Shown here: piece by piece, positions 1 to 43,153 of the stretch
Layout of the letters: the number at the start of each line of letters is the position of its first letter
Numbering within the stretch: position 1 is the stretch's first letter
NCBI GenBank assembly: GCA_017557345.1
Contig: JAFYZR010000101.1
Span: 1-43,153 of the forward strand
Direction of reading: 5' to 3'
DNA length: 43,153 nucleotides
DNA from: Paludibacteraceae bacterium
Lineage (GTDB): Bacteria; Bacteroidota; Bacteroidia; Bacteroidales; Paludibacteraceae
Made by a program: the position numbers and the translations under genes
Notes under the pieces: model-generated
Told to the model about the DNA's origin: nothing
Databases searched by the model: none
Seen by the model: the letters and a program-made list of their open reading frames with translations, nothing else

Positions 1-1
1 A

Positions 2-553
2 ATCGAGCAGAATGTGGTGCTCATCGACTCCGTGTCCAAGCGGTATTCCGAGTGCGGCATTCGCATCGGCGCACTGATCACCAAGAACAAGCGCGTGCGC
101 GAGACGGTGATGAAGTTCTGCCAGGCGCGCCTGTCTCCGCCGCTTATCGGTCAGGTGGTCGCCGAGGCCTCCATCGAGGGTACCGAGCAGTACTCCCGCG
201 AGGTCTACGACGAGTATGTCGAGCGCCGTAAGTGCCTGATCGACGGGGTGAACCGTATCCCCGGCTGCTACACCCCCGTGCCGATGGGCGCGTTCTATAC
301 GGTGGCGCAACTCCCGGTCGACGACGCCGAACACTTCTGCGCCTGGTGCCTGAGCGACTTCTGCTGGAAGGACGAGAAGACCCCGGCCGGCTGTGCGGGC
401 GAGACCATCATGATGGCCCCCGCCGCCGGCTTCTACTCCACCCCCGGCATGGGAATGAACCAGGTGCGTTTGGCGTACGTGCTGAATAAGCACGACATCC
501 AAAGGGCCCTGTTCATCCTGGAGAGGGCGCTGGAGGCCTATCATGCGAAATAA
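2..553 (+). CDS. PLP-dependent class I/II aminotransferase, C-terminal part (5' truncated by window)
   Basis: The reading frame is open from base 2, so the N-terminal half lies outside the window; about 183 residues are visible. Near the start, DSVSKRYSECGIRIG fits the fold-type I aminotransferase signature SxSKxxxxxGxRxG, whose lysine forms the Schiff base with pyridoxal phosphate. The rest reads like the small C-terminal domain, including a GAFYTVAQLPV strand and the late Arg in MNQVRLAYVL that usually binds the substrate carboxylate. The family includes aspartate and related amino-acid aminotransferases; substrate cannot be assigned from this fragment. Base composition is GC-rich like the other flank. 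The next small ORF starts 18 bases downstream, so the two may be cotranscribed. Confidence 0.88.
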   Translation: MEQNVVLIDSVSKRYSECGIRIGALITKNKRVRETVMKFCQARLSPPLIGQVVAEASIEGTEQYSREVYDEYVERRKCLIDGVNRIPGCYTPVPMGAFYTVAQLPVDDAEHFCAWCLSDFCWKDEKTPAGCAGETIMMAPAAGFYSTPGMGMNQVRLAYVLNKHDIQRALFILERALEAYHAK

Positions 554-571
554 ACACTAAAACGAATAACT

Positions 572-802
572 ATGCTGATCAGATTTGAAAAATGCCGAGA
601 GGCGATGCCCGGGGATATTGTCTACAACACCGAACACATCGTCTCAGTTTCCAGGCAGGACCAGCCCCTGGACGATATCTTTGCTCTGCAACTGACCTTC
701 TCGAATAGGAACACCGCGACCCTCACTTACCACGATCCCTCCGCCCGCGAATCCGCCTACAATACCCTCATAAGGCTGATGGGGGGCATCACGGTGCTGT
801 AG
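572..802 (+). CDS. small hypothetical protein (76 aa)
   Basis: I do not recognise this protein. It is a compact 76-residue ORF with no signal peptide and no membrane segment, and a pattern of short strands (IVYNTEHIVSVSR, ALQLTFSNRNTATLTY) followed by a C-terminal helix. It looks like a small beta-rich domain. It lies 18 bases after the aminotransferase and 21 bases before the GNAT gene, all on the same strand, which suggests one operon. No clear Shine-Dalgarno precedes the ATG, which is common in Bacteroidota. A long frame on the opposite strand (644-1156) overlaps it, but it has no family resemblance and looks like a codon-bias shadow. Confidence 0.6.
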   Translation: MLIRFEKCREAMPGDIVYNTEHIVSVSRQDQPLDDIFALQLTFSNRNTATLTYHDPSARESAYNTLIRLMGGITVL

Positions 803-823
803 TATAACCATTTTCCAAGGACT

Positions 824-1252
824 ATGAGATATCTTGAACTTTGCACCCTGACCGAAGAACAGATCGCTGATCTGTTGGGACTTATGAAGGAGTTGAACGC
901 CGAGCTGGAAGTCACTCCTCAGATGCAGAGGCGTGCTGTGGCGGCGCCGGGAACGCGGATTTTCATCGCGGAGAACGACGCCAAGCAGATCGTCGGATGC
1001 GCTACCCTGTGTGTCTACGAGTCTCCCACGGGGCGGAAGGCGAGTATCGAGGACGTCGTGGTCGCATCGGCCTATCGGGGCCAAGGGATCGGCCGCACCC
1101 TCCTGCAGCGCATCATCGACTTCGCCGGGAGCAAACTCTCTCCCATCGACCTTCACCTCACCTCGATGCCTTCTCGTGTTGAGGCAAATGCGCTCTACCA
1201 GGCGCTGGGGTTTGAGCAGAGAGAGACGAATGTGTATAAGATGAGTCTGTAG
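824..1252 (+). CDS. GNAT-family N-acetyltransferase
   Basis: A 142-residue single-domain GNAT protein of normal length for the family. The acetyl-CoA pyrophosphate-binding motif A is clear: strand IEDVVVAS followed by RGQGIG at residues 85-90 and the helix RTLLQRII. The C-terminal motif B region (ANALYQALGFEQRETNVY) is also typical. The reaction would be transfer of acetyl from acetyl-CoA to an amine, but the acceptor is unknown. An AAGGA sequence stands a few bases before the ATG and supports the start. It is the last gene of the GC-rich left block and is followed by a strong hairpin at 1280-1308. Confidence 0.85.
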   Translation: MRYLELCTLTEEQIADLLGLMKELNAELEVTPQMQRRAVAAPGTRIFIAENDAKQIVGCATLCVYESPTGRKASIEDVVVASAYRGQGIGRTLLQRIIDFAGSKLSPIDLHLTSMPSRVEANALYQALGFEQRETNVYKMSL

Positions 1253-1279
1253 GGCCCTTCCTGGGGTTTCCTGAATGTC

Positions 1280-1308
1280 GGTCCCGGTCCATGATTTGGA
1301 CCGGGACC
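1280..1308. terminator. terminator-like hairpin after the GNAT gene
   Basis: Bases 1280-1291 and 1297-1308 form a perfect 12-bp stem (GGTCCCGGTCCA paired with TGGACCGGGACC) with a 5-base loop. A short T-rich stretch (GCGTTTT) follows on the plus strand. It separates the GC-rich left operon from the HD/GHKL unit. The U-tract is weak, so the strength is uncertain. Confidence 0.65.
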
Positions 1309-1443
1309 TGCGTTTTAGGCCTTATTTGTGGGTCCTCTGCGTTTTTTAGGGCCGGGACTGACGGGACGATGAGGGATACCGTTGCAAGTTTGCTTGGTTA
1401 ATATCTTTTTATAATCGTATTCAGCAGTTTCTGGATTCTTTTC

Positions 1444-1451
1444 TATATTTG
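1444..1451 (+). promoter_or_regulatory. Bacteroidota -7 box upstream of the HD/GHKL gene
   Basis: TATATTTG matches the TAnnTTTG -7 consensus of the Bacteroidota primary sigma factor. The -33 region is not convincing. The box lies only about 30 bases before the most plausible start codons at 1478 and 1481, so the 5' leader would be very short. It also shows that the in-frame GTG at 1451 cannot be the real start. Confidence 0.55.
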
Positions 1452-1480
1452 TGGTAGTAGAACCAATGGTTATTGAAATG

Positions 1481-4321
1481 ATGAACACGATTGAAAAGTT
1501 ATTGGAAATTAAGAGCAAGAATGCCGGATGCGAAGCTTTTTTTACCCAGTGGATGCTTGCAAAGGACTATGTGCCAAAAGTTCAGTCTGTGATCATCCAA
1601 ACCTTTCCACACTTCAGTCTGCACGACAGGACCCATTCGGAGACAATCTTGAACTGCATTGTCCGGATCTTGGGGCAGGAGGCCATCGAAAAGCTCGGCC
1701 CGGTCGACCTGTGGCTATTGTTGGCGGCCGCCTACTACCACGATTTGGGGATGGCGGTGTACGGGGAAGAGGTTGTCAGCTCTTTTCAGAACGAGGAGTT
1801 CCTTTATTTCGTCAGGGAATGCCAGGAAGACGAAACCAACCCGCTTCACCCCTTCGCGATTCTGTTTGAGGTAAAGGATAACCGCTTGTATTTCAAGGAT
1901 GTCTCCTTGGACGGAGAATCTTATGATGCGCCGCGTTTCCTTCTGGCTGAATACATCCGCAGGAGGCATTCCAAGCGGTCTTCAGATTCGTTGTACAGTG
2001 ATTTGTCCATTCATCTGGCCGGGGATCCGATCCCGGAGCGGATCATCAGGCTTCTTGCAAAGATCTGCGAGTCGCACACCAAGGATTTCGAAAAGGTCAT
2101 GCAATTGCCGTTCTGCGAAACCGGGAAGGGATTGGATGACTGCCATCCCCGTTTCATCGCGTGCATGCTGCGGTTGGGCGATCTGCTGGACCTCGATAAC
2201 AATCGGTTTTCGTCCGTCCTCCTGCGGACGCTTCCCGTGATTCCCAGGGACTCTCTCCTTCATGTGGGGAAGCATCTCTCCATCGAACACTTGAGGATCG
2301 ACTCGGCCCGGATCGAGGTATCGGCGAAGACGGACAGCTATGACGTGGCGGACGTCACGAACAGCTGGCTGGAAATGATCGGCGAAGAGTTCAGCCGGCA
2401 GCGGGAGTCGTGGGACGACATCGCCCCGTTCGGATTTCCGGGCCACCTGCCGACGGTCGGGACGATGAAGGTTGATCTGGTCGGCTATGATACGATTGAC
2501 GGGAAGAAACGCCCCGGGTTCAAGGTCGATACGTCCAAGGCCATCGAGATGCTCCAGGGGGCCGGGTTATATACGAGTCCGGCTCAATGCATCCGGGAGC
2601 TTCTGCAGAATGCTGTTGATGCGACATATCTGGCCATCTACTCCGAAAAGGGGAGTCTTTCTCTCGAAGACTTCCAGGAGGCATGTCGGCAGAAAACCAT
2701 CAAGGTCGCCATCGACAGGGGCGAGGAGACAGGAGACAAGGTTGCCTGGCGTGTCTGCATCGAGGATGACGGCATCGGGATGTCCAAAGCGGATTTGTCC
2801 TTCCTGACAAGGATGGGGAGCAAGAATCCGGAACGGAAGCGGATGATCGAGTCCATGCCCGAACACATGCGTCCTTCCGGGACGTTCGGGATCGGGTTCC
2901 AAAGTGTTTTCCTGATGACGGATAGAGTTGTGCTGACAACACGGAAGAAGGATTCCCCGGAACAGGTGACGGCCGAGCTATACGATCCGGCCGGGACCCG
3001 GAAAGGTGCCGTGCTCCTGCAGACCATGCCCGCTTCGATGCATCCCGGAACGCGGCTTCAATTCGAGTATCTTTCTGACAGGAACCTGAGCCATTGGCGG
3101 GTCTCTTCGGGGGAAGTATATGCCTCGTTCGAAGTTTATTCGTTTGACTTCATCACGGATAAGACCCTGAACCTCGATACGGCAAGAGTGCTGGACGAAA
3201 TCAGTTCGTTCGCGCGTGCCAGCATGATCCATCTGGATCTGTCCATGGAGGGCCGACGCATCGAACTGCCTACTCCGGAAGGAGAGCTTTTTGACTATTA
3301 TTCCCAGGAGCAGGGCATACAAATCGGCCTCTTGTCCGACGGTCGTTTCATCGAACTGTTCTATCGGAACCAGCCGGTCAAGAAGGCCGAAATCAGGATC
3401 CCGTACCTTTCCGTCAAGGCGAACGTGTTAGGTGGCAACGCGAAGGATCTCCTGTCGCTGAACCGGAACGAATTGCAGTACGGAGCTAAGGAACCGATCC
3501 TACAAAAGGTGGTCGATACGTTGATTGAAGCGTTGGAGAAGACGCCTGACATCGTCACGGATCCCGTCAGGCCTTTTGCCAGCATGTTCGTCCATGATTT
3601 CACTCCGAATAAGCTTCATCTGTTTCCTTCCTTGAAGGATCAGTGGCGGGATTACTTCTATCAGTATTTCAACGGTTCGAAACTGCTGGATTTCGGCTGT
3701 CGGTTCGGCGAAATTGTAGACAAGGCGGCCGGTAAAACCGTCGTCTGTTCGCGGTCCGACCGAGATTACGGGTTGGACGAAAAGGACGAAGCGATCATCC
3801 TTCGCGTTCCGGAACACGAGACCTTCGATTTCCTTCTCCGCCAGTTGTGGGAGACCCATCCATACCCTTGCACGGGTACAAGCCCGTATTGGGAAGGGGA
3901 CGGATTCTCGCTTCATTGCCGTGAGGTCGACCCGATCCATGATTTCGGCAAATGGATGAAGCGTTACTCGCAGCGTGATATCTATGCGCGGTCCATGATG
4001 CCCTGCAATGCGGAATTCAAAGCCTTGCGGATCAATCCGGAGGCAAGATTCAACTTCTCATTCGACAGTACGTTCCCGGTCGGAGACTATCCGAAAATGA
4101 TCTGCCCCTATGTCCGGCGGATGGAAATCGGTGTCTGGTATCCGGTCGTCAGCAAGGTCGAGTGGGACGATTCCGACGGAGACCTCTACCAGCAGGTATA
4201 TGACCACCGTGCCGACAAGGCGGTCACTCTGGACGACATCAAGAAAGCCTACGAGGCTTTTCGAGAGAAGTTGGATCCGATTGTGGAGAGGGTTAATGGG
4301 AAGCAACGTGAGGGGGAGTGA
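1481..4321 (+). CDS. HD-domain protein with GHKL (Hsp90-like) ATPase domain, candidate conflict/defence effector
   Basis: This is a 946-residue two-domain protein. The N-terminal third carries HD-type metal-ligand motifs: His in HDRTH near residues 48-52, the HD pair in YYHDLGM near 87-88, and a later HPRFIACMLRLGDLLDLD segment. From about residue 330 a GHKL nucleotide-binding fold follows: N-box RELLQNAVDAT near 370-380, G1 box EDDGIGM near 427-433 and G2 box GTFGIGFQSVF near 466. The C-terminal third is not recognised. HD plus Hsp90-like ATPase architectures are known from predicted prokaryotic conflict effectors; that role here is inference. ATG 1481 or the adjacent ATG 1478 fits best with the -7 box at 1444. 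The DUF4062 gene follows 57 bases later on the same strand. Confidence 0.82.
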   Translation: MNTIEKLLEIKSKNAGCEAFFTQWMLAKDYVPKVQSVIIQTFPHFSLHDRTHSETILNCIVRILGQEAIEKLGPVDLWLLLAAAYYHDLGMAVYGEEVVSSFQNEEFLYFVRECQEDETNPLHPFAILFEVKDNRLYFKDVSLDGESYDAPRFLLAEYIRRRHSKRSSDSLYSDLSIHLAGDPIPERIIRLLAKICESHTKDFEKVMQLPFCETGKGLDDCHPRFIACMLRLGDLLDLDNNRFSSVLLRTLPVIPRDSLLHVGKHLSIEHLRIDSARIEVSAKTDSYDVADVTNSWLEMIGEEFSRQRESWDDIAPFGFPGHLPTVGTMKVDLVGYDTIDGKKRPGFKVDTSKAIEMLQGAGLYTSPAQCIRELLQNAVDATYLAIYSEKGSLSLEDFQEACRQKTIKVAIDRGEETGDKVAWRVCIEDDGIGMSKADLSFLTRMGSKNPERKRMIESMPEHMRPSGTFGIGFQSVFLMTDRVVLTTRKKDSPEQVTAELYDPAGTRKGAVLLQTMPASMHPGTRLQFEYLSDRNLSHWRVSSGEVYASFEVYSFDFITDKTLNLDTARVLDEISSFARASMIHLDLSMEGRRIELPTPEGELFDYYSQEQGIQIGLLSDGRFIELFYRNQPVKKAEIRIPYLSVKANVLGGNAKDLLSLNRNELQYGAKEPILQKVVDTLIEALEKTPDIVTDPVRPFASMFVHDFTPNKLHLFPSLKDQWRDYFYQYFNGSKLLDFGCRFGEIVDKAAGKTVVCSRSDRDYGLDEKDEAIILRVPEHETFDFLLRQLWETHPYPCTGTSPYWEGDGFSLHCREVDPIHDFGKWMKRYSQRDIYARSMMPCNAEFKALRINPEARFNFSFDSTFPVGDYPKMICPYVRRMEIGVWYPVVSKVEWDDSDGDLYQQVYDHRADKAVTLDDIKKAYEAFREKLDPIVERVNGKQREGE

Positions 4322-4378
4322 TTGTTTTGATTGATTCACATTTCTTTGTACTGGAAGCACTTGTAAAGAAATAGATTG

Positions 4379-5386
4379 ATGGACAAACGATATCAGGTTT
4401 TTGTCAGTTCGACATTCTCTGATCTGAAAGATGAGAGAAGTAAGGTGATGCGGACCATCATGAGCATGGACTGCATTCCTGCCGGAATGGAGTTGTTCCC
4501 TGCAATGGATGAGGAACAACTTGAATTCATCAAAAGAATAATTGACGACTGCGATTATTACTTGTTGATTATCGGGGGACGTTATGGGTCAGTCAATGAA
4601 GAAGGCATCAGTTATACGGAAAAGGAATACGACTATGCTGTTCAAAAGGGGATTCCGGTGCTGGCTTTTCTTCATGAAGATATCAATGCGATTCCATTGG
4701 GGAAATCGGAAGTGGATTCGACAAAAAGAGAGTTGCTGCTTCATTTCAGAGAAAAGGTTGCTAAAGGACGCTTGGTTCAGTTTTGGAGTAATGCAGACGA
4801 CTTGAATGGGAAGGTCGCTGTGAGTTTGAGCCAGACGATCAAGCAGCATCCAGCTGTCGGCTGGGTCCGGGCTAATCTTCAAACCTCGGCAGAATCTTTA
4901 CAGGAAGAGAATAAGTTGCGGAGAGAGTTGGCGGAACTGAAGTCTTATGTTTCAGGCTTGGAGGCCAAGGTGACGCAAGATGTGCAGATGAATGATCTGG
5001 CTTCGCTTGATGATGAAATTACCCTCCATGTGATTAGAAAGAGGTGGTCTCCATCTGTTCGACACGATATCATGGATTCATACGAGGCCACGATTACCTG
5101 GGGAGAGTTGTTTGGTAAACTGGCACCCCAAATGATGGACAATCCTAATGAAGAAAATGCCAAAAGGATTTTAGGGGGGATTTTTCATTCCTATTTGGAT
5201 CTGGGATCAGGTGCTTCTTATCTGGAAAGGGATGATTTTGATACAGTCAAGATTCAGTTTATCGCCTTGAAACTAATTGATGTTGTGTATTCAAAAACGA
5301 CGAAGGGAACGATGGCTCTCTTTTGGTGTCTAACTCCCCAAGGGAAGGAATATATGATACAACGTCGGGTAGTTAGAAAGCAGTAG
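4379..5386 (+). CDS. DUF4062-domain protein with coiled coil and C-terminal unknown domain
   Basis: The first ~100 residues match DUF4062 well: a [16 protein letters not shown] start, the [13 protein letters not shown] segment, and [14 protein letters not shown] followed by [13 protein letters not shown]4062 is a compact alpha/beta domain often compared with TIR-like folds and is found in bacterial signalling and conflict proteins. A charged helix at about residues 170-200 ([18 protein letters not shown]) looks like a short coiled coil and may drive oligomerisation. The last 130 residues are unrecognised. The start is ATG 4379; an in-frame TTG lies just before it at 4376. Cotranscription with the upstream HD/GHKL ATPase is likely because there is no obvious terminator in the 57-base gap. 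The protein is 335 residues long. Confidence 0.82.
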
Positions 5387-5443
5387 CAGGCATGATTTGT
5401 TTCGTGGGACAAAGGGAAGTTAATTCCGAAAGACCTCCAATTC

Positions 5444-5648
5444 GGCGGTTTTCATAACGAATCTAAAGAAGGACAGTGTTAAGGGTGTTTTTTTACACAA
5501 GGTTTAAAAAGGAATGGATTAATTCATTATATTTGTATGTTTACGTAGCGTACGTATTATGTACGACATTCGGCCGACGGAAGGGTCCTTGGATAGGGAT
5601 CCAAGAGGCTGGATTATTCCTTGCCTAAACGTTTTCTGGGCGAGGAAT
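5444..5648 (+). promoter_or_regulatory. promoter and structured leader RNA, copy 1 (related to 10521-10728)
   Basis: This block is a diverged copy of the sequence that precedes wecB. It contains a TATATTTG -7 box at 5528-5535. The predicted transcript then has three hairpins: 5549-5555 with 5559-5565 (seven pairs, one G-U), 5588-5594 with 5599-5605 (CTTGGAT/ATCCAAG), and 5616-5625 with 5639-5648 (ATTCCTTGCC/GGCGAGGAAT). All three stems are also formable in copy 3 although the bases differ, which argues for selection on RNA structure. Here the leader precedes the accessory cassette at 6007-7223, not a glycan gene. By analogy with Bacteroides capsule leaders it could be a target for regulated termination; that is inference. 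Confidence 0.7.
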
Positions 5649-5693
5649 GGATTTGTTTTCCATCAAAGAATTAGTGAATTTTCTGCCGATTAA

Positions 5694-5852
5694 AGCCAAA
5701 GATATATAGAAACAAATCTTTGTCACAAGACATCCTTTGAGCCGTTCGTCAAGCTTAGGGTCGAGCATAACTTCGCCAAAGTGGCCGCAGAAGGTGCCGC
5801 CCAAGTTCGCACCATCCTCGCCGGGTATCTCGAAAAGAGTATTGTTAAATAA
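5694..5852 (+). pseudogene. possible coding remnant between leader copy 1 and the three-gene cassette
   Basis: A 52-codon open frame without a start codon ends at TAA 5850-5852. Its last 35 codons are GC-richer than the surrounding DNA and read like the C-terminus of a protein (AKVAAEGAAQVRTILAGYL). I cannot name the parent family. The rest of the 5387-6006 gap holds the copy 1 promoter/leader and otherwise AT-rich sequence. A longer frame on the minus strand (5625-6041) covers the same DNA but looks like a chance ORF. Confidence 0.25.
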
Positions 5853-6006
5853 ATAGCAGGAATTATACTTTTTCGCCTCATAATTGTCATAATGGCGCAA
5901 ATTGGCACATAATGTGCTGAAACTATACAATAATGCAGCGTTGAGGAATAGACCTATTTTTGCCTGTAAGAAAATTGTAAAACATAAAACATAAAGGAAT
6001 AAAGAT

Positions 6007-6345
6007 ATGGCAGCAGAAAACCAAATTAAAGTAAAGTACAAGTATGTTGATGATTATAACCCGCAGTATGTTAACGGCGCTCATGGTGGCATCAACGTGC
6101 AAGGTGAAATTGTGGCTAATTTTTATTTTGAGCGTGTCCCAATGCCTAATTCAATTACTCATGAAATAAGCAATGAAGGAATGCTTGGTAAAGTAGTTGC
6201 CACTGAACCGGAAGATCTTACACGTTCTGTGTTACGCTATGTACAGACAGGCGTGGTAATGAACCTTGAAGTGGCCAAGCAGGTACATAAGTGGCTTGGT
6301 GATCAGATAGCAATTAGGGAAAGTCAAATAAAGGGACAAAAATGA
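6007..6345 (+). CDS. hypothetical protein, first gene of a three-gene cassette (weak resemblance to DUF3467-like proteins)
   Basis: A 112-residue soluble protein of unknown function. It has a beta-rich first half (YVNGAHGGINVQGEIVANF then YFERVPMP) and a C-terminal helix (LEVAKQVHKWLGDQIAIRE). This layout of an antiparallel sheet plus a helix ending in a WL.I pattern is loosely like DUF3467 proteins, but I am not confident. A purine-rich stretch with an AAAGGA-type sequence lies upstream of the ATG. The stop overlaps the next start (ATGA), so the cassette is translationally coupled. Expression would come from the leader copy 1 promoter about 470 bases upstream. Confidence 0.65.
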   Translation: MAAENQIKVKYKYVDDYNPQYVNGAHGGINVQGEIVANFYFERVPMPNSITHEISNEGMLGKVVATEPEDLTRSVLRYVQTGVVMNLEVAKQVHKWLGDQIAIRESQIKGQK

Positions 6346-6851
6346 ATAGTGCGGCATTAACGTTTTCATCTTCTGCTGTGGCTTTTATTGTAGGCGTAGG
6401 TATGATTCCTCAAACCTCAACAGAAACCACACCCTATGCTTTTCACCAACCAATGAGGGCTAAGCCTTCTTATGTTGCGAGCCAAACAGCATCTTCAAAA
6501 GTAGAGATGGAAATTATGATAATGCGTCGTATCGGTGCAGAAAACTATCAACGACTACAGGAAATATCACAACTTTCTAATGGTTGGGACGGATATAATG
6601 CCAAGGCAATTCCACAGAAAGTGATTTCCCGTACAAAGGAGTTGTTGATGATGCTTCCTGACGGTGCAAAGATATTTCCAACAGGACGTAGTACAGTTCA
6701 GATTGAGTACCACAAAGATTCGGACAACTATTTTGAATTGGAAGTGTCGAATACAACATACGAGATGTACAGTGTAAAGGGCGACGACGAGTATGAGGAT
6801 AGTGTCACGGAAAAGGAGATTATTAATAGAGTGAAGGAGTTTTTGGTATAA
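6342..6851 (+). CDS. hypothetical protein with GWDGY motif, second gene of the cassette
   Basis: A 169-residue protein whose start overlaps the previous stop by four bases. The N-terminus (AALTFSSSAVAFIVGVGM) is hydrophobic and could be a weak membrane or export segment, though it lacks a clear basic n-region. From residue 65 it carries a helix, then LSNGWDGYNAKAIPQ, then a helix and strands ending in a charged C-terminal helix. The GWDGY...A.PI pattern with an alternating FELEV strand recurs, from memory, in uncharacterised bacterial proteins found beside partners like its neighbours. Function is unknown. The third gene starts three bases after its stop. Confidence 0.65.
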   Translation: MNSAALTFSSSAVAFIVGVGMIPQTSTETTPYAFHQPMRAKPSYVASQTASSKVEMEIMIMRRIGAENYQRLQEISQLSNGWDGYNAKAIPQKVISRTKELLMMLPDGAKIFPTGRSTVQIEYHKDSDNYFELEVSNTTYEMYSVKGDDEYEDSVTEKEIINRVKEFLV

Positions 6852-6854
6852 CGT

Positions 6855-7223
6855 ATGGATGTTAATTTTTCTTCAGACGAGAGATTATATCGTGGTCTAC
6901 ACTCAATGTGGATAGAAGATGATGACAGCATATCATCGGCAGCATTCAAAGATTCATGCGGAGTCTCTGTTGATCGTGACGGAGGGCGAGAAGAAATAGA
7001 TTGTATAGAAAGAATGGTCGGAGCTCTTCCTCAAATTGTAGGTGTAGGGAGAATAACTTGTGGCGAAGTAGAGGAATGTGGCGCGATCCCTAAATATCTT
7101 CCTGTAGAGGGGAATGAGTATCACAGTGAAATACACGACTCTGCTGAACAAGTTCAAATAAAATCAAGATCTAAGTCAAGACAGCTAGCAAATAAATGCC
7201 AGCTTGTCTTTAAGAAACAATAA
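6855..7223 (+). CDS. hypothetical protein, third gene of the cassette
   Basis: A 122-residue soluble protein. The N-terminal half contains DERLYRGLHSMWI and AAFKDSCGVSVDRDGGR, a combination I have seen as a conserved block in uncharacterised proteins but cannot name. A later segment (GNEYHSEIHDS) has two histidines and acidic residues that could be catalytic or metal-binding; this is speculative. The C-terminal tail is basic (KSRSKSRQLANK). Only three bases separate it from the preceding gene. The following DNA is relic-rich and carries no further member of the operon. Confidence 0.62.
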   Translation: MDVNFSSDERLYRGLHSMWIEDDDSISSAAFKDSCGVSVDRDGGREEIDCIERMVGALPQIVGVGRITCGEVEECGAIPKYLPVEGNEYHSEIHDSAEQVQIKSRSKSRQLANKCQLVFKKQ

Positions 7224-7303
7224 ACGTAGCCTTACTTTTTAGATGAAACCCCGCTTGAGGGAATTAAAAAAGCCTAATGGTAAGTCCGAGAGTTCGTGCC
7301 TGA

Positions 7304-7495
7304 GCGCCCCTGGCCTTGGCAAACTTGTGCTCGTGATGCGCGACACTACCAAATGTCCCGAGGCGCTCAAGAGTAGCACTGTCCATCTTGTGGGTGGGCA
7401 CGAACCACGACTTATTGTGAACGAAGTGAGCACTCTCCTCGACGATCGGGTGGCATACGAGAATGATTAAAGCAGTCAATCCTTTTGCGATAGGA
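7304..7495 (+). pseudogene. wecB 3'-end fragment (UDP-GlcNAc 2-epimerase pseudogene)
   Basis: This segment aligns with about 11696-11882 of the intact wecB. Its reading gives PGLGKLVLVMRDTTKCPEA, LKSSTVHLVG and LIVNEVSTLLDD, against PGLGKPVLVMRDTTERPEA, LKSGTVHLVG and LIVNEVSILLDD in the intact copy. A small insertion near GGHEP and a premature stop (gaatgattaaag) break it, and nucleotide similarity continues past the stop to AATCCTTTTGCGAT. The catalytic N-terminal two thirds are absent. It is the remnant of a second wecB copy, downstream of leader copy 1 just as intact wecB is downstream of leader copy 3. Confidence 0.85.
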
Positions 7496-7550
7496 AGGCG
7501 TGTAGAAGAATAACCCACTGCACCTACGACTTTTTCCATCCAGGTCAAAT

Positions 7551-7579
7551 CAATTTCCTTCGTTGGGCGAAGGAAATTG
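7551..7579. terminator. perfect 12-bp inverted repeat, terminator-like
   Basis: CAATTTCCTTCG at 7551-7562 pairs perfectly with CGAAGGAAATTG at 7568-7579 across a 5-base loop. No long T-run follows (GACTTGTTTGATC), so it may be a weak terminator or a relic of mobile DNA. It sits between the wecB fragment and the IS21-type relic. Confidence 0.45.
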
Positions 7580-7639
7580 GACTTGTTTGATCGTCGGGGG
7601 ACTAGCGATAGTTTTGATCGTGGGCGTGGGGAATTCAAT

Positions 7640-7836
7640 GGAATTTCCGCTTCAAAGTGACCCCCTTGTCCGCTCGTAAATGACCCCCCTGGACTTATAA
7701 ACAGAAATCTAAATAGAATGCAGGCTGTTGTGGTTTTTCATACCTACAGCCTGCATTTCGGATTCTGATGAAAGAAAAAGATAACGGGGGTCAATTAGGT
7801 GCGGATTTGAGGGGGTCAATTTACTGCGGATTCTCC
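7640..7836. mobile_element. internally deleted IS21-type element or MITE with paired terminal repeats
   Basis: Each end carries two copies of a 20-base unit of the form TCCGC-N7-TGACCCCC (third base before TGA variable). They lie at 7646-7665 and 7669-7688 on the left, and inverted at 7786-7805 and 7811-7830 on the right. Such multiple subterminal repeats are typical of IS21-family ends. No istA or istB remains between them. The centre holds a perfect 12-bp hairpin (7717-7728 with 7746-7757, AATGCAGGCTGT/ACAGCCTGCATT). No target-site duplication is obvious at the tentative edges. It could be an IS21 deletion derivative moved by a full-length element elsewhere, or a dead relic. Confidence 0.65.
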
Positions 7837-7841
7837 AAAGC

Positions 7842-7934
7842 GTGGAAGATCTTTTTGGTGATGATATTCGTTCACGCTCTTTCTGGCGCGAAAAGCTTTA
7901 TGAAACCCTCATTAATAGAGGGGAAAATGAGTAA
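7842..7934 (+). pseudogene. C-terminal coding remnant next to the IS21-type relic
   Basis: A 30-codon frame ending in TAA at 7932 reads like a real protein tail (VEDLFGDDIRSRSFWREK then LYETLINRGENE). It remains open back through the right end of the IS relic, with no start codon of its own. This is what is expected if the element or a deletion removed the 5' part of a gene. The parent family is not recognised. Confidence 0.3.
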
Positions 7935-7960
7935 TCAAATCGTTGACGATTCTATTGCAT

Positions 7961-7993
7961 TTACGGCAGGGCATGATCAATACCCTGCCGTAA
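7961..7993. terminator. terminator hairpin downstream of the DUF4143-type ATPase gene
   Basis: TTACGGCAGGG (7961-7971) pairs perfectly with CCCTGCCGTAA (7983-7993), giving 11 bp with an 11-base loop. It lies about 30 bases beyond the stop of the minus-strand ATPase gene at 8023. A long U-tract is missing on both strands. Confidence 0.5.
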
Positions 7994-8022
7994 TTATTCA
8001 TGTCTCACGTTTGAGGAGTTTC

Positions 8023-9309
8023 TTAAGGCTTCAAGCATGCCAATGGTATAACCATCACGCCATCAAGACGGGTGTAGGCATATTCGCCCCCGGTGATTAC
8101 CATAAGCAGATCCGGCTCGCGGAGAGGAACCTGTTTTTCCTCTTTGTTATGTTTCCTAATAAGGTCTGCTAGTTCTTTGAGGTGAGAGGCTCCGTCTTCA
8201 ATTTCACTGCTGCCCAACTTGCACTCGATAAGGGCGTATCGACCGTCTTCCAGATGCAAAACTACATCAGCTTCAAGACCGTAGCGATCTCGATAGTGGG
8301 AGATTTCACCTCCTACTTGGGCAGAATAGACCTTGAGATCACGTACGCACATAGCTTCGAAGATAAAGCCGAAGGTCTTGAGCTGAGTTTTTAATTGACC
8401 GGGGCCAAGGCCTAAGGCGGCAACAGCTACTGACGGATCGCAAAAACTCCGCTTCTCACCACTGCGGATTGCAGTTTTAGAACGGATTGATGGGTTCCAG
8501 GCTGTGATGTCCTGGATGACGAAGAGTTTCTCCAGTGCAGCCACATATTTGTCGAAGGTGCTGCGTGCCAATGAATCGTTATTTGCCGAGACATCGGCAA
8601 GAATAGTTGTCTTATCGGCAAGGGTGGAAATGTTACGGGCATAGGAACGGAGAATAGCCCTGGCAATCTTAGGATCCAGTTTTTCTTTGGCCGCTTTTGA
8701 GATATCTTTATCGCAAACAGTCTTCACATAGTTCTTGGCAATAAGGAGTTTGCCGCGCTCCGTTTTAGGCTGGAGGGCAGCAGGCCACCCCCCGCGGCAG
8801 GCAGCAAAGATGAGATCCTCGACACTCAATTTGGAATGAGCACTTATTTCAATAGCGGGATTATCGAACAGTGCTTCCAATGAGACCTCTCCAGTCGATT
8901 CTCCTGTCTCATAGAGGCTCATCGGGGACATCGTAAGATCCGCAATCCTACCCGTGCCTGTATGTGCAGTCTCGGTTGTATCGGCAGATGTCGACCCCGT
9001 CAAGATGAACTGCGATGGCTTCTGACGACGGTCACAGGCAACTCGAACGGCATCCCAAAGCGTAGGTGCATCCTGCCATTCATCAATCAGGCGTGGCGTT
9101 TCCCCTTCCAAAAGGAGAGATGCTTTGGTCAGCGCAGTAGCGAGATATTCATCCCTCTTATCTGTGTCCTGTAGTTCGATGATACTAGCGGCTTTCTGCT
9201 TGGCCGTTGTTGTTTTTCCGCACCATTTAGGGCCTTCTATGTTGACAGCTCCAAAAGCATCCAGGTAGTCCTGCAGTTGGTCATCTATTACTCTTTTCAG
9301 GTACTCCAT
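8023..9309 (-). CDS. AAA-type ATPase with DUF4143-like C-terminal domain
   Basis: A 428-residue protein of the widespread AAA_14/DUF4143 group. The Walker A loop GPKWCGKTTT lies at residues 26-35 and the Walker B-like LIDEWQDAP at about 96-104, followed by sensor-like FILTGSTS. The C-terminus (FIFEAMCVRDL ... LEADVVLHLEDGRYALIECKLG) has the E...D...ECK spacing of a PD-(D/E)XK nuclease-like core. These proteins are common in Bacteroidota mobile regions and their role is unclear. The start at 9309 is preceded by AAAGGA at good spacing; an upstream in-frame extension to 9363 lacks this. It is a single gene, transcribed against its neighbours, between relics. Confidence 0.85.
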   Translation of the reverse strand: MEYLKRVIDDQLQDYLDAFGAVNIEGPKWCGKTTTAKQKAASIIELQDTDKRDEYLATALTKASLLLEGETPRLIDEWQDAPTLWDAVRVACDRRQKPSQFILTGSTSADTTETAHTGTGRIADLTMSPMSLYETGESTGEVSLEALFDNPAIEISAHSKLSVEDLIFAACRGGWPAALQPKTERGKLLIAKNYVKTVCDKDISKAAKEKLDPKIARAILRSYARNISTLADKTTILADVSANNDSLARSTFDKYVAALEKLFVIQDITAWNPSIRSKTAIRSGEKRSFCDPSVAVAALGLGPGQLKTQLKTFGFIFEAMCVRDLKVYSAQVGGEISHYRDRYGLEADVVLHLEDGRYALIECKLGSSEIEDGASHLKELADLIRKHNKEEKQVPLREPDLLMVITGGEYAYTRLDGVMVIPLACLKP

Positions 9310-9513
9310 AATCGCATCCTTTGTATTATGGTGCAATTTAGGCATTATACAGTACTCTACCAAATCTTTTCGAGGAATTAAACGGTGAGTTTTGTGAAAT
9401 TCTGACGGTAAGATTTGCGGATAATTGGCGGTAGGATTTGTGGTATATTCGCTATATAGGTGCTTTCTATTTGTAAATCACATAGAATAATGCTCTTTTC
9501 TCGTTATTTTGGT

Positions 9514-9592
9514 TATATTTGTGAAACAGAAAACGGAGTTATGTACGACAATATCGTAAGCCATTCGCCCCACAAAGGCTTCCTGGATTATG
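9514..9592 (+). promoter_or_regulatory. promoter and shortened leader RNA, copy 2
   Basis: TATATTTG at 9514-9521 is a -7 box. Downstream, ATGTACGACA resembles copies 1 and 3, and a different but equivalent stem forms (TACGA 9544-9548 with TCGTA 9554-9558). The terminal hairpin also recurs (TTCCT ... AGGAA, ending GGGCGAGGAATA as in the other copies). The middle hairpin is lost or much reduced. It precedes the 97-aa ORF at 9632. The remainder of the 9310-9631 gap is AT-rich and shows no gene. Confidence 0.6.
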
Positions 9593-9631
9593 GGCGAGGA
9601 ATAAATAGACAGCTCCACGTGCTTTGAGAGA

Positions 9632-9925
9632 ATGAGGCCTTTTCATACAAACATCGTAGTTCCCACGCTTATTGAACTCGGTGAGTTGGCAGGAATCATT
9701 CATGAATTAGTTCAAGAACCGATGGCCAACTGTCGTTATTATTCTGAAACAGATTTGAAAAATCGCTTTTATGAGGCGGTAAAACATGATCTTATCTCAA
9801 TAGATTTCAATGATAAAAAGAATCAACAGAAGTGGCAGTTATTATTGGAGCGAGAGAAAGTACTGGGGTCAATAGATTTCTCACAATTAAAAAAAGCGAT
9901 ACCGATGGCGAATAAAAAGGAATAG
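9632..9925 (+). CDS. small hypothetical protein (97 aa) behind leader copy 2
   Basis: Not recognised with confidence. The protein is soluble and mostly helical: VPTLIELGELAGIIHELVQE, then a polar helix (YSETDLKNRFYEAVKHDLI), then a lysine-rich C-terminus. The genomic position, just after a capsule-type leader and before a polysaccharide locus, is where Bacteroides loci often carry small transcriptional regulators such as UpxZ. Length and sequence do not convincingly match UpxZ, so this is only a contextual idea. AT-rich codon use matches the accessory DNA. An alternative internal ATG exists at residue 31. Confidence 0.55.
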   Translation: MRPFHTNIVVPTLIELGELAGIIHELVQEPMANCRYYSETDLKNRFYEAVKHDLISIDFNDKKNQQKWQLLLEREKVLGSIDFSQLKKAIPMANKKE

Positions 9926-9991
9926 GCCGTAGCACCTCGGATCTTCAATGAGAATAATCATCGACGTACTCTCCTTGTTTAAATCCGTTTA

Positions 9992-10015
9992 CCCCCCCCC
10001 CCCCCCAAAAAAAAA
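9992..10015. repeat. homopolymer tract C15 followed by A9
   Basis: Fifteen C (9992-10006) run directly into nine A (10007-10015) just before the terminator stem. The homologous site at 40613-40628 reads CCCCATACAAAAAA, so the C-run has expanded here. It lies outside any gene. It could be a slippage-prone tract or a sequencing or assembly artefact. Confidence 0.9.
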
Positions 10016-10041
10016 GGCTCGAAAGATTGCTCTTTCGGGCC
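10016..10041. terminator. bidirectional terminator (copy of the tRNA-Ser terminator)
   Basis: GGCTCGAAAGA (10016-10026) pairs with TCTTTCGGGCC (10031-10041) with one G-U pair and a TTGC loop. It is preceded by A9 and followed by TTTT, so it can end transcription on both strands. The same structure stands at 40629-40654. Confidence 0.85.
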
Positions 10042-10081
10042 TTTTCGGGGTTCAACTCTTGTAAACGATTGATTTACAGGG

Positions 10082-10306
10082 TTATTTGCGGTGAGGAAGG
10101 GTCTTGTTCTTGGCAGGGTCCTCCTTGAAGAGGGCGAGGAGGGACGCGTCGTCCATCGTCAGGATTTCCTCCAGGGTCTTCCCGCTTTGGTTGAAGGTGC
10201 TGATGTATTTCCTCACGGTGTTCCGCGAGATGTCCAGAAGGTCGGCCGTGGTCTTGCTTCCCTTGCCTGCGGCGTAGCATCGCAGGACTTGCTTGATTCG
10301 TGACAT
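10082..10306 (-). pseudogene. istA: truncated IS21-family transposase istA (N-terminal part only)
   Basis: The first ~65 codons read MSRIKQVLRCYAAGKGSK followed by a helix-turn-helix (TTADLLDISRNTVRKYIS), matching the N-terminal DNA-binding region of IS21 IstA. The DDE catalytic core and istB are missing. The frame ends by reading into the copied tRNA-Ser tail, so its last residues (TLPHRK) are translated tRNA 3' end. ATAGGAGA upstream of ATG 10306 supports this start rather than the in-frame ATG at 10327. Transposase activity is not expected. Confidence 0.85.
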
Positions 10307-10440
10307 ACTGATTCTCCTATTTGGCATGATGTATTTCGTGCTGCAGTCCGCTGCGGCACGGGGAGCCTCGTAGTATGTCCAGGGGGAACGTCATCGTGCG
10401 GCAGCGGAAGGATATAATAAGCCGTCGTACGACAACACCA

Positions 10441-10448
10441 CAAAGGTA
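10441..10448 (-). promoter_or_regulatory. -7 box for the istA fragment
   Basis: Read on the minus strand this is TACCTTTG, matching TAnnTTTG. It stands about 135 bases upstream of the istA start, in the position of an IS end promoter. No clear -33 element was seen. Confidence 0.4.
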
Positions 10449-10467
10449 GACAATAATTCCAAACTCC

Positions 10468-10518
10468 GCAAATCGGAATCAGCGAACCGGCCTCGGCGAA
10501 TCGGAATCGGGGAACCGG
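10468..10518. repeat. two 23-bp imperfect direct repeats at the IS21 end
   Basis: GCAAATCGGAATCAGCGAAC-CGG (10468-10490) and GCGAATCGGAATCGGGGAAC-CGG (10496-10518) are spaced 28 bases apart, start to start. IS21 ends usually carry several such transposase-binding repeats, so this probably marks the outer end of the element that left the istA fragment. Leader copy 3 homology begins two bases later. An operator role is possible but less likely. Confidence 0.6.
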
Positions 10519-10520
10519 AG

Positions 10521-10728
10521 GGCGTTTTTTATAACGATTCTAAAGAACGCTGATGCCATAGGTGTTTTTTTGGCACAAGTGTAAAAAAGGAATTGAATTA
10601 TTCATTATATTTGTACAATTAGGTATCGTACGTAGTATACGTACGGCATTCGGCCGTTAGGAGGGTTCTTGGATAGGAAACCGGGAGGTCGAATTATTCC
10701 TTGCTTGAACGATAATTGGGCGAGGAAT
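10521..10728 (+). promoter_or_regulatory. promoter and structured leader RNA, copy 3, upstream of wecB
   Basis: Contains TATATTTG at 10606-10613 as the -7 box. The predicted transcript folds into a perfect 8-bp hairpin (CGTACGTA 10627-10634 with TACGTACG 10638-10645), a G-U-rich hairpin (TCTTGG with CCGGGA around 10667-10686), and ATTCCTTGC (10696-10704) with GCGAGGAAT (10720-10728). The upstream part (ATAACGATTCTAAAGAA, GGTGTTTTTTTGGCACA) is also conserved in copy 1. WecB starts 43 bases after the last stem. The likely role is control of entry into the polysaccharide operon. Confidence 0.75.
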
Positions 10729-10771
10729 AGAAGTAAATGCCATACCTGAACCTATTCTGTTTTTCTTTTTT

Positions 10772-11935
10772 ATGAAAAAGATAATGCTTGTTTTCGGAAC
10801 CCGCCCAGAGGCCATCAAAATGTGCCCCTTAGTGAAGGAGTTCCAGAAGTTTCCCGACGAGTTTGAGACGATTGTGTGTGTCACAGGTCAGCACCGCGAA
10901 ATGCTGGACCAGGTGCTCAGGATATTTGAAGTCAAGCCGGACTTCGACCTGAATATCATGAAGCAGGGGCAGGATCTGTATGATGTCACAGCCCGCGTGC
11001 TTACTGGAATGCGCGACGTACTCAAGGAAGTCAAGCCCGATGTGGTGCTTGTCCATGGTGACACTACCACCAGCACCGCTGCAGCGCTCGCAGCTTTCTA
11101 CCAGCAAATTCCCGTTGGCCATGTCGAAGCAGGTTTACGCACTCACAATATCTACAGCCCTTGGCCGGAGGAAATGAACCGGCAGATAACTGGGCGAATT
11201 GCCTCTTACAACTTCGCGCCCACACCTCTTAGCGAGAAGAACCTCCTGGAGGAGAAGGCCCATGGGCAGATCTTCGTGACGGGCAACACTGTGATTGATG
11301 CCCTTCACATGGTGGTCAACAAACTCAAGAGTGATAGAGCCTTAGCGGACGAGCAAATCACGGTCTTGAAGAATGCTGGCTACGACGTCACTCGCCTTGA
11401 CAACGGCAAGACGCTCGTTCTCATCACGGGACATCGTAGGGAGAATTTTGGTGAAGGCTTCATCAGTATGGTAACAGCGATGAAAGACCTCAGTGAGAAG
11501 TATCCAGAGGTGGATTTCGTCTACCCGATGCATCTCAATCCGAATGTTCGCAAGCCCATTCACGAGGTCTTCGGTGAGGACCTTACCGCCTACAAGAACT
11601 TCTTCTTCATAGAGCCTCTGCAGTACCTGGAATTCGTTTATCTGATGGAAAAAAGCGCCGTCGTTCTGACCGACTCCGGCGGCATCCAGGAAGAGGCTCC
11701 CGGCCTTGGGAAGCCCGTGCTCGTGATGCGCGACACCACTGAACGTCCTGAGGCGCTCAAGAGCGGCACCGTTCATCTTGTAGGCACGAACCACGACCTC
11801 ATCGTGAATGAAGTGAGTATATTGCTTGATGACTCGGCTGCCTATGAGCGCATGAGTAAGGCTGTGAATCCTTATGGTGATGGGCAAGCTTGTCATCGAA
11901 TTGTCGGCGCCTTTAAAGAGTCAAGATGGGAATAA
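10772..11935 (+). CDS. wecB: UDP-N-acetylglucosamine 2-epimerase (non-hydrolysing)
   Basis: At 387 residues the protein has the usual WecB length and motifs: GTRPEAIKMCPLV at the N-terminus, HGDTTTSTAAALAA, VEAGLRT, WPEEMNRQ, GHRREN, and DSGGIQEEAPGLGKPVLVMR near the UDP site. It interconverts UDP-GlcNAc and UDP-ManNAc in the cytosol, supplying ManNAc (or a derived sugar) for the repeat unit. It is the first gene of the locus and follows leader copy 3 directly. A decayed 3' fragment of a second copy lies at 7304-7495. It is GC-richer than the following genes, which marks a compositional break at about 11.9 kb. Confidence 0.95.
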   Translation: MKKIMLVFGTRPEAIKMCPLVKEFQKFPDEFETIVCVTGQHREMLDQVLRIFEVKPDFDLNIMKQGQDLYDVTARVLTGMRDVLKEVKPDVVLVHGDTTTSTAAALAAFYQQIPVGHVEAGLRTHNIYSPWPEEMNRQITGRIASYNFAPTPLSEKNLLEEKAHGQIFVTGNTVIDALHMVVNKLKSDRALADEQITVLKNAGYDVTRLDNGKTLVLITGHRRENFGEGFISMVTAMKDLSEKYPEVDFVYPMHLNPNVRKPIHEVFGEDLTAYKNFFFIEPLQYLEFVYLMEKSAVVLTDSGGIQEEAPGLGKPVLVMRDTTERPEALKSGTVHLVGTNHDLIVNEVSILLDDSAAYERMSKAVNPYGDGQACHRIVGAFKESRWE

Positions 11936-12070
11936 TAAAGAGGTGACATCTGTTTTATCTATTACTTTGTTCATTATGTCTTTTTTGAATTATTCCTGAA
12001 TACACTTTTAGAGTTGTGCGTTTGTAATTGTTTTATTAGGGGGTAATCACTCTGCGATAGTAAATTAATA

Positions 12071-13201
12071 ATGAGGATATTAGTCAATGCTTCAAACATC
12101 GGGAAAGGCGGAGCCGCTCAGGTTACCCAAAGCATCTGTGAGGGTTTAATAGAATTGAATCAACATTCATTTGTTGTGGTTCTGTCTACTTCTGCGATTC
12201 AAGCTAAAGGTGTTCTACCAGATGACCATGTTATTGAGGTAATCGAGCATTCGGTCTCGAGGTCATATTTCACAAAGATTACCGGAAGAGAGCCGTTTTT
12301 AGATGATCTTGTAACAACTCGTAAAATTGATTGTGTACTTTCTGTTTTCGGGCCAACGTGGTGGGTCCCTAAATGTCCTCATCTATGCGGTTTTGCTCTT
12401 GCGCATATCGTTATGCCGGAATCTCCATTCTTTCGAAAAATGAAATTGAGAACACGTATTAAAAGTCATTTGAATTCACGAATAATGAGTTTTTTTTACC
12501 ATAAGTGTTCTCGTTACTATTATACGGAGAATGAGATGATTTCGGAGCGTTTACGCAAGGTTTTAAAGCAAACAAAAGTCTATACTGTTACAAATTATTA
12601 TAATCAAGTTTTTGATCATCCAGAAAGATGGAAACTATCTTCTTTGCCACCCTTTTTAGGTAAAACTTTCATCACCCTGGCCGCACCATATCCTCATAAG
12701 AATTTACCCATCGCCATAGACATATCACGATATCTTAAGAACAAGTATCCGGATTTTCTTTTCCGTTTTGTTTTTTCAATAGAGGAGAAAGATTATCCCG
12801 CAATTGATGATGAACTGAGATGTCATTTTGTCTTTATTGGCCATGTATCAATCGAAGAGTGCCCGTCTTTATATCAACAATCAGATGTAGTCTTCCAACC
12901 CACATTATTAGAGTGCTTCACTGCTGCTTACCCCGAAGCAATGCGTATGGGGAAGCCCATAGTGACAACAGATCTTAGTTTTGCCAGAGGATTATGCGGC
13001 AAATCGGCGATTTTTTATAGCCCTCTTTCTTATCAAGAAGCCGCTGAGAGTCTATATCTAGTTTCCACCAACGAATCTCTTGTTCAGTCTCTAGTTCATC
13101 ATGGGCGTGAACAATTAAAGGATTTTGATAACTATTCTGATCGAGTGCATAAATTAGTTTCTCTCTGCGAACTAGTGGTAAGTGAGGGCTCTTCTTCATA
13201 A
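12071..13201 (+). CDS. glycosyltransferase, GT4-like (GT-B fold)
   Basis: A 376-residue protein starting MRILVNASNIGKGGAAQVTQ, a Rossmann-like first strand with the glycine-rich loop of GT-B enzymes. The C-terminal domain shows TLAAPYPHKNLPIAIDISRY (the usual position of the phosphate-contacting loop) and DVVFQPTLLECFTAAYPEAM with an E-x7-E-like arrangement, which normally contacts the sugar nucleotide. No membrane segment is evident. It would add one sugar to the undecaprenyl-linked oligosaccharide on the cytoplasmic face. Donor and acceptor are unknown. The 135-base gap after wecB shows no gene or clear terminator, so readthrough is plausible. Confidence 0.85.
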   Translation: MRILVNASNIGKGGAAQVTQSICEGLIELNQHSFVVVLSTSAIQAKGVLPDDHVIEVIEHSVSRSYFTKITGREPFLDDLVTTRKIDCVLSVFGPTWWVPKCPHLCGFALAHIVMPESPFFRKMKLRTRIKSHLNSRIMSFFYHKCSRYYYTENEMISERLRKVLKQTKVYTVTNYYNQVFDHPERWKLSSLPPFLGKTFITLAAPYPHKNLPIAIDISRYLKNKYPDFLFRFVFSIEEKDYPAIDDELRCHFVFIGHVSIEECPSLYQQSDVVFQPTLLECFTAAYPEAMRMGKPIVTTDLSFARGLCGKSAIFYSPLSYQEAAESLYLVSTNESLVQSLVHHGREQLKDFDNYSDRVHKLVSLCELVVSEGSSS

Positions 13202-13257
13202 TTCTACACTGGGTGTGAGTTTTTTTTTAGATTTGCCTTAAAGTTTTTTTTGTTATT

Positions 13258-14814
13258 GTGGCTAGTGTTTCATCTAATAATCTGATAGCAAAGAACACAT
13301 TATTGTTGTATGCTAGGATGCTCCTTCTTTTAGGGGTTTCTCTATATACTAGTCGCATTGTCCTTTCAACGCTTGGAGTCGAAGATTATGGTCTATATGA
13401 TGTTGTCGGAGGTGTTGTATCTATGTTTACATTTATCAGCATGGCGATGGGTAACAGCACGAACCGATATATCACATACGCCCTTGGGAAAGGAGATAAA
13501 GATGAGTTGAACGATGTTGTAAGTGCAGCATGTGTAATCCATTGGGTGATTGCTATTCTTATCCTTGTATTAGCTGAGACTCTTGGGCTGTGGTTCCTGC
13601 ATCACAAGATGGTTATTCCGGATAATCGATTGATTGCAGCCGAGTGGGTTTATCAGTTCTCTATTATCGCCTGTATGGTTACAATTATTAGTGTCCCATA
13701 TAATGCGATGATTATTTCTCATGAAAAAATGGGAGCTTTTGCGGCAATATCTATTCTTGATGCTGTTTTAAAGTTATTGATTGCTTACCTTATACAGATT
13801 ACTGGACACGATAAGCTTATTATCTACGCAGCTCTTATCTTGAGCGTTAATGTTATGAACAGGTTGATCTATCAGTTGTATTGTAAGCATACTTTTGAGG
13901 AGGCGCGGAGTATCAAGATTAAAAAGAATTATCCCCAATTTCGGGAGATGACATCTTTTGCCGGGTGGAGTATGATAGGCAATTTGGTTTATTTGGGATA
14001 CACACAGGGGGTTAATATTCTTCTAAATATGTTTTTTGGTCCTGCGGTAAATGCCGCGCGAGGCGTTGCTTTTCAGGTCCAGGGAGCGATGAATGGGTTT
14101 GTTACTAATTTTCAAACGGCAATTAATCCTCAGATTATCAAATCTTACGCAACGCGGGACTTTAAAAGACAAACGCAACTTGTATTCTCTGGATCAAAGT
14201 TTTCTTTCTTTTTGATGCTTTGCATGGTACTTCCTGTTTTTTTAGAAGCAGAAGGAATCTTGCATTTGTGGTTGAAGGATGTCCCCGATTATTCCGCAGT
14301 GTTTCTTCGCCTGGTCTTATTGATTAGTTTGGTTTCACCTTTAGAAAATCCTATTGGGATATCCAATAATGCGACGGGAGATATAAAAAAGTATCAGATT
14401 GTAGCTGGTTGCTTTAATGTATTAATTATCTTTTTTTCCTACATAGTTTTAAAAATGGGTTTCGAGCCTTATTCTGTTTTTTTTGTGCAATTAATTATAA
14501 CAACGATTGTTCTCTTTGTAAAGATCTTAATAGTGAGCCCCAAGATTGGTTTCACATTTCGGGATTATGTTTCAAAGGTATTGTTTAGGGTTTTAATAGT
14601 AACCGTTTCGTCCGCAATTGTTCCATCTATATTGCATTTTGTTGCTCCCACCGAATCCCTTATATTCCTTATTATCAATTGTATGGTAGGGGTTTGTTCC
14701 GTTTCTTTTTTTGCTTTTTTCCTAGGGATGAATACTATAGAACGTTCTTTCATCCTCAAAAGAATAAAACGAGTCATTGGCCGGTATAGTGTTGTGAATA
14801 AAAGTAATCAATAA
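13258..14814 (+). CDS. wzx: polysaccharide flippase, Wzx-like (MATE/MVF clan)
   Basis: A 518-residue polytopic membrane protein with about twelve to fourteen hydrophobic segments. The N-terminus (LIAKNTLLLYARMLLLLGV, SLYTSRIVLSTLGVEDYGLY) is characteristic of Bacteroidota O-antigen flippases. It would move the completed undecaprenyl-diphosphate repeat unit across the inner membrane. The start is GTG at 13258; it places the conserved AKNTLLLY segment about ten residues in, as is usual, and no ATG fits. It lies 56 bases after the upstream glycosyltransferase. Strongly AT-rich. Confidence 0.92.
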   Translation: MASVSSNNLIAKNTLLLYARMLLLLGVSLYTSRIVLSTLGVEDYGLYDVVGGVVSMFTFISMAMGNSTNRYITYALGKGDKDELNDVVSAACVIHWVIAILILVLAETLGLWFLHHKMVIPDNRLIAAEWVYQFSIIACMVTIISVPYNAMIISHEKMGAFAAISILDAVLKLLIAYLIQITGHDKLIIYAALILSVNVMNRLIYQLYCKHTFEEARSIKIKKNYPQFREMTSFAGWSMIGNLVYLGYTQGVNILLNMFFGPAVNAARGVAFQVQGAMNGFVTNFQTAINPQIIKSYATRDFKRQTQLVFSGSKFSFFLMLCMVLPVFLEAEGILHLWLKDVPDYSAVFLRLVLLISLVSPLENPIGISNNATGDIKKYQIVAGCFNVLIIFFSYIVLKMGFEPYSVFFVQLIITTIVLFVKILIVSPKIGFTFRDYVSKVLFRVLIVTVSSAIVPSILHFVAPTESLIFLIINCMVGVCSVSFFAFFLGMNTIERSFILKRIKRVIGRYSVVNKSNQ

Positions 14815-14834
14815 TGGTCACATAGTGTATTGGT

Positions 14835-16052
14835 ATGATTACGAAGATAATCGAGAATAGGGGAATGAATCATGAAGTATCCTTATGCCCGCCTAGTGAT
14901 TGTACGGGCTGTTTTGCTTGCGAAGCGATTTGCTCCCAAAGTGCCATAAGTCAGTTTATTGATAAAGAAGGCTTTCGTTACCCACGTATCAATTATGAGA
15001 AATGTATAGGATGCGGGGCTTGCGAAAGGACCTGTCCAGTTATTAACCCTATCAAGAAATATCAAACAGGGAAGATTTATGCCGCCTGGTCATTAGATGA
15101 TCGTATTCGAGAGAAGAGTTCGTCTGGTGGCGTTTTTTCAGAGTTAGCTCTTGCGACTTTACGTAAAGGTGGCGTTGTTGTTGGCGCTTCAATGGATGTG
15201 AATAGTGGTTATATTTACCATTCAATTGTTACTTCCGAGGAAGATCTCGACTCCTTGCGAGGCAGTAAATATGTTCAAAGTAATATCTCCGGTAGCCTTT
15301 ATCGAAGTATTTCGATCATACTTAAAGAAGGTAGAGTCGTCCTTTTTTCTGGTTGTCCATGTCAAGTAGCAGGGATAAGGTCTTATTTTAAGGATTGTGA
15401 AAACCTTTTTTGTATTGATTTAGCTTGTCATGGTGTTCCTTCACCGGAATTATTTAAGATGATGTTTGATGAGCTTAAGTCGGCTGTACCTCATCTTGAG
15501 AAATATAATTTTAGGCAACTGAAAATGTGGGGATCATGTACCTCTCCAAATATTGTAGTATCCAATTTAAGACAACCAGTTCTTTTGACAGGAAAATATA
15601 CATTTTACCAAGATGCATACATTAAGGGATACTCTCTGAGAAGTAACTGTTATTCTTGTCAGTATTCAAGTGTTAATAGGATTGGAGACATATCTTTAGC
15701 GGATTTTTGGGGGATTGGAAAGATGAGACCTATTGATGCTTCATACAAGAAAGGGTGTTCTTTGGTCTCTTTAAATAATGAAAGAGGGGCATACCTTTAT
15801 AATGAAATCAAACAAGCTTTATTCTGTGAAGAAAGAGAAATCGAGGAAACAATAGAAGGAGGGAATACGCACTTTCAGAGGTCATGTGACAGGCCATCAG
15901 AAAGAGATTCTTTTTATTGCGATGTCAAGTCTTTATCCATTGATGAGCTTATCATTAAGTATAATCTCTCTTTAATCTCAAAGCCAACCATCTTTAATAA
16001 AATAATCAATAAGGTTTATAATCTTCTGCGAGTTTTTTTTAGGAGGAAATGA
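14835..16052 (+). CDS. iron-sulfur protein with FrhB/F420-hydrogenase beta-subunit-like domain
   Basis: Two ferredoxin-type clusters are visible near the N-terminus: Cys 23/26/29/33 (CTGCFACEAIC) and Cys 57/60/63/67 (CIGCGACERTC). The remainder resembles the FrhB-type domain of coenzyme F420 hydrogenase/dehydrogenase beta subunits, including SSSGGVFSELA and FSGCPCQVAGIRSYF. Such proteins occur in many polysaccharide loci directly beside a polysaccharide pyruvyl transferase-family gene, as here, and are thought to be flavin/iron-sulfur redox partners; the reaction is not established. Its stop overlaps the next start. M11 is an alternative start. Confidence 0.85.
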   Translation: MITKIIENRGMNHEVSLCPPSDCTGCFACEAICSQSAISQFIDKEGFRYPRINYEKCIGCGACERTCPVINPIKKYQTGKIYAAWSLDDRIREKSSSGGVFSELALATLRKGGVVVGASMDVNSGYIYHSIVTSEEDLDSLRGSKYVQSNISGSLYRSISIILKEGRVVLFSGCPCQVAGIRSYFKDCENLFCIDLACHGVPSPELFKMMFDELKSAVPHLEKYNFRQLKMWGSCTSPNIVVSNLRQPVLLTGKYTFYQDAYIKGYSLRSNCYSCQYSSVNRIGDISLADFWGIGKMRPIDASYKKGCSLVSLNNERGAYLYNEIKQALFCEEREIEETIEGGNTHFQRSCDRPSERDSFYCDVKSLSIDELIIKYNLSLISKPTIFNKIINKVYNLLRVFFRRK

Positions 16053-17158
16053 AAGCTTCTCTTGTAACAATTCATACTGGGCATAATTACGGGACAGTGC
16101 TCCAAGTAATTGCATCGGTCTATGTGTTGAATAAGCATAACATTGATGTGACTGTTGTAAATTATATCCCGCCTCGTTGCACGTACCGCTATCTATTGGC
16201 CAATACAAAGAAAGCTATAAAAAGCAAGAAGGGTGTATCAAAGATAAAGAGTATACTGTCAGGGATACATAGTCTATACTTTTTATGGAACACAAATCTC
16301 GTTTTCTTGGGCACAATAAAAAGGTATTGTTCTTTGTCCAACAAGATATATTGGGGCGATTCGTTTGCGAAGAAATGCCCCAAAGCTGATTATTATATTA
16401 CGGGTAGTGACCAAGTTTGGAATTCGTGTCATAATCAGGGAATAGACACTCATTATTTTTTTGATGGCATTGAGGGACGGAAATATGCTTTGTCTTCATC
16501 CATTGGAGCAGAATCCCTATCGGAAGAAGAAAAAAAGAGATTCCATGATTTCCTTAAACAATACGAGGCTATTTCAGTTCGGGAAGATAAAGCTGTTGAG
16601 TTATTACGAGAGATAGGGATCTCATCCATTCAAGTTTTGGATCCTACGTTGGCACTTAATAGGGAGGAATGGCATAATGCTGTTTCTTTTAGAAGAATGA
16701 TAAAACGCGACTATCTGTTGCTTTATATCCCTTATAATGTTCATGATAAGGAGGTGATTCTCTCTTTTGCCAAAAAAATAGCGGTAGAAAAGAATTTGAG
16801 AATTGTGACTTTTACCGGTATGGTGAAGAAAAGGGATGAAATAGATTGTTTAGTATTAAATACCGGGCCTTCTGGTTTCATTTCTCTGATGTATTATGCG
16901 GACTGTATTATTACGAATTCTTTTCATGGAACAGCGTTCTCCATAAACTTTAACCGAAACTTTTGGGTCTTTATGCCCACGGCGTTTACATCAAGAATTG
17001 AGAGCCTATTGAGTTTATGTGGGTTAGAGGACAGAATTGTTGAAGAAAAAAGGGATGTTTTATATACACAAAGAGAAATTGACTATTATAGAGTTAACCA
17101 GGTTCTTGATGAAGAAAGAGTTAAATTCAATGGTTTTATCACTTGCCATTTCAACTAG
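16049..17158 (+). CDS. polysaccharide pyruvyl transferase family protein
   Basis: A 369-residue protein with the family's landmarks: an N-terminal TIHTGHNYGTVLQ segment, the central YYITGSDQVWNS motif and the C-terminal TNSFHGTAFSI motif, whose His is usually conserved. Characterised members transfer pyruvate from PEP to a sugar as a ketal, but many in FrhB-linked pairs may do something else. AGGAGG stands directly upstream and the ATG overlaps the previous TGA, so it is translationally coupled to the iron-sulfur protein. Cytosolic, acting on sugar nucleotides or lipid-linked intermediates. Confidence 0.88.
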   Translation: MKASLVTIHTGHNYGTVLQVIASVYVLNKHNIDVTVVNYIPPRCTYRYLLANTKKAIKSKKGVSKIKSILSGIHSLYFLWNTNLVFLGTIKRYCSLSNKIYWGDSFAKKCPKADYYITGSDQVWNSCHNQGIDTHYFFDGIEGRKYALSSSIGAESLSEEEKKRFHDFLKQYEAISVREDKAVELLREIGISSIQVLDPTLALNREEWHNAVSFRRMIKRDYLLLYIPYNVHDKEVILSFAKKIAVEKNLRIVTFTGMVKKRDEIDCLVLNTGPSGFISLMYYADCIITNSFHGTAFSINFNRNFWVFMPTAFTSRIESLLSLCGLEDRIVEEKRDVLYTQREIDYYRVNQVLDEERVKFNGFITCHFN

Positions 17159-17191
17159 TTATTACTTGGCATATACAAAACGTTTTAATTG

Positions 17192-18340
17192 ATGGTTATT
17201 CATTGTCATCACTCTTTTAATCCCGTTTCTGGGGAAATGAAGAGGATTATTAACATTGATAATGATGTCGTTGGTTTCTTTGACGAAGGTATTATTGAAT
17301 TAGAGTTCTACTCTATTCGCAACTATCTATTTGTCAAAAATAAGGGGAGGTTTGTGCTGTCAAATAGAGTAATTAAAAAGTATTATGTCCCCAATGTTCC
17401 AAGACTGGGCGTTATCAATTCTTTTTTTCGATTTTTCGTTATTCTGTATCTTTTTTTCAGGTATAAGCCTTCGTTATTTTTAGAAGAATGGTCATTACCA
17501 AAAGGAATAAAACTATTAAAATACCTTTTTAAAAAGTGTAAAATCGGTCTTGATATACATGGCGCCGCTCCTGAAGAGTTCTATTATCTCCATAAAAAAC
17601 CATCTCGAATGTTGATTCGTCAAGAGCGTTATTCTGTCTTTGCGGCTGATTTTATTATCTGTCAGTCTGATGAGATGAGACGCCATCTTGAGCATAAGTA
17701 CGGGATCACAGAAGGTATTACAGTCTATCGATGCGGGGTCGATATCAACATTTTTAAGGTAGATTCTGTACTTCGATCTACAGTAAGGGATTCCTTGGGG
17801 GTATCGGATGATGATTTAGTATTTGTCTATTCTGGAGGTATGCATAGTTGGCAGAAAGTTTATGATTCGGCACAAATCTTTGTAAAGTATCATTCTTTGA
17901 ACGAGCATTCTGTTTTTCTTATTCTAACAAAGGAGGTCTCCTTGTGTAAAAGGATCCTATTTGAGGCGGGGGGGGATTCTCTATTAAATTCCTCATTTAT
18001 TGTCTCTCTTCCCTTTGATGAAGTTCCTAAGTATTTAAATGCAGCGGATGTCGCTTTCCTCATTAGAGATGATGACATCATGAATGCGGTAGCTTCTCCA
18101 ACAAAACTTGCTGAGTATTTTGCATGTGGTTTGCCTATTATTTCATCAAGAGTTTCGAAGAAATGGATTAGCGGTGAAGGGCAACGATTTGTTTTTGATG
18201 CCGATAATTTAAACTATGCTTGCTTATTTGAATCGATTCATTGCATAAATAAACAGCAAATCTCCGATTTTTCCTCAAAAGAATTGTCTCTAGAGATAGA
18301 TCGGGAAAATGTACAACAGTTCCTGAGCTCTTATCTATAG
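17192..18340 (+). CDS. glycosyltransferase, GT4-like
   Basis: A 382-residue GT-B-like protein. It shows LDIHGAAPEEFYYL where the acceptor domain contacts the lipid-linked sugar, then VYRCGVDINIF, FVYSGGMHSWQKVY at the interdomain donor site, and ASPTKLAEYFACGLPIISS, the usual GT4 C-terminal block. A hydrophobic stretch near residues 75-95 (VINSFFRFFVILYLFF) may dock it to the membrane. The start is ATG 17192; a TTG at 17189 is in frame but unnecessary. It lies 33 bases after the pyruvyl transferase-like gene. Sugar specificity is unknown. Confidence 0.85.
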   Translation: MVIHCHHSFNPVSGEMKRIINIDNDVVGFFDEGIIELEFYSIRNYLFVKNKGRFVLSNRVIKKYYVPNVPRLGVINSFFRFFVILYLFFRYKPSLFLEEWSLPKGIKLLKYLFKKCKIGLDIHGAAPEEFYYLHKKPSRMLIRQERYSVFAADFIICQSDEMRRHLEHKYGITEGITVYRCGVDINIFKVDSVLRSTVRDSLGVSDDDLVFVYSGGMHSWQKVYDSAQIFVKYHSLNEHSVFLILTKEVSLCKRILFEAGGDSLLNSSFIVSLPFDEVPKYLNAADVAFLIRDDDIMNAVASPTKLAEYFACGLPIISSRVSKKWISGEGQRFVFDADNLNYACLFESIHCINKQQISDFSSKELSLEIDRENVQQFLSSYL

Positions 18341-18397
18341 TATCATTTATAAACGAGAGATTTCAGCGTGTAATAATAACTAAGTGATCCGAAGGCT

Positions 18398-19459
18398 ATG
18401 ACGATGTTATTGACACTAGTTCTGCTCGCAGTTATATTCCGAACAGTGATATCTTTGTATCCAGAAGATAATCATTCTAGACAAACTGCTGAAGGAGTCT
18501 ATTGTAATATTATATACAGTTTAATCATCTTTATTGCGGCTTTTCGAGGAAGCGGAGTCGGTGCGGATACAATGAGTTATATCGATGATTATCACGTTGT
18601 TGCCACGATGTCTTTCCCGGAAATTGCGGAACGATTTGAGGGATATTGGGGGTTCTATTTTTTAAGTAAAGTATTCTCTATTTTTAAAGCTCCTCTGTGG
18701 GTTTGGTTTGGATTTGTCGAATTCGCTTATGTGTCCTCAATTGTTCGTCTCATTAACAAGTTTTCTAAAGACCGTTTATATAGTATCATTCTCTTCATCG
18801 TATCAGGATTGTTTCTTTTCTCTCTTGCTGGTTTAAAACAGATTCTTGCCATGGGTATTGTTTTACATTCGTTTCTAGATTATGTTGACAAGAAGTATCT
18901 AAGAAGTCTTTTTTTAATAATTGTAGCATACCTGTGTCATCCCATAGCGATGGTTATGCTTATTACTTTTATCCTTTATTATTTTAAAGATAAAACGGTT
19001 TTCCCATTGATTGTTATCATAGCAGTTGGTATAGTGACAATTGGTAGGCTGACAGTATTGGGCTATTTAGTAAACTTTCTGGGGAATGACCATTTTGAGG
19101 ACTATCTAGTATTAAACACATCATATACTAAGAGTACCCTTTATCTTTATCTACTGCTGCTTGCGTGTTCTATACTTTTTCTTCACGATTATTTTAAAAG
19201 CTCTAATACTGGTAAGTTTGAATTCTCATGTTTGTTGATTGGGTGTTCCTTTCAATTCTTGGCATCTTATTCTCCAGCTTTATTTAGGATGTCGCTTTTT
19301 TTTACGCCTTTTTATTTGGTATTCCTTCCAGGAGCATTTGATGCTAGGAAGAAAAAAGACTTTATCTTTGTATTCTTTAAGTATGCTGCGCTATTAGGGG
19401 CGATTGTATTCCAATTGTATGCTTCTCGAGGTTTTGTGTTTACTTTTTCATTCTCATGA
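18398..19459 (+). CDS. wzy: EpsG-family polysaccharide polymerase (Wzy role)
   Basis: A 353-residue polytopic protein with about ten hydrophobic segments. The early FRGSGVGADTMSYIDDY block is typical of the EpsG family, in which an FRg...G.DT..Y motif precedes the periplasmic region. It is the only plausible repeat-unit polymerase in the locus, which otherwise follows a Wzx/Wzy-dependent layout. It would act at the periplasmic side of the inner membrane, joining repeat units after Wzx flipping. The stop overlaps the next start by four bases (ATGA). The wzy symbol is assigned by role. Confidence 0.85.
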   Translation: MTMLLTLVLLAVIFRTVISLYPEDNHSRQTAEGVYCNIIYSLIIFIAAFRGSGVGADTMSYIDDYHVVATMSFPEIAERFEGYWGFYFLSKVFSIFKAPLWVWFGFVEFAYVSSIVRLINKFSKDRLYSIILFIVSGLFLFSLAGLKQILAMGIVLHSFLDYVDKKYLRSLFLIIVAYLCHPIAMVMLITFILYYFKDKTVFPLIVIIAVGIVTIGRLTVLGYLVNFLGNDHFEDYLVLNTSYTKSTLYLYLLLLACSILFLHDYFKSSNTGKFEFSCLLIGCSFQFLASYSPALFRMSLFFTPFYLVFLPGAFDARKKKDFIFVFFKYAALLGAIVFQLYASRGFVFTFSFS

Positions 19460-20760
19460 ATACTCCTTTACCTAAACTACTTATTGTTTCTAGGCTTGTT
19501 TGGGACGACAATAGTAATTCAAATACCCTCACAAACTTATTTGATGGTTATGATTCTGATAGGATTGCTCGAATCTACATTGAGACCAAGATGCCTAATA
19601 CTAGATGTTGCCATCGTTTTTTTCAGATATCGGAGGTGTCGCTGATTCAACGTCTTTTCAAATGGAAAACAAAAACTGGGCATGTGATTGATACAGTTAG
19701 GGAATCTATTGCCCAGGAGAAACAAGAGAGACGAGAGCAACGTTTAATGGGTTTTGCGCGACGTCATCGCTCCTTTCTTTTAACAATTCTAAGGGATATT
19801 CTTTGGTCTTTGGATGGATGGAAGACTAGCGAGTTAAGGAGTTTTATAACTGATTTTAATCCTGATGTTGTCTGGTTGGATGGATCTCCCCTTATTTTAA
19901 TGAATCGGCTAAACAATTATGTAACGTCAATAGCAAAAAAGCCATCGTGTACTTATTTGATGGATGATGTCTATACATATAAAAGTTGTCCTTCATTGTT
20001 GAGTAAACTATATCGGTTTTTTCTCAGAAAGCTCGTGAGAACAACTGTTCAAAATGCTTCTCACGTCTTTGTTGCTAGTGAGAAAATGAAAGAAGAATAC
20101 GATCGCTTCTTTTCGATTAATAGTACTTTCTTGGCAAAAGGGGCATCCGCACCCCTCGACACTGTTGAAAGTAAGGAAATAACGAATCCGATTAAGTTTG
20201 TATATTTAGGCAATGTCCTTATTGGGCGTTTGGATTCTTTAGCCCTTCTGGCACGGGCAATTCATAGGATTAATAGCGCCCATGAAAAGAGATTTGAATT
20301 ATGGATTTACACTAGCGATTTTATATCAAAAACAGACTATAAAAAACTGGTTTTGGATGAAACAATCCACCTATGTGGCCCTGTACCATATAATGAAGTC
20401 AATACGATTATGCAAGACAATGATGTCGTGGTATTTGTTGAAGGGTTAAACAATAGATATTGCAGAATTGCTCGACTGTCGTTTTCAACAAAGATCGTGG
20501 ATTATATTTCAAGCGGTAAGTGTATTTTCACAATCGGTCCAGCAGATTCGGCGCCTGTTGAATATCTTAAGGAGCATAACATTTCAATCGTTGCTCATAA
20601 TGAATCTGATATTGAAGATAGATTGAGTAGAATAACGATTCCACAACTCAAAGAATATATGAACCGATCGAGGTGTTTTGCTCTGTCGAATCATAATAAA
20701 GACGCGATTCAGTCACGACTCTACCAAAAATTAAAAGATGTTTCTCTCAGTCAAAATTGA
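19456..20760 (+). CDS. glycosyltransferase, GT-B-like
   Basis: A 434-residue soluble protein beginning LPKLLIVSRLVWDDNSNSNT, resembling N-termini of Bacteroidota polysaccharide-locus glycosyltransferases. PDVVWLDGSPLILM is an acceptor-domain strand-turn, KFVYLGNVLIGRLDSLA begins the donor domain, and ARLSFSTKIVDYISSGKCIF lies where GT-B enzymes bind the nucleotide-sugar. The canonical E-x7-E is not obvious. It overlaps the wzy stop, so it is translationally coupled. Specificity unknown. Confidence 0.8.
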   Translation: MNTPLPKLLIVSRLVWDDNSNSNTLTNLFDGYDSDRIARIYIETKMPNTRCCHRFFQISEVSLIQRLFKWKTKTGHVIDTVRESIAQEKQERREQRLMGFARRHRSFLLTILRDILWSLDGWKTSELRSFITDFNPDVVWLDGSPLILMNRLNNYVTSIAKKPSCTYLMDDVYTYKSCPSLLSKLYRFFLRKLVRTTVQNASHVFVASEKMKEEYDRFFSINSTFLAKGASAPLDTVESKEITNPIKFVYLGNVLIGRLDSLALLARAIHRINSAHEKRFELWIYTSDFISKTDYKKLVLDETIHLCGPVPYNEVNTIMQDNDVVVFVEGLNNRYCRIARLSFSTKIVDYISSGKCIFTIGPADSAPVEYLKEHNISIVAHNESDIEDRLSRITIPQLKEYMNRSRCFALSNHNKDAIQSRLYQKLKDVSLSQN

Positions 20761-20772
20761 GGCTATCTGGTT

Positions 20773-21921
20773 ATGAATAAGAGGATTTGCGCAATATCGA
20801 CCGTTGAAGGTACTATGAATTCCTTTATTGTCCCTGCAATGGAATATTTCATTGAGAAGGGGTTTGATGTTACTTTGGTATGTAATATGTCGGAGAGTTT
20901 CATACAACAACACTCCGGAAAGTTCCATTGTGTCAGCATACCAATGAAACGAGGGATTTCTCTATCCGATTTAATAAGAGTCCCAAGAGCGTTTAGGAAG
21001 CTTTTCAAGAATAATAAGTTTGATTATGTGCAATATGCTACAACGAACGCTTCGTTTTATGCTGCATTACCCGCCAAACTTGCTGGTATCAAGACAAGAG
21101 TTTATTGTCAGTGGGGACTGCTTTATGTTGGATATTCTGGTCTCAAACGGAGACTCTTTAAGTGGGTAGAAAAGTATCTGTGCCGATTATCAACCCACGT
21201 AACGGTTGCTAGCAAACAGAATCTTGAATTCGCAGTCAAGGAGGGGCTAATGCCGCGTAATAAGGCCTCTGTTATTGGCGATGGAGGTACGGTTGGGGTG
21301 GATCTTTCAGTATTTGATATAAAAAAGAGTGAAGAGTTTAGAAACCTGGTTTTGATTGAACATCCGGAGTTGCGAGGGCGTACAGTGTTTGGATTTGTTG
21401 GCCGGATTGAGACAGATAAGGGAATTACTGAATTGCTTGAGGCATTCCTTAGTCTCTCTTGTAACGATTATGCCCTTTTGCTAATTGGGGCTTTTGATGA
21501 ATTGCGTAGCAATATCCCCTCAGAATTAATAGCGAAGTCCAAGGAAACTAGGCGTGTAATCTTTCATGGTTTTACCCGCGAGGTTCCCAAGTATTTGTCA
21601 GCCATTGATATCCTTGTTCATCCCACTTATCGGGAAGGTTTCAGCATGGTTATTCAACAAGCTATGGCAATGGGATGTGCCATTATCACAACTAATGTTC
21701 CAGGTCCCTCCGAGGTCATTGAAGAAGGGAAGTCAGGTCTTCTTGTTCGAGATCATTCATCAGAGGATCTCGCGGTTGCGATGGCTAGATTAGGGAGCGA
21801 TGTGGGGCTTCGTGAATCCTTGGCAGCTTCTGGTTTGGAACGTGTTTCTAAGTTGTTCAATCGGCAACGCATGCTTGAATTGACATATGAGGATCGCCTT
21901 CGTATGATGGGAGAGAATTAA
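20773..21921 (+). CDS. glycosyltransferase family 4
   Basis: A 382-residue GT4 enzyme with clear family marks: TVEGTMNSFIVPAMEYF at the N-terminal loop, FGFVGRIETDKGITELLEAF as the donor-domain phosphate site, and HPTYREGFSMVIQQAMAMG as the E-x7-E region (here E then Q), followed by VPGPSEVIEEGKSGLLV. It resembles enzymes that add HexNAc residues early in repeat-unit assembly. It starts 12 bases after the preceding stop. It acts on the cytoplasmic face of the inner membrane; the sugar is not determined. Confidence 0.9.
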   Translation: MNKRICAISTVEGTMNSFIVPAMEYFIEKGFDVTLVCNMSESFIQQHSGKFHCVSIPMKRGISLSDLIRVPRAFRKLFKNNKFDYVQYATTNASFYAALPAKLAGIKTRVYCQWGLLYVGYSGLKRRLFKWVEKYLCRLSTHVTVASKQNLEFAVKEGLMPRNKASVIGDGGTVGVDLSVFDIKKSEEFRNLVLIEHPELRGRTVFGFVGRIETDKGITELLEAFLSLSCNDYALLLIGAFDELRSNIPSELIAKSKETRRVIFHGFTREVPKYLSAIDILVHPTYREGFSMVIQQAMAMGCAIITTNVPGPSEVIEEGKSGLLVRDHSSEDLAVAMARLGSDVGLRESLAASGLERVSKLFNRQRMLELTYEDRLRMMGEN

Positions 21922-21933
21922 AACTGTATTAAG

Positions 21934-22740
21934 ATGTCGGATTTTTCATTAATGATTCTTGCATCAACTCCCGAGGATGCTCTAACCGCCCAGAAAGCAG
22001 GAGTTGATCGGATATTTTATGACTTGGAGTATATTGGGAAAGCTGAACGACAGCGTGGTCGAGATACGGTAAAGTACCATAATGACATAAATCAGATTCC
22101 AGCTTTAAGGAAGGTGGTTACGACCTCGTCGCTTTTAGTTCGTACGAATCCCATTCATGCCTATTCTGAAGCCGAGGTTGAAAAAGCAATTGCTTATGGT
22201 GCGGATATATTGATGCTCCCCATGGTGATGGATAAGCATGAAGTTGAAGCGTACACGAAATATGTAAACGGAAGGGCAAGAGTGATTATCATGATTGAGA
22301 CAGCGGCTGCGATGTCTCGTCTTGATGATATTCTAGCAATTCCTGGGGTGGATGAAGTTTTCGTTGGCCTTAACGATCTCCATATAAGCCTGGGCCTTAA
22401 TTTTCTATTCGAACCTCTCGCGGGCGGCCTGATGGATTTTATAGCAGCTAAATGTTGGAAGAGAGGGATACCGTTCGGCTTTGGAGGAATGGCCCGAATT
22501 GGCGATGGTATTTTGCCTGCTGAGATGATCCTGGGAGAGCATGTCCGTCTCGGCTCCAGTTCGGTAATACTATCTCGAACCTTTAAGGGTGGAGATTCTC
22601 CAGTTGCCATTGATTTTAAGAGTGAGGTTGAAAAAGTTAAACTCAAATACATTGAACTCCTGGCGTGTTCTCCGGAATTGCTTGAAGAGAACCACATTAG
22701 GGTTAAAAGCATTGTTGACAAAATAGTGTACCACGAATGA
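21934..22740 (+). CDS. HpcH/HpaI aldolase (citrate-lyase beta-like) family protein
   Basis: A 268-residue TIM-barrel protein matching the HpcH/HpaI family. ILMLPMVMDKHEVEAY, RVIIMIETAAAMSRLDDILA (with the metal-binding Glu) and VDEVFVGLNDLHISLGL follow the family order. Such enzymes split or form C-C bonds with pyruvate or acetyl-CoA-type donors using a divalent metal. In a polysaccharide locus this suggests synthesis of a branched or acidic sugar, or a carboxyl-containing side group, but the substrate is unknown. Its stop overlaps the WbqC start (ATGA), implying a linked function. Confidence 0.85.
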   Translation: MSDFSLMILASTPEDALTAQKAGVDRIFYDLEYIGKAERQRGRDTVKYHNDINQIPALRKVVTTSSLLVRTNPIHAYSEAEVEKAIAYGADILMLPMVMDKHEVEAYTKYVNGRARVIIMIETAAAMSRLDDILAIPGVDEVFVGLNDLHISLGLNFLFEPLAGGLMDFIAAKCWKRGIPFGFGGMARIGDGILPAEMILGEHVRLGSSSVILSRTFKGGDSPVAIDFKSEVEKVKLKYIELLACSPELLEENHIRVKSIVDKIVYHE

Positions 22741-23438
22741 ATGTTTCGATTCACCAGCCGGACTATATCCCTTGGCTAGGCTTGTTTTACAAGATGTATT
22801 TGTCCGATGTCTTTATTCATCTGGACGATGCTCAGTATTCAAATGAGGCTGCCCATAATTACAACAAGATTAAGACCCCCCAAGGGTTATATCGAATTAA
22901 ATTCCCCGTAGAACAACATCTTGGCGATACCATCCTTCAGGTCCGTCCAAGATACGAACTGAATTGGCAGGAGAAGCACCTTCGGACCTTTGAGATGAAT
23001 TATTCCAAGGCAAAATGCTTCAAGGAAGTCTATCCGGAGTTCAAAGAGGTCTTTATGGTTGATTATCCAAATGTCGCCGAACTTAATATTGCCATAAATG
23101 AGTTTCTTGCCGGTAAGTTCGGCATCAACCCCAAGTTTGTCCGTTCTTCGGATTATCATATCGCTACAAAGAGGGAAGAAAAGGTAATCGATCTATGCCT
23201 TGCTGTTGGGGGATCTAGATATATTTCGGGTAATGGCGCTCGAGTCTACCAGGAAGAGAGTCATTTTACAGATAAGGGAATAGAGTTAACGTATCTCGAT
23301 TATAAGCCAATAGAATACCATCAACTTTGGAAAGACTTCATACCTTGTATGTCGGTGCTAGATTACATATTCAATTGTGGATATGATTGGGACTTTGTAA
23401 TTAAACAAGTTGCTGAACTCAATGAAAGAGATAGGTAG
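22737..23438 (+). CDS. WbqC-like family protein
   Basis: A 233-residue protein of the WbqC family, recognised from the start MNVSIHQPDYIPWLGLFYKM followed by SDVFIHLDDAQY and NKIKTPQG. The family is common in O-antigen and capsule loci; the biochemical role is unproven, with sugar-modification or acyl/aminoacyl transfer suggested by context. It overlaps the aldolase gene by four bases and the next aminotransferase-like gene by 17 bases, so three proteins are made from one tightly coupled unit. Confidence 0.9.
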   Translation: MNVSIHQPDYIPWLGLFYKMYLSDVFIHLDDAQYSNEAAHNYNKIKTPQGLYRIKFPVEQHLGDTILQVRPRYELNWQEKHLRTFEMNYSKAKCFKEVYPEFKEVFMVDYPNVAELNIAINEFLAGKFGINPKFVRSSDYHIATKREEKVIDLCLAVGGSRYISGNGARVYQEESHFTDKGIELTYLDYKPIEYHQLWKDFIPCMSVLDYIFNCGYDWDFVIKQVAELNERDR

Positions 23439-24408
23439 TTTTATCGAATTAGAACTTCCCAAGGGGCAGGAATGGTATGGTGGAGATAAAGGTGTCGCCC
23501 GACTTAATACCGGTCGGGCGGCCATCTGGCATGCTTTCAGATTAACTGGAGCATCTGCGATATGGCTTCCTTACTACCAATGTGAGACGGTTCGTCAGTT
23601 CTTGCAGCGAAAGCATTGTGAAATCAAGTATTATCATCAAGATAGAGACTTCAATCCTATTGATCTGACCCCATCTGGAGATGAGGCCGTATTGTTCGTG
23701 AATTATTTCGGCGTAATGTCCTTTTCAAGGATGGAAACGCTGGCCCAGCCTTTTTGTAATGTTATTATAGATAACTGTCAGGCCTTTTTTTGTCCGCCAG
23801 TACCGGGAACCTATAGTGTTTACTCTGCTCGCAAGTTTCATGGAGTGGCGGATGGCGCTTATGTGATAGGTCCAGAAGCGGAAAGATTTGTTGACGAATA
23901 TCCACAGTCATATTCTTCTGACACTGCGGTCTTTCTCCTCAAGCGTATTGAGTATGGTTGTGAAGGGGCGGGATACGAATCTCGCACAATAAACGAAGAT
24001 CGTATCGATAGCGAGGACATTATGAAGATGTCTTATCTCACGCATGCAATGCTAGATGGGGCAGATTATCAGAAGAATCGTGCAAAACGCAAAGAGAACT
24101 ATCGTACGGCTTGTGACTTATTTGATGGAATCAATCTGATTAAGCCTTCATGCCATCTTGCTGGAGACACGATACCAATGGTGTATCCACTAGTCATAGA
24201 AGATGAAAACTTGCATCAGTGCCTGCTGAAGGCCAAGCATTTTCAAGGCCATTGGTGGAATTATATTACCAAAGAGATGCCCGAATCTACTTTTGAGTAT
24301 TGGCTGTCTAAATACTTGATTCCCATAACGATAGATCAGCGTTATGGAGAATCTGAGATTCGCTATGTTCATTCTGTTGTTGAGTGCGCCCTAAAACACC
24401 GAATATGA
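23422..24408 (+). CDS. DegT-like PLP-dependent aminotransferase family protein (divergent)
   Basis: A 328-residue fold-type I PLP protein, shorter than the usual ~370. RLNTGRAAIWHAFRL corresponds to the phosphate-binding SGTAAL loop, VIIDNCQAFF to the Asp/Gln pair that stacks on PLP, and YSARKFHGVADGAYVIG places the catalytic Lys. The start is ATG 23422, inside the end of wbqC; a TTG at 23410 extends the frame but has no support. Shared coupling with WbqC and the HpcH-type aldolase suggests the three make one unusual amino- or acyl-sugar. Substrate is unknown. Confidence 0.8.
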   Translation: MKEIGSFIELELPKGQEWYGGDKGVARLNTGRAAIWHAFRLTGASAIWLPYYQCETVRQFLQRKHCEIKYYHQDRDFNPIDLTPSGDEAVLFVNYFGVMSFSRMETLAQPFCNVIIDNCQAFFCPPVPGTYSVYSARKFHGVADGAYVIGPEAERFVDEYPQSYSSDTAVFLLKRIEYGCEGAGYESRTINEDRIDSEDIMKMSYLTHAMLDGADYQKNRAKRKENYRTACDLFDGINLIKPSCHLAGDTIPMVYPLVIEDENLHQCLLKAKHFQGHWWNYITKEMPESTFEYWLSKYLIPITIDQRYGESEIRYVHSVVECALKHRI

Positions 24409-25016
24409 TATATAAAGCATTTAAGCGTTCATTTGACTTTGTCTCATCGCTACTCCTTTTCGTTATTATAAGCCCTTTGTTTCTTGTGCTGATGATATGT
24501 GCAAGAATATCAATAGGCAGCCCCATCTTTTTCTATCAGGAAAGATCAGGTAGAGGAGCAAAATCATTCAAATTAATGAAGTTCCGCACTATGACAAATG
24601 CAAAAGATGCGGAAGGGAAGTTGCTCCCGGACAATGAACGGTTGACCAAATTTGGCCGTTTCCTTAGGAACTCTTCTTTGGATGAACTTCCGGAGCTTCT
24701 TAATATCATAAAGGGTGATATGGCAGTTATCGGTCCTCGTCCTTTGTACCCTCGTTATAATGCTTTTTACACAGAGTATGAGCGAAATCGATTCAAAGTG
24801 AGAGGCGGGCTGATTCCCCCCGAGTCACTTTATCATGATTCGTTTTTGACGTGGGATAAACAATTACAGTATGAGGCGGATTATGCTCTTAACTTGTCAC
24901 TGAAACTGGATGCTATGCTTTTAATAAGCGTTTTTACGACTATGTTACGTAGGAATAAGGAGGATTATGGCGCGTACACGAGAAAACCATTAGATGTTGA
25001 GCGTTCATCTCAATAA
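24405..25016 (+). CDS. initiating sugar transferase (PglC/WcaJ-type phosphoglycosyl transferase)
   Basis: A 203-residue monotopic phosphoglycosyl transferase. A single hydrophobic re-entrant helix (SLLLFVIISPLFLVLMI) at residues ~17-35 is followed by GSPIFFYQERSGRGAKSFKL, KFRTM, NERLTKFGRFLR, SLDELPELLNIIKGDMAVIG and PRPLYP, in the canonical order including the Asp-Glu catalytic pair. The length fits PglC-type minimal enzymes rather than the long WcaJ form. It transfers a sugar-1-phosphate (often diNAcBac or another amino-deoxy sugar) to undecaprenyl phosphate, starting the repeat unit. The ATG overlaps the preceding stop. Confidence 0.93.
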   Translation: MIYKAFKRSFDFVSSLLLFVIISPLFLVLMICARISIGSPIFFYQERSGRGAKSFKLMKFRTMTNAKDAEGKLLPDNERLTKFGRFLRNSSLDELPELLNIIKGDMAVIGPRPLYPRYNAFYTEYERNRFKVRGGLIPPESLYHDSFLTWDKQLQYEADYALNLSLKLDAMLLISVFTTMLRRNKEDYGAYTRKPLDVERSSQ

Positions 25017-25041
25017 GTTTTATGAATTAATATTGTAGACG

Positions 25042-25707
25042 ATGAAGAGGATATTAATTATCGCACCTCATCCTGATGATGAGATACTTGGATGCGGAGG
25101 AATGATTATTAGGAGTATTAAGGAGGGGCATTCTGTATATGTTTGCGTGGTTACAAAAGGATTCCCTCCACTATTCAATTCGAATCGTGTGGAAGCGAAT
25201 CGCAGAGATACAATAGCCTGTCATCAACATCTTGGAATAAAGCAGACCTTTTATCTGGATTTTCCGGCCGCCATGTTAGAGAAAGCCGAACGTCATGAGT
25301 TGAATGGAAAGATCCTGGATGTTATTATGGATGTGAAACCGGACGAGATTTTCATCCCACATTGGGGTGATATGCAAAAAGATCATCAGATTGTCGCTGA
25401 AGCGGCAATGGTTGCTCTTCGTCCTAAATACATCTATCGTGTGAAGAGAATTCTCAGTTATGAGACGATGTCCGAGACGGCATGGAATGCTCCAAATGTT
25501 CAAAATGAGTTTATCCCGAATGTGTTCGTTGATATCGCAGATTATCTTGAGAGCAAAAAGGAAGCTCTTGCTTTCTTCAAGCTTCAGCTTGGCCCATTCC
25601 CCGAAGCGCGTTCGATAGAAGCAATTGAGGCGTTGGCAAAATACCGTGGGGCATTGATGAATATGAAGGCGGCCGAAGCTTTTATGTTGATTCGAGAGTT
25701 GGAGTAG
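25042..25707 (+). CDS. PIG-L family N-acetylglucosamine deacetylase-like protein
   Basis: A 221-residue zinc hydrolase of the PIG-L/LmbE family. The N-terminal IIAPHPDDEILGCGG contains the His-Pro-Asp-Asp catalytic/metal motif, and FIPHWGDMQKDHQIV supplies the second His set. Members remove N-acetyl groups from GlcNAc-like sugars on nucleotides, inositols or lipid carriers. Directly upstream of a PglD-like acyltransferase, it could free an amine that is then re-acylated with a different acyl group. No signal peptide, so probably cytosolic. Confidence 0.9.
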   Translation: MKRILIIAPHPDDEILGCGGMIIRSIKEGHSVYVCVVTKGFPPLFNSNRVEANRRDTIACHQHLGIKQTFYLDFPAAMLEKAERHELNGKILDVIMDVKPDEIFIPHWGDMQKDHQIVAEAAMVALRPKYIYRVKRILSYETMSETAWNAPNVQNEFIPNVFVDIADYLESKKEALAFFKLQLGPFPEARSIEAIEALAKYRGALMNMKAAEAFMLIRELE

Positions 25708-25708
25708 T

Positions 25709-26353
25709 ATGAAAGACATCCTTATCTACGGTTTTGGCGGTTTCGGCCACGAGGTCGCATGTCTAATCAACCACATCAACGGCGTGGAACCAACATGGAA
25801 CATAGTCGGTTACATTGATGATGGGGTAGAAGCAGGGACGGGATGCAAATACGGAAAAGTTCTGGGGAACATTGATACTCTTAATGCCTGGAAAACTCCT
25901 GTCAGTGTTGCGATCGCTGTCGGATCTCCCAAGTATTTGGAACTGCTACCGTCAAGAATTACGAATCCTTTGGTGGATTTCCCGAATATCATTGCTCCCA
26001 ATGTGTTCTTCTTCGATAAGGAGTCTGTTGTTATGGGTAAAGGCAATATCATCACCTTTGGGTGCCGATTTAGTTGCAATATCCAAATAGGGGACTTTAA
26101 CGTGATGGATGGTTGTATCAGTCTGGGACATGATGTGGTTATGGGAAGTTACAACATGATGTTCCCGGAAGTTCGGATATCAGGTCAGACTACCATTGGT
26201 GACAAGAACTACTTCGGCTCCCGCTGTTTTGCGGCCCAGTGTTTGAAGATAGGGAGCGAAAACCGATTCGGCGCCGGGACTTATATTCTCAGAAAGATTA
26301 AAGACGGTGGATTGTATATGGGAAATCCGGCCAAGAAGGTTTCAATTGATTAA
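25709..26353 (+). CDS. NeuD/PglD-like sugar O/N-acyltransferase
   Basis: A 214-residue protein with the two-domain layout of PglD/NeuD. An N-terminal Rossmann-like sugar-nucleotide domain (ILIYGFGGFGHEVACLI) is followed from about residue 90 by a left-handed beta-helix of hexapeptide repeats (IITFGCRFSCNIQIGDFNVM, ISLGHDVVMGS). In PglD the acyl donor is acetyl-CoA and the acceptor a UDP-4-amino-4,6-dideoxy sugar. Here the adjacent acyl carrier protein and KASIII raise the possibility of an acyl-ACP or other short acyl donor. It starts one base after the deacetylase stop. Confidence 0.87.
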   Translation: MKDILIYGFGGFGHEVACLINHINGVEPTWNIVGYIDDGVEAGTGCKYGKVLGNIDTLNAWKTPVSVAIAVGSPKYLELLPSRITNPLVDFPNIIAPNVFFFDKESVVMGKGNIITFGCRFSCNIQIGDFNVMDGCISLGHDVVMGSYNMMFPEVRISGQTTIGDKNYFGSRCFAAQCLKIGSENRFGAGTYILRKIKDGGLYMGNPAKKVSID

Positions 26354-26377
26354 TAACTAATTAATAGCAATACAATT

Positions 26378-26593
26378 ATGGAAAAGTTCATTGAACTGTT
26401 CGCAGAAGCTCTCGAGCGTGAAGACGAGATTAAGATGGAAGACGAATTCCGCAACTATGACGAGTGGAGTTCCATCGCTTATCTTTCGGTTATCGCGATG
26501 ATGGACGAAGAGTATGACGTCCAGATCGAGGAAGCCGATTTCAAGAAACTGCGTACCGTACAGGCCATCTATGACGCCTGCACAAATAAATAA
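26378..26593 (+). CDS. acyl carrier protein
   Basis: A 71-residue acidic four-helix-type protein with ACP features. The phosphopantetheine Ser is expected at residue 31 or 32 in EWSSIAYLSVIAMM, where the classic DSL is replaced by SSI or SIA. The helix III/IV pattern (EEYDVQIEEADFKKLRTVQA) is standard. It is clearly distinct from a housekeeping AcpP and belongs to the set of dedicated ACPs in secondary-metabolite or glycan loci. It stands eight bases before a KASIII gene, supporting a role in carrying a short acyl intermediate. Confidence 0.88.
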   Translation: MEKFIELFAEALEREDEIKMEDEFRNYDEWSSIAYLSVIAMMDEEYDVQIEEADFKKLRTVQAIYDACTNK

Positions 26594-26601
26594 GAAAAAG
26601 C

Positions 26602-27678
26602 ATGGCTTATATTCAGTTTGAAGGAGTCGGCATCACTGCGATGTCGGCTGCCGTTCCGAAACGTGTAATCAAGAACCGTGAATATACGGCTGTCTTCAGC
26701 AAGGAAGAGGCGGATGAGATAGTGAACAAAACCGGTATTGAGGAACGGCGTTTCTCCGATGAGGAGACCTGCTCTTCCGACCTTTGTTTTGCTGCCGCTG
26801 AGAAGCTGATTGCTGACAATAACATCAACAAGGAAGAAATTGATTTGTTGGTGTTCATTTCCCAGACTCCTGACTATCGGATGCCGGCGACGTCGGTTAT
26901 CCTTCAAGATCGTTTGGGGCTTCCAAACACGACAATCGCTTTTGACGTGACATTGGGTTGCTCGGCATTCCTTTATGGGTTATCTATCGTGTATGGAATG
27001 ATGGAGCGCAGCGGCCTCCGAAAGGCATTGCTCCTTGATGGAGAGACCCGTTCCAAGGTTTATTCACCGCGAGATCGTCGTAGCGCATTTCTCTTCGGAG
27101 ACGCTGGTGTTGCCACCTTGATTGAGCGTGATCCAAAGTTCGGGAAAAGTACGATTTCTATGAATTCGGACGGTTCGCGAGCGGACTTGATAATGATTCC
27201 TGCTGGCGGTTATCGTCATATGAGCTCGGCGGATACTGTGGTCGAGAAAGTCATTGACGAGTTCGGAAATATGCGCAGTGAGGAGCAGGGATATATGCGT
27301 GGAGGAGATGTGTTCAACTTCGTTATTCGCGAGATCCCGAAGGACATTCGTAATACGGTTGCTTATGCCGGTCGTGATATCGATTCTTTCGACTATGTCG
27401 TGTTCCACCAGGCGAATAACTTCATCAACGGATATATCGCTAAGAAGATGAAGTTGAACACAGAGAAGATTCCTTCGACCATTGCCAAGTTCGGAAATAC
27501 GTCGTCTGTCTCGGTGCCTTTGACAATTGTTAGTGAGTTAAAGGGGAAGCTTGACGGGAAGAAGGATTTGCTCCTTATGGCATTCGGTGTTGGGCTTACC
27601 TGGGCCACTGGCGTTATTCCCTTTGTGGATTGTAAAATCAGTGATATCGTTGAAGTAGAACATGGACACGCAGTTTAA
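26602..27678 (+). CDS. 3-oxoacyl-ACP synthase III (KASIII/FabH-like)
   Basis: A 358-residue thiolase-fold condensing enzyme with a complete Cys-His-Asn triad: Cys120 in DVTLGCSAFLYG, His269 in FHQANNFINGY and Asn299 in FGNTSSVSVPL. Family members condense an acyl-CoA starter with malonyl-ACP. Beside a dedicated ACP, an SDR and a CoA-transferase, this points to synthesis of a short beta-keto/beta-hydroxy acyl chain for sugar decoration and not to membrane lipid synthesis. Transcription and translation are probably coupled to the ACP and to the SDR, whose start lies inside its 3' end. Confidence 0.9.
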   Translation: MAYIQFEGVGITAMSAAVPKRVIKNREYTAVFSKEEADEIVNKTGIEERRFSDEETCSSDLCFAAAEKLIADNNINKEEIDLLVFISQTPDYRMPATSVILQDRLGLPNTTIAFDVTLGCSAFLYGLSIVYGMMERSGLRKALLLDGETRSKVYSPRDRRSAFLFGDAGVATLIERDPKFGKSTISMNSDGSRADLIMIPAGGYRHMSSADTVVEKVIDEFGNMRSEEQGYMRGGDVFNFVIREIPKDIRNTVAYAGRDIDSFDYVVFHQANNFINGYIAKKMKLNTEKIPSTIAKFGNTSSVSVPLTIVSELKGKLDGKKDLLLMAFGVGLTWATGVIPFVDCKISDIVEVEHGHAV

Positions 27679-28435
27679 TCCTTTCTCCCTGGAAGAGAAA
27701 GTCATCGTCATATCCGGTGCTGCCTCCGGGATTGCACGGCAGTGTGCAATCAGTTGTTCCAAGATGGGAGCAAGACTCGTTCTTTTGGATATGAACGAGG
27801 AAGGGCTTAAGGAGACGATGGAAATGGTGGAAAGACCAAACGAGCACTATTGGGCGGCGGTAAATCTATTGGAATACGATAAGGTTTCGGCGATTATCAA
27901 GGAGGCAGTAACGAAGGTTGGACGGATTAATGGCCTGCTGAACTGTGCCGGTATTTCTACAACGAATCTTTTCAAGTTGACAAAGCCAGAGGAACTGGAT
28001 AAGTTTTTCCGAGTGAATGTTTATACCGGGTATTTCCTGACCCAAGAATGCACCAAGATGGGGAACCTGTCCAAAGAAGGCGGAAGCATTGTCTTCTTCT
28101 CTTCTGTAGCAGGAAGCTTCGGTGAGGTAGGAAAGGCCACTTATGGCATGACAAAGGCAGCGTTGCTAAACCTAGCCAAGCATTTGGCTTGTGAGCTTGC
28201 CCGGAAAAATGTCCGGGTTAATTCCATCTCGCCGGGTGCCATTTGTACGCCTATCAATATGAACCTTCCGCATATGAAGGATCCGGAAAAGCGTGCTGCT
28301 CTTGAGGCGCAGCACCTGCTGGGCCTTGGAGAAACGACGGACATCGCTAATGCTTGCATCTATTTGCTGAGTGACGCATCCCGCTGGGTAACCGGGACAA
28401 ATCTTTTTGTTGACGGCGGGTTCAGTGCCAGATAA
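27662..28435 (+). CDS. short-chain dehydrogenase/reductase
   Basis: A 257-residue classical SDR. The cofactor loop is ISGAASGIARQCAI near residues 19-32, NCAGIS lies in the NAG position, and the catalytic Ser-Tyr-Lys set is FFSSVAG, Tyr161 and Lys165 in YGMTKAALL. ISPGAICTPI and the C-terminal SRWVTGTNLFVDGGF are also family-typical. By context it may reduce a 3-oxoacyl-ACP made by the KASIII, as FabG does. It overlaps the KASIII gene by 17 bases and the MBL gene by one base. Confidence 0.92.
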   Translation: MDTQFNPFSLEEKVIVISGAASGIARQCAISCSKMGARLVLLDMNEEGLKETMEMVERPNEHYWAAVNLLEYDKVSAIIKEAVTKVGRINGLLNCAGISTTNLFKLTKPEELDKFFRVNVYTGYFLTQECTKMGNLSKEGGSIVFFSSVAGSFGEVGKATYGMTKAALLNLAKHLACELARKNVRVNSISPGAICTPINMNLPHMKDPEKRAALEAQHLLGLGETTDIANACIYLLSDASRWVTGTNLFVDGGFSAR

Positions 28436-29040
28436 TGATTTCGGTAGATTTCATTACTAACCGGGTTTTCAATTCCCGCACATATTTCCTCTCCAAACCA
28501 GACAGCAATATCGTATGGCTGGTGGACTGTGGGGATGCGGATAGGATTTTGGAGAGGGTTGAAGGGAAAACCGTAGAGGGCATCCTTCTTACTCATGCCC
28601 ACTCCGACCATATCTATGGATTGGAGGCCGTGATGGAGAGATTCCCTGCGGTTAAGATTTACACGAATAATTATGGAGTCAAGGCATTGCGCTCCCCGCA
28701 GTTGAATGTCTCGCGCTATCACTCTGAGTATCCTGATATTTCAATTGAGGCTCCTGACAGCATTCAAGTAGTATCTGAGGGAGATTCCTTTGAGATATTC
28801 GATGTCACGGTCAAGGTTTACGAAACCCCTGGTCACGATCCGAGTTGCTTGACCTACATCGTTGAGGGTAAGGCCTTTACGGGAGATGCTTATATCCCGG
28901 GAGTTAAGGTCTTTACGGGGTTTCGGCGGTCGAATCGTAAGCAGGCGGAAGAATCAGTTGGGCGTATACTGGAACTATCTTCCGGTTGTCAGATCATGCC
29001 GGGGCATACAGTGCTGGAAAAAGAAAAAAGCAACTATTGA
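28435..29040 (+). CDS. MBL-fold metallohydrolase
   Basis: A 201-residue metallo-beta-lactamase-fold protein. The metal motif THAHSDHIYGLEAV fits HxHxDH, with the later His in ETPGHDPSC, Asp in FTGDAYIPG and His in PGHT. Size is close to glyoxalase II-like thioesterases, so hydrolysis of an acyl thioester (acyl-CoA or acyl-ACP) is a reasonable guess in this acyl module. The start overlaps the SDR stop (TAATG) and its own TGA overlaps the next ATG (TGATG). Confidence 0.9.
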   Translation: MISVDFITNRVFNSRTYFLSKPDSNIVWLVDCGDADRILERVEGKTVEGILLTHAHSDHIYGLEAVMERFPAVKIYTNNYGVKALRSPQLNVSRYHSEYPDISIEAPDSIQVVSEGDSFEIFDVTVKVYETPGHDPSCLTYIVEGKAFTGDAYIPGVKVFTGFRRSNRKQAEESVGRILELSSGCQIMPGHTVLEKEKSNY

Positions 29041-30341
29041 TGAATCGTGATTCATTGACATTTGTTTCTGCGGATGAAGCGGTTTCGCACATTCGTAATG
29101 GTTCTCATATTCATTTGAGCAGTATCGCCAGCGTCCCTCATGTCTTGATTGACGCACTGAAAAGGCGAGCTGATGCAGGGGAGGTGAAAGACCTGCACTT
29201 TCATCATTTTCATACCGAAGGACCGGCTCCTTATAGCGCTCCCGAGTATGCTGGAATCTTTTTTGACCAAGGATTCTTTGTCGGCCCAAATGTCCGAGCT
29301 AATGTGAATGCGGGCTACGCCGACTACCTTCCGACTCATTTATTTGAGTCGCAGTTTATGTATCGGACAGGAGCCTTGCCTTGCGATGTTGCATTGGTCC
29401 AGGTATCGCTCCCGAATGAGGATGGAATGGTCTCCTTGGGTACTTCGGTTGATTGTTCTATTGCGGCGATTGAAGTCGCCAAACTCAAGATTGCTGTTGT
29501 CAATCCTCACGTGCCATTTGCATATGGAGATTTGGTCCCGATTAGTGCCTTCACGCATCTCGTTTATGACGAAACACCTCTCTTTATCAAGGACTTCGTC
29601 GAGCCCTCTGAGATTGACAAACAAATTGGTAAGAATTGCTCGGAATTGGTTCCTAACGGCGCTTGTATCCAGATGGGCATAGGTGCCCTTCCGAATGCAC
29701 TGGCCTCGCAATTGAAAGGCCACAAGAATCTGGGCATCCATACAGAGATGTTCGCCGATGGCGTTCTTCGACTGATTGAAATGGGGGTTATCAATGGGGC
29801 CTGCAAGAAGATTGATACCGGTAAAGTGGTTGCTTCTTTCTTGCTTGGGTCGCAGAAAGTATACGATTTCATCGACAGGAATCCGAATGTGTTGATGAAG
29901 GACATCAAGTATACGAACGACCCTTGGATTATCGCGCAGAACCCTAATGTGGTCTCCATCAATTCGGCAGTTGAAGTAGATTTGACGGGACAGGTTTGTG
30001 CGGATTCCATCGGCACTCGAATCTTCTCCGGAACCGGCGGACAACTTGACTTTGTCCGTGGCGCCAAGATGTCCCAGGGAGGCAAGGCGATTATCGCCCT
30101 TGCGTCCAGGACTAACAAAGGAGCGAGTAAGATTGTTCCGGTATTAAAGCCTGGAGCAGGTGTTGTAACGCCTCGCGCGGATGTTCAGTGGGTCGTGACG
30201 GAACACGGGGCTGTGAATCTGTATGGGAAGTCGTTGCAGGAGAGGGCAAGGTTGCTGATCAGTGTGGCGCATCCGGAGGATCGGGAGATGTTGGAGAGGG
30301 AGGCGTTTGAGAGGTTTGGGGTGCATTGGAGGGTGGTTTGA
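29040..30341 (+). CDS. acetyl-CoA hydrolase/transferase family (4-hydroxybutyrate CoA-transferase-like)
   Basis: A 433-residue family I-type CoA-transferase. GIGALPNALASQLKGHKN and LGIHTEMFADGVLRLIEMG match the 4-hydroxybutyrate/butyrate:acetate CoA-transferase group; Glu236 in HTEMFADG is the likely residue that forms the glutamyl-CoA intermediate. GTGGQLDFVRGAKMSQGGK is also conserved. The start at 29040 overlaps the MBL stop; a longer in-frame start at 28986 lies deep in the MBL gene and is rejected. It may activate a short hydroxy acid to its CoA ester or recycle it. It ends the coupled acyl module. Confidence 0.9.
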   Translation: MNRDSLTFVSADEAVSHIRNGSHIHLSSIASVPHVLIDALKRRADAGEVKDLHFHHFHTEGPAPYSAPEYAGIFFDQGFFVGPNVRANVNAGYADYLPTHLFESQFMYRTGALPCDVALVQVSLPNEDGMVSLGTSVDCSIAAIEVAKLKIAVVNPHVPFAYGDLVPISAFTHLVYDETPLFIKDFVEPSEIDKQIGKNCSELVPNGACIQMGIGALPNALASQLKGHKNLGIHTEMFADGVLRLIEMGVINGACKKIDTGKVVASFLLGSQKVYDFIDRNPNVLMKDIKYTNDPWIIAQNPNVVSINSAVEVDLTGQVCADSIGTRIFSGTGGQLDFVRGAKMSQGGKAIIALASRTNKGASKIVPVLKPGAGVVTPRADVQWVVTEHGAVNLYGKSLQERARLLISVAHPEDREMLEREAFERFGVHWRVV

Positions 30342-30399
30342 GTGGATAGAGAAAAGTGTTCAAGGATTACATTTTTAGATTGATTAAACTACTTGAATA

Positions 30400-31200
30400 A
30401 TGGGACAAACGGTGCCTGTGTCCGGTAATATCCAATGGGATGGCGCTGGTTTTGGAGAGATGAACTTACCTGCCGTTTTTCCTTTATTTCGGCAGGTTGA
30501 TATGTATTTGTCTTCAAGGATAGGCCTGCCCCCCTTTTCTTCCAAGTCGGTCATTATTATACATGGTAATGGAAGACCGATGTGTTGCCAACTAGAAGAA
30601 CATCTTCATTGTATTGTATTGGCAACTGAGAACAATGACTGGTGTCGGCTGATTTTTCAATTCGCTCATGAGTATTGCCATCACCTTATTGATTGTGGAT
30701 TATCAGGGATTACTGCTGGACTTAAATGGTTTGAAGAATCCATTTGTCATGTTTCGTCAGTAGCAAACATTGTTAATATGGCAGGGGTATGTGCAAATGC
30801 ATCTAATCCTTGCTTAAGGTACTTTACTCCATCAGTAATAAGTTATTTACCGAAACTGAAAGGATTGAATTATAACGAAACGATTCAGGGCTGTCTCCCC
30901 GATGAAGAGAATCCATTTCGGATAATACCAATTCCTAAAAGTGAGTATGTCGATATTCGTCAGTTTTTAAGTGACGAGAATGCCCTCTTGTCAACCACTT
31001 ATTCAGACGGCCATTATTACTTTGTTTGCCGGGCCCTCTATCCCCATTTTCATAATAATCCAAATCTTTGGAAGATTATCAGGCACTTGGGAGACACAAC
31101 GACTTGGAATTCGTTACCGGATTTATTTGAGCATCTAAAGGCGAATGCCGATTCGAGTTATAAAGATTCTTTGGACATAATGTTTAGTTATTTGATTTAA
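30400..31200 (+). CDS. hypothetical protein with HExxH metallopeptidase-like motif
   Basis: A 266-residue protein I cannot place in a family. Residues 90-94 read HEYCH inside a hydrophobic helix (LIFQFAHEYCHHLID), and 18-19 residues later WFEESI supplies Glu112/Glu113, the spacing and context of a gluzincin-type zinc site (HExxH...E). There is no signal peptide or transmembrane segment, so the protein appears cytosolic. Many cysteines (about ten) are spread through it. It is AT-rich, lies 58 bases after the CoA-transferase and 19 bases before the GC-rich aminotransferase start, and may be a later insertion in the locus. Confidence 0.6.
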   Translation: MGQTVPVSGNIQWDGAGFGEMNLPAVFPLFRQVDMYLSSRIGLPPFSSKSVIIIHGNGRPMCCQLEEHLHCIVLATENNDWCRLIFQFAHEYCHHLIDCGLSGITAGLKWFEESICHVSSVANIVNMAGVCANASNPCLRYFTPSVISYLPKLKGLNYNETIQGCLPDEENPFRIIPIPKSEYVDIRQFLSDENALLSTTYSDGHYYFVCRALYPHFHNNPNLWKIIRHLGDTTTWNSLPDLFEHLKANADSSYKDSLDIMFSYLI

Positions 31201-31219
31201 CTTTTTGCAGGCGGTTATC

Positions 31220-32467
31220 ATGACAAAACGAATATACCTCTGCCTCGCTCATATGAGCGGCAACGAAATGAAGTTCATCCAGGAAGCGTTCGACACAAAT
31301 TGGGTCGTGCCGCTGGGACCGAATGTGAACGGGTTCGAGAAGGATTTGGAGGGGTTTGTCGGACAAAACAAGCGCGTCGTGGCGCTGTCAAGCGGCACGG
31401 CGGCGGTGCATCTGGGGCTGTTGGCGTGCGGCGTGGGGCCGGGGGATGAGGTGCTGGTGCAGAGCTTTACGTTCTGTGCGTCGACGCATCCGATTACGTA
31501 TCTGGGGGCGACGCCGGTGATGGTCGACTCGGAACCGGATACGTGGAATATCGACCCGGACCTGCTGGAGACGGCCATCCTCGACCGGATCGGCAAGACG
31601 GGGAAGAAGCCGAAGGCGATCGTGCCGGTGGCGTTGTACGGGATGCCGTACAAGGCGGACCGGATCATGAAGATCGCCAACAAGTACGGGATTCCGGTGG
31701 TGGAGGACGCGGCCGAGGGCTTCGGTTCCAAGTACAAGGGGCAAGTGCTGGGCACCTTCGGAAAGTTCGGAGTGCTGAGCTTCAATGGAAACAAGATGAT
31801 TACGACCTCCGGCGGCGGCGCGCTGATCTGCCCGGACGAGGCGATGTGGCAGAAGGTGATGTGGTATGCTACGCAGGCGCGCGAGAGCTATCCGTACTAC
31901 CAGCACGAAGCCATCGGCTATAACTATCGGCTGAGCAACATCTGCGCCGGCATCGGCCGCGGCCAGATGACGGTGATCGACGAGCACCTGGCGCACCACA
32001 AGCATATCCAGCGCTTCTATGAGGAAATGCTGGCCGACATCCCCGGCCTGCACGTGCACTCCCAGCCCGCTGGCGGCGACTATGATTCGAATTACTGGCT
32101 GTGCACGATCACGCTGGATCCGGACGTACGCATCGTCGGGCAGGAGAATGCGTATAAGACTATTGTTCAGGGGGCGGTTGGTGGCGCTGCGGGCGTCATC
32201 CACGCGGCATCTTCTGCGCATACGGACTGCGAGCCGAATGCGAATGTAGAGGCCCTGCGAGTCTTTTTGGACGAGGCGGGAATTGAAGCGCGGCCGGTCT
32301 GGAAGCCCATGCACAAGCAGCCCGTGTACAAGGGCGTCCCGGCGTACGTGAACGGCGTGAGCGAGGCGGTGTTCAAGACGGGAATGTGCCTGCCCGCCGG
32401 TCCGTGCGTTAGTGATGAGGACGTGATGTATATCGTAGAGAAGATTAAGGAGGGGATAATTGGCTAA
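31220..32467 (+). CDS. DegT/DnrJ/EryC1/StrS-family sugar aminotransferase (PglE/LegC-like)
   Basis: A 415-residue nucleotide-sugar aminotransferase. ALSSGTAAVHLGL binds the PLP phosphate, VEDAAEGFGSKYKG holds the ring-contacting Asp, and the catalytic Lys is in FNGNKMITTSGGG. The N-terminal NWVVPLGPNVNGFEKDLEG is typical of Bacteroidota PglE-like enzymes that aminate a UDP-4-keto-6-deoxy-HexNAc. With the PglD-like acyltransferase and PglC-like transferase upstream it outlines a bacillosamine-type route; the matching dehydratase is not in the window. The start is ATG 31220 (a TTG at 31205 is also in frame). It is much GC-richer than the preceding gene. Confidence 0.92.
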   Translation: MTKRIYLCLAHMSGNEMKFIQEAFDTNWVVPLGPNVNGFEKDLEGFVGQNKRVVALSSGTAAVHLGLLACGVGPGDEVLVQSFTFCASTHPITYLGATPVMVDSEPDTWNIDPDLLETAILDRIGKTGKKPKAIVPVALYGMPYKADRIMKIANKYGIPVVEDAAEGFGSKYKGQVLGTFGKFGVLSFNGNKMITTSGGGALICPDEAMWQKVMWYATQARESYPYYQHEAIGYNYRLSNICAGIGRGQMTVIDEHLAHHKHIQRFYEEMLADIPGLHVHSQPAGGDYDSNYWLCTITLDPDVRIVGQENAYKTIVQGAVGGAAGVIHAASSAHTDCEPNANVEALRVFLDEAGIEARPVWKPMHKQPVYKGVPAYVNGVSEAVFKTGMCLPAGPCVSDEDVMYIVEKIKEGIIG

Positions 32468-32493
32468 GCTTTGTCCTGGCGGAGAATCCAGAG

Positions 32494-33066
32494 ATGATGG
32501 ATCGACTTATACAGTTCGTTATCTGCCGTTATCATGAGATCCCGACAAGCGTGGCTGTCGGGATTCCAGTTGTATTCTGCGTTGGGACAATTCTGTTGCT
32601 GGCGTTTCTGGGGGCCAAGAAAGGATTCCGTTGGTCGGCAGGATTGCTGCTCCTGGAGTATCTGTTTCTGCTTCTACTCTTGTCGGTATTGACACGGACC
32701 ACCCAGGCGGCAAGATCCTTTAACTTCACTCCGTTCTGGAGTTACCGGGCCATCCATGAAGGCCGAATCGACCTGTTGACCCAGAACATCGCGAACGTCG
32801 GAGCATTCATTCCCATCGGCCTTCTGCTGGGCTGCGCCTTCGGCAATGTGAAATGGTGGCAGGTCCTGCTGGTCGGCGGCGTTTTCTCGGTGTTGATCGA
32901 GACGCTGCAGTTTGTGTTGAAACGGGGATTCACGGAGTTTGATGATGTGTGGCATAATGTGGTGGGGTGTATGATTGGGTGGGGGGTGTATGTATGGATT
33001 GTATATCTGATTAAGAAGATAGCGAAGAATCGCATTGAAAAGGTAGTCACTTTTAACCCTAATTGA
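32494..33066 (+). CDS. VanZ-like family membrane protein
   Basis: A 190-residue membrane protein with five or so hydrophobic segments. LLTQNIANVGAFIPIGLLLG and SVLIETLQFVLKRGFTEFDD followed by VWHNVVGCMIGWG are the core VanZ-like motifs. VanZ of the glycopeptide cluster lowers teicoplanin susceptibility, but most family members are uncharacterised. The start is ATG 32494 or the next codon, 32497. It follows the aminotransferase by 26 bases and shares its GC-rich composition, so both may belong to the older chromosomal background or the end of the glycan locus. Confidence 0.88.
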   Translation: MMDRLIQFVICRYHEIPTSVAVGIPVVFCVGTILLLAFLGAKKGFRWSAGLLLLEYLFLLLLLSVLTRTTQAARSFNFTPFWSYRAIHEGRIDLLTQNIANVGAFIPIGLLLGCAFGNVKWWQVLLVGGVFSVLIETLQFVLKRGFTEFDDVWHNVVGCMIGWGVYVWIVYLIKKIAKNRIEKVVTFNPN

Positions 33067-33124
33067 ATGAGTTAGGTGTGGAAAAAGGCTATTAGGAAGT
33101 CAAGCAGTTAGAACAGGAAGTGAG

Positions 33125-33144
33125 TGGGGCGGGACGTAGCCCCA
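33125..33144. terminator. weak hairpin after the VanZ-like gene
   Basis: TGGGGC (33125-33130) pairs with GCCCCA (33139-33144) over an 8-base loop. No T-run follows, so it is a weak terminator candidate. The 126-base gap 33067-33192 also holds a TATTATTTG string near 33163 that only roughly resembles a -7 box. Confidence 0.3.
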
Positions 33145-33192
33145 TCTAACTAGTAGGTTGATATTATTTGTACAAATGCTAGGAATACTCAG

Positions 33193-34104
33193 ATGTCAAA
33201 ACCACAGTATCAGCAGATAATGGATTTGCTCGGATTGCAGGAACACAATCTATTTGAAATCGCATATAATAAGATTGTTTATTTTACGTCAGTCCTGTCT
33301 GCCTTGTTTAGGAAAGAATCTGTTTTGGATGAACGTACTTTCCTACTCCGCTCTATTAGGCGGATGACTAACTTGATGCGGTCAATTTATGTGATATTCA
33401 AATCAACCAAAGACCGGGCTTCGATGATGATTCTTGCCAGATCAGTCATTGACTTAAATGCGACTATCTGTTTCCTGTTTGAACATGTGAAAGATAAGGA
33501 TGAACGCGCCTTGAGACTTTTGTTGTTCTATTTGGATGGAGTACGTACTCGATTGAAATTATCTCAGGAACCTTTGAAAAAAAGAGATCCAAAGTACATC
33601 TCAGAAGAAGAATACAATGCAACACTTGATCAAATTAATGCAGCAAAGGAGGCAGATATATCGGCCGTTCAGGAATTAGAGATAAGAATCAAAAAAAACC
33701 CGTTATTCCCGAAAATGCATCATTCAATTATGGAGAATGCTTCTTGGAAGTATAAGAAGCTAGGCGACAAGCATTCATATTCATGGATGGATCTCTATGA
33801 GATTGCTGTTGGAGAAAAGAATATGGCTCAATTCGAGCTGGAGTATTTTTCCCACTACGTCCATGGTGTGGCGATTTCTGATTTCCAATTCCCGTCTATT
33901 AATAAAACAAATCCGGTATTCGCTTTGAACATTTGCTGCTCTATCTTGAATCATTTGGAGTCTATTATCAAGGTATGGTTTTCTGGGGAATATGTTGAAC
34001 TAGAGGAAGCACATAAAAAACATTTGGTGAACTCCTTATTGGAGAATATGCCCCCTGAGACACTTGAGGCATATCTGAAGAGTTTGGACATGGTGGAGAA
34101 TTAG
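33193..34104 (+). CDS. hypothetical protein, DUF5677-like (predicted HEPN-related helical domain)
   Basis: A 303-residue, mostly helical protein. The segment MILARSVIDLNATICFLFEH, preceded by a helix of regularly spaced arginines, resembles the conserved core of DUF5677 proteins, in which an Arg-x3-E/D-type helix precedes a second helix. DUF5677 is considered related to HEPN-type domains. A lysine-rich linker (EIRIKKNPLFPK) and a His-containing C-terminal part (FSHYVHGVAIS) follow. No membrane segment. It is AT-rich, unlike the VanZ-like gene before it, and lies next to another HEPN-like gene 55 bases downstream on the same strand. Confidence 0.6.
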   Translation: MSKPQYQQIMDLLGLQEHNLFEIAYNKIVYFTSVLSALFRKESVLDERTFLLRSIRRMTNLMRSIYVIFKSTKDRASMMILARSVIDLNATICFLFEHVKDKDERALRLLLFYLDGVRTRLKLSQEPLKKRDPKYISEEEYNATLDQINAAKEADISAVQELEIRIKKNPLFPKMHHSIMENASWKYKKLGDKHSYSWMDLYEIAVGEKNMAQFELEYFSHYVHGVAISDFQFPSINKTNPVFALNICCSILNHLESIIKVWFSGEYVELEEAHKKHLVNSLLENMPPETLEAYLKSLDMVEN

Positions 34105-34159
34105 TATTATTATCTTGAAATGCGTTCGGTTTCTTGTCCCCACGTAAAACTGATCTACA

Positions 34160-35107
34160 ATGATTCCTGCTCGATTTAAGCTTAAGAGTCTTTATTTCGT
34201 TAATATGGTAGACCGGTATGCAATCGATGGTTGCCTGTTAGGCCGGAGCCTTCCAACCCATTATTCAGAGCATTATTACCTGTCTATAGTGTTTCCATCA
34301 ATTCTTCATAATGGAACCTTCCCGTTTCTAGGAATAGAGGGATTAATGGATAAATATGGTGTGGATCAAGATGAATGGGGGAAAATAAACAGTTATCTGG
34401 ATATTCGAAAACCGGATACAATTGACGCTTGGATATCAACTGTTCTCGTGGAGTGTTACGCAGATAATAATACTCCAGGATTGTCATCATTTGATGTTCA
34501 GAAGATAAGCAAACAACTGTTACATGCTTTACAGATTATCAAGCCTGAAGCTATCAGAATACCAGATGACGAGCAACCAAATGTTATGTGTGAGGTGAAG
34601 ACATCCGTCGCAATTGGAGAAAGGAAACCTCGGATTGAGATTCAATTAACTTCTGTAATTGACGATAGAAAAGAAAAGATAACATTACGAGAACTAAAAC
34701 TAGGAATTCGAAATATAAACAGAGCAATTACAGCCCCATTCGAAATGCTTGACAATTCTAGACAGAATGTTAATCTACATGATACGAGGGCCGCGGTACT
34801 CAATTGTGCGACATCTATTGAGGTTATGCTTAAGAAGAGAATTTCCGAGTATCTTGACAACTCATCCACTGCCCAATCGGTCAAGGAATATGTGATGAGA
34901 CAAGCAGATGGTTATTCGAAGTTGGTCGGTTTATGTAAATCATTTGGATTATCCTTGGACCAAATGCCCAATGTAAAAGACGCCGTTTTTAAGGTTCGGG
35001 ACAGAGTTATTCATGGAGGTTATGTCCCATCATACGTAGAGGCTGATAATGCATATAATTGTACAAGAGCGGCATTGTTTGCGCTGGATGTCCCGATGTT
35101 TGAATAA
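34160..35107 (+). CDS. hypothetical protein with C-terminal HEPN-like RNase motif
   Basis: A 315-residue protein with an unrecognised N-terminal domain. From about residue 207 the C-terminus is helical: LHDTRAAVLNCATSIEVMLKK, then VRDRVIHGGYVPSYVEADNA. Arg280 and His285 form the R-x4-H signature of HEPN ribonucleases, and AAVLNCATSIEVML resembles the first HEPN helix. HEPN proteins are frequent RNase effectors in toxin and antiphage systems. Whether this one is catalytic is inference. It follows the DUF5677-like gene and is AT-rich; GC-rich yhcH begins 95 bases later. Confidence 0.62.
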   Translation: MIPARFKLKSLYFVNMVDRYAIDGCLLGRSLPTHYSEHYYLSIVFPSILHNGTFPFLGIEGLMDKYGVDQDEWGKINSYLDIRKPDTIDAWISTVLVECYADNNTPGLSSFDVQKISKQLLHALQIIKPEAIRIPDDEQPNVMCEVKTSVAIGERKPRIEIQLTSVIDDRKEKITLRELKLGIRNINRAITAPFEMLDNSRQNVNLHDTRAAVLNCATSIEVMLKKRISEYLDNSSTAQSVKEYVMRQADGYSKLVGLCKSFGLSLDQMPNVKDAVFKVRDRVIHGGYVPSYVEADNAYNCTRAALFALDVPMFE

Positions 35108-35202
35108 TCTGTTGAAGACAGTTATCAGTGGCGCTTAGAAGACCTTTATTTCTACCCCTTATTGAATTGTTAATCAACCGCATATTGACATAACATGGCC
35201 AT

Positions 35203-35655
35203 ATGATTTACGACCACATCAAGAACATCGGCCTGTACAAGGGCCTGGCGCCGGCTATCGACCTGGCACTGGATTACGTGGCGGGCGTCGGGCCAGAGAT
35301 TGAAATCGGCGCGCACCCGCTGGACCTGGGCGTCAAGGCCGTGGTGAGCGAGTATGTGACGCAGCCGACGAACGAACTGGGGTATGAGTCCCATCGGCGG
35401 TACATCGACATCCAGCTCGCGGTCGTCGGCACGGAACTGGTGCGGTGCAAGCCGCTGGCGCAGGCCACTGAGACCATCCCATACGACGAGGCGTGCGATG
35501 CGGCGAGGTATGCCGATTGCCCGGGCATCGACACGGTCATCGGCGATGGGTACTTCCTCCTGGTTTTCCCGGAGGATGCGCACGAGCCGGGGCTGGCGCC
35601 AGGCGGGGTTCCCGGAAAGGTGAAGAAGGTGGTGATGAAGGTGCCGGTGGAGTAG
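35203..35655 (+). CDS. YhcH/YjgK/YiaL family protein
   Basis: A 150-residue cupin-like protein of the YhcH/YjgK/YiaL (DUF386) family, recognised by the start MIYDHIKNIGLYKGLAPAID, the central ELGYESHRRYIDIQLAVVG and the terminal YFLLVFPEDAHEPGL, which carries the likely metal-binding His and Glu residues. Members are linked to sialic acid and other sugar catabolism and are proposed anomerases or isomerases. It is GC-rich and is followed 10 bases later by an unknown gene. It marks the return to chromosomal-type composition. Confidence 0.93.
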   Translation: MIYDHIKNIGLYKGLAPAIDLALDYVAGVGPEIEIGAHPLDLGVKAVVSEYVTQPTNELGYESHRRYIDIQLAVVGTELVRCKPLAQATETIPYDEACDAARYADCPGIDTVIGDGYFLLVFPEDAHEPGLAPGGVPGKVKKVVMKVPVE

Positions 35656-35665
35656 GGGCAAGCTT

Positions 35666-36178
35666 ATGCGTAAATTCCTGACCACAACCGCTTCGGCGAC
35701 CTTCTTCGGCAACTCGCTCTACACAGCGAGGATCATGAAGGACCACCTGGAGTACATCGTTCGGAACCAACCGGGGATGTATGCCGTGGTGCTAGTGATT
35801 CCGGGGGCGAAGGATATGGTGCGGGTTGTATGCAATTGGGGCGACTATTTCGAGAAGCGGCTGCAGCAGCACGCGAATCCTTCGGCAGTCCTGGACCGCA
35901 TCGCATCCAAGTGTCCGAAGGTGGTCCATATGATGACCAGCGATGATCCCATCGCCCAGGTGTCTCTCCAGTTCGAGGGTGGGGAGTGGCTTCACGGCAT
36001 CGGCATGGAATTGAAACTCCCGGCGCCCTTTCGGAATGCCTTCGACCTATTGGGCAGCAAGGAAATCGAGGCGGCGGTTTGCAAGGTGTACAACTACAGC
36101 ATCGGCATTTATGCGGAGATTCAGAAGAATTGTCCCATCCCTGGGTGGGTGAAGGGATTGGAGGAGGTATGGCAATGA
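35666..36178 (+). CDS. hypothetical protein (170 aa)
   Basis: Not recognised. The protein reads as a mixed alpha/beta soluble domain with strands ([37 protein letters not shown]) and an aromatic C-terminus ([14 protein letters not shown]). The start is uncertain. ATG 35666 gives 22 extra residues with no obvious signal; ATG 35732, preceded by GCGAGGA, would begin [14 protein letters not shown] and may be the true start. It overlaps the next gene by four bases (ATGA) and lies 10 bases after yhcH, so the three form an apparent operon. Confidence 0.6.
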
Positions 36179-37359
36179 GTGATAACGAATCCGGCGTTTT
36201 GACCCGCGTCCTGCAGGCGCAGACCAAGGAGGAGCTCCAGGAGATCGGAGATTTCTTCGGCGTCTTGTTGCGCAAGTCAGACAAGAAAGCGGCGATGGTC
36301 CATCGACTTGAGATGGCGTTCCGTACCGATATGCTGCGCTGCCTGAAATGCCTTCCCATCTACGAACTGCGAAACCTGCAGCTGCTTGTTTCTCAGGGGA
36401 AGGGCGTCAGGTTGATGATCCCGATTCCGCGTCCGCCCTTCTTCACCTATTTGTTCGGGCTGCTGGAGGACGATTCTGAAGGGGCTGTGATGAAACTGTA
36501 TCTCGAGGATGAGATCTTCGACCTGGTCGCGCCGGTGATCGACACGGCCATCAAGGAGGTCGAGGACTCCGGGCGGGTGGAATTCGAGCGTTTCCTGTGG
36601 GGATGCCTGACCATCTACGGATTCCTGTCTATGGATGAGTTCATCAATCTCCGGCGGGAGTTCTTCCCGGACGAGGATTTGAGGGCTATCTACTCGTTTC
36701 TCGATACCTATGCCCCCTTGTCCTACCTGACCGACGACTACTACGAGTTCCTGATGTACCCGGATTTGCATCAGCTCGACCTGATTACCGAACAGGAATC
36801 GAGGGGGTACTATGGACGGGAACTCGCCAAGGTGCCGCTTGAGGATATCCTTTCCGCCGGCAAGACGACGCCGTACAATTATCCGTACGGTTCTCATAAG
36901 GAGGGCGTGGCTCTGGTCGCCGCCCTCAAGGCTGTTGGGCTCACTGGCGACGCCGGTGCCCTCCGTATGAATTGGATCTGGTGGGAGAAGCAGAACGAGG
37001 GCGGAGATTCCCGCGGGTTCCGTGACCTCATCCAGCGGATTCTGGACGATGCGCGAGTGGACAGTTTTGACTCGGTCCAGGCTCTTATGGGCGCTATCAC
37101 CGACTACTCCAATGCCATCCCTACCTGGCTGTTTCGGGGCCGGTCATCGGATGAAGTGATGAAGGAGGAGTGCCCTTCCCTGAAACCGCTGCCCTCGGGT
37201 TCCCGCACTGCGGCGACGCCCCTGCAGGGCACTTTCCCTGGATTCGGCATCGGCTCGGGCCCCGCTTTCGGCTCTGTTCCCCGCGTCGGCCGCAACGATC
37301 CCTGCCCCTGCGGCAGCGGGTTGAAGTATAAGAATTGCCATGGGAAGTGGGAGAGTTAA
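36175..37359 (+). CDS. SEC-C motif protein, function unknown
   Basis: A 394-residue mainly helical protein whose last 25 residues form a SEC-C zinc-binding tail ([19 protein letters not shown]). This tail is known from SecA and from many unrelated proteins. The body is acidic and helical ([19 protein letters not shown] and following) with no recognised catalytic motif. The start is ATG 36175, seven bases after GGAGGAGG and overlapping the previous stop; a frame reaching back to 35986 lies inside the upstream gene. The composition is GC-rich. Confidence 0.8.
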
Positions 37360-37403
37360 GTTGAATTGGCTACGGCCGTGAGTTAAATGATTATCAGCAT
37401 ATT

Positions 37404-37919
37404 ATGGAATTCAATACCGTTATCCAAAACAGATACTCCTGCCGGGCGTTCGCGGCGCGGGCGGTAGAGCAGGAGAAGGTCGACCGCATCCTGGAAGCCG
37501 GTCGCATCGCGCCCACGGCCGTGAACAAGCAGCCGGTCCATGTATGGGCCGTCACCAACCCCGGCACGCTGGAGGCCATCAAGGGCGTCACGCGCTCCAA
37601 CTACGGCGCGCTGGTGCTCCTGGTCGTCGGCTGCCGCCCTGCCGATGCCTGGGTCCGCCGCTACGACGCCAAGAACGGCGCCGAAGTCGATGCCTCTATC
37701 GTCGCCACCTACCTGATGCTGGCAGCGGAGAACGAAGGTTTGGCGACCCTTTGGGTAGGCTCCTTTGATCCTGCAGGGCTGGCTGAGCTTTTGCCCGGCA
37801 CGGAAGGGTATGAGCTGGTGGCGATGATCAACGTGGGGTATCCTTCAGACTCCAGCGCCCCCTCCGCGATGCACGGGACTCGGATTCCGATGGGGGAGTT
37901 TGTGACGAAGGTTGATTGA
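37404..37919 (+). CDS. nitroreductase family protein
   Basis: A 171-residue FMN-dependent nitroreductase-type protein. The N-terminal NRYSCRAFAARAVEQEKVDR with the RYS.R.F motif, AGRIAPTAVNKQPVHVWAV, and ATYLMLAAENEGLATLWVGS followed by a C-terminal VGYPSD are typical of the family. These oxidoreductases use NAD(P)H to reduce nitro or quinone compounds. The substrate cannot be told. It is GC-rich and separate, with 44 bases to the upstream SEC-C gene and a 281-base AT-rich gap downstream (37920-38200) in which I see no convincing gene. Confidence 0.92.
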   Translation: MEFNTVIQNRYSCRAFAARAVEQEKVDRILEAGRIAPTAVNKQPVHVWAVTNPGTLEAIKGVTRSNYGALVLLVVGCRPADAWVRRYDAKNGAEVDASIVATYLMLAAENEGLATLWVGSFDPAGLAELLPGTEGYELVAMINVGYPSDSSAPSAMHGTRIPMGEFVTKVD

Positions 37920-38200
37920 TGGAGATGCTCTAACTGCGGGAGATATCCTATTTGCAGTACACTTATCAACTAACTAGGGTAGCGTATCCATTGGTTCTGC
38001 ACTAAATACGGTCAGTCCTTTATATGAGTCTGATATTCGCATAAGGTTAATCCATCTACTGAACTAAATCATTGTTTCTAGAATTATTTTCTTGTTTTTT
38101 TACGAGCGGATTCCTTATTTGGAACGGTAATTGGTGAAAGATTGATAGGCACAACACCGGGTCATCCATGGCAACTTATTGAAATATTATTCATTCGATT

Positions 38201-38893
38201 ATGTATAGAATTAAGACGCTTCGCGGGACAATATTCTGTCCTCCTATTAGATTTACGAGGGAGTTTGTAGACGATCTCTCTGGAACTATTGATGGATATC
38301 TTCCTATTATAGTTCGCGATAGCAACACCTTACCTATTCTTCAGGTTTGGCAGTTGTCTTCTCCTGACGAAAAGGAACTATTGGCCTTTAATGGTGAAAA
38401 AATAGACTTGATTCAAGTTGTAGAAGCGGAGGTGGATGATAATCTGATTATTTCTTTTTCGGAGCGTTGTCGGGCTGTTTTTGGAAGGATTTTAGAAATT
38501 ACTGGCGCCGTTTGTACGCGTGTGGCATTGGCACCAACTGTGATCATCACCGAGAACGGAGAGAGACCCGGTGCGTTATATGATAGATTATTCAATGTGC
38601 GAGAGTTCGCCGGTGTACAGCTTGATTCAAGTAACCTTTCCCAAGTCTATAGGGTAGATCGGTCGATAGGGGGGAGTGTTATAAAGATAAATCATGTCGC
38701 AAACTTTAAGGCAGAAAACGAACTCATTTCCACTGCTAATGGTAACCAGTTACGTTTGCGATACATGTGCGATTTTGATGTGAATACTATGCCTCATCCA
38801 GAGTATCGATTTAATAGTGTTGGCGTTAATGAGTTTTTTAGAATGGCGCCTGACTATTTTGCGAACTTCTATCGTATATATTTTGCCGAGTAG
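38201..38893 (+). CDS. hypothetical protein, first gene of a four-gene operon
   Basis: A 230-residue soluble protein, not recognised with confidence. It is rich in beta strands in the middle (LLAFNGEKIDLIQVV), followed by a helical FSERCRAVFGRILEITGAV, and ends in LRYMCDFDVNTMPHPEYRFN and an aromatic tail (FFRMAPDYFANFYRIYF). The D-x-NT and terminal F....IYF pattern is faintly reminiscent of TIGR04255 proteins. Three bases separate it from the next gene. AT-rich, unlike the GC-rich block before it. Its role is unknown; the operon sits directly next to a tRNA integration site. Confidence 0.6.
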   Translation: MYRIKTLRGTIFCPPIRFTREFVDDLSGTIDGYLPIIVRDSNTLPILQVWQLSSPDEKELLAFNGEKIDLIQVVEAEVDDNLIISFSERCRAVFGRILEITGAVCTRVALAPTVIITENGERPGALYDRLFNVREFAGVQLDSSNLSQVYRVDRSIGGSVIKINHVANFKAENELISTANGNQLRLRYMCDFDVNTMPHPEYRFNSVGVNEFFRMAPDYFANFYRIYFAE

Positions 38894-38896
38894 GGA

Positions 38897-39679
38897 ATGA
38901 AGAAAACCGCTATCGTAGATACGACCCCGTATCTATCGTTTGATGATATCCAAACATTTGCTCGTCAGGTATCGACGCCCTGGGCATCGGTTATGGATGG
39001 TATTAGCGATTCGCTCTTTCCTCTTGGATTGGATGTCCTTTCTGATGCTTTGAAGGATTATTCGTCATTGGCTGAGATATATCGCTTACCCGATTATCTG
39101 GTTAGCTCGGCATTGCTACGGAATGACTATGAAGATGGCTTTTCAGAAATTGAGACTTCTTCTGAGAAAGATTCGACAAGAGACGATTTAGCGATTTCTT
39201 TGATTGATACTACAAGTGCTTTTGATGTCAATAAGACTAACCAAGAGTATCTGGACTATCTTAGAACTCGCACGGAGGAAGTGACATTCGCTATCGCACA
39301 TACCGATTTTGAAGATGGTATGGATAATGATGTTACTGTGTTGTTAAGGTCTTTTGCAAAGAAGAACAAGTCATCGACATATAACTGGTTGGATGAACTA
39401 TACAGTAAGAACTTAAACAATCCTGTCGTCGTTGAAGGAATCTTGAGATCCTTGGCAATGATTACGGACAAGGGTGATGAAAACATCTTGCTCCCTATCG
39501 TGGTCGCAGCCTTGAGAAGTGGCATCTCTGTGGAGCAAGAAGCCGCTATTATGGTAATTGAGGAGTGGAGAACAAAGGAGTGCCTTGATGCTCTTTTAAG
39601 TGTTCCGAGTTACGCTTCTGATATCATTGAGGATTATGCTATGATGGTGGCTGGAGAATTAAAAGATGAGTTGACCTAA
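38897..39679 (+). CDS. hypothetical protein, second gene of the operon (HEAT-like C-terminus)
   Basis: A 260-residue acidic, helical protein with no recognised catalytic motif. The C-terminal 110 residues read like two or three HEAT-type helical hairpins (NPVVVEGILRSLAMITDKGD, LLPIVVAALRSGISVEQEA, CLDALLSVPSYASDIIEDY), suggesting a scaffold or interaction role. The stop overlaps the next start by one base (TAATG). Function unknown; it is probably made in fixed ratio with its neighbours. Confidence 0.6.
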   Translation: MKKTAIVDTTPYLSFDDIQTFARQVSTPWASVMDGISDSLFPLGLDVLSDALKDYSSLAEIYRLPDYLVSSALLRNDYEDGFSEIETSSEKDSTRDDLAISLIDTTSAFDVNKTNQEYLDYLRTRTEEVTFAIAHTDFEDGMDNDVTVLLRSFAKKNKSSTYNWLDELYSKNLNNPVVVEGILRSLAMITDKGDENILLPIVVAALRSGISVEQEAAIMVIEEWRTKECLDALLSVPSYASDIIEDYAMMVAGELKDELT

Positions 39680-40185
39680 TGCTAATACGCGGAATAGCAA
39701 GTCTGTCTCGCTGGGATGGAAGTACAATTGTTAACCGATCCGATGCGACCACGGCCGGTGATGTGATCTCAGATTTACGGACACAAAACAACAAACTGTC
39801 TGTATGGCGCGCAGACAGTGATGAGGATATCAATGATGCGCTTGTTGCATTGTCTCTTAATCGTACTGATGTACAGAAAGTAATTGCATTACTGCTTGAC
39901 GAGAAAGATTTGGAGGCGATGCAGATTATTTATTCTGATAAGCTCCATGGGAAGGCTCCAGGTGCAATCGATTCTATCAAGATAAAGCATCGTGATTTAT
40001 TGGAGATAGATTATAAAAGGCTCGGGTTTTTATCAGACTATATGATGTCAATTGTACATAATAAAGAAAAAAGAGTGGAAATATCTAAGCCGTCCATAAA
40101 GAAGCTTCTAGAAGAGTATAAAGAAGCTGGAAAAATAAAGGTGGAGGAAATGAATGAGGAATTGAGGTTGAATCTAAACTGGTGA
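39679..40185 (+). CDS. hypothetical protein, third gene of the operon
   Basis: A 168-residue soluble protein not recognised. The N-terminus (GIASLSRWDGSTIVNRSD) is followed by helices and a charged, lysine/glutamate-rich C-terminal helix (IKKLLEEYKEAGKIKVEEM) that may mediate contacts. Both ends overlap adjacent genes, so it is translationally coupled within the four-gene unit. No sign of membrane segments or export. Confidence 0.58.
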   Translation: MLIRGIASLSRWDGSTIVNRSDATTAGDVISDLRTQNNKLSVWRADSDEDINDALVALSLNRTDVQKVIALLLDEKDLEAMQIIYSDKLHGKAPGAIDSIKIKHRDLLEIDYKRLGFLSDYMMSIVHNKEKRVEISKPSIKKLLEEYKEAGKIKVEEMNEELRLNLNW

Positions 40186-40565
40186 TAGTTATGGCGTCAT
40201 TAAGTATGGGTATTTCATACGATCTTACGTATGATGAAATAGATAGAGTTGTCGCATCCGGGCATATTGGTAATTATGCATATGGCTATTTGAACGACAA
40301 GGGCATTTTTATCGTTCGCTATGTCGGCCGATCTGACACTGATTTAAGAGAGCGCATCAAACATGGTATTGAGGACATGAATGCTGATCCTAACTGTCGA
40401 TTTGAGCGGTTTAAGTTTAGTTACGCTAAGTCAGTGGGAGAAGCGTATGAAAAAGAATGTAAGAACTATCATGACTTTGGAGGAGACAAGGGTTTTTTGA
40501 AGAATAGGGTACATCCTGCGAAGCCCGATGGATATGTTGGTAGTTGTCCAATATGTAATGATTAA
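40182..40565 (+). CDS. GIY-YIG-like nuclease-domain protein, fourth gene of the operon
   Basis: A 127-residue protein with a plausible GIY-YIG core: GNYAYGYL stands for the GIY strand, VRYVGRSDTDLRERIKHGIE for the YIG strand and the catalytic Arg helix. The tail carries CPIC-type cysteines (GSCPICND) and a conserved-looking HPAKPDGYVG. GIY-YIG nucleases cut DNA in repair, homing and restriction. The start is GTG 40182 (overlapping the previous TGA) or ATG 40191. A catalytic Glu is less clear, so activity is uncertain. It ends about 60 bases before the terminator facing tRNA-Ser. Confidence 0.68.
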   Translation: MIVMASLSMGISYDLTYDEIDRVVASGHIGNYAYGYLNDKGIFIVRYVGRSDTDLRERIKHGIEDMNADPNCRFERFKFSYAKSVGEAYEKECKNYHDFGGDKGFLKNRVHPAKPDGYVGSCPICND

Positions 40566-40589
40566 TTCGCTTTCAGTAAAAAGTCATCA

Positions 40590-40714
40590 TACTTCTCCGT
40601 TTAAATTCGTTTAACCCCATACAAAAAAGGCTCGAAAGATTGCTCTTTCGGGCCTTTTCTGGGTCCAAACGGTGTAACTCATTGATTTACACCATTGTTT
40701 GCGGTGAGGAAGGG
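40590..40714. repeat. direct repeat of tRNA-Ser 3' tail and terminator (att-like, right copy)
   Basis: Homologous to 9970-10101. The shared segment comprises a GTTTAAATTCGTTTA stretch, the terminator, GATTTACA, and TTTGCGGTGAGGAAGGG that runs 12 bases into the tRNA 3' end. Here the tRNA body continues, so this is the complete tRNA end. Substitutions in the downstream part versus identity in the tRNA core suit an att core with different flanks. Confidence 0.7.
40629..40654. terminator. bidirectional terminator between the GIY-YIG operon and tRNA-Ser
   Basis: GGCTCGAAAGA (40629-40639) pairs with TCTTTCGGGCC (40644-40654), loop TTGC, with A6 before and T4 after. It can stop the plus-strand operon and the minus-strand tRNA transcript. 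Confidence 0.88.
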
Positions 40715-40788
40715 ATTCGAACCCCCGGTACGCTCACACGTACACCTGTTTTCGAGGCAGGCTCCTTCAACCACTCGGACACCTCACC
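40702..40788 (-). tRNA. tRNA-Ser (anticodon CGA)
   Basis: An 87-base class II tRNA on the minus strand. The acceptor stem is GGTGAGG/CCTCACC with discriminator G, as expected for serine. The anticodon loop is CTCGAAA (anticodon CGA, reads UCG). The long variable arm GTACG/CGTAC with a 6-base loop is characteristic of tRNA-Ser, and GGTTCGAATCC forms the T arm. CCA is not encoded (GCAAAC follows). The fifth pair of the anticodon stem is a C-A mismatch. A frame read through it on the plus strand is spurious. Its 3' end is duplicated at 10089-10101. Confidence 0.95.
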
Positions 40789-40839
40789 GGTTGGGAGTGC
40801 AAATTTACGATTTATTTTTCAATTTGCAACTTCCGGGGA

Positions 40840-41025
40840 CTACTTGAACCACTCGGTGAGGTGATCCTTGGCGTAGAGGTAGTAGACGACGAGGCCGATC
40901 CAGCTGGTGATGAGGACCAGGACGCAGGAGATGATCTTGCCCACGAGGGAGATGGGCTTCTTGATGATGTCGAGGACCGCAAGGACGGCAAGGACGATAC
41001 CGATGATGTAAATGATGGAACCCAT
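40840..41025 (-). CDS. small membrane protein, PLDc_N (phospholipase D N-terminal)-like
   Basis: A 61-residue protein with two transmembrane helices (IIYIIGIVLAVLAVLDII and IISCVLVLITSWIGLVVYYL). The DIIKKPI turn between the helices and the W.GLVVYYLY end are typical of PLDc_N-type small proteins in Bacteroidota. Function unknown, probably inner membrane. A -7 box (TAATTTTG on the minus strand, 41061-41068) lies 36 bases upstream. It is divergently arranged to gtrA. Confidence 0.82.
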   Translation of the reverse strand: MGSIIYIIGIVLAVLAVLDIIKKPISLVGKIISCVLVLITSWIGLVVYYLYAKDHLTEWFK

Positions 41026-41060
41026 GGTGAATGTAGTTAAGTGTTATAAGTTCATTTCCC

Positions 41061-41068
41061 CAAAATTA
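41061..41068 (-). promoter_or_regulatory. -7 box for the PLDc_N-like gene
   Basis: Minus-strand TAATTTTG matches TAnnTTTG; a TTGG about 20 bases upstream could serve as -33. It forms a divergent promoter pair with the box at 41104. Confidence 0.55.
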
Positions 41069-41103
41069 CGAAAAAGTCGCGGAAATCCAAGCGCATTTTT
41101 TCC

Positions 41104-41111
41104 TAACTTTG
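41104..41111 (+). promoter_or_regulatory. -7 box for gtrA
   Basis: TAACTTTG matches the -7 consensus and stands 17-23 bases before the two candidate gtrA starts, implying a very short leader. Confidence 0.6.
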
Positions 41112-41127
41112 CATCGTCGTAGCCCGG

Positions 41128-41541
41128 ATGCCCATGAAAGAGACCTGGAGATTCTTCAAGTTCGTGCTGTTTTCGGCCAGTGCCGGAATCATCGAGATCG
41201 GCAGTTTCGCCCTGCTGAACGAACTGTTGGACTGGCATTATTGGCCTTCCTATCTCATCGCATTGACCCTCAGCGTCCTGTGGAACTTCACGCTGAACCG
41301 GAAGTTCACCTTCCGCAGCGCGGCGAACGTGCCGCGGGCGATGCTCCTCGTCGCGGCCTACTACGCGGTCTTCACGCCCGCGACGACGATTCTCGGCAAC
41401 TGGCTTGCGGAGGATCTGGGCTGGAACGAGTACCTCGTCACGGGCATCAACATGCTTCTCAACGTCACCACCGAATTCCTCTGGCAGAAATACGTCGTCT
41501 ACCGCCATCAGATCGACACGGCGGTACCCTCTGAATCTTAG
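41128..41541 (+). CDS. GtrA-like family membrane protein
   Basis: A 137-residue protein with four transmembrane helices in the GtrA arrangement: FFKFVLFSASAGIIEIGSF at the N-terminus, LSVLWNFTLNRKFTFRSA as the signature segment, and FLWQKYVVYR at the end. GtrA-like proteins are thought to flip or bind undecaprenyl-linked sugars used in cell-surface glycan modification. ATG 41128 and ATG 41134 (beginning MKETWRFF) are both possible. Its stop overlaps the 3' end of the convergent epimerase gene by four bases. GC-rich flank composition. Confidence 0.92.
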   Translation: MPMKETWRFFKFVLFSASAGIIEIGSFALLNELLDWHYWPSYLIALTLSVLWNFTLNRKFTFRSAANVPRAMLLVAAYYAVFTPATTILGNWLAEDLGWNEYLVTGINMLLNVTTEFLWQKYVVYRHQIDTAVPSES

Positions 41542-42728
41542 AGCTTCGTCACCCCGATTCCCGGCGTGGGGGGCAGCGTGAGCTTGCCGTCCACGACGGT
41601 GACACCGGTGAAGAGGTCGTTGGAAATCAACAGATTGCCATCCAGGTCGGCGAAGTCGACGGCGGGGGAGAGCTGGGCGGCGGCGGAGACGGCGCAGGAG
41701 GTCTCGGTCATGCAGCCGAGCATGACCTTGAGACCGAGGGCGCGGGCGAGGTCGACCATCTTGTGCGCATTGCGGAGACCGCCGCATTTCATGAGCTTGA
41801 TGTTGATGCCGTCGAAGACGCCCACGGCGCGGCGGACATCGTCGACGCCCTGGACGGACTCGTCGCCGAAGAGGGGCAGGGGGCTGCGCTCCTTGAGCCA
41901 CACCTGGTCCTGGATGCTGCCGACGGGCATGGGCTGTTCGACCATGACGACGCCGTGGTCGCGGAGCCAGTAGATCATGTCGAGGGCCTTGTAGCGGTCG
42001 GTCCAGCCCTGGTTCGCGTCGACGGCGAGGGGGAGGTCGGTGACGGTGCGGATGGTCTCGATCATCTCCTTGTCCGTGTCCAGCCCCACCTTGACTTTCA
42101 GGATATTGAACTTGCCGGCGCACTCGAGGGTCTTCTCGCGCACGACCTCGGGCGTGTCGATGCCGATGGTGAAGGTCGTGGACGGGGCCTTCGCGGGGTT
42201 GTAGCCCCAGATGCGGTACCAGGGGGCGCCGAGCATTCTGCCGATGAGGTCATGCAGGGCGATGTCCACGGCGGCCTTCGCCGCGGAGTCGCCCGGGGAG
42301 AGGCTTTCCAGGTATTCTTCAATGTCGTCCAGGCAGAAAGGATCGGCAAACTGGTGGAGGTTCACCTTCTGCAGATAGGAGGTCACGGAATCGACGCTTT
42401 GGCCCAAGTAGGGCGGCATGGAGGCCTCGCCGTAGCCGGTGAAGCCTTGATAGTCGATTTCTACCTGCACGCCGGGCGTGGTGGTGCGGCTATAGGAGGA
42501 GACGGTGAAAGTGTGCTGGAGCTGCAGCTCGTAAGGATAGAAACGAAGCTTCATCCGGCGCGGGCCGGCGATGACGGGCTCGGGGGTCGTCAGGGTGTCG
42601 GTACCGGGTTCCACGACCGGGCCTTCCTGCGGCCGCCTGCCGTGGCATCCTGCCACGAGTCCGGCGCCCACCGCGCCCACGGCGGCCAGTCCCGCCACCT
42701 TCAAGAATTCACGTCTATTCTGTGCCAT
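41538..42728 (-). CDS. dipeptide epimerase (L-Ala-D/L-Glu epimerase-like, enolase superfamily) with Tat/lipoprotein signal
   Basis: A 396-residue muconate-lactonising subgroup enolase. Catalytic residues are in place: Lys211-x-Lys213 in LKVKVG, metal ligands Asp237 (VDANQGW), Glu264 (VEQPM) and Asp289 (GDES), and Lys311 in INIKLMKCGG. This fits Ala-Glu epimerases of murein peptide recycling. The N-terminus NRREFLKVAGLAAVGAVG with a lipobox ending at Cys28 suggests Tat export and lipidation, so the enzyme acts outside the cytoplasm. ATG 42728 overlaps the NlpC/P60 stop (TAATG). A longer frame to 43121 is only the shadow of that gene. Confidence 0.92.
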   Translation of the reverse strand: MAQNRREFLKVAGLAAVGAVGAGLVAGCHGRRPQEGPVVEPGTDTLTTPEPVIAGPRRMKLRFYPYELQLQHTFTVSSYSRTTTPGVQVEIDYQGFTGYGEASMPPYLGQSVDSVTSYLQKVNLHQFADPFCLDDIEEYLESLSPGDSAAKAAVDIALHDLIGRMLGAPWYRIWGYNPAKAPSTTFTIGIDTPEVVREKTLECAGKFNILKVKVGLDTDKEMIETIRTVTDLPLAVDANQGWTDRYKALDMIYWLRDHGVVMVEQPMPVGSIQDQVWLKERSPLPLFGDESVQGVDDVRRAVGVFDGINIKLMKCGGLRNAHKMVDLARALGLKVMLGCMTETSCAVSAAAQLSPAVDFADLDGNLLISNDLFTGVTVVDGKLTLPPTPGIGVTKL

Positions 42729-43153
42729 TATTCGTTGTAATAGGGATTCGTCATAGTTGTGTTCAGGCCTTCCTGCTTGTCGATGAAAGGCAGGACGCGG
42801 GAGGCGAAGAGGTAGCGGCCGGTGTTGTAGGCGTCGTAGAGCGGATCCTCCGGGCGGAAGCTGCCGATTTTCACGAGCCCGAGCGAGTGGATGAACCGCC
42901 CGTCTCCCAGGTAGAAGCCCACGTGCGAGACCTTCGGGGCCGCCGTGTCGTTGCGGCCGAAGAAGACGAGGTCGCCGGGCTGGAGGTCGTCGAAGCCGAA
43001 CAGGCGTTCGCCCGTGCGGGACTGCGGTCCGGCGTCCCGCGGGATGATGATGTCGTGCATGAAGAGCACGGTCCGGACGAAGCCGCTGCAGTCCATGCCC
43101 TTGGGCGACATGCCGGCCCACAGGTACGGGAAGCCGTTCATGGTCAATGCGGT
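42728..43153 (-). CDS. NlpC/P60 family peptidoglycan hydrolase, C-terminal part (5' end outside window)
   Basis: The catalytic domain is complete: Cys in GMDCSGFVRTV, then LQPGDLVFFG and the His in SHVGFYLGDGRF. The frame is open to the window edge at 43153, so upstream domains (often SH3b) are missing and the visible Met codons need not be the start. These cysteine peptidases cut D-Glu-diaminopimelate bonds in murein peptides. Coupling to the Ala-Glu epimerase gene by a TAATG overlap supports a murein-peptide recycling or processing pair. Confidence 0.92.
   Translation of the reverse strand, partial: TALTMNGFPYLWAGMSPKGMDCSGFVRTVLFMHDIIIPRDAGPQSRTGERLFGFDDLQPGDLVFFGRNDTAAPKVSHVGFYLGDGRFIHSLGLVKIGSFRPEDPLYDAYNTGRYLFASRVLPFIDKQEGLNTTMTNPYYNE

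Follow-up and report, generated by a model that had tools for sequence, protein, structure and literature searches.

The 43,153-nt stretch of DNA analyzed here (the window) carries a promoter-leader module beside a surface-polysaccharide gene cluster, in two intact copies (c1 and c3) and one damaged copy (c2). This raises the question of whether the module specifies a structured leader RNA, and whether such an RNA is shared by surface-glycan loci in general, as a preliminary description of this DNA had proposed.

Two Intact Copies and a Truncated Relative

By BLASTN, c1 and c3 match over ~208 nt with 77% identity (E 9.5e-40), with identity at 65/85 columns 5′ of the promoter and at 98/127 columns within the leader. 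The edges are sharp, as the 100-nt flanks of the two modules are only 42% and 46% identical in a forced global alignment. In both copies a predicted leader of ~115 nt contains three hairpins (H1-H3), of which H1 sits 13 nt 3′ of TATATTTG and the last, H3, is formed by ATTCCTTGC...GCGAGGAAT (Table 1). The promoter was predicted from its likeness to the Bacteroidetes-type -7 box, the consensus of which we take to be TANNTTTG; among the nine gaps of more than 50 nt in the ORF list, one has such a box. The motif GGGCGAGGAAT occurs exactly three times on the two strands of the window, one occurrence lying in each copy. Based on these predictions, c1 and c3 look like a promoter plus the start of its RNA, a putative regulatory element that appears real but very local.

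Judged by sequence similarity, c2 is a genuine, truncated relative of c1 and c3. In chained local alignment with c1 or c3 it scored 21.2, whereas 2,000 shuffles averaged 9.4 and reached 17.7 at most, and when segments overlapping c1 or c3 were excluded, those over c2 ranked first of the 2,152 scanned. The first hairpin of c2, however, begins 22 nt past TTTG rather than 13 as in c1 and c3, and the copy is without ATTCCTTGC, which forms the 5′ side of the last hairpin in those copies. Its predicted fold pairs GGGCGA with TCGCCC and does not exceed the chance level (z -0.06). In addition, c2 was not among the 16 matches reported when the whole window was searched, unfiltered and at E ≤ 10, with a covariance model (R1) built from c1 and c3. 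Copy c2 thus adds no structural support. Of the three diverged copies originally described, each with a hairpin at equal position and an end motif paired with an upstream strand, the observation therefore holds for c1 and c3 and in part for c2, whose end had been placed at 9592, within a motif that actually spans 9591-9602.

Table 1. Features of the three copies and of the adjacent genes, in window coordinates.
Feature	Position	Strand	Description
c1	5444-5652	+	Full copy, sharp edges
c1 pre-promoter region	5444..5527	+	76.5% identity to c3; predicted unstructured, z -0.09
c1 promoter TATATTTG	5528..5535	+	Predicted Bacteroidetes-type -7 box
c1 H1	5549..5565	+	7 pairs, loop ATT, stem CGTACGT/ATGTACG
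c1 H2	5568..5614	+	Predicted hairpin with inner stem
c1 H3	5615..5649	+	13 pairs; 3′ end is GGGCGAGGAAT plus G
Decayed wecB remnant	7240..7554	+	3′ of c1; interrupted by gaps and stops
c2	9514..9602	+	Truncated relative, by sequence similarity only
c2 TATATTTG	9514-9521	+	
c2 hairpin	9544-9558	+	TACGA/TCGTA
c2 TGGGCGAGGAAT	9591-9602	+	
c3	10521-10732	+	Full copy, sharp edges
c3 pre-promoter region	10521..10605	+	Similar to c1; z -1.83
c3 promoter TATATTTG	10606..10613	+	Same box as c1
c3 H1	10626..10646	+	9 pairs, loop GTA, stem CGTACGTA/TACGTACG
c3 H2	10648..10694	+	Predicted hairpin with inner stem
c3 H3	10695..10729	+	14 pairs; 3′ end is GGGCGAGGAATA
Possible 12-codon upstream ORF	10737..10775	+	MPYLNLFCFSFL; TGA overlaps wecB ATG; putative
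wecB	10772..11935	+	UDP-N-acetylglucosamine 2-epimerase; TIGR00236, 491.9 bits (cut-off 210.15)
Same-strand ORFs behind wecB	12071..33066	+	Polysaccharide-type and other enzymes

Folding and Preservation of Base Pairs

Starting the fold at the first base past TATATTTG, we found both leaders to be more stable than 200/200 shuffles (z -4.07 for c1 and -4.12 for c3). The opposite strand folded less strongly (z -2.89 and -2.26, respectively), although it also surpassed nearly all shuffles, with 0/200 and 4/200 reaching its value. When c1 was folded together with the promoter letters the H1 region took a different pairing, so that the start of the RNA determines whether c1 forms H1.

The folds of c1 and c3 have 34 base pairs in common, and the 8 that differ in sequence are all still paired. 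The pairing-preserving changes reported in the preliminary description are thus present, but they are nearly all one-sided: seven are G-U exchanges, which would be A-C mismatches if read on the other strand, and a single two-sided change replaces T-A with C-G. We analyzed pair preservation against a null expectation, setting aside one gapped pair of the c3 fold. With the c3 fold, 10/36 pairs were changed and 2 were broken (103-111, A-T to A-C; 21-41, T-G to G-A) compared with a null mean of 8.44 (P 0.0006), or with 4.40 expected when the number of changed paired sites was held (P 0.035). With the c1 fold, 10/37 pairs were changed and only 60-75 (G-T to G-A) was broken, compared with a null mean of 7.62 (P 0.0001) or, under the same constraint, 3.76 expected (P 0.011). 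A gap between c1 and c3 removes one H1 pair. Changed sites in the c3 fold made up 12/72 paired compared with 14/40 unpaired positions. Covariation is weak, amounting to the one two-sided pair, because there are just two full sequences, both from one genome. An element acting at the RNA level is nonetheless supported by the stronger folding of the transcribed strand, by a number of broken pairs below expectation, and by the Rfam searches, which gave no relevant match for c1 and c3 up to E 10 or for c2 at the gathering threshold.

Search for Further Copies

No convincing other copy was found in 358 family, 178 genus, 393 + 286 order, and 335 phylum genomes, these sets overlapping and each count including the source genome. 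In DNA searches, with scoring confined to two candidates per genome for the family (c3) and order (c1) sets, c3 matched 29/358 family genomes, its own included, at E ≤ 0.01. Apart from its own two places, the 29 listed matches are 19-40 nt long, and 23 of them fall within query positions 44-109, which comprise the upstream AT-rich stretch, the promoter, and the leader start; we regarded them as chance matches without a one-by-one inspection. The c1 search matched 3/286 order genomes besides its own, over 29-43 nt. These were likewise taken as chance: L144 (E 5.8e-5) resembles H3 but lies inside a ketosynthase-like gene, L143 has a promoter with a different palindrome, and L145 is an AT-rich stretch. 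Phages and plasmids, searched with c3 only, gave no match.

The covariance model R1, which is weak since it was built from two sequences, detected c1 and c3 alone in its own genome at E ≤ 10. In the genus it matched 2/178 genomes, the source genome and one other (E 0.0147), which we rejected because the structure is kept only in part and the site lies among TACGTA-like repeats. Only the source genome was matched in the order (1/393, best ≤8 candidates per genome among the matches listed) and in the phylum (1/335, best ≤10 candidates per genome among the matches listed). Stricter filters were used for sets of more than 40 genomes; with laxer filters, 40 relatives yielded the source genome and one further match (E 0.52), for which a similarity test, the sole check made, showed nothing. 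A pattern for H3 was found in 26 stretches of genome contigs and 13 of viral contigs, and a search of all 39 with R1 gave 8 matches at E ≤ 1 (best 0.0014 and 0.022). These we took as chance, as their scores come mainly from H3, the feature by which they had been selected. A second pattern found nothing among the viral contigs. The pattern TTTG plus TACGTA-NNN-TACGTA occurred in 11/178 genus genomes (own included) compared with 15/178 for a reversed control; the matches outside the source genome, judged by their matched strings only, were discounted.

We also considered the regions upstream of wecB in related genomes. Matches to the gene were present in 110/178 genus genomes, and the upstream stretches of the 29 best other loci, read by eye, are without the leader, including that of the closest wecB among them (92% identity). 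This comparison is limited by the fact that at many loci a gene seems to run up to wecB, so that wecB would not be first. Covariation-backed conservation across several genomes was thus not found, the element being seen in one genome only. The claim of an element acting at the RNA level survives as far as sense-strand folding and pair preservation go. Its extension to surface-glycan loci in general is not supported: the searches recovered no convincing copy in the family, genus, order, or phylum sets, or ahead of the 29 other wecB genes, which is largely the outcome named at the outset as counting against it.

Genes Around the Copies

The first gene 3′ of c3 is wecB, and the structured region between the predicted promoter and this gene may be placed as a polysaccharide-operon leader. 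Further downstream on the same strand are ORFs matching glycosyltransferases, MatE, pyruvyl transferase, EpsG, WbqC, Bac_transf, PglD_N, DegT aminotransferase, and VanZ, a list that is our selection from a mechanical ORF list; same-strand ORFs extend to 40565, perhaps outside the cluster. The core of the wecB remnant behind c1 (7306-7394) is 82% identical to the intact wecB of the window. The upstream ORF has no homologous stretch 3′ of c1, and a peptide-like fragment after c1 matched nothing in Pfam up to E 5.

The source assembly consists of 155 contigs, with a listed contamination of 6.84%. We found one NusG-domain gene in it, which is canonical and lies between genes read as secE and rplK. 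The same search found none in 8/41 relatives and a second copy in 7/41; given these zero counts and the fragmented assembly, a NusG gene may have been overlooked. On the + strand no intrinsic-terminator-like site was found from 9735 to 12243, which argues that H3 is not a simple attenuator. The region 5400-25300 contains 24 terminator-like sites compared with 16.7 ± 4.7 in shuffles, which is not a clear enrichment and does not show that antitermination is needed.

Possible Function of the Leader

The best reading of these predictions is that the element is a lineage-restricted, cis-acting 5′ leader RNA, perhaps one affecting elongation. The c3 leader would precede the present operon and c1 what remains of an earlier or displaced wecB, with c2 as a truncated copy. 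Transcribed from the TATATTTG promoter, the leader would act in cis on a long transcript, most likely by making RNA polymerase or general Nus factors more processive across a cluster of 22 to 30 kb (the length varies with the chosen end), much as other polysaccharide-operon leaders do but without a dedicated NusG paralog; protection of the transcript 5′ end is the next most likely action. We hold the full proposal, a promoter and three-hairpin leader that most probably raises processivity on a wecB-led exopolysaccharide operon, only tentatively, and our confidence, which was already short of even, was lowered slightly because R1 misses c2 and H1 of c1 depends on the RNA start. It is unlikely, in our view, that a fast-evolving leader of this lineage both confers processivity without a NusG paralog and moves between loci as a gene-independent promoter-leader module.

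Alternatively, the hairpins may act at the level of translation or of DNA. In c1 as well as c3, a TTCC strand of H3 pairs with GAGGAA on the 3′ side of the hairpin, and in c3 the upstream ORF overlaps the wecB start at ATGA; opening of H3 could then let ribosomes initiate on the upstream ORF and so tune wecB translation and operon polarity. We consider this rather unlikely, as past the module c1 and c3 are no longer conserved (46%) and members of the Bacteroidetes are described as lacking Shine-Dalgarno sequences (PMC6847099). A similar degree of doubt attaches to the possibility that RNA folding is a by-product of DNA elements, such as a repressor operator at H1 or single-stranded DNA hairpins. 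The near-perfect palindrome of H1 at a constant distance from the box, the conservation of the DNA 5′ of the promoter, which equals that of the leader, and the palindrome close behind a TATATTTG box at L143, in an unrelated genome, are all consistent with such a role. However, the seven one-sided G-T exchanges in the common stems favor one strand, and H2 and H3 are long, imperfect, and not operator-like.

Decay of a functionless duplicate of an old operon stretch that folds by chance could account for the broken wecB behind c1, the truncation of c2, and the lack of convincing conservation in the genus, order, and phylum genomes searched. This is quite unlikely, since paired sites have changed less than unpaired ones and pairing is mostly kept. 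Finally, a UpxY-type NusG paralog may act on the leader, as at the capsule loci of Bacteroides. The setting, an untranslated leader before polysaccharide genes, fits what is described in PMC12632263, where UpxY mediates antitermination. A partner of this type is unsupported here, as the only NusG found is canonical and the first three genes past c3 have epimerase, glycosyltransferase, and MatE matches, making this very improbable.

Transcription of long polysaccharide operons often needs help to reach the end. The Bacteroides solution, as described in PMC12632263 and PMC12118408, is a NusG paralog, whereas the operon analyzed here has a predicted structured leader and no paralog that we could find. 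If the leader does this job, it would represent another route for long polysaccharide operons, and would suggest that such leaders are overlooked since their sequences change too fast for similarity searches.

Comparison With Known Leader Systems

JUMPstart (RF01707) works with RfaH, and the epsC motif (RF01735) is also called EAR. JUMPstart, a polysaccharide-gene 5′ UTR element of Gammaproteobacteria, has a conserved stem-loop and is linked to the elongation of transcripts, while the epsC motif is a structured RNA of Bacillales lying in what may be the 5′ UTRs of exopolysaccharide genes, with reported antitermination activity (PMC2864571). By analogy, the c1/c3 leader resembles both, as a stem-loop element 5′ of polysaccharide genes and a structured RNA ahead of exopolysaccharide genes, respectively. 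It differs from them in the taxa for which they are listed, in the absence of either model from the Rfam matches of c1 and c3 up to E 10 and, from JUMPstart, in its setting without a NusG paralog. In dfn and mln, a small leader RNA hairpin bound by LoaP is needed for long-operon antitermination (PMC12691694); the NusG paralog LoaP belongs to other phyla and its hairpin is of UNCG type, whereas this assembly has a single canonical NusG. The UpxY/UpxZ systems involve antitermination in the untranslated region before Bacteroides capsule genes (PMC12632263, PMC12118408). Compared by genes, they differ in that the cognate NusG paralog is often first in the locus, while wecB is first here and the first genes past c3 are not upxY-like; their leaders likewise precede polysaccharide genes, in what is by inference the same phylum.

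Module copies and leader folding

The preliminary description proposed three copies of a promoter and leader RNA (c1, c2 and c3), of which two are intact (c1 and c3) while c2 is a truncated sequence relative. We found that c1 and c3 are 77% identical over ~208 nt (E 9.5e-40), and identity is uniform within the module, with 65 of 85 columns matching upstream of TATATTTG and 98 of 127 from TATATTTG through the end of the last hairpin. In the 100 nt on either side identity falls to 42% and 46%, which places a sharp module edge just past GGGCGAGGAATRGA.

Features of the window discussed in the text
Feature	Position	Strand	Remarks
c1	5444-5652		promoter-leader module, intact
c2	9514-9602		third module, truncated
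c3	10521-10732		promoter-leader module, intact
wecB (UDP-N-acetylglucosamine 2-epimerase gene)	starts 39 nt past c3 module	+	TIGR00236 above cut-off
broken wecB remnant	7240-7554		core 82%; 1.6 kb downstream of c1
tRNA-Ser(CGA)	40701-40788	-	intact

Computed from the base following TATATTTG, both intact leaders fold into three hairpins, H1, H2 (inner stem) and H3, with energies of -44.3 kcal/mol for c1 and -40.2 kcal/mol for c3 (z relative to shuffled versions, -4.07 and -4.12). The opposite strand folds more weakly (c1 -28.9, z -2.89; c3 -24.2, z -2.26) but nonetheless beats nearly all shuffles, as palindromic stems would, and the DNA upstream of the promoter shows no notable folding (z -0.09 for c1, -1.83 for c3). 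When promoter letters were added to the c1 fold, H1 re-paired and H2 and H3 were unchanged.

In c2 the shared elements occur in the same order (TATATTTG, a GTACG-to-CATTCG stretch, TGGGCGAGGAAT), and its chained score exceeded every one of 2,000 dinucleotide shuffles. Its fold is no better than chance (z -0.06), and a search with R1, the covariance model built from c1 and c3, did not recover it even with filters off. c2 shows sequence kinship, not a retained fold. The equal hairpin positions first described hold for c1 and c3 (13 nt from the box) but not for c2, whose H1-like hairpin begins 22 nt past it, and the last-hairpin pairing attributed to all copies fails for c2, which is without the 5′ strand of H3.

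Each copy was folded alone and its pairs were checked for breakage in the other. Of 36 pairs in the c3 fold, 10 are altered in the other copy and 2 of these no longer pair, one further pair falling in a gap; 8.44 breaks would be expected if the same substitutions were placed anywhere (P 0.0006) and 4.40 if the count of altered paired positions is kept constant (P 0.035). For the c1 fold (10 of 37 differing, 1 breaking) these expectations are 7.62 (P 0.0001) and 3.76 (P 0.011). Base-pair-preserving changes had been claimed, and indeed none of the 34 pairs common to both folds breaks; 8 of these differ, seven by one-sided changes to or from G-U and only one on both sides (T-A to C-G). One-sided transitions should produce G-U pairs and A-C mismatches with roughly equal frequency, so that seven of seven giving G-U (1 in 128, by simple arithmetic) favours the transcribed strand, although counting shared pairs alone is a lenient choice and the c3 fold also contains one A-C. 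We consider this preservation of pairing, seen in two sequences, to be real but modest evidence.

Distribution

The covariance model called for initially, from three copies, was run as R1 with the two intact ones. In the source assembly (listed as 100% complete, 6.84% contamination, 155 contigs) it found the c1 and c3 places only, and no convincing further copy was detected in 178 genus, 393 order or 335 phylum genomes, nor at laxer filters in 40 relatives. BLASTN gave short matches only, whether c3 was searched in 358 family genomes or c1 in 286 order genomes, and phage and plasmid records gave zero matches. Among the genome, phage and plasmid collections searched, the element is limited to a single genome, and the proposed conserved RNA of surface-glycan loci was not borne out. 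That the motif is not a recognised one agrees with Rfam, where c1 and c3 gave weak unrelated matches only and the whole window, at gathering threshold, one tRNA only.

An H3 pattern returned 39 stretches from genome_contigs and IMG/VR, none convincing. Among the BLASTN matches of c1, a 39-base H3-like stretch near base 1500 of one sequence (L144, - strand) lies in a ketosynthase-like gene (E 5.8e-5, one genome) and was attributed to chance. A different sequence, L039, carries in its 61-169 region a run of a 9-base unit resembling TACGTAGTT; strings akin to this unit, judged from the matched strings alone, are repeated in three other genus genomes (G148, G152 and G024).

Genomic context

wecB heads a set of 32 same-strand ORFs, hand-picked from the ORF list and reaching 40565. 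Those behind it include glycosyltransferases, MatE, pyruvyl transferase, EpsG, a WbqC protein, a Bac_transf sugar transferase, a PglD-type protein and an aminotransferase. Past ~33 kb the matches (DUF5677, DUF386, SEC-C, nitroreductase) are unlike polysaccharide genes, and therefore the operon may end before 40565. A TANNTTTG box, which we take to be the Bacteroidetes -7 box, occurs in 1 of 9 gaps >50 nt in this list.

Within the window both intact copies are linked to wecB, unrelated ORFs separating c1 from the remnant. Across the genus this tie does not appear to hold, as judged from the sequences read: the leader is absent upstream of 29 of 29 other wecB loci, including one with a 92% identical WecB, a limited test since wecB is not the first gene in many of them.

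A direct repeat (10002-10101 and 40615-40714, 84%) comprises the 3′ end of tRNA-Ser(CGA) and its terminator, and the polysaccharide locus enclosed by the two repeats resembles an island that was either inserted at a tRNA-Ser gene or exchanged next to it. Adjoining c3, an 81-residue HTH protein (10082-10327, -) resembles a transposase N-terminus, presumably of the IS21 IstA type, and ends next to the duplicated tRNA end. The 15 C then 9 A at 9992-10015, adjoining the terminator, may be prone to slippage or may mark a weak point of the assembly. The mixed stretch around c1 and ahead of c2 (1451-9363) holds a 956-residue protein with an HSP90-like ATPase domain, a DUF4062 protein, two ORFs with weak PDC-M32A/B matches and a DUF4143/AAA_14 ATPase (PDC-S01), a content that hints at an island of defence genes or a mobile one.

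Possible function and relation to known leaders

We favour as first choice a leader that would act in cis on elongation, by analogy with epsC, a motif also named EAR. The + strand contains no intrinsic-terminator-like site at 9735-12243, which means that H3 is no attenuator of the usual type. Alternatively, the leader may protect the 5′ end of the transcript, or may control translation via a 12-codon ORF that overlaps the start of wecB. The repeats may also have a role as DNA, most plausibly at H1, which is palindromic. Elsewhere, near base 1500 of L143 (- strand), TATATTTG is soon followed by the palindrome GTTCACGTAACGTGAAC before an unrelated gene, an operator-like arrangement.

Of the known polysaccharide leaders, JUMPstart is linked to RfaH. 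The genome search found a single NusG-domain gene, with neighbours that we take to be secE and rplK and an EF-Tu-like ORF before them (named from the translations). A UpxY-type partner thus lacks support, a negative limited by the search itself, which in 41 genomes found two such genes in 7 and none at all in 8.

Structured leaders of polysaccharide operons are an already known kind, and the literature titles and abstract openings searched, most subscription papers lying outside this scope, hold no description of the present motif. Such leaders include epsC, from Bacillales, and JUMPstart, from Gammaproteobacteria (PMC2864571); LoaP hairpins head long antibiotic operons (PMC12691694), and capsule leaders in Bacteroides are controlled by UpxY (PMC12632263, PMC12118408). 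UpxY is a NusG paralog, whereas the genome here shows one NusG-domain gene in all.
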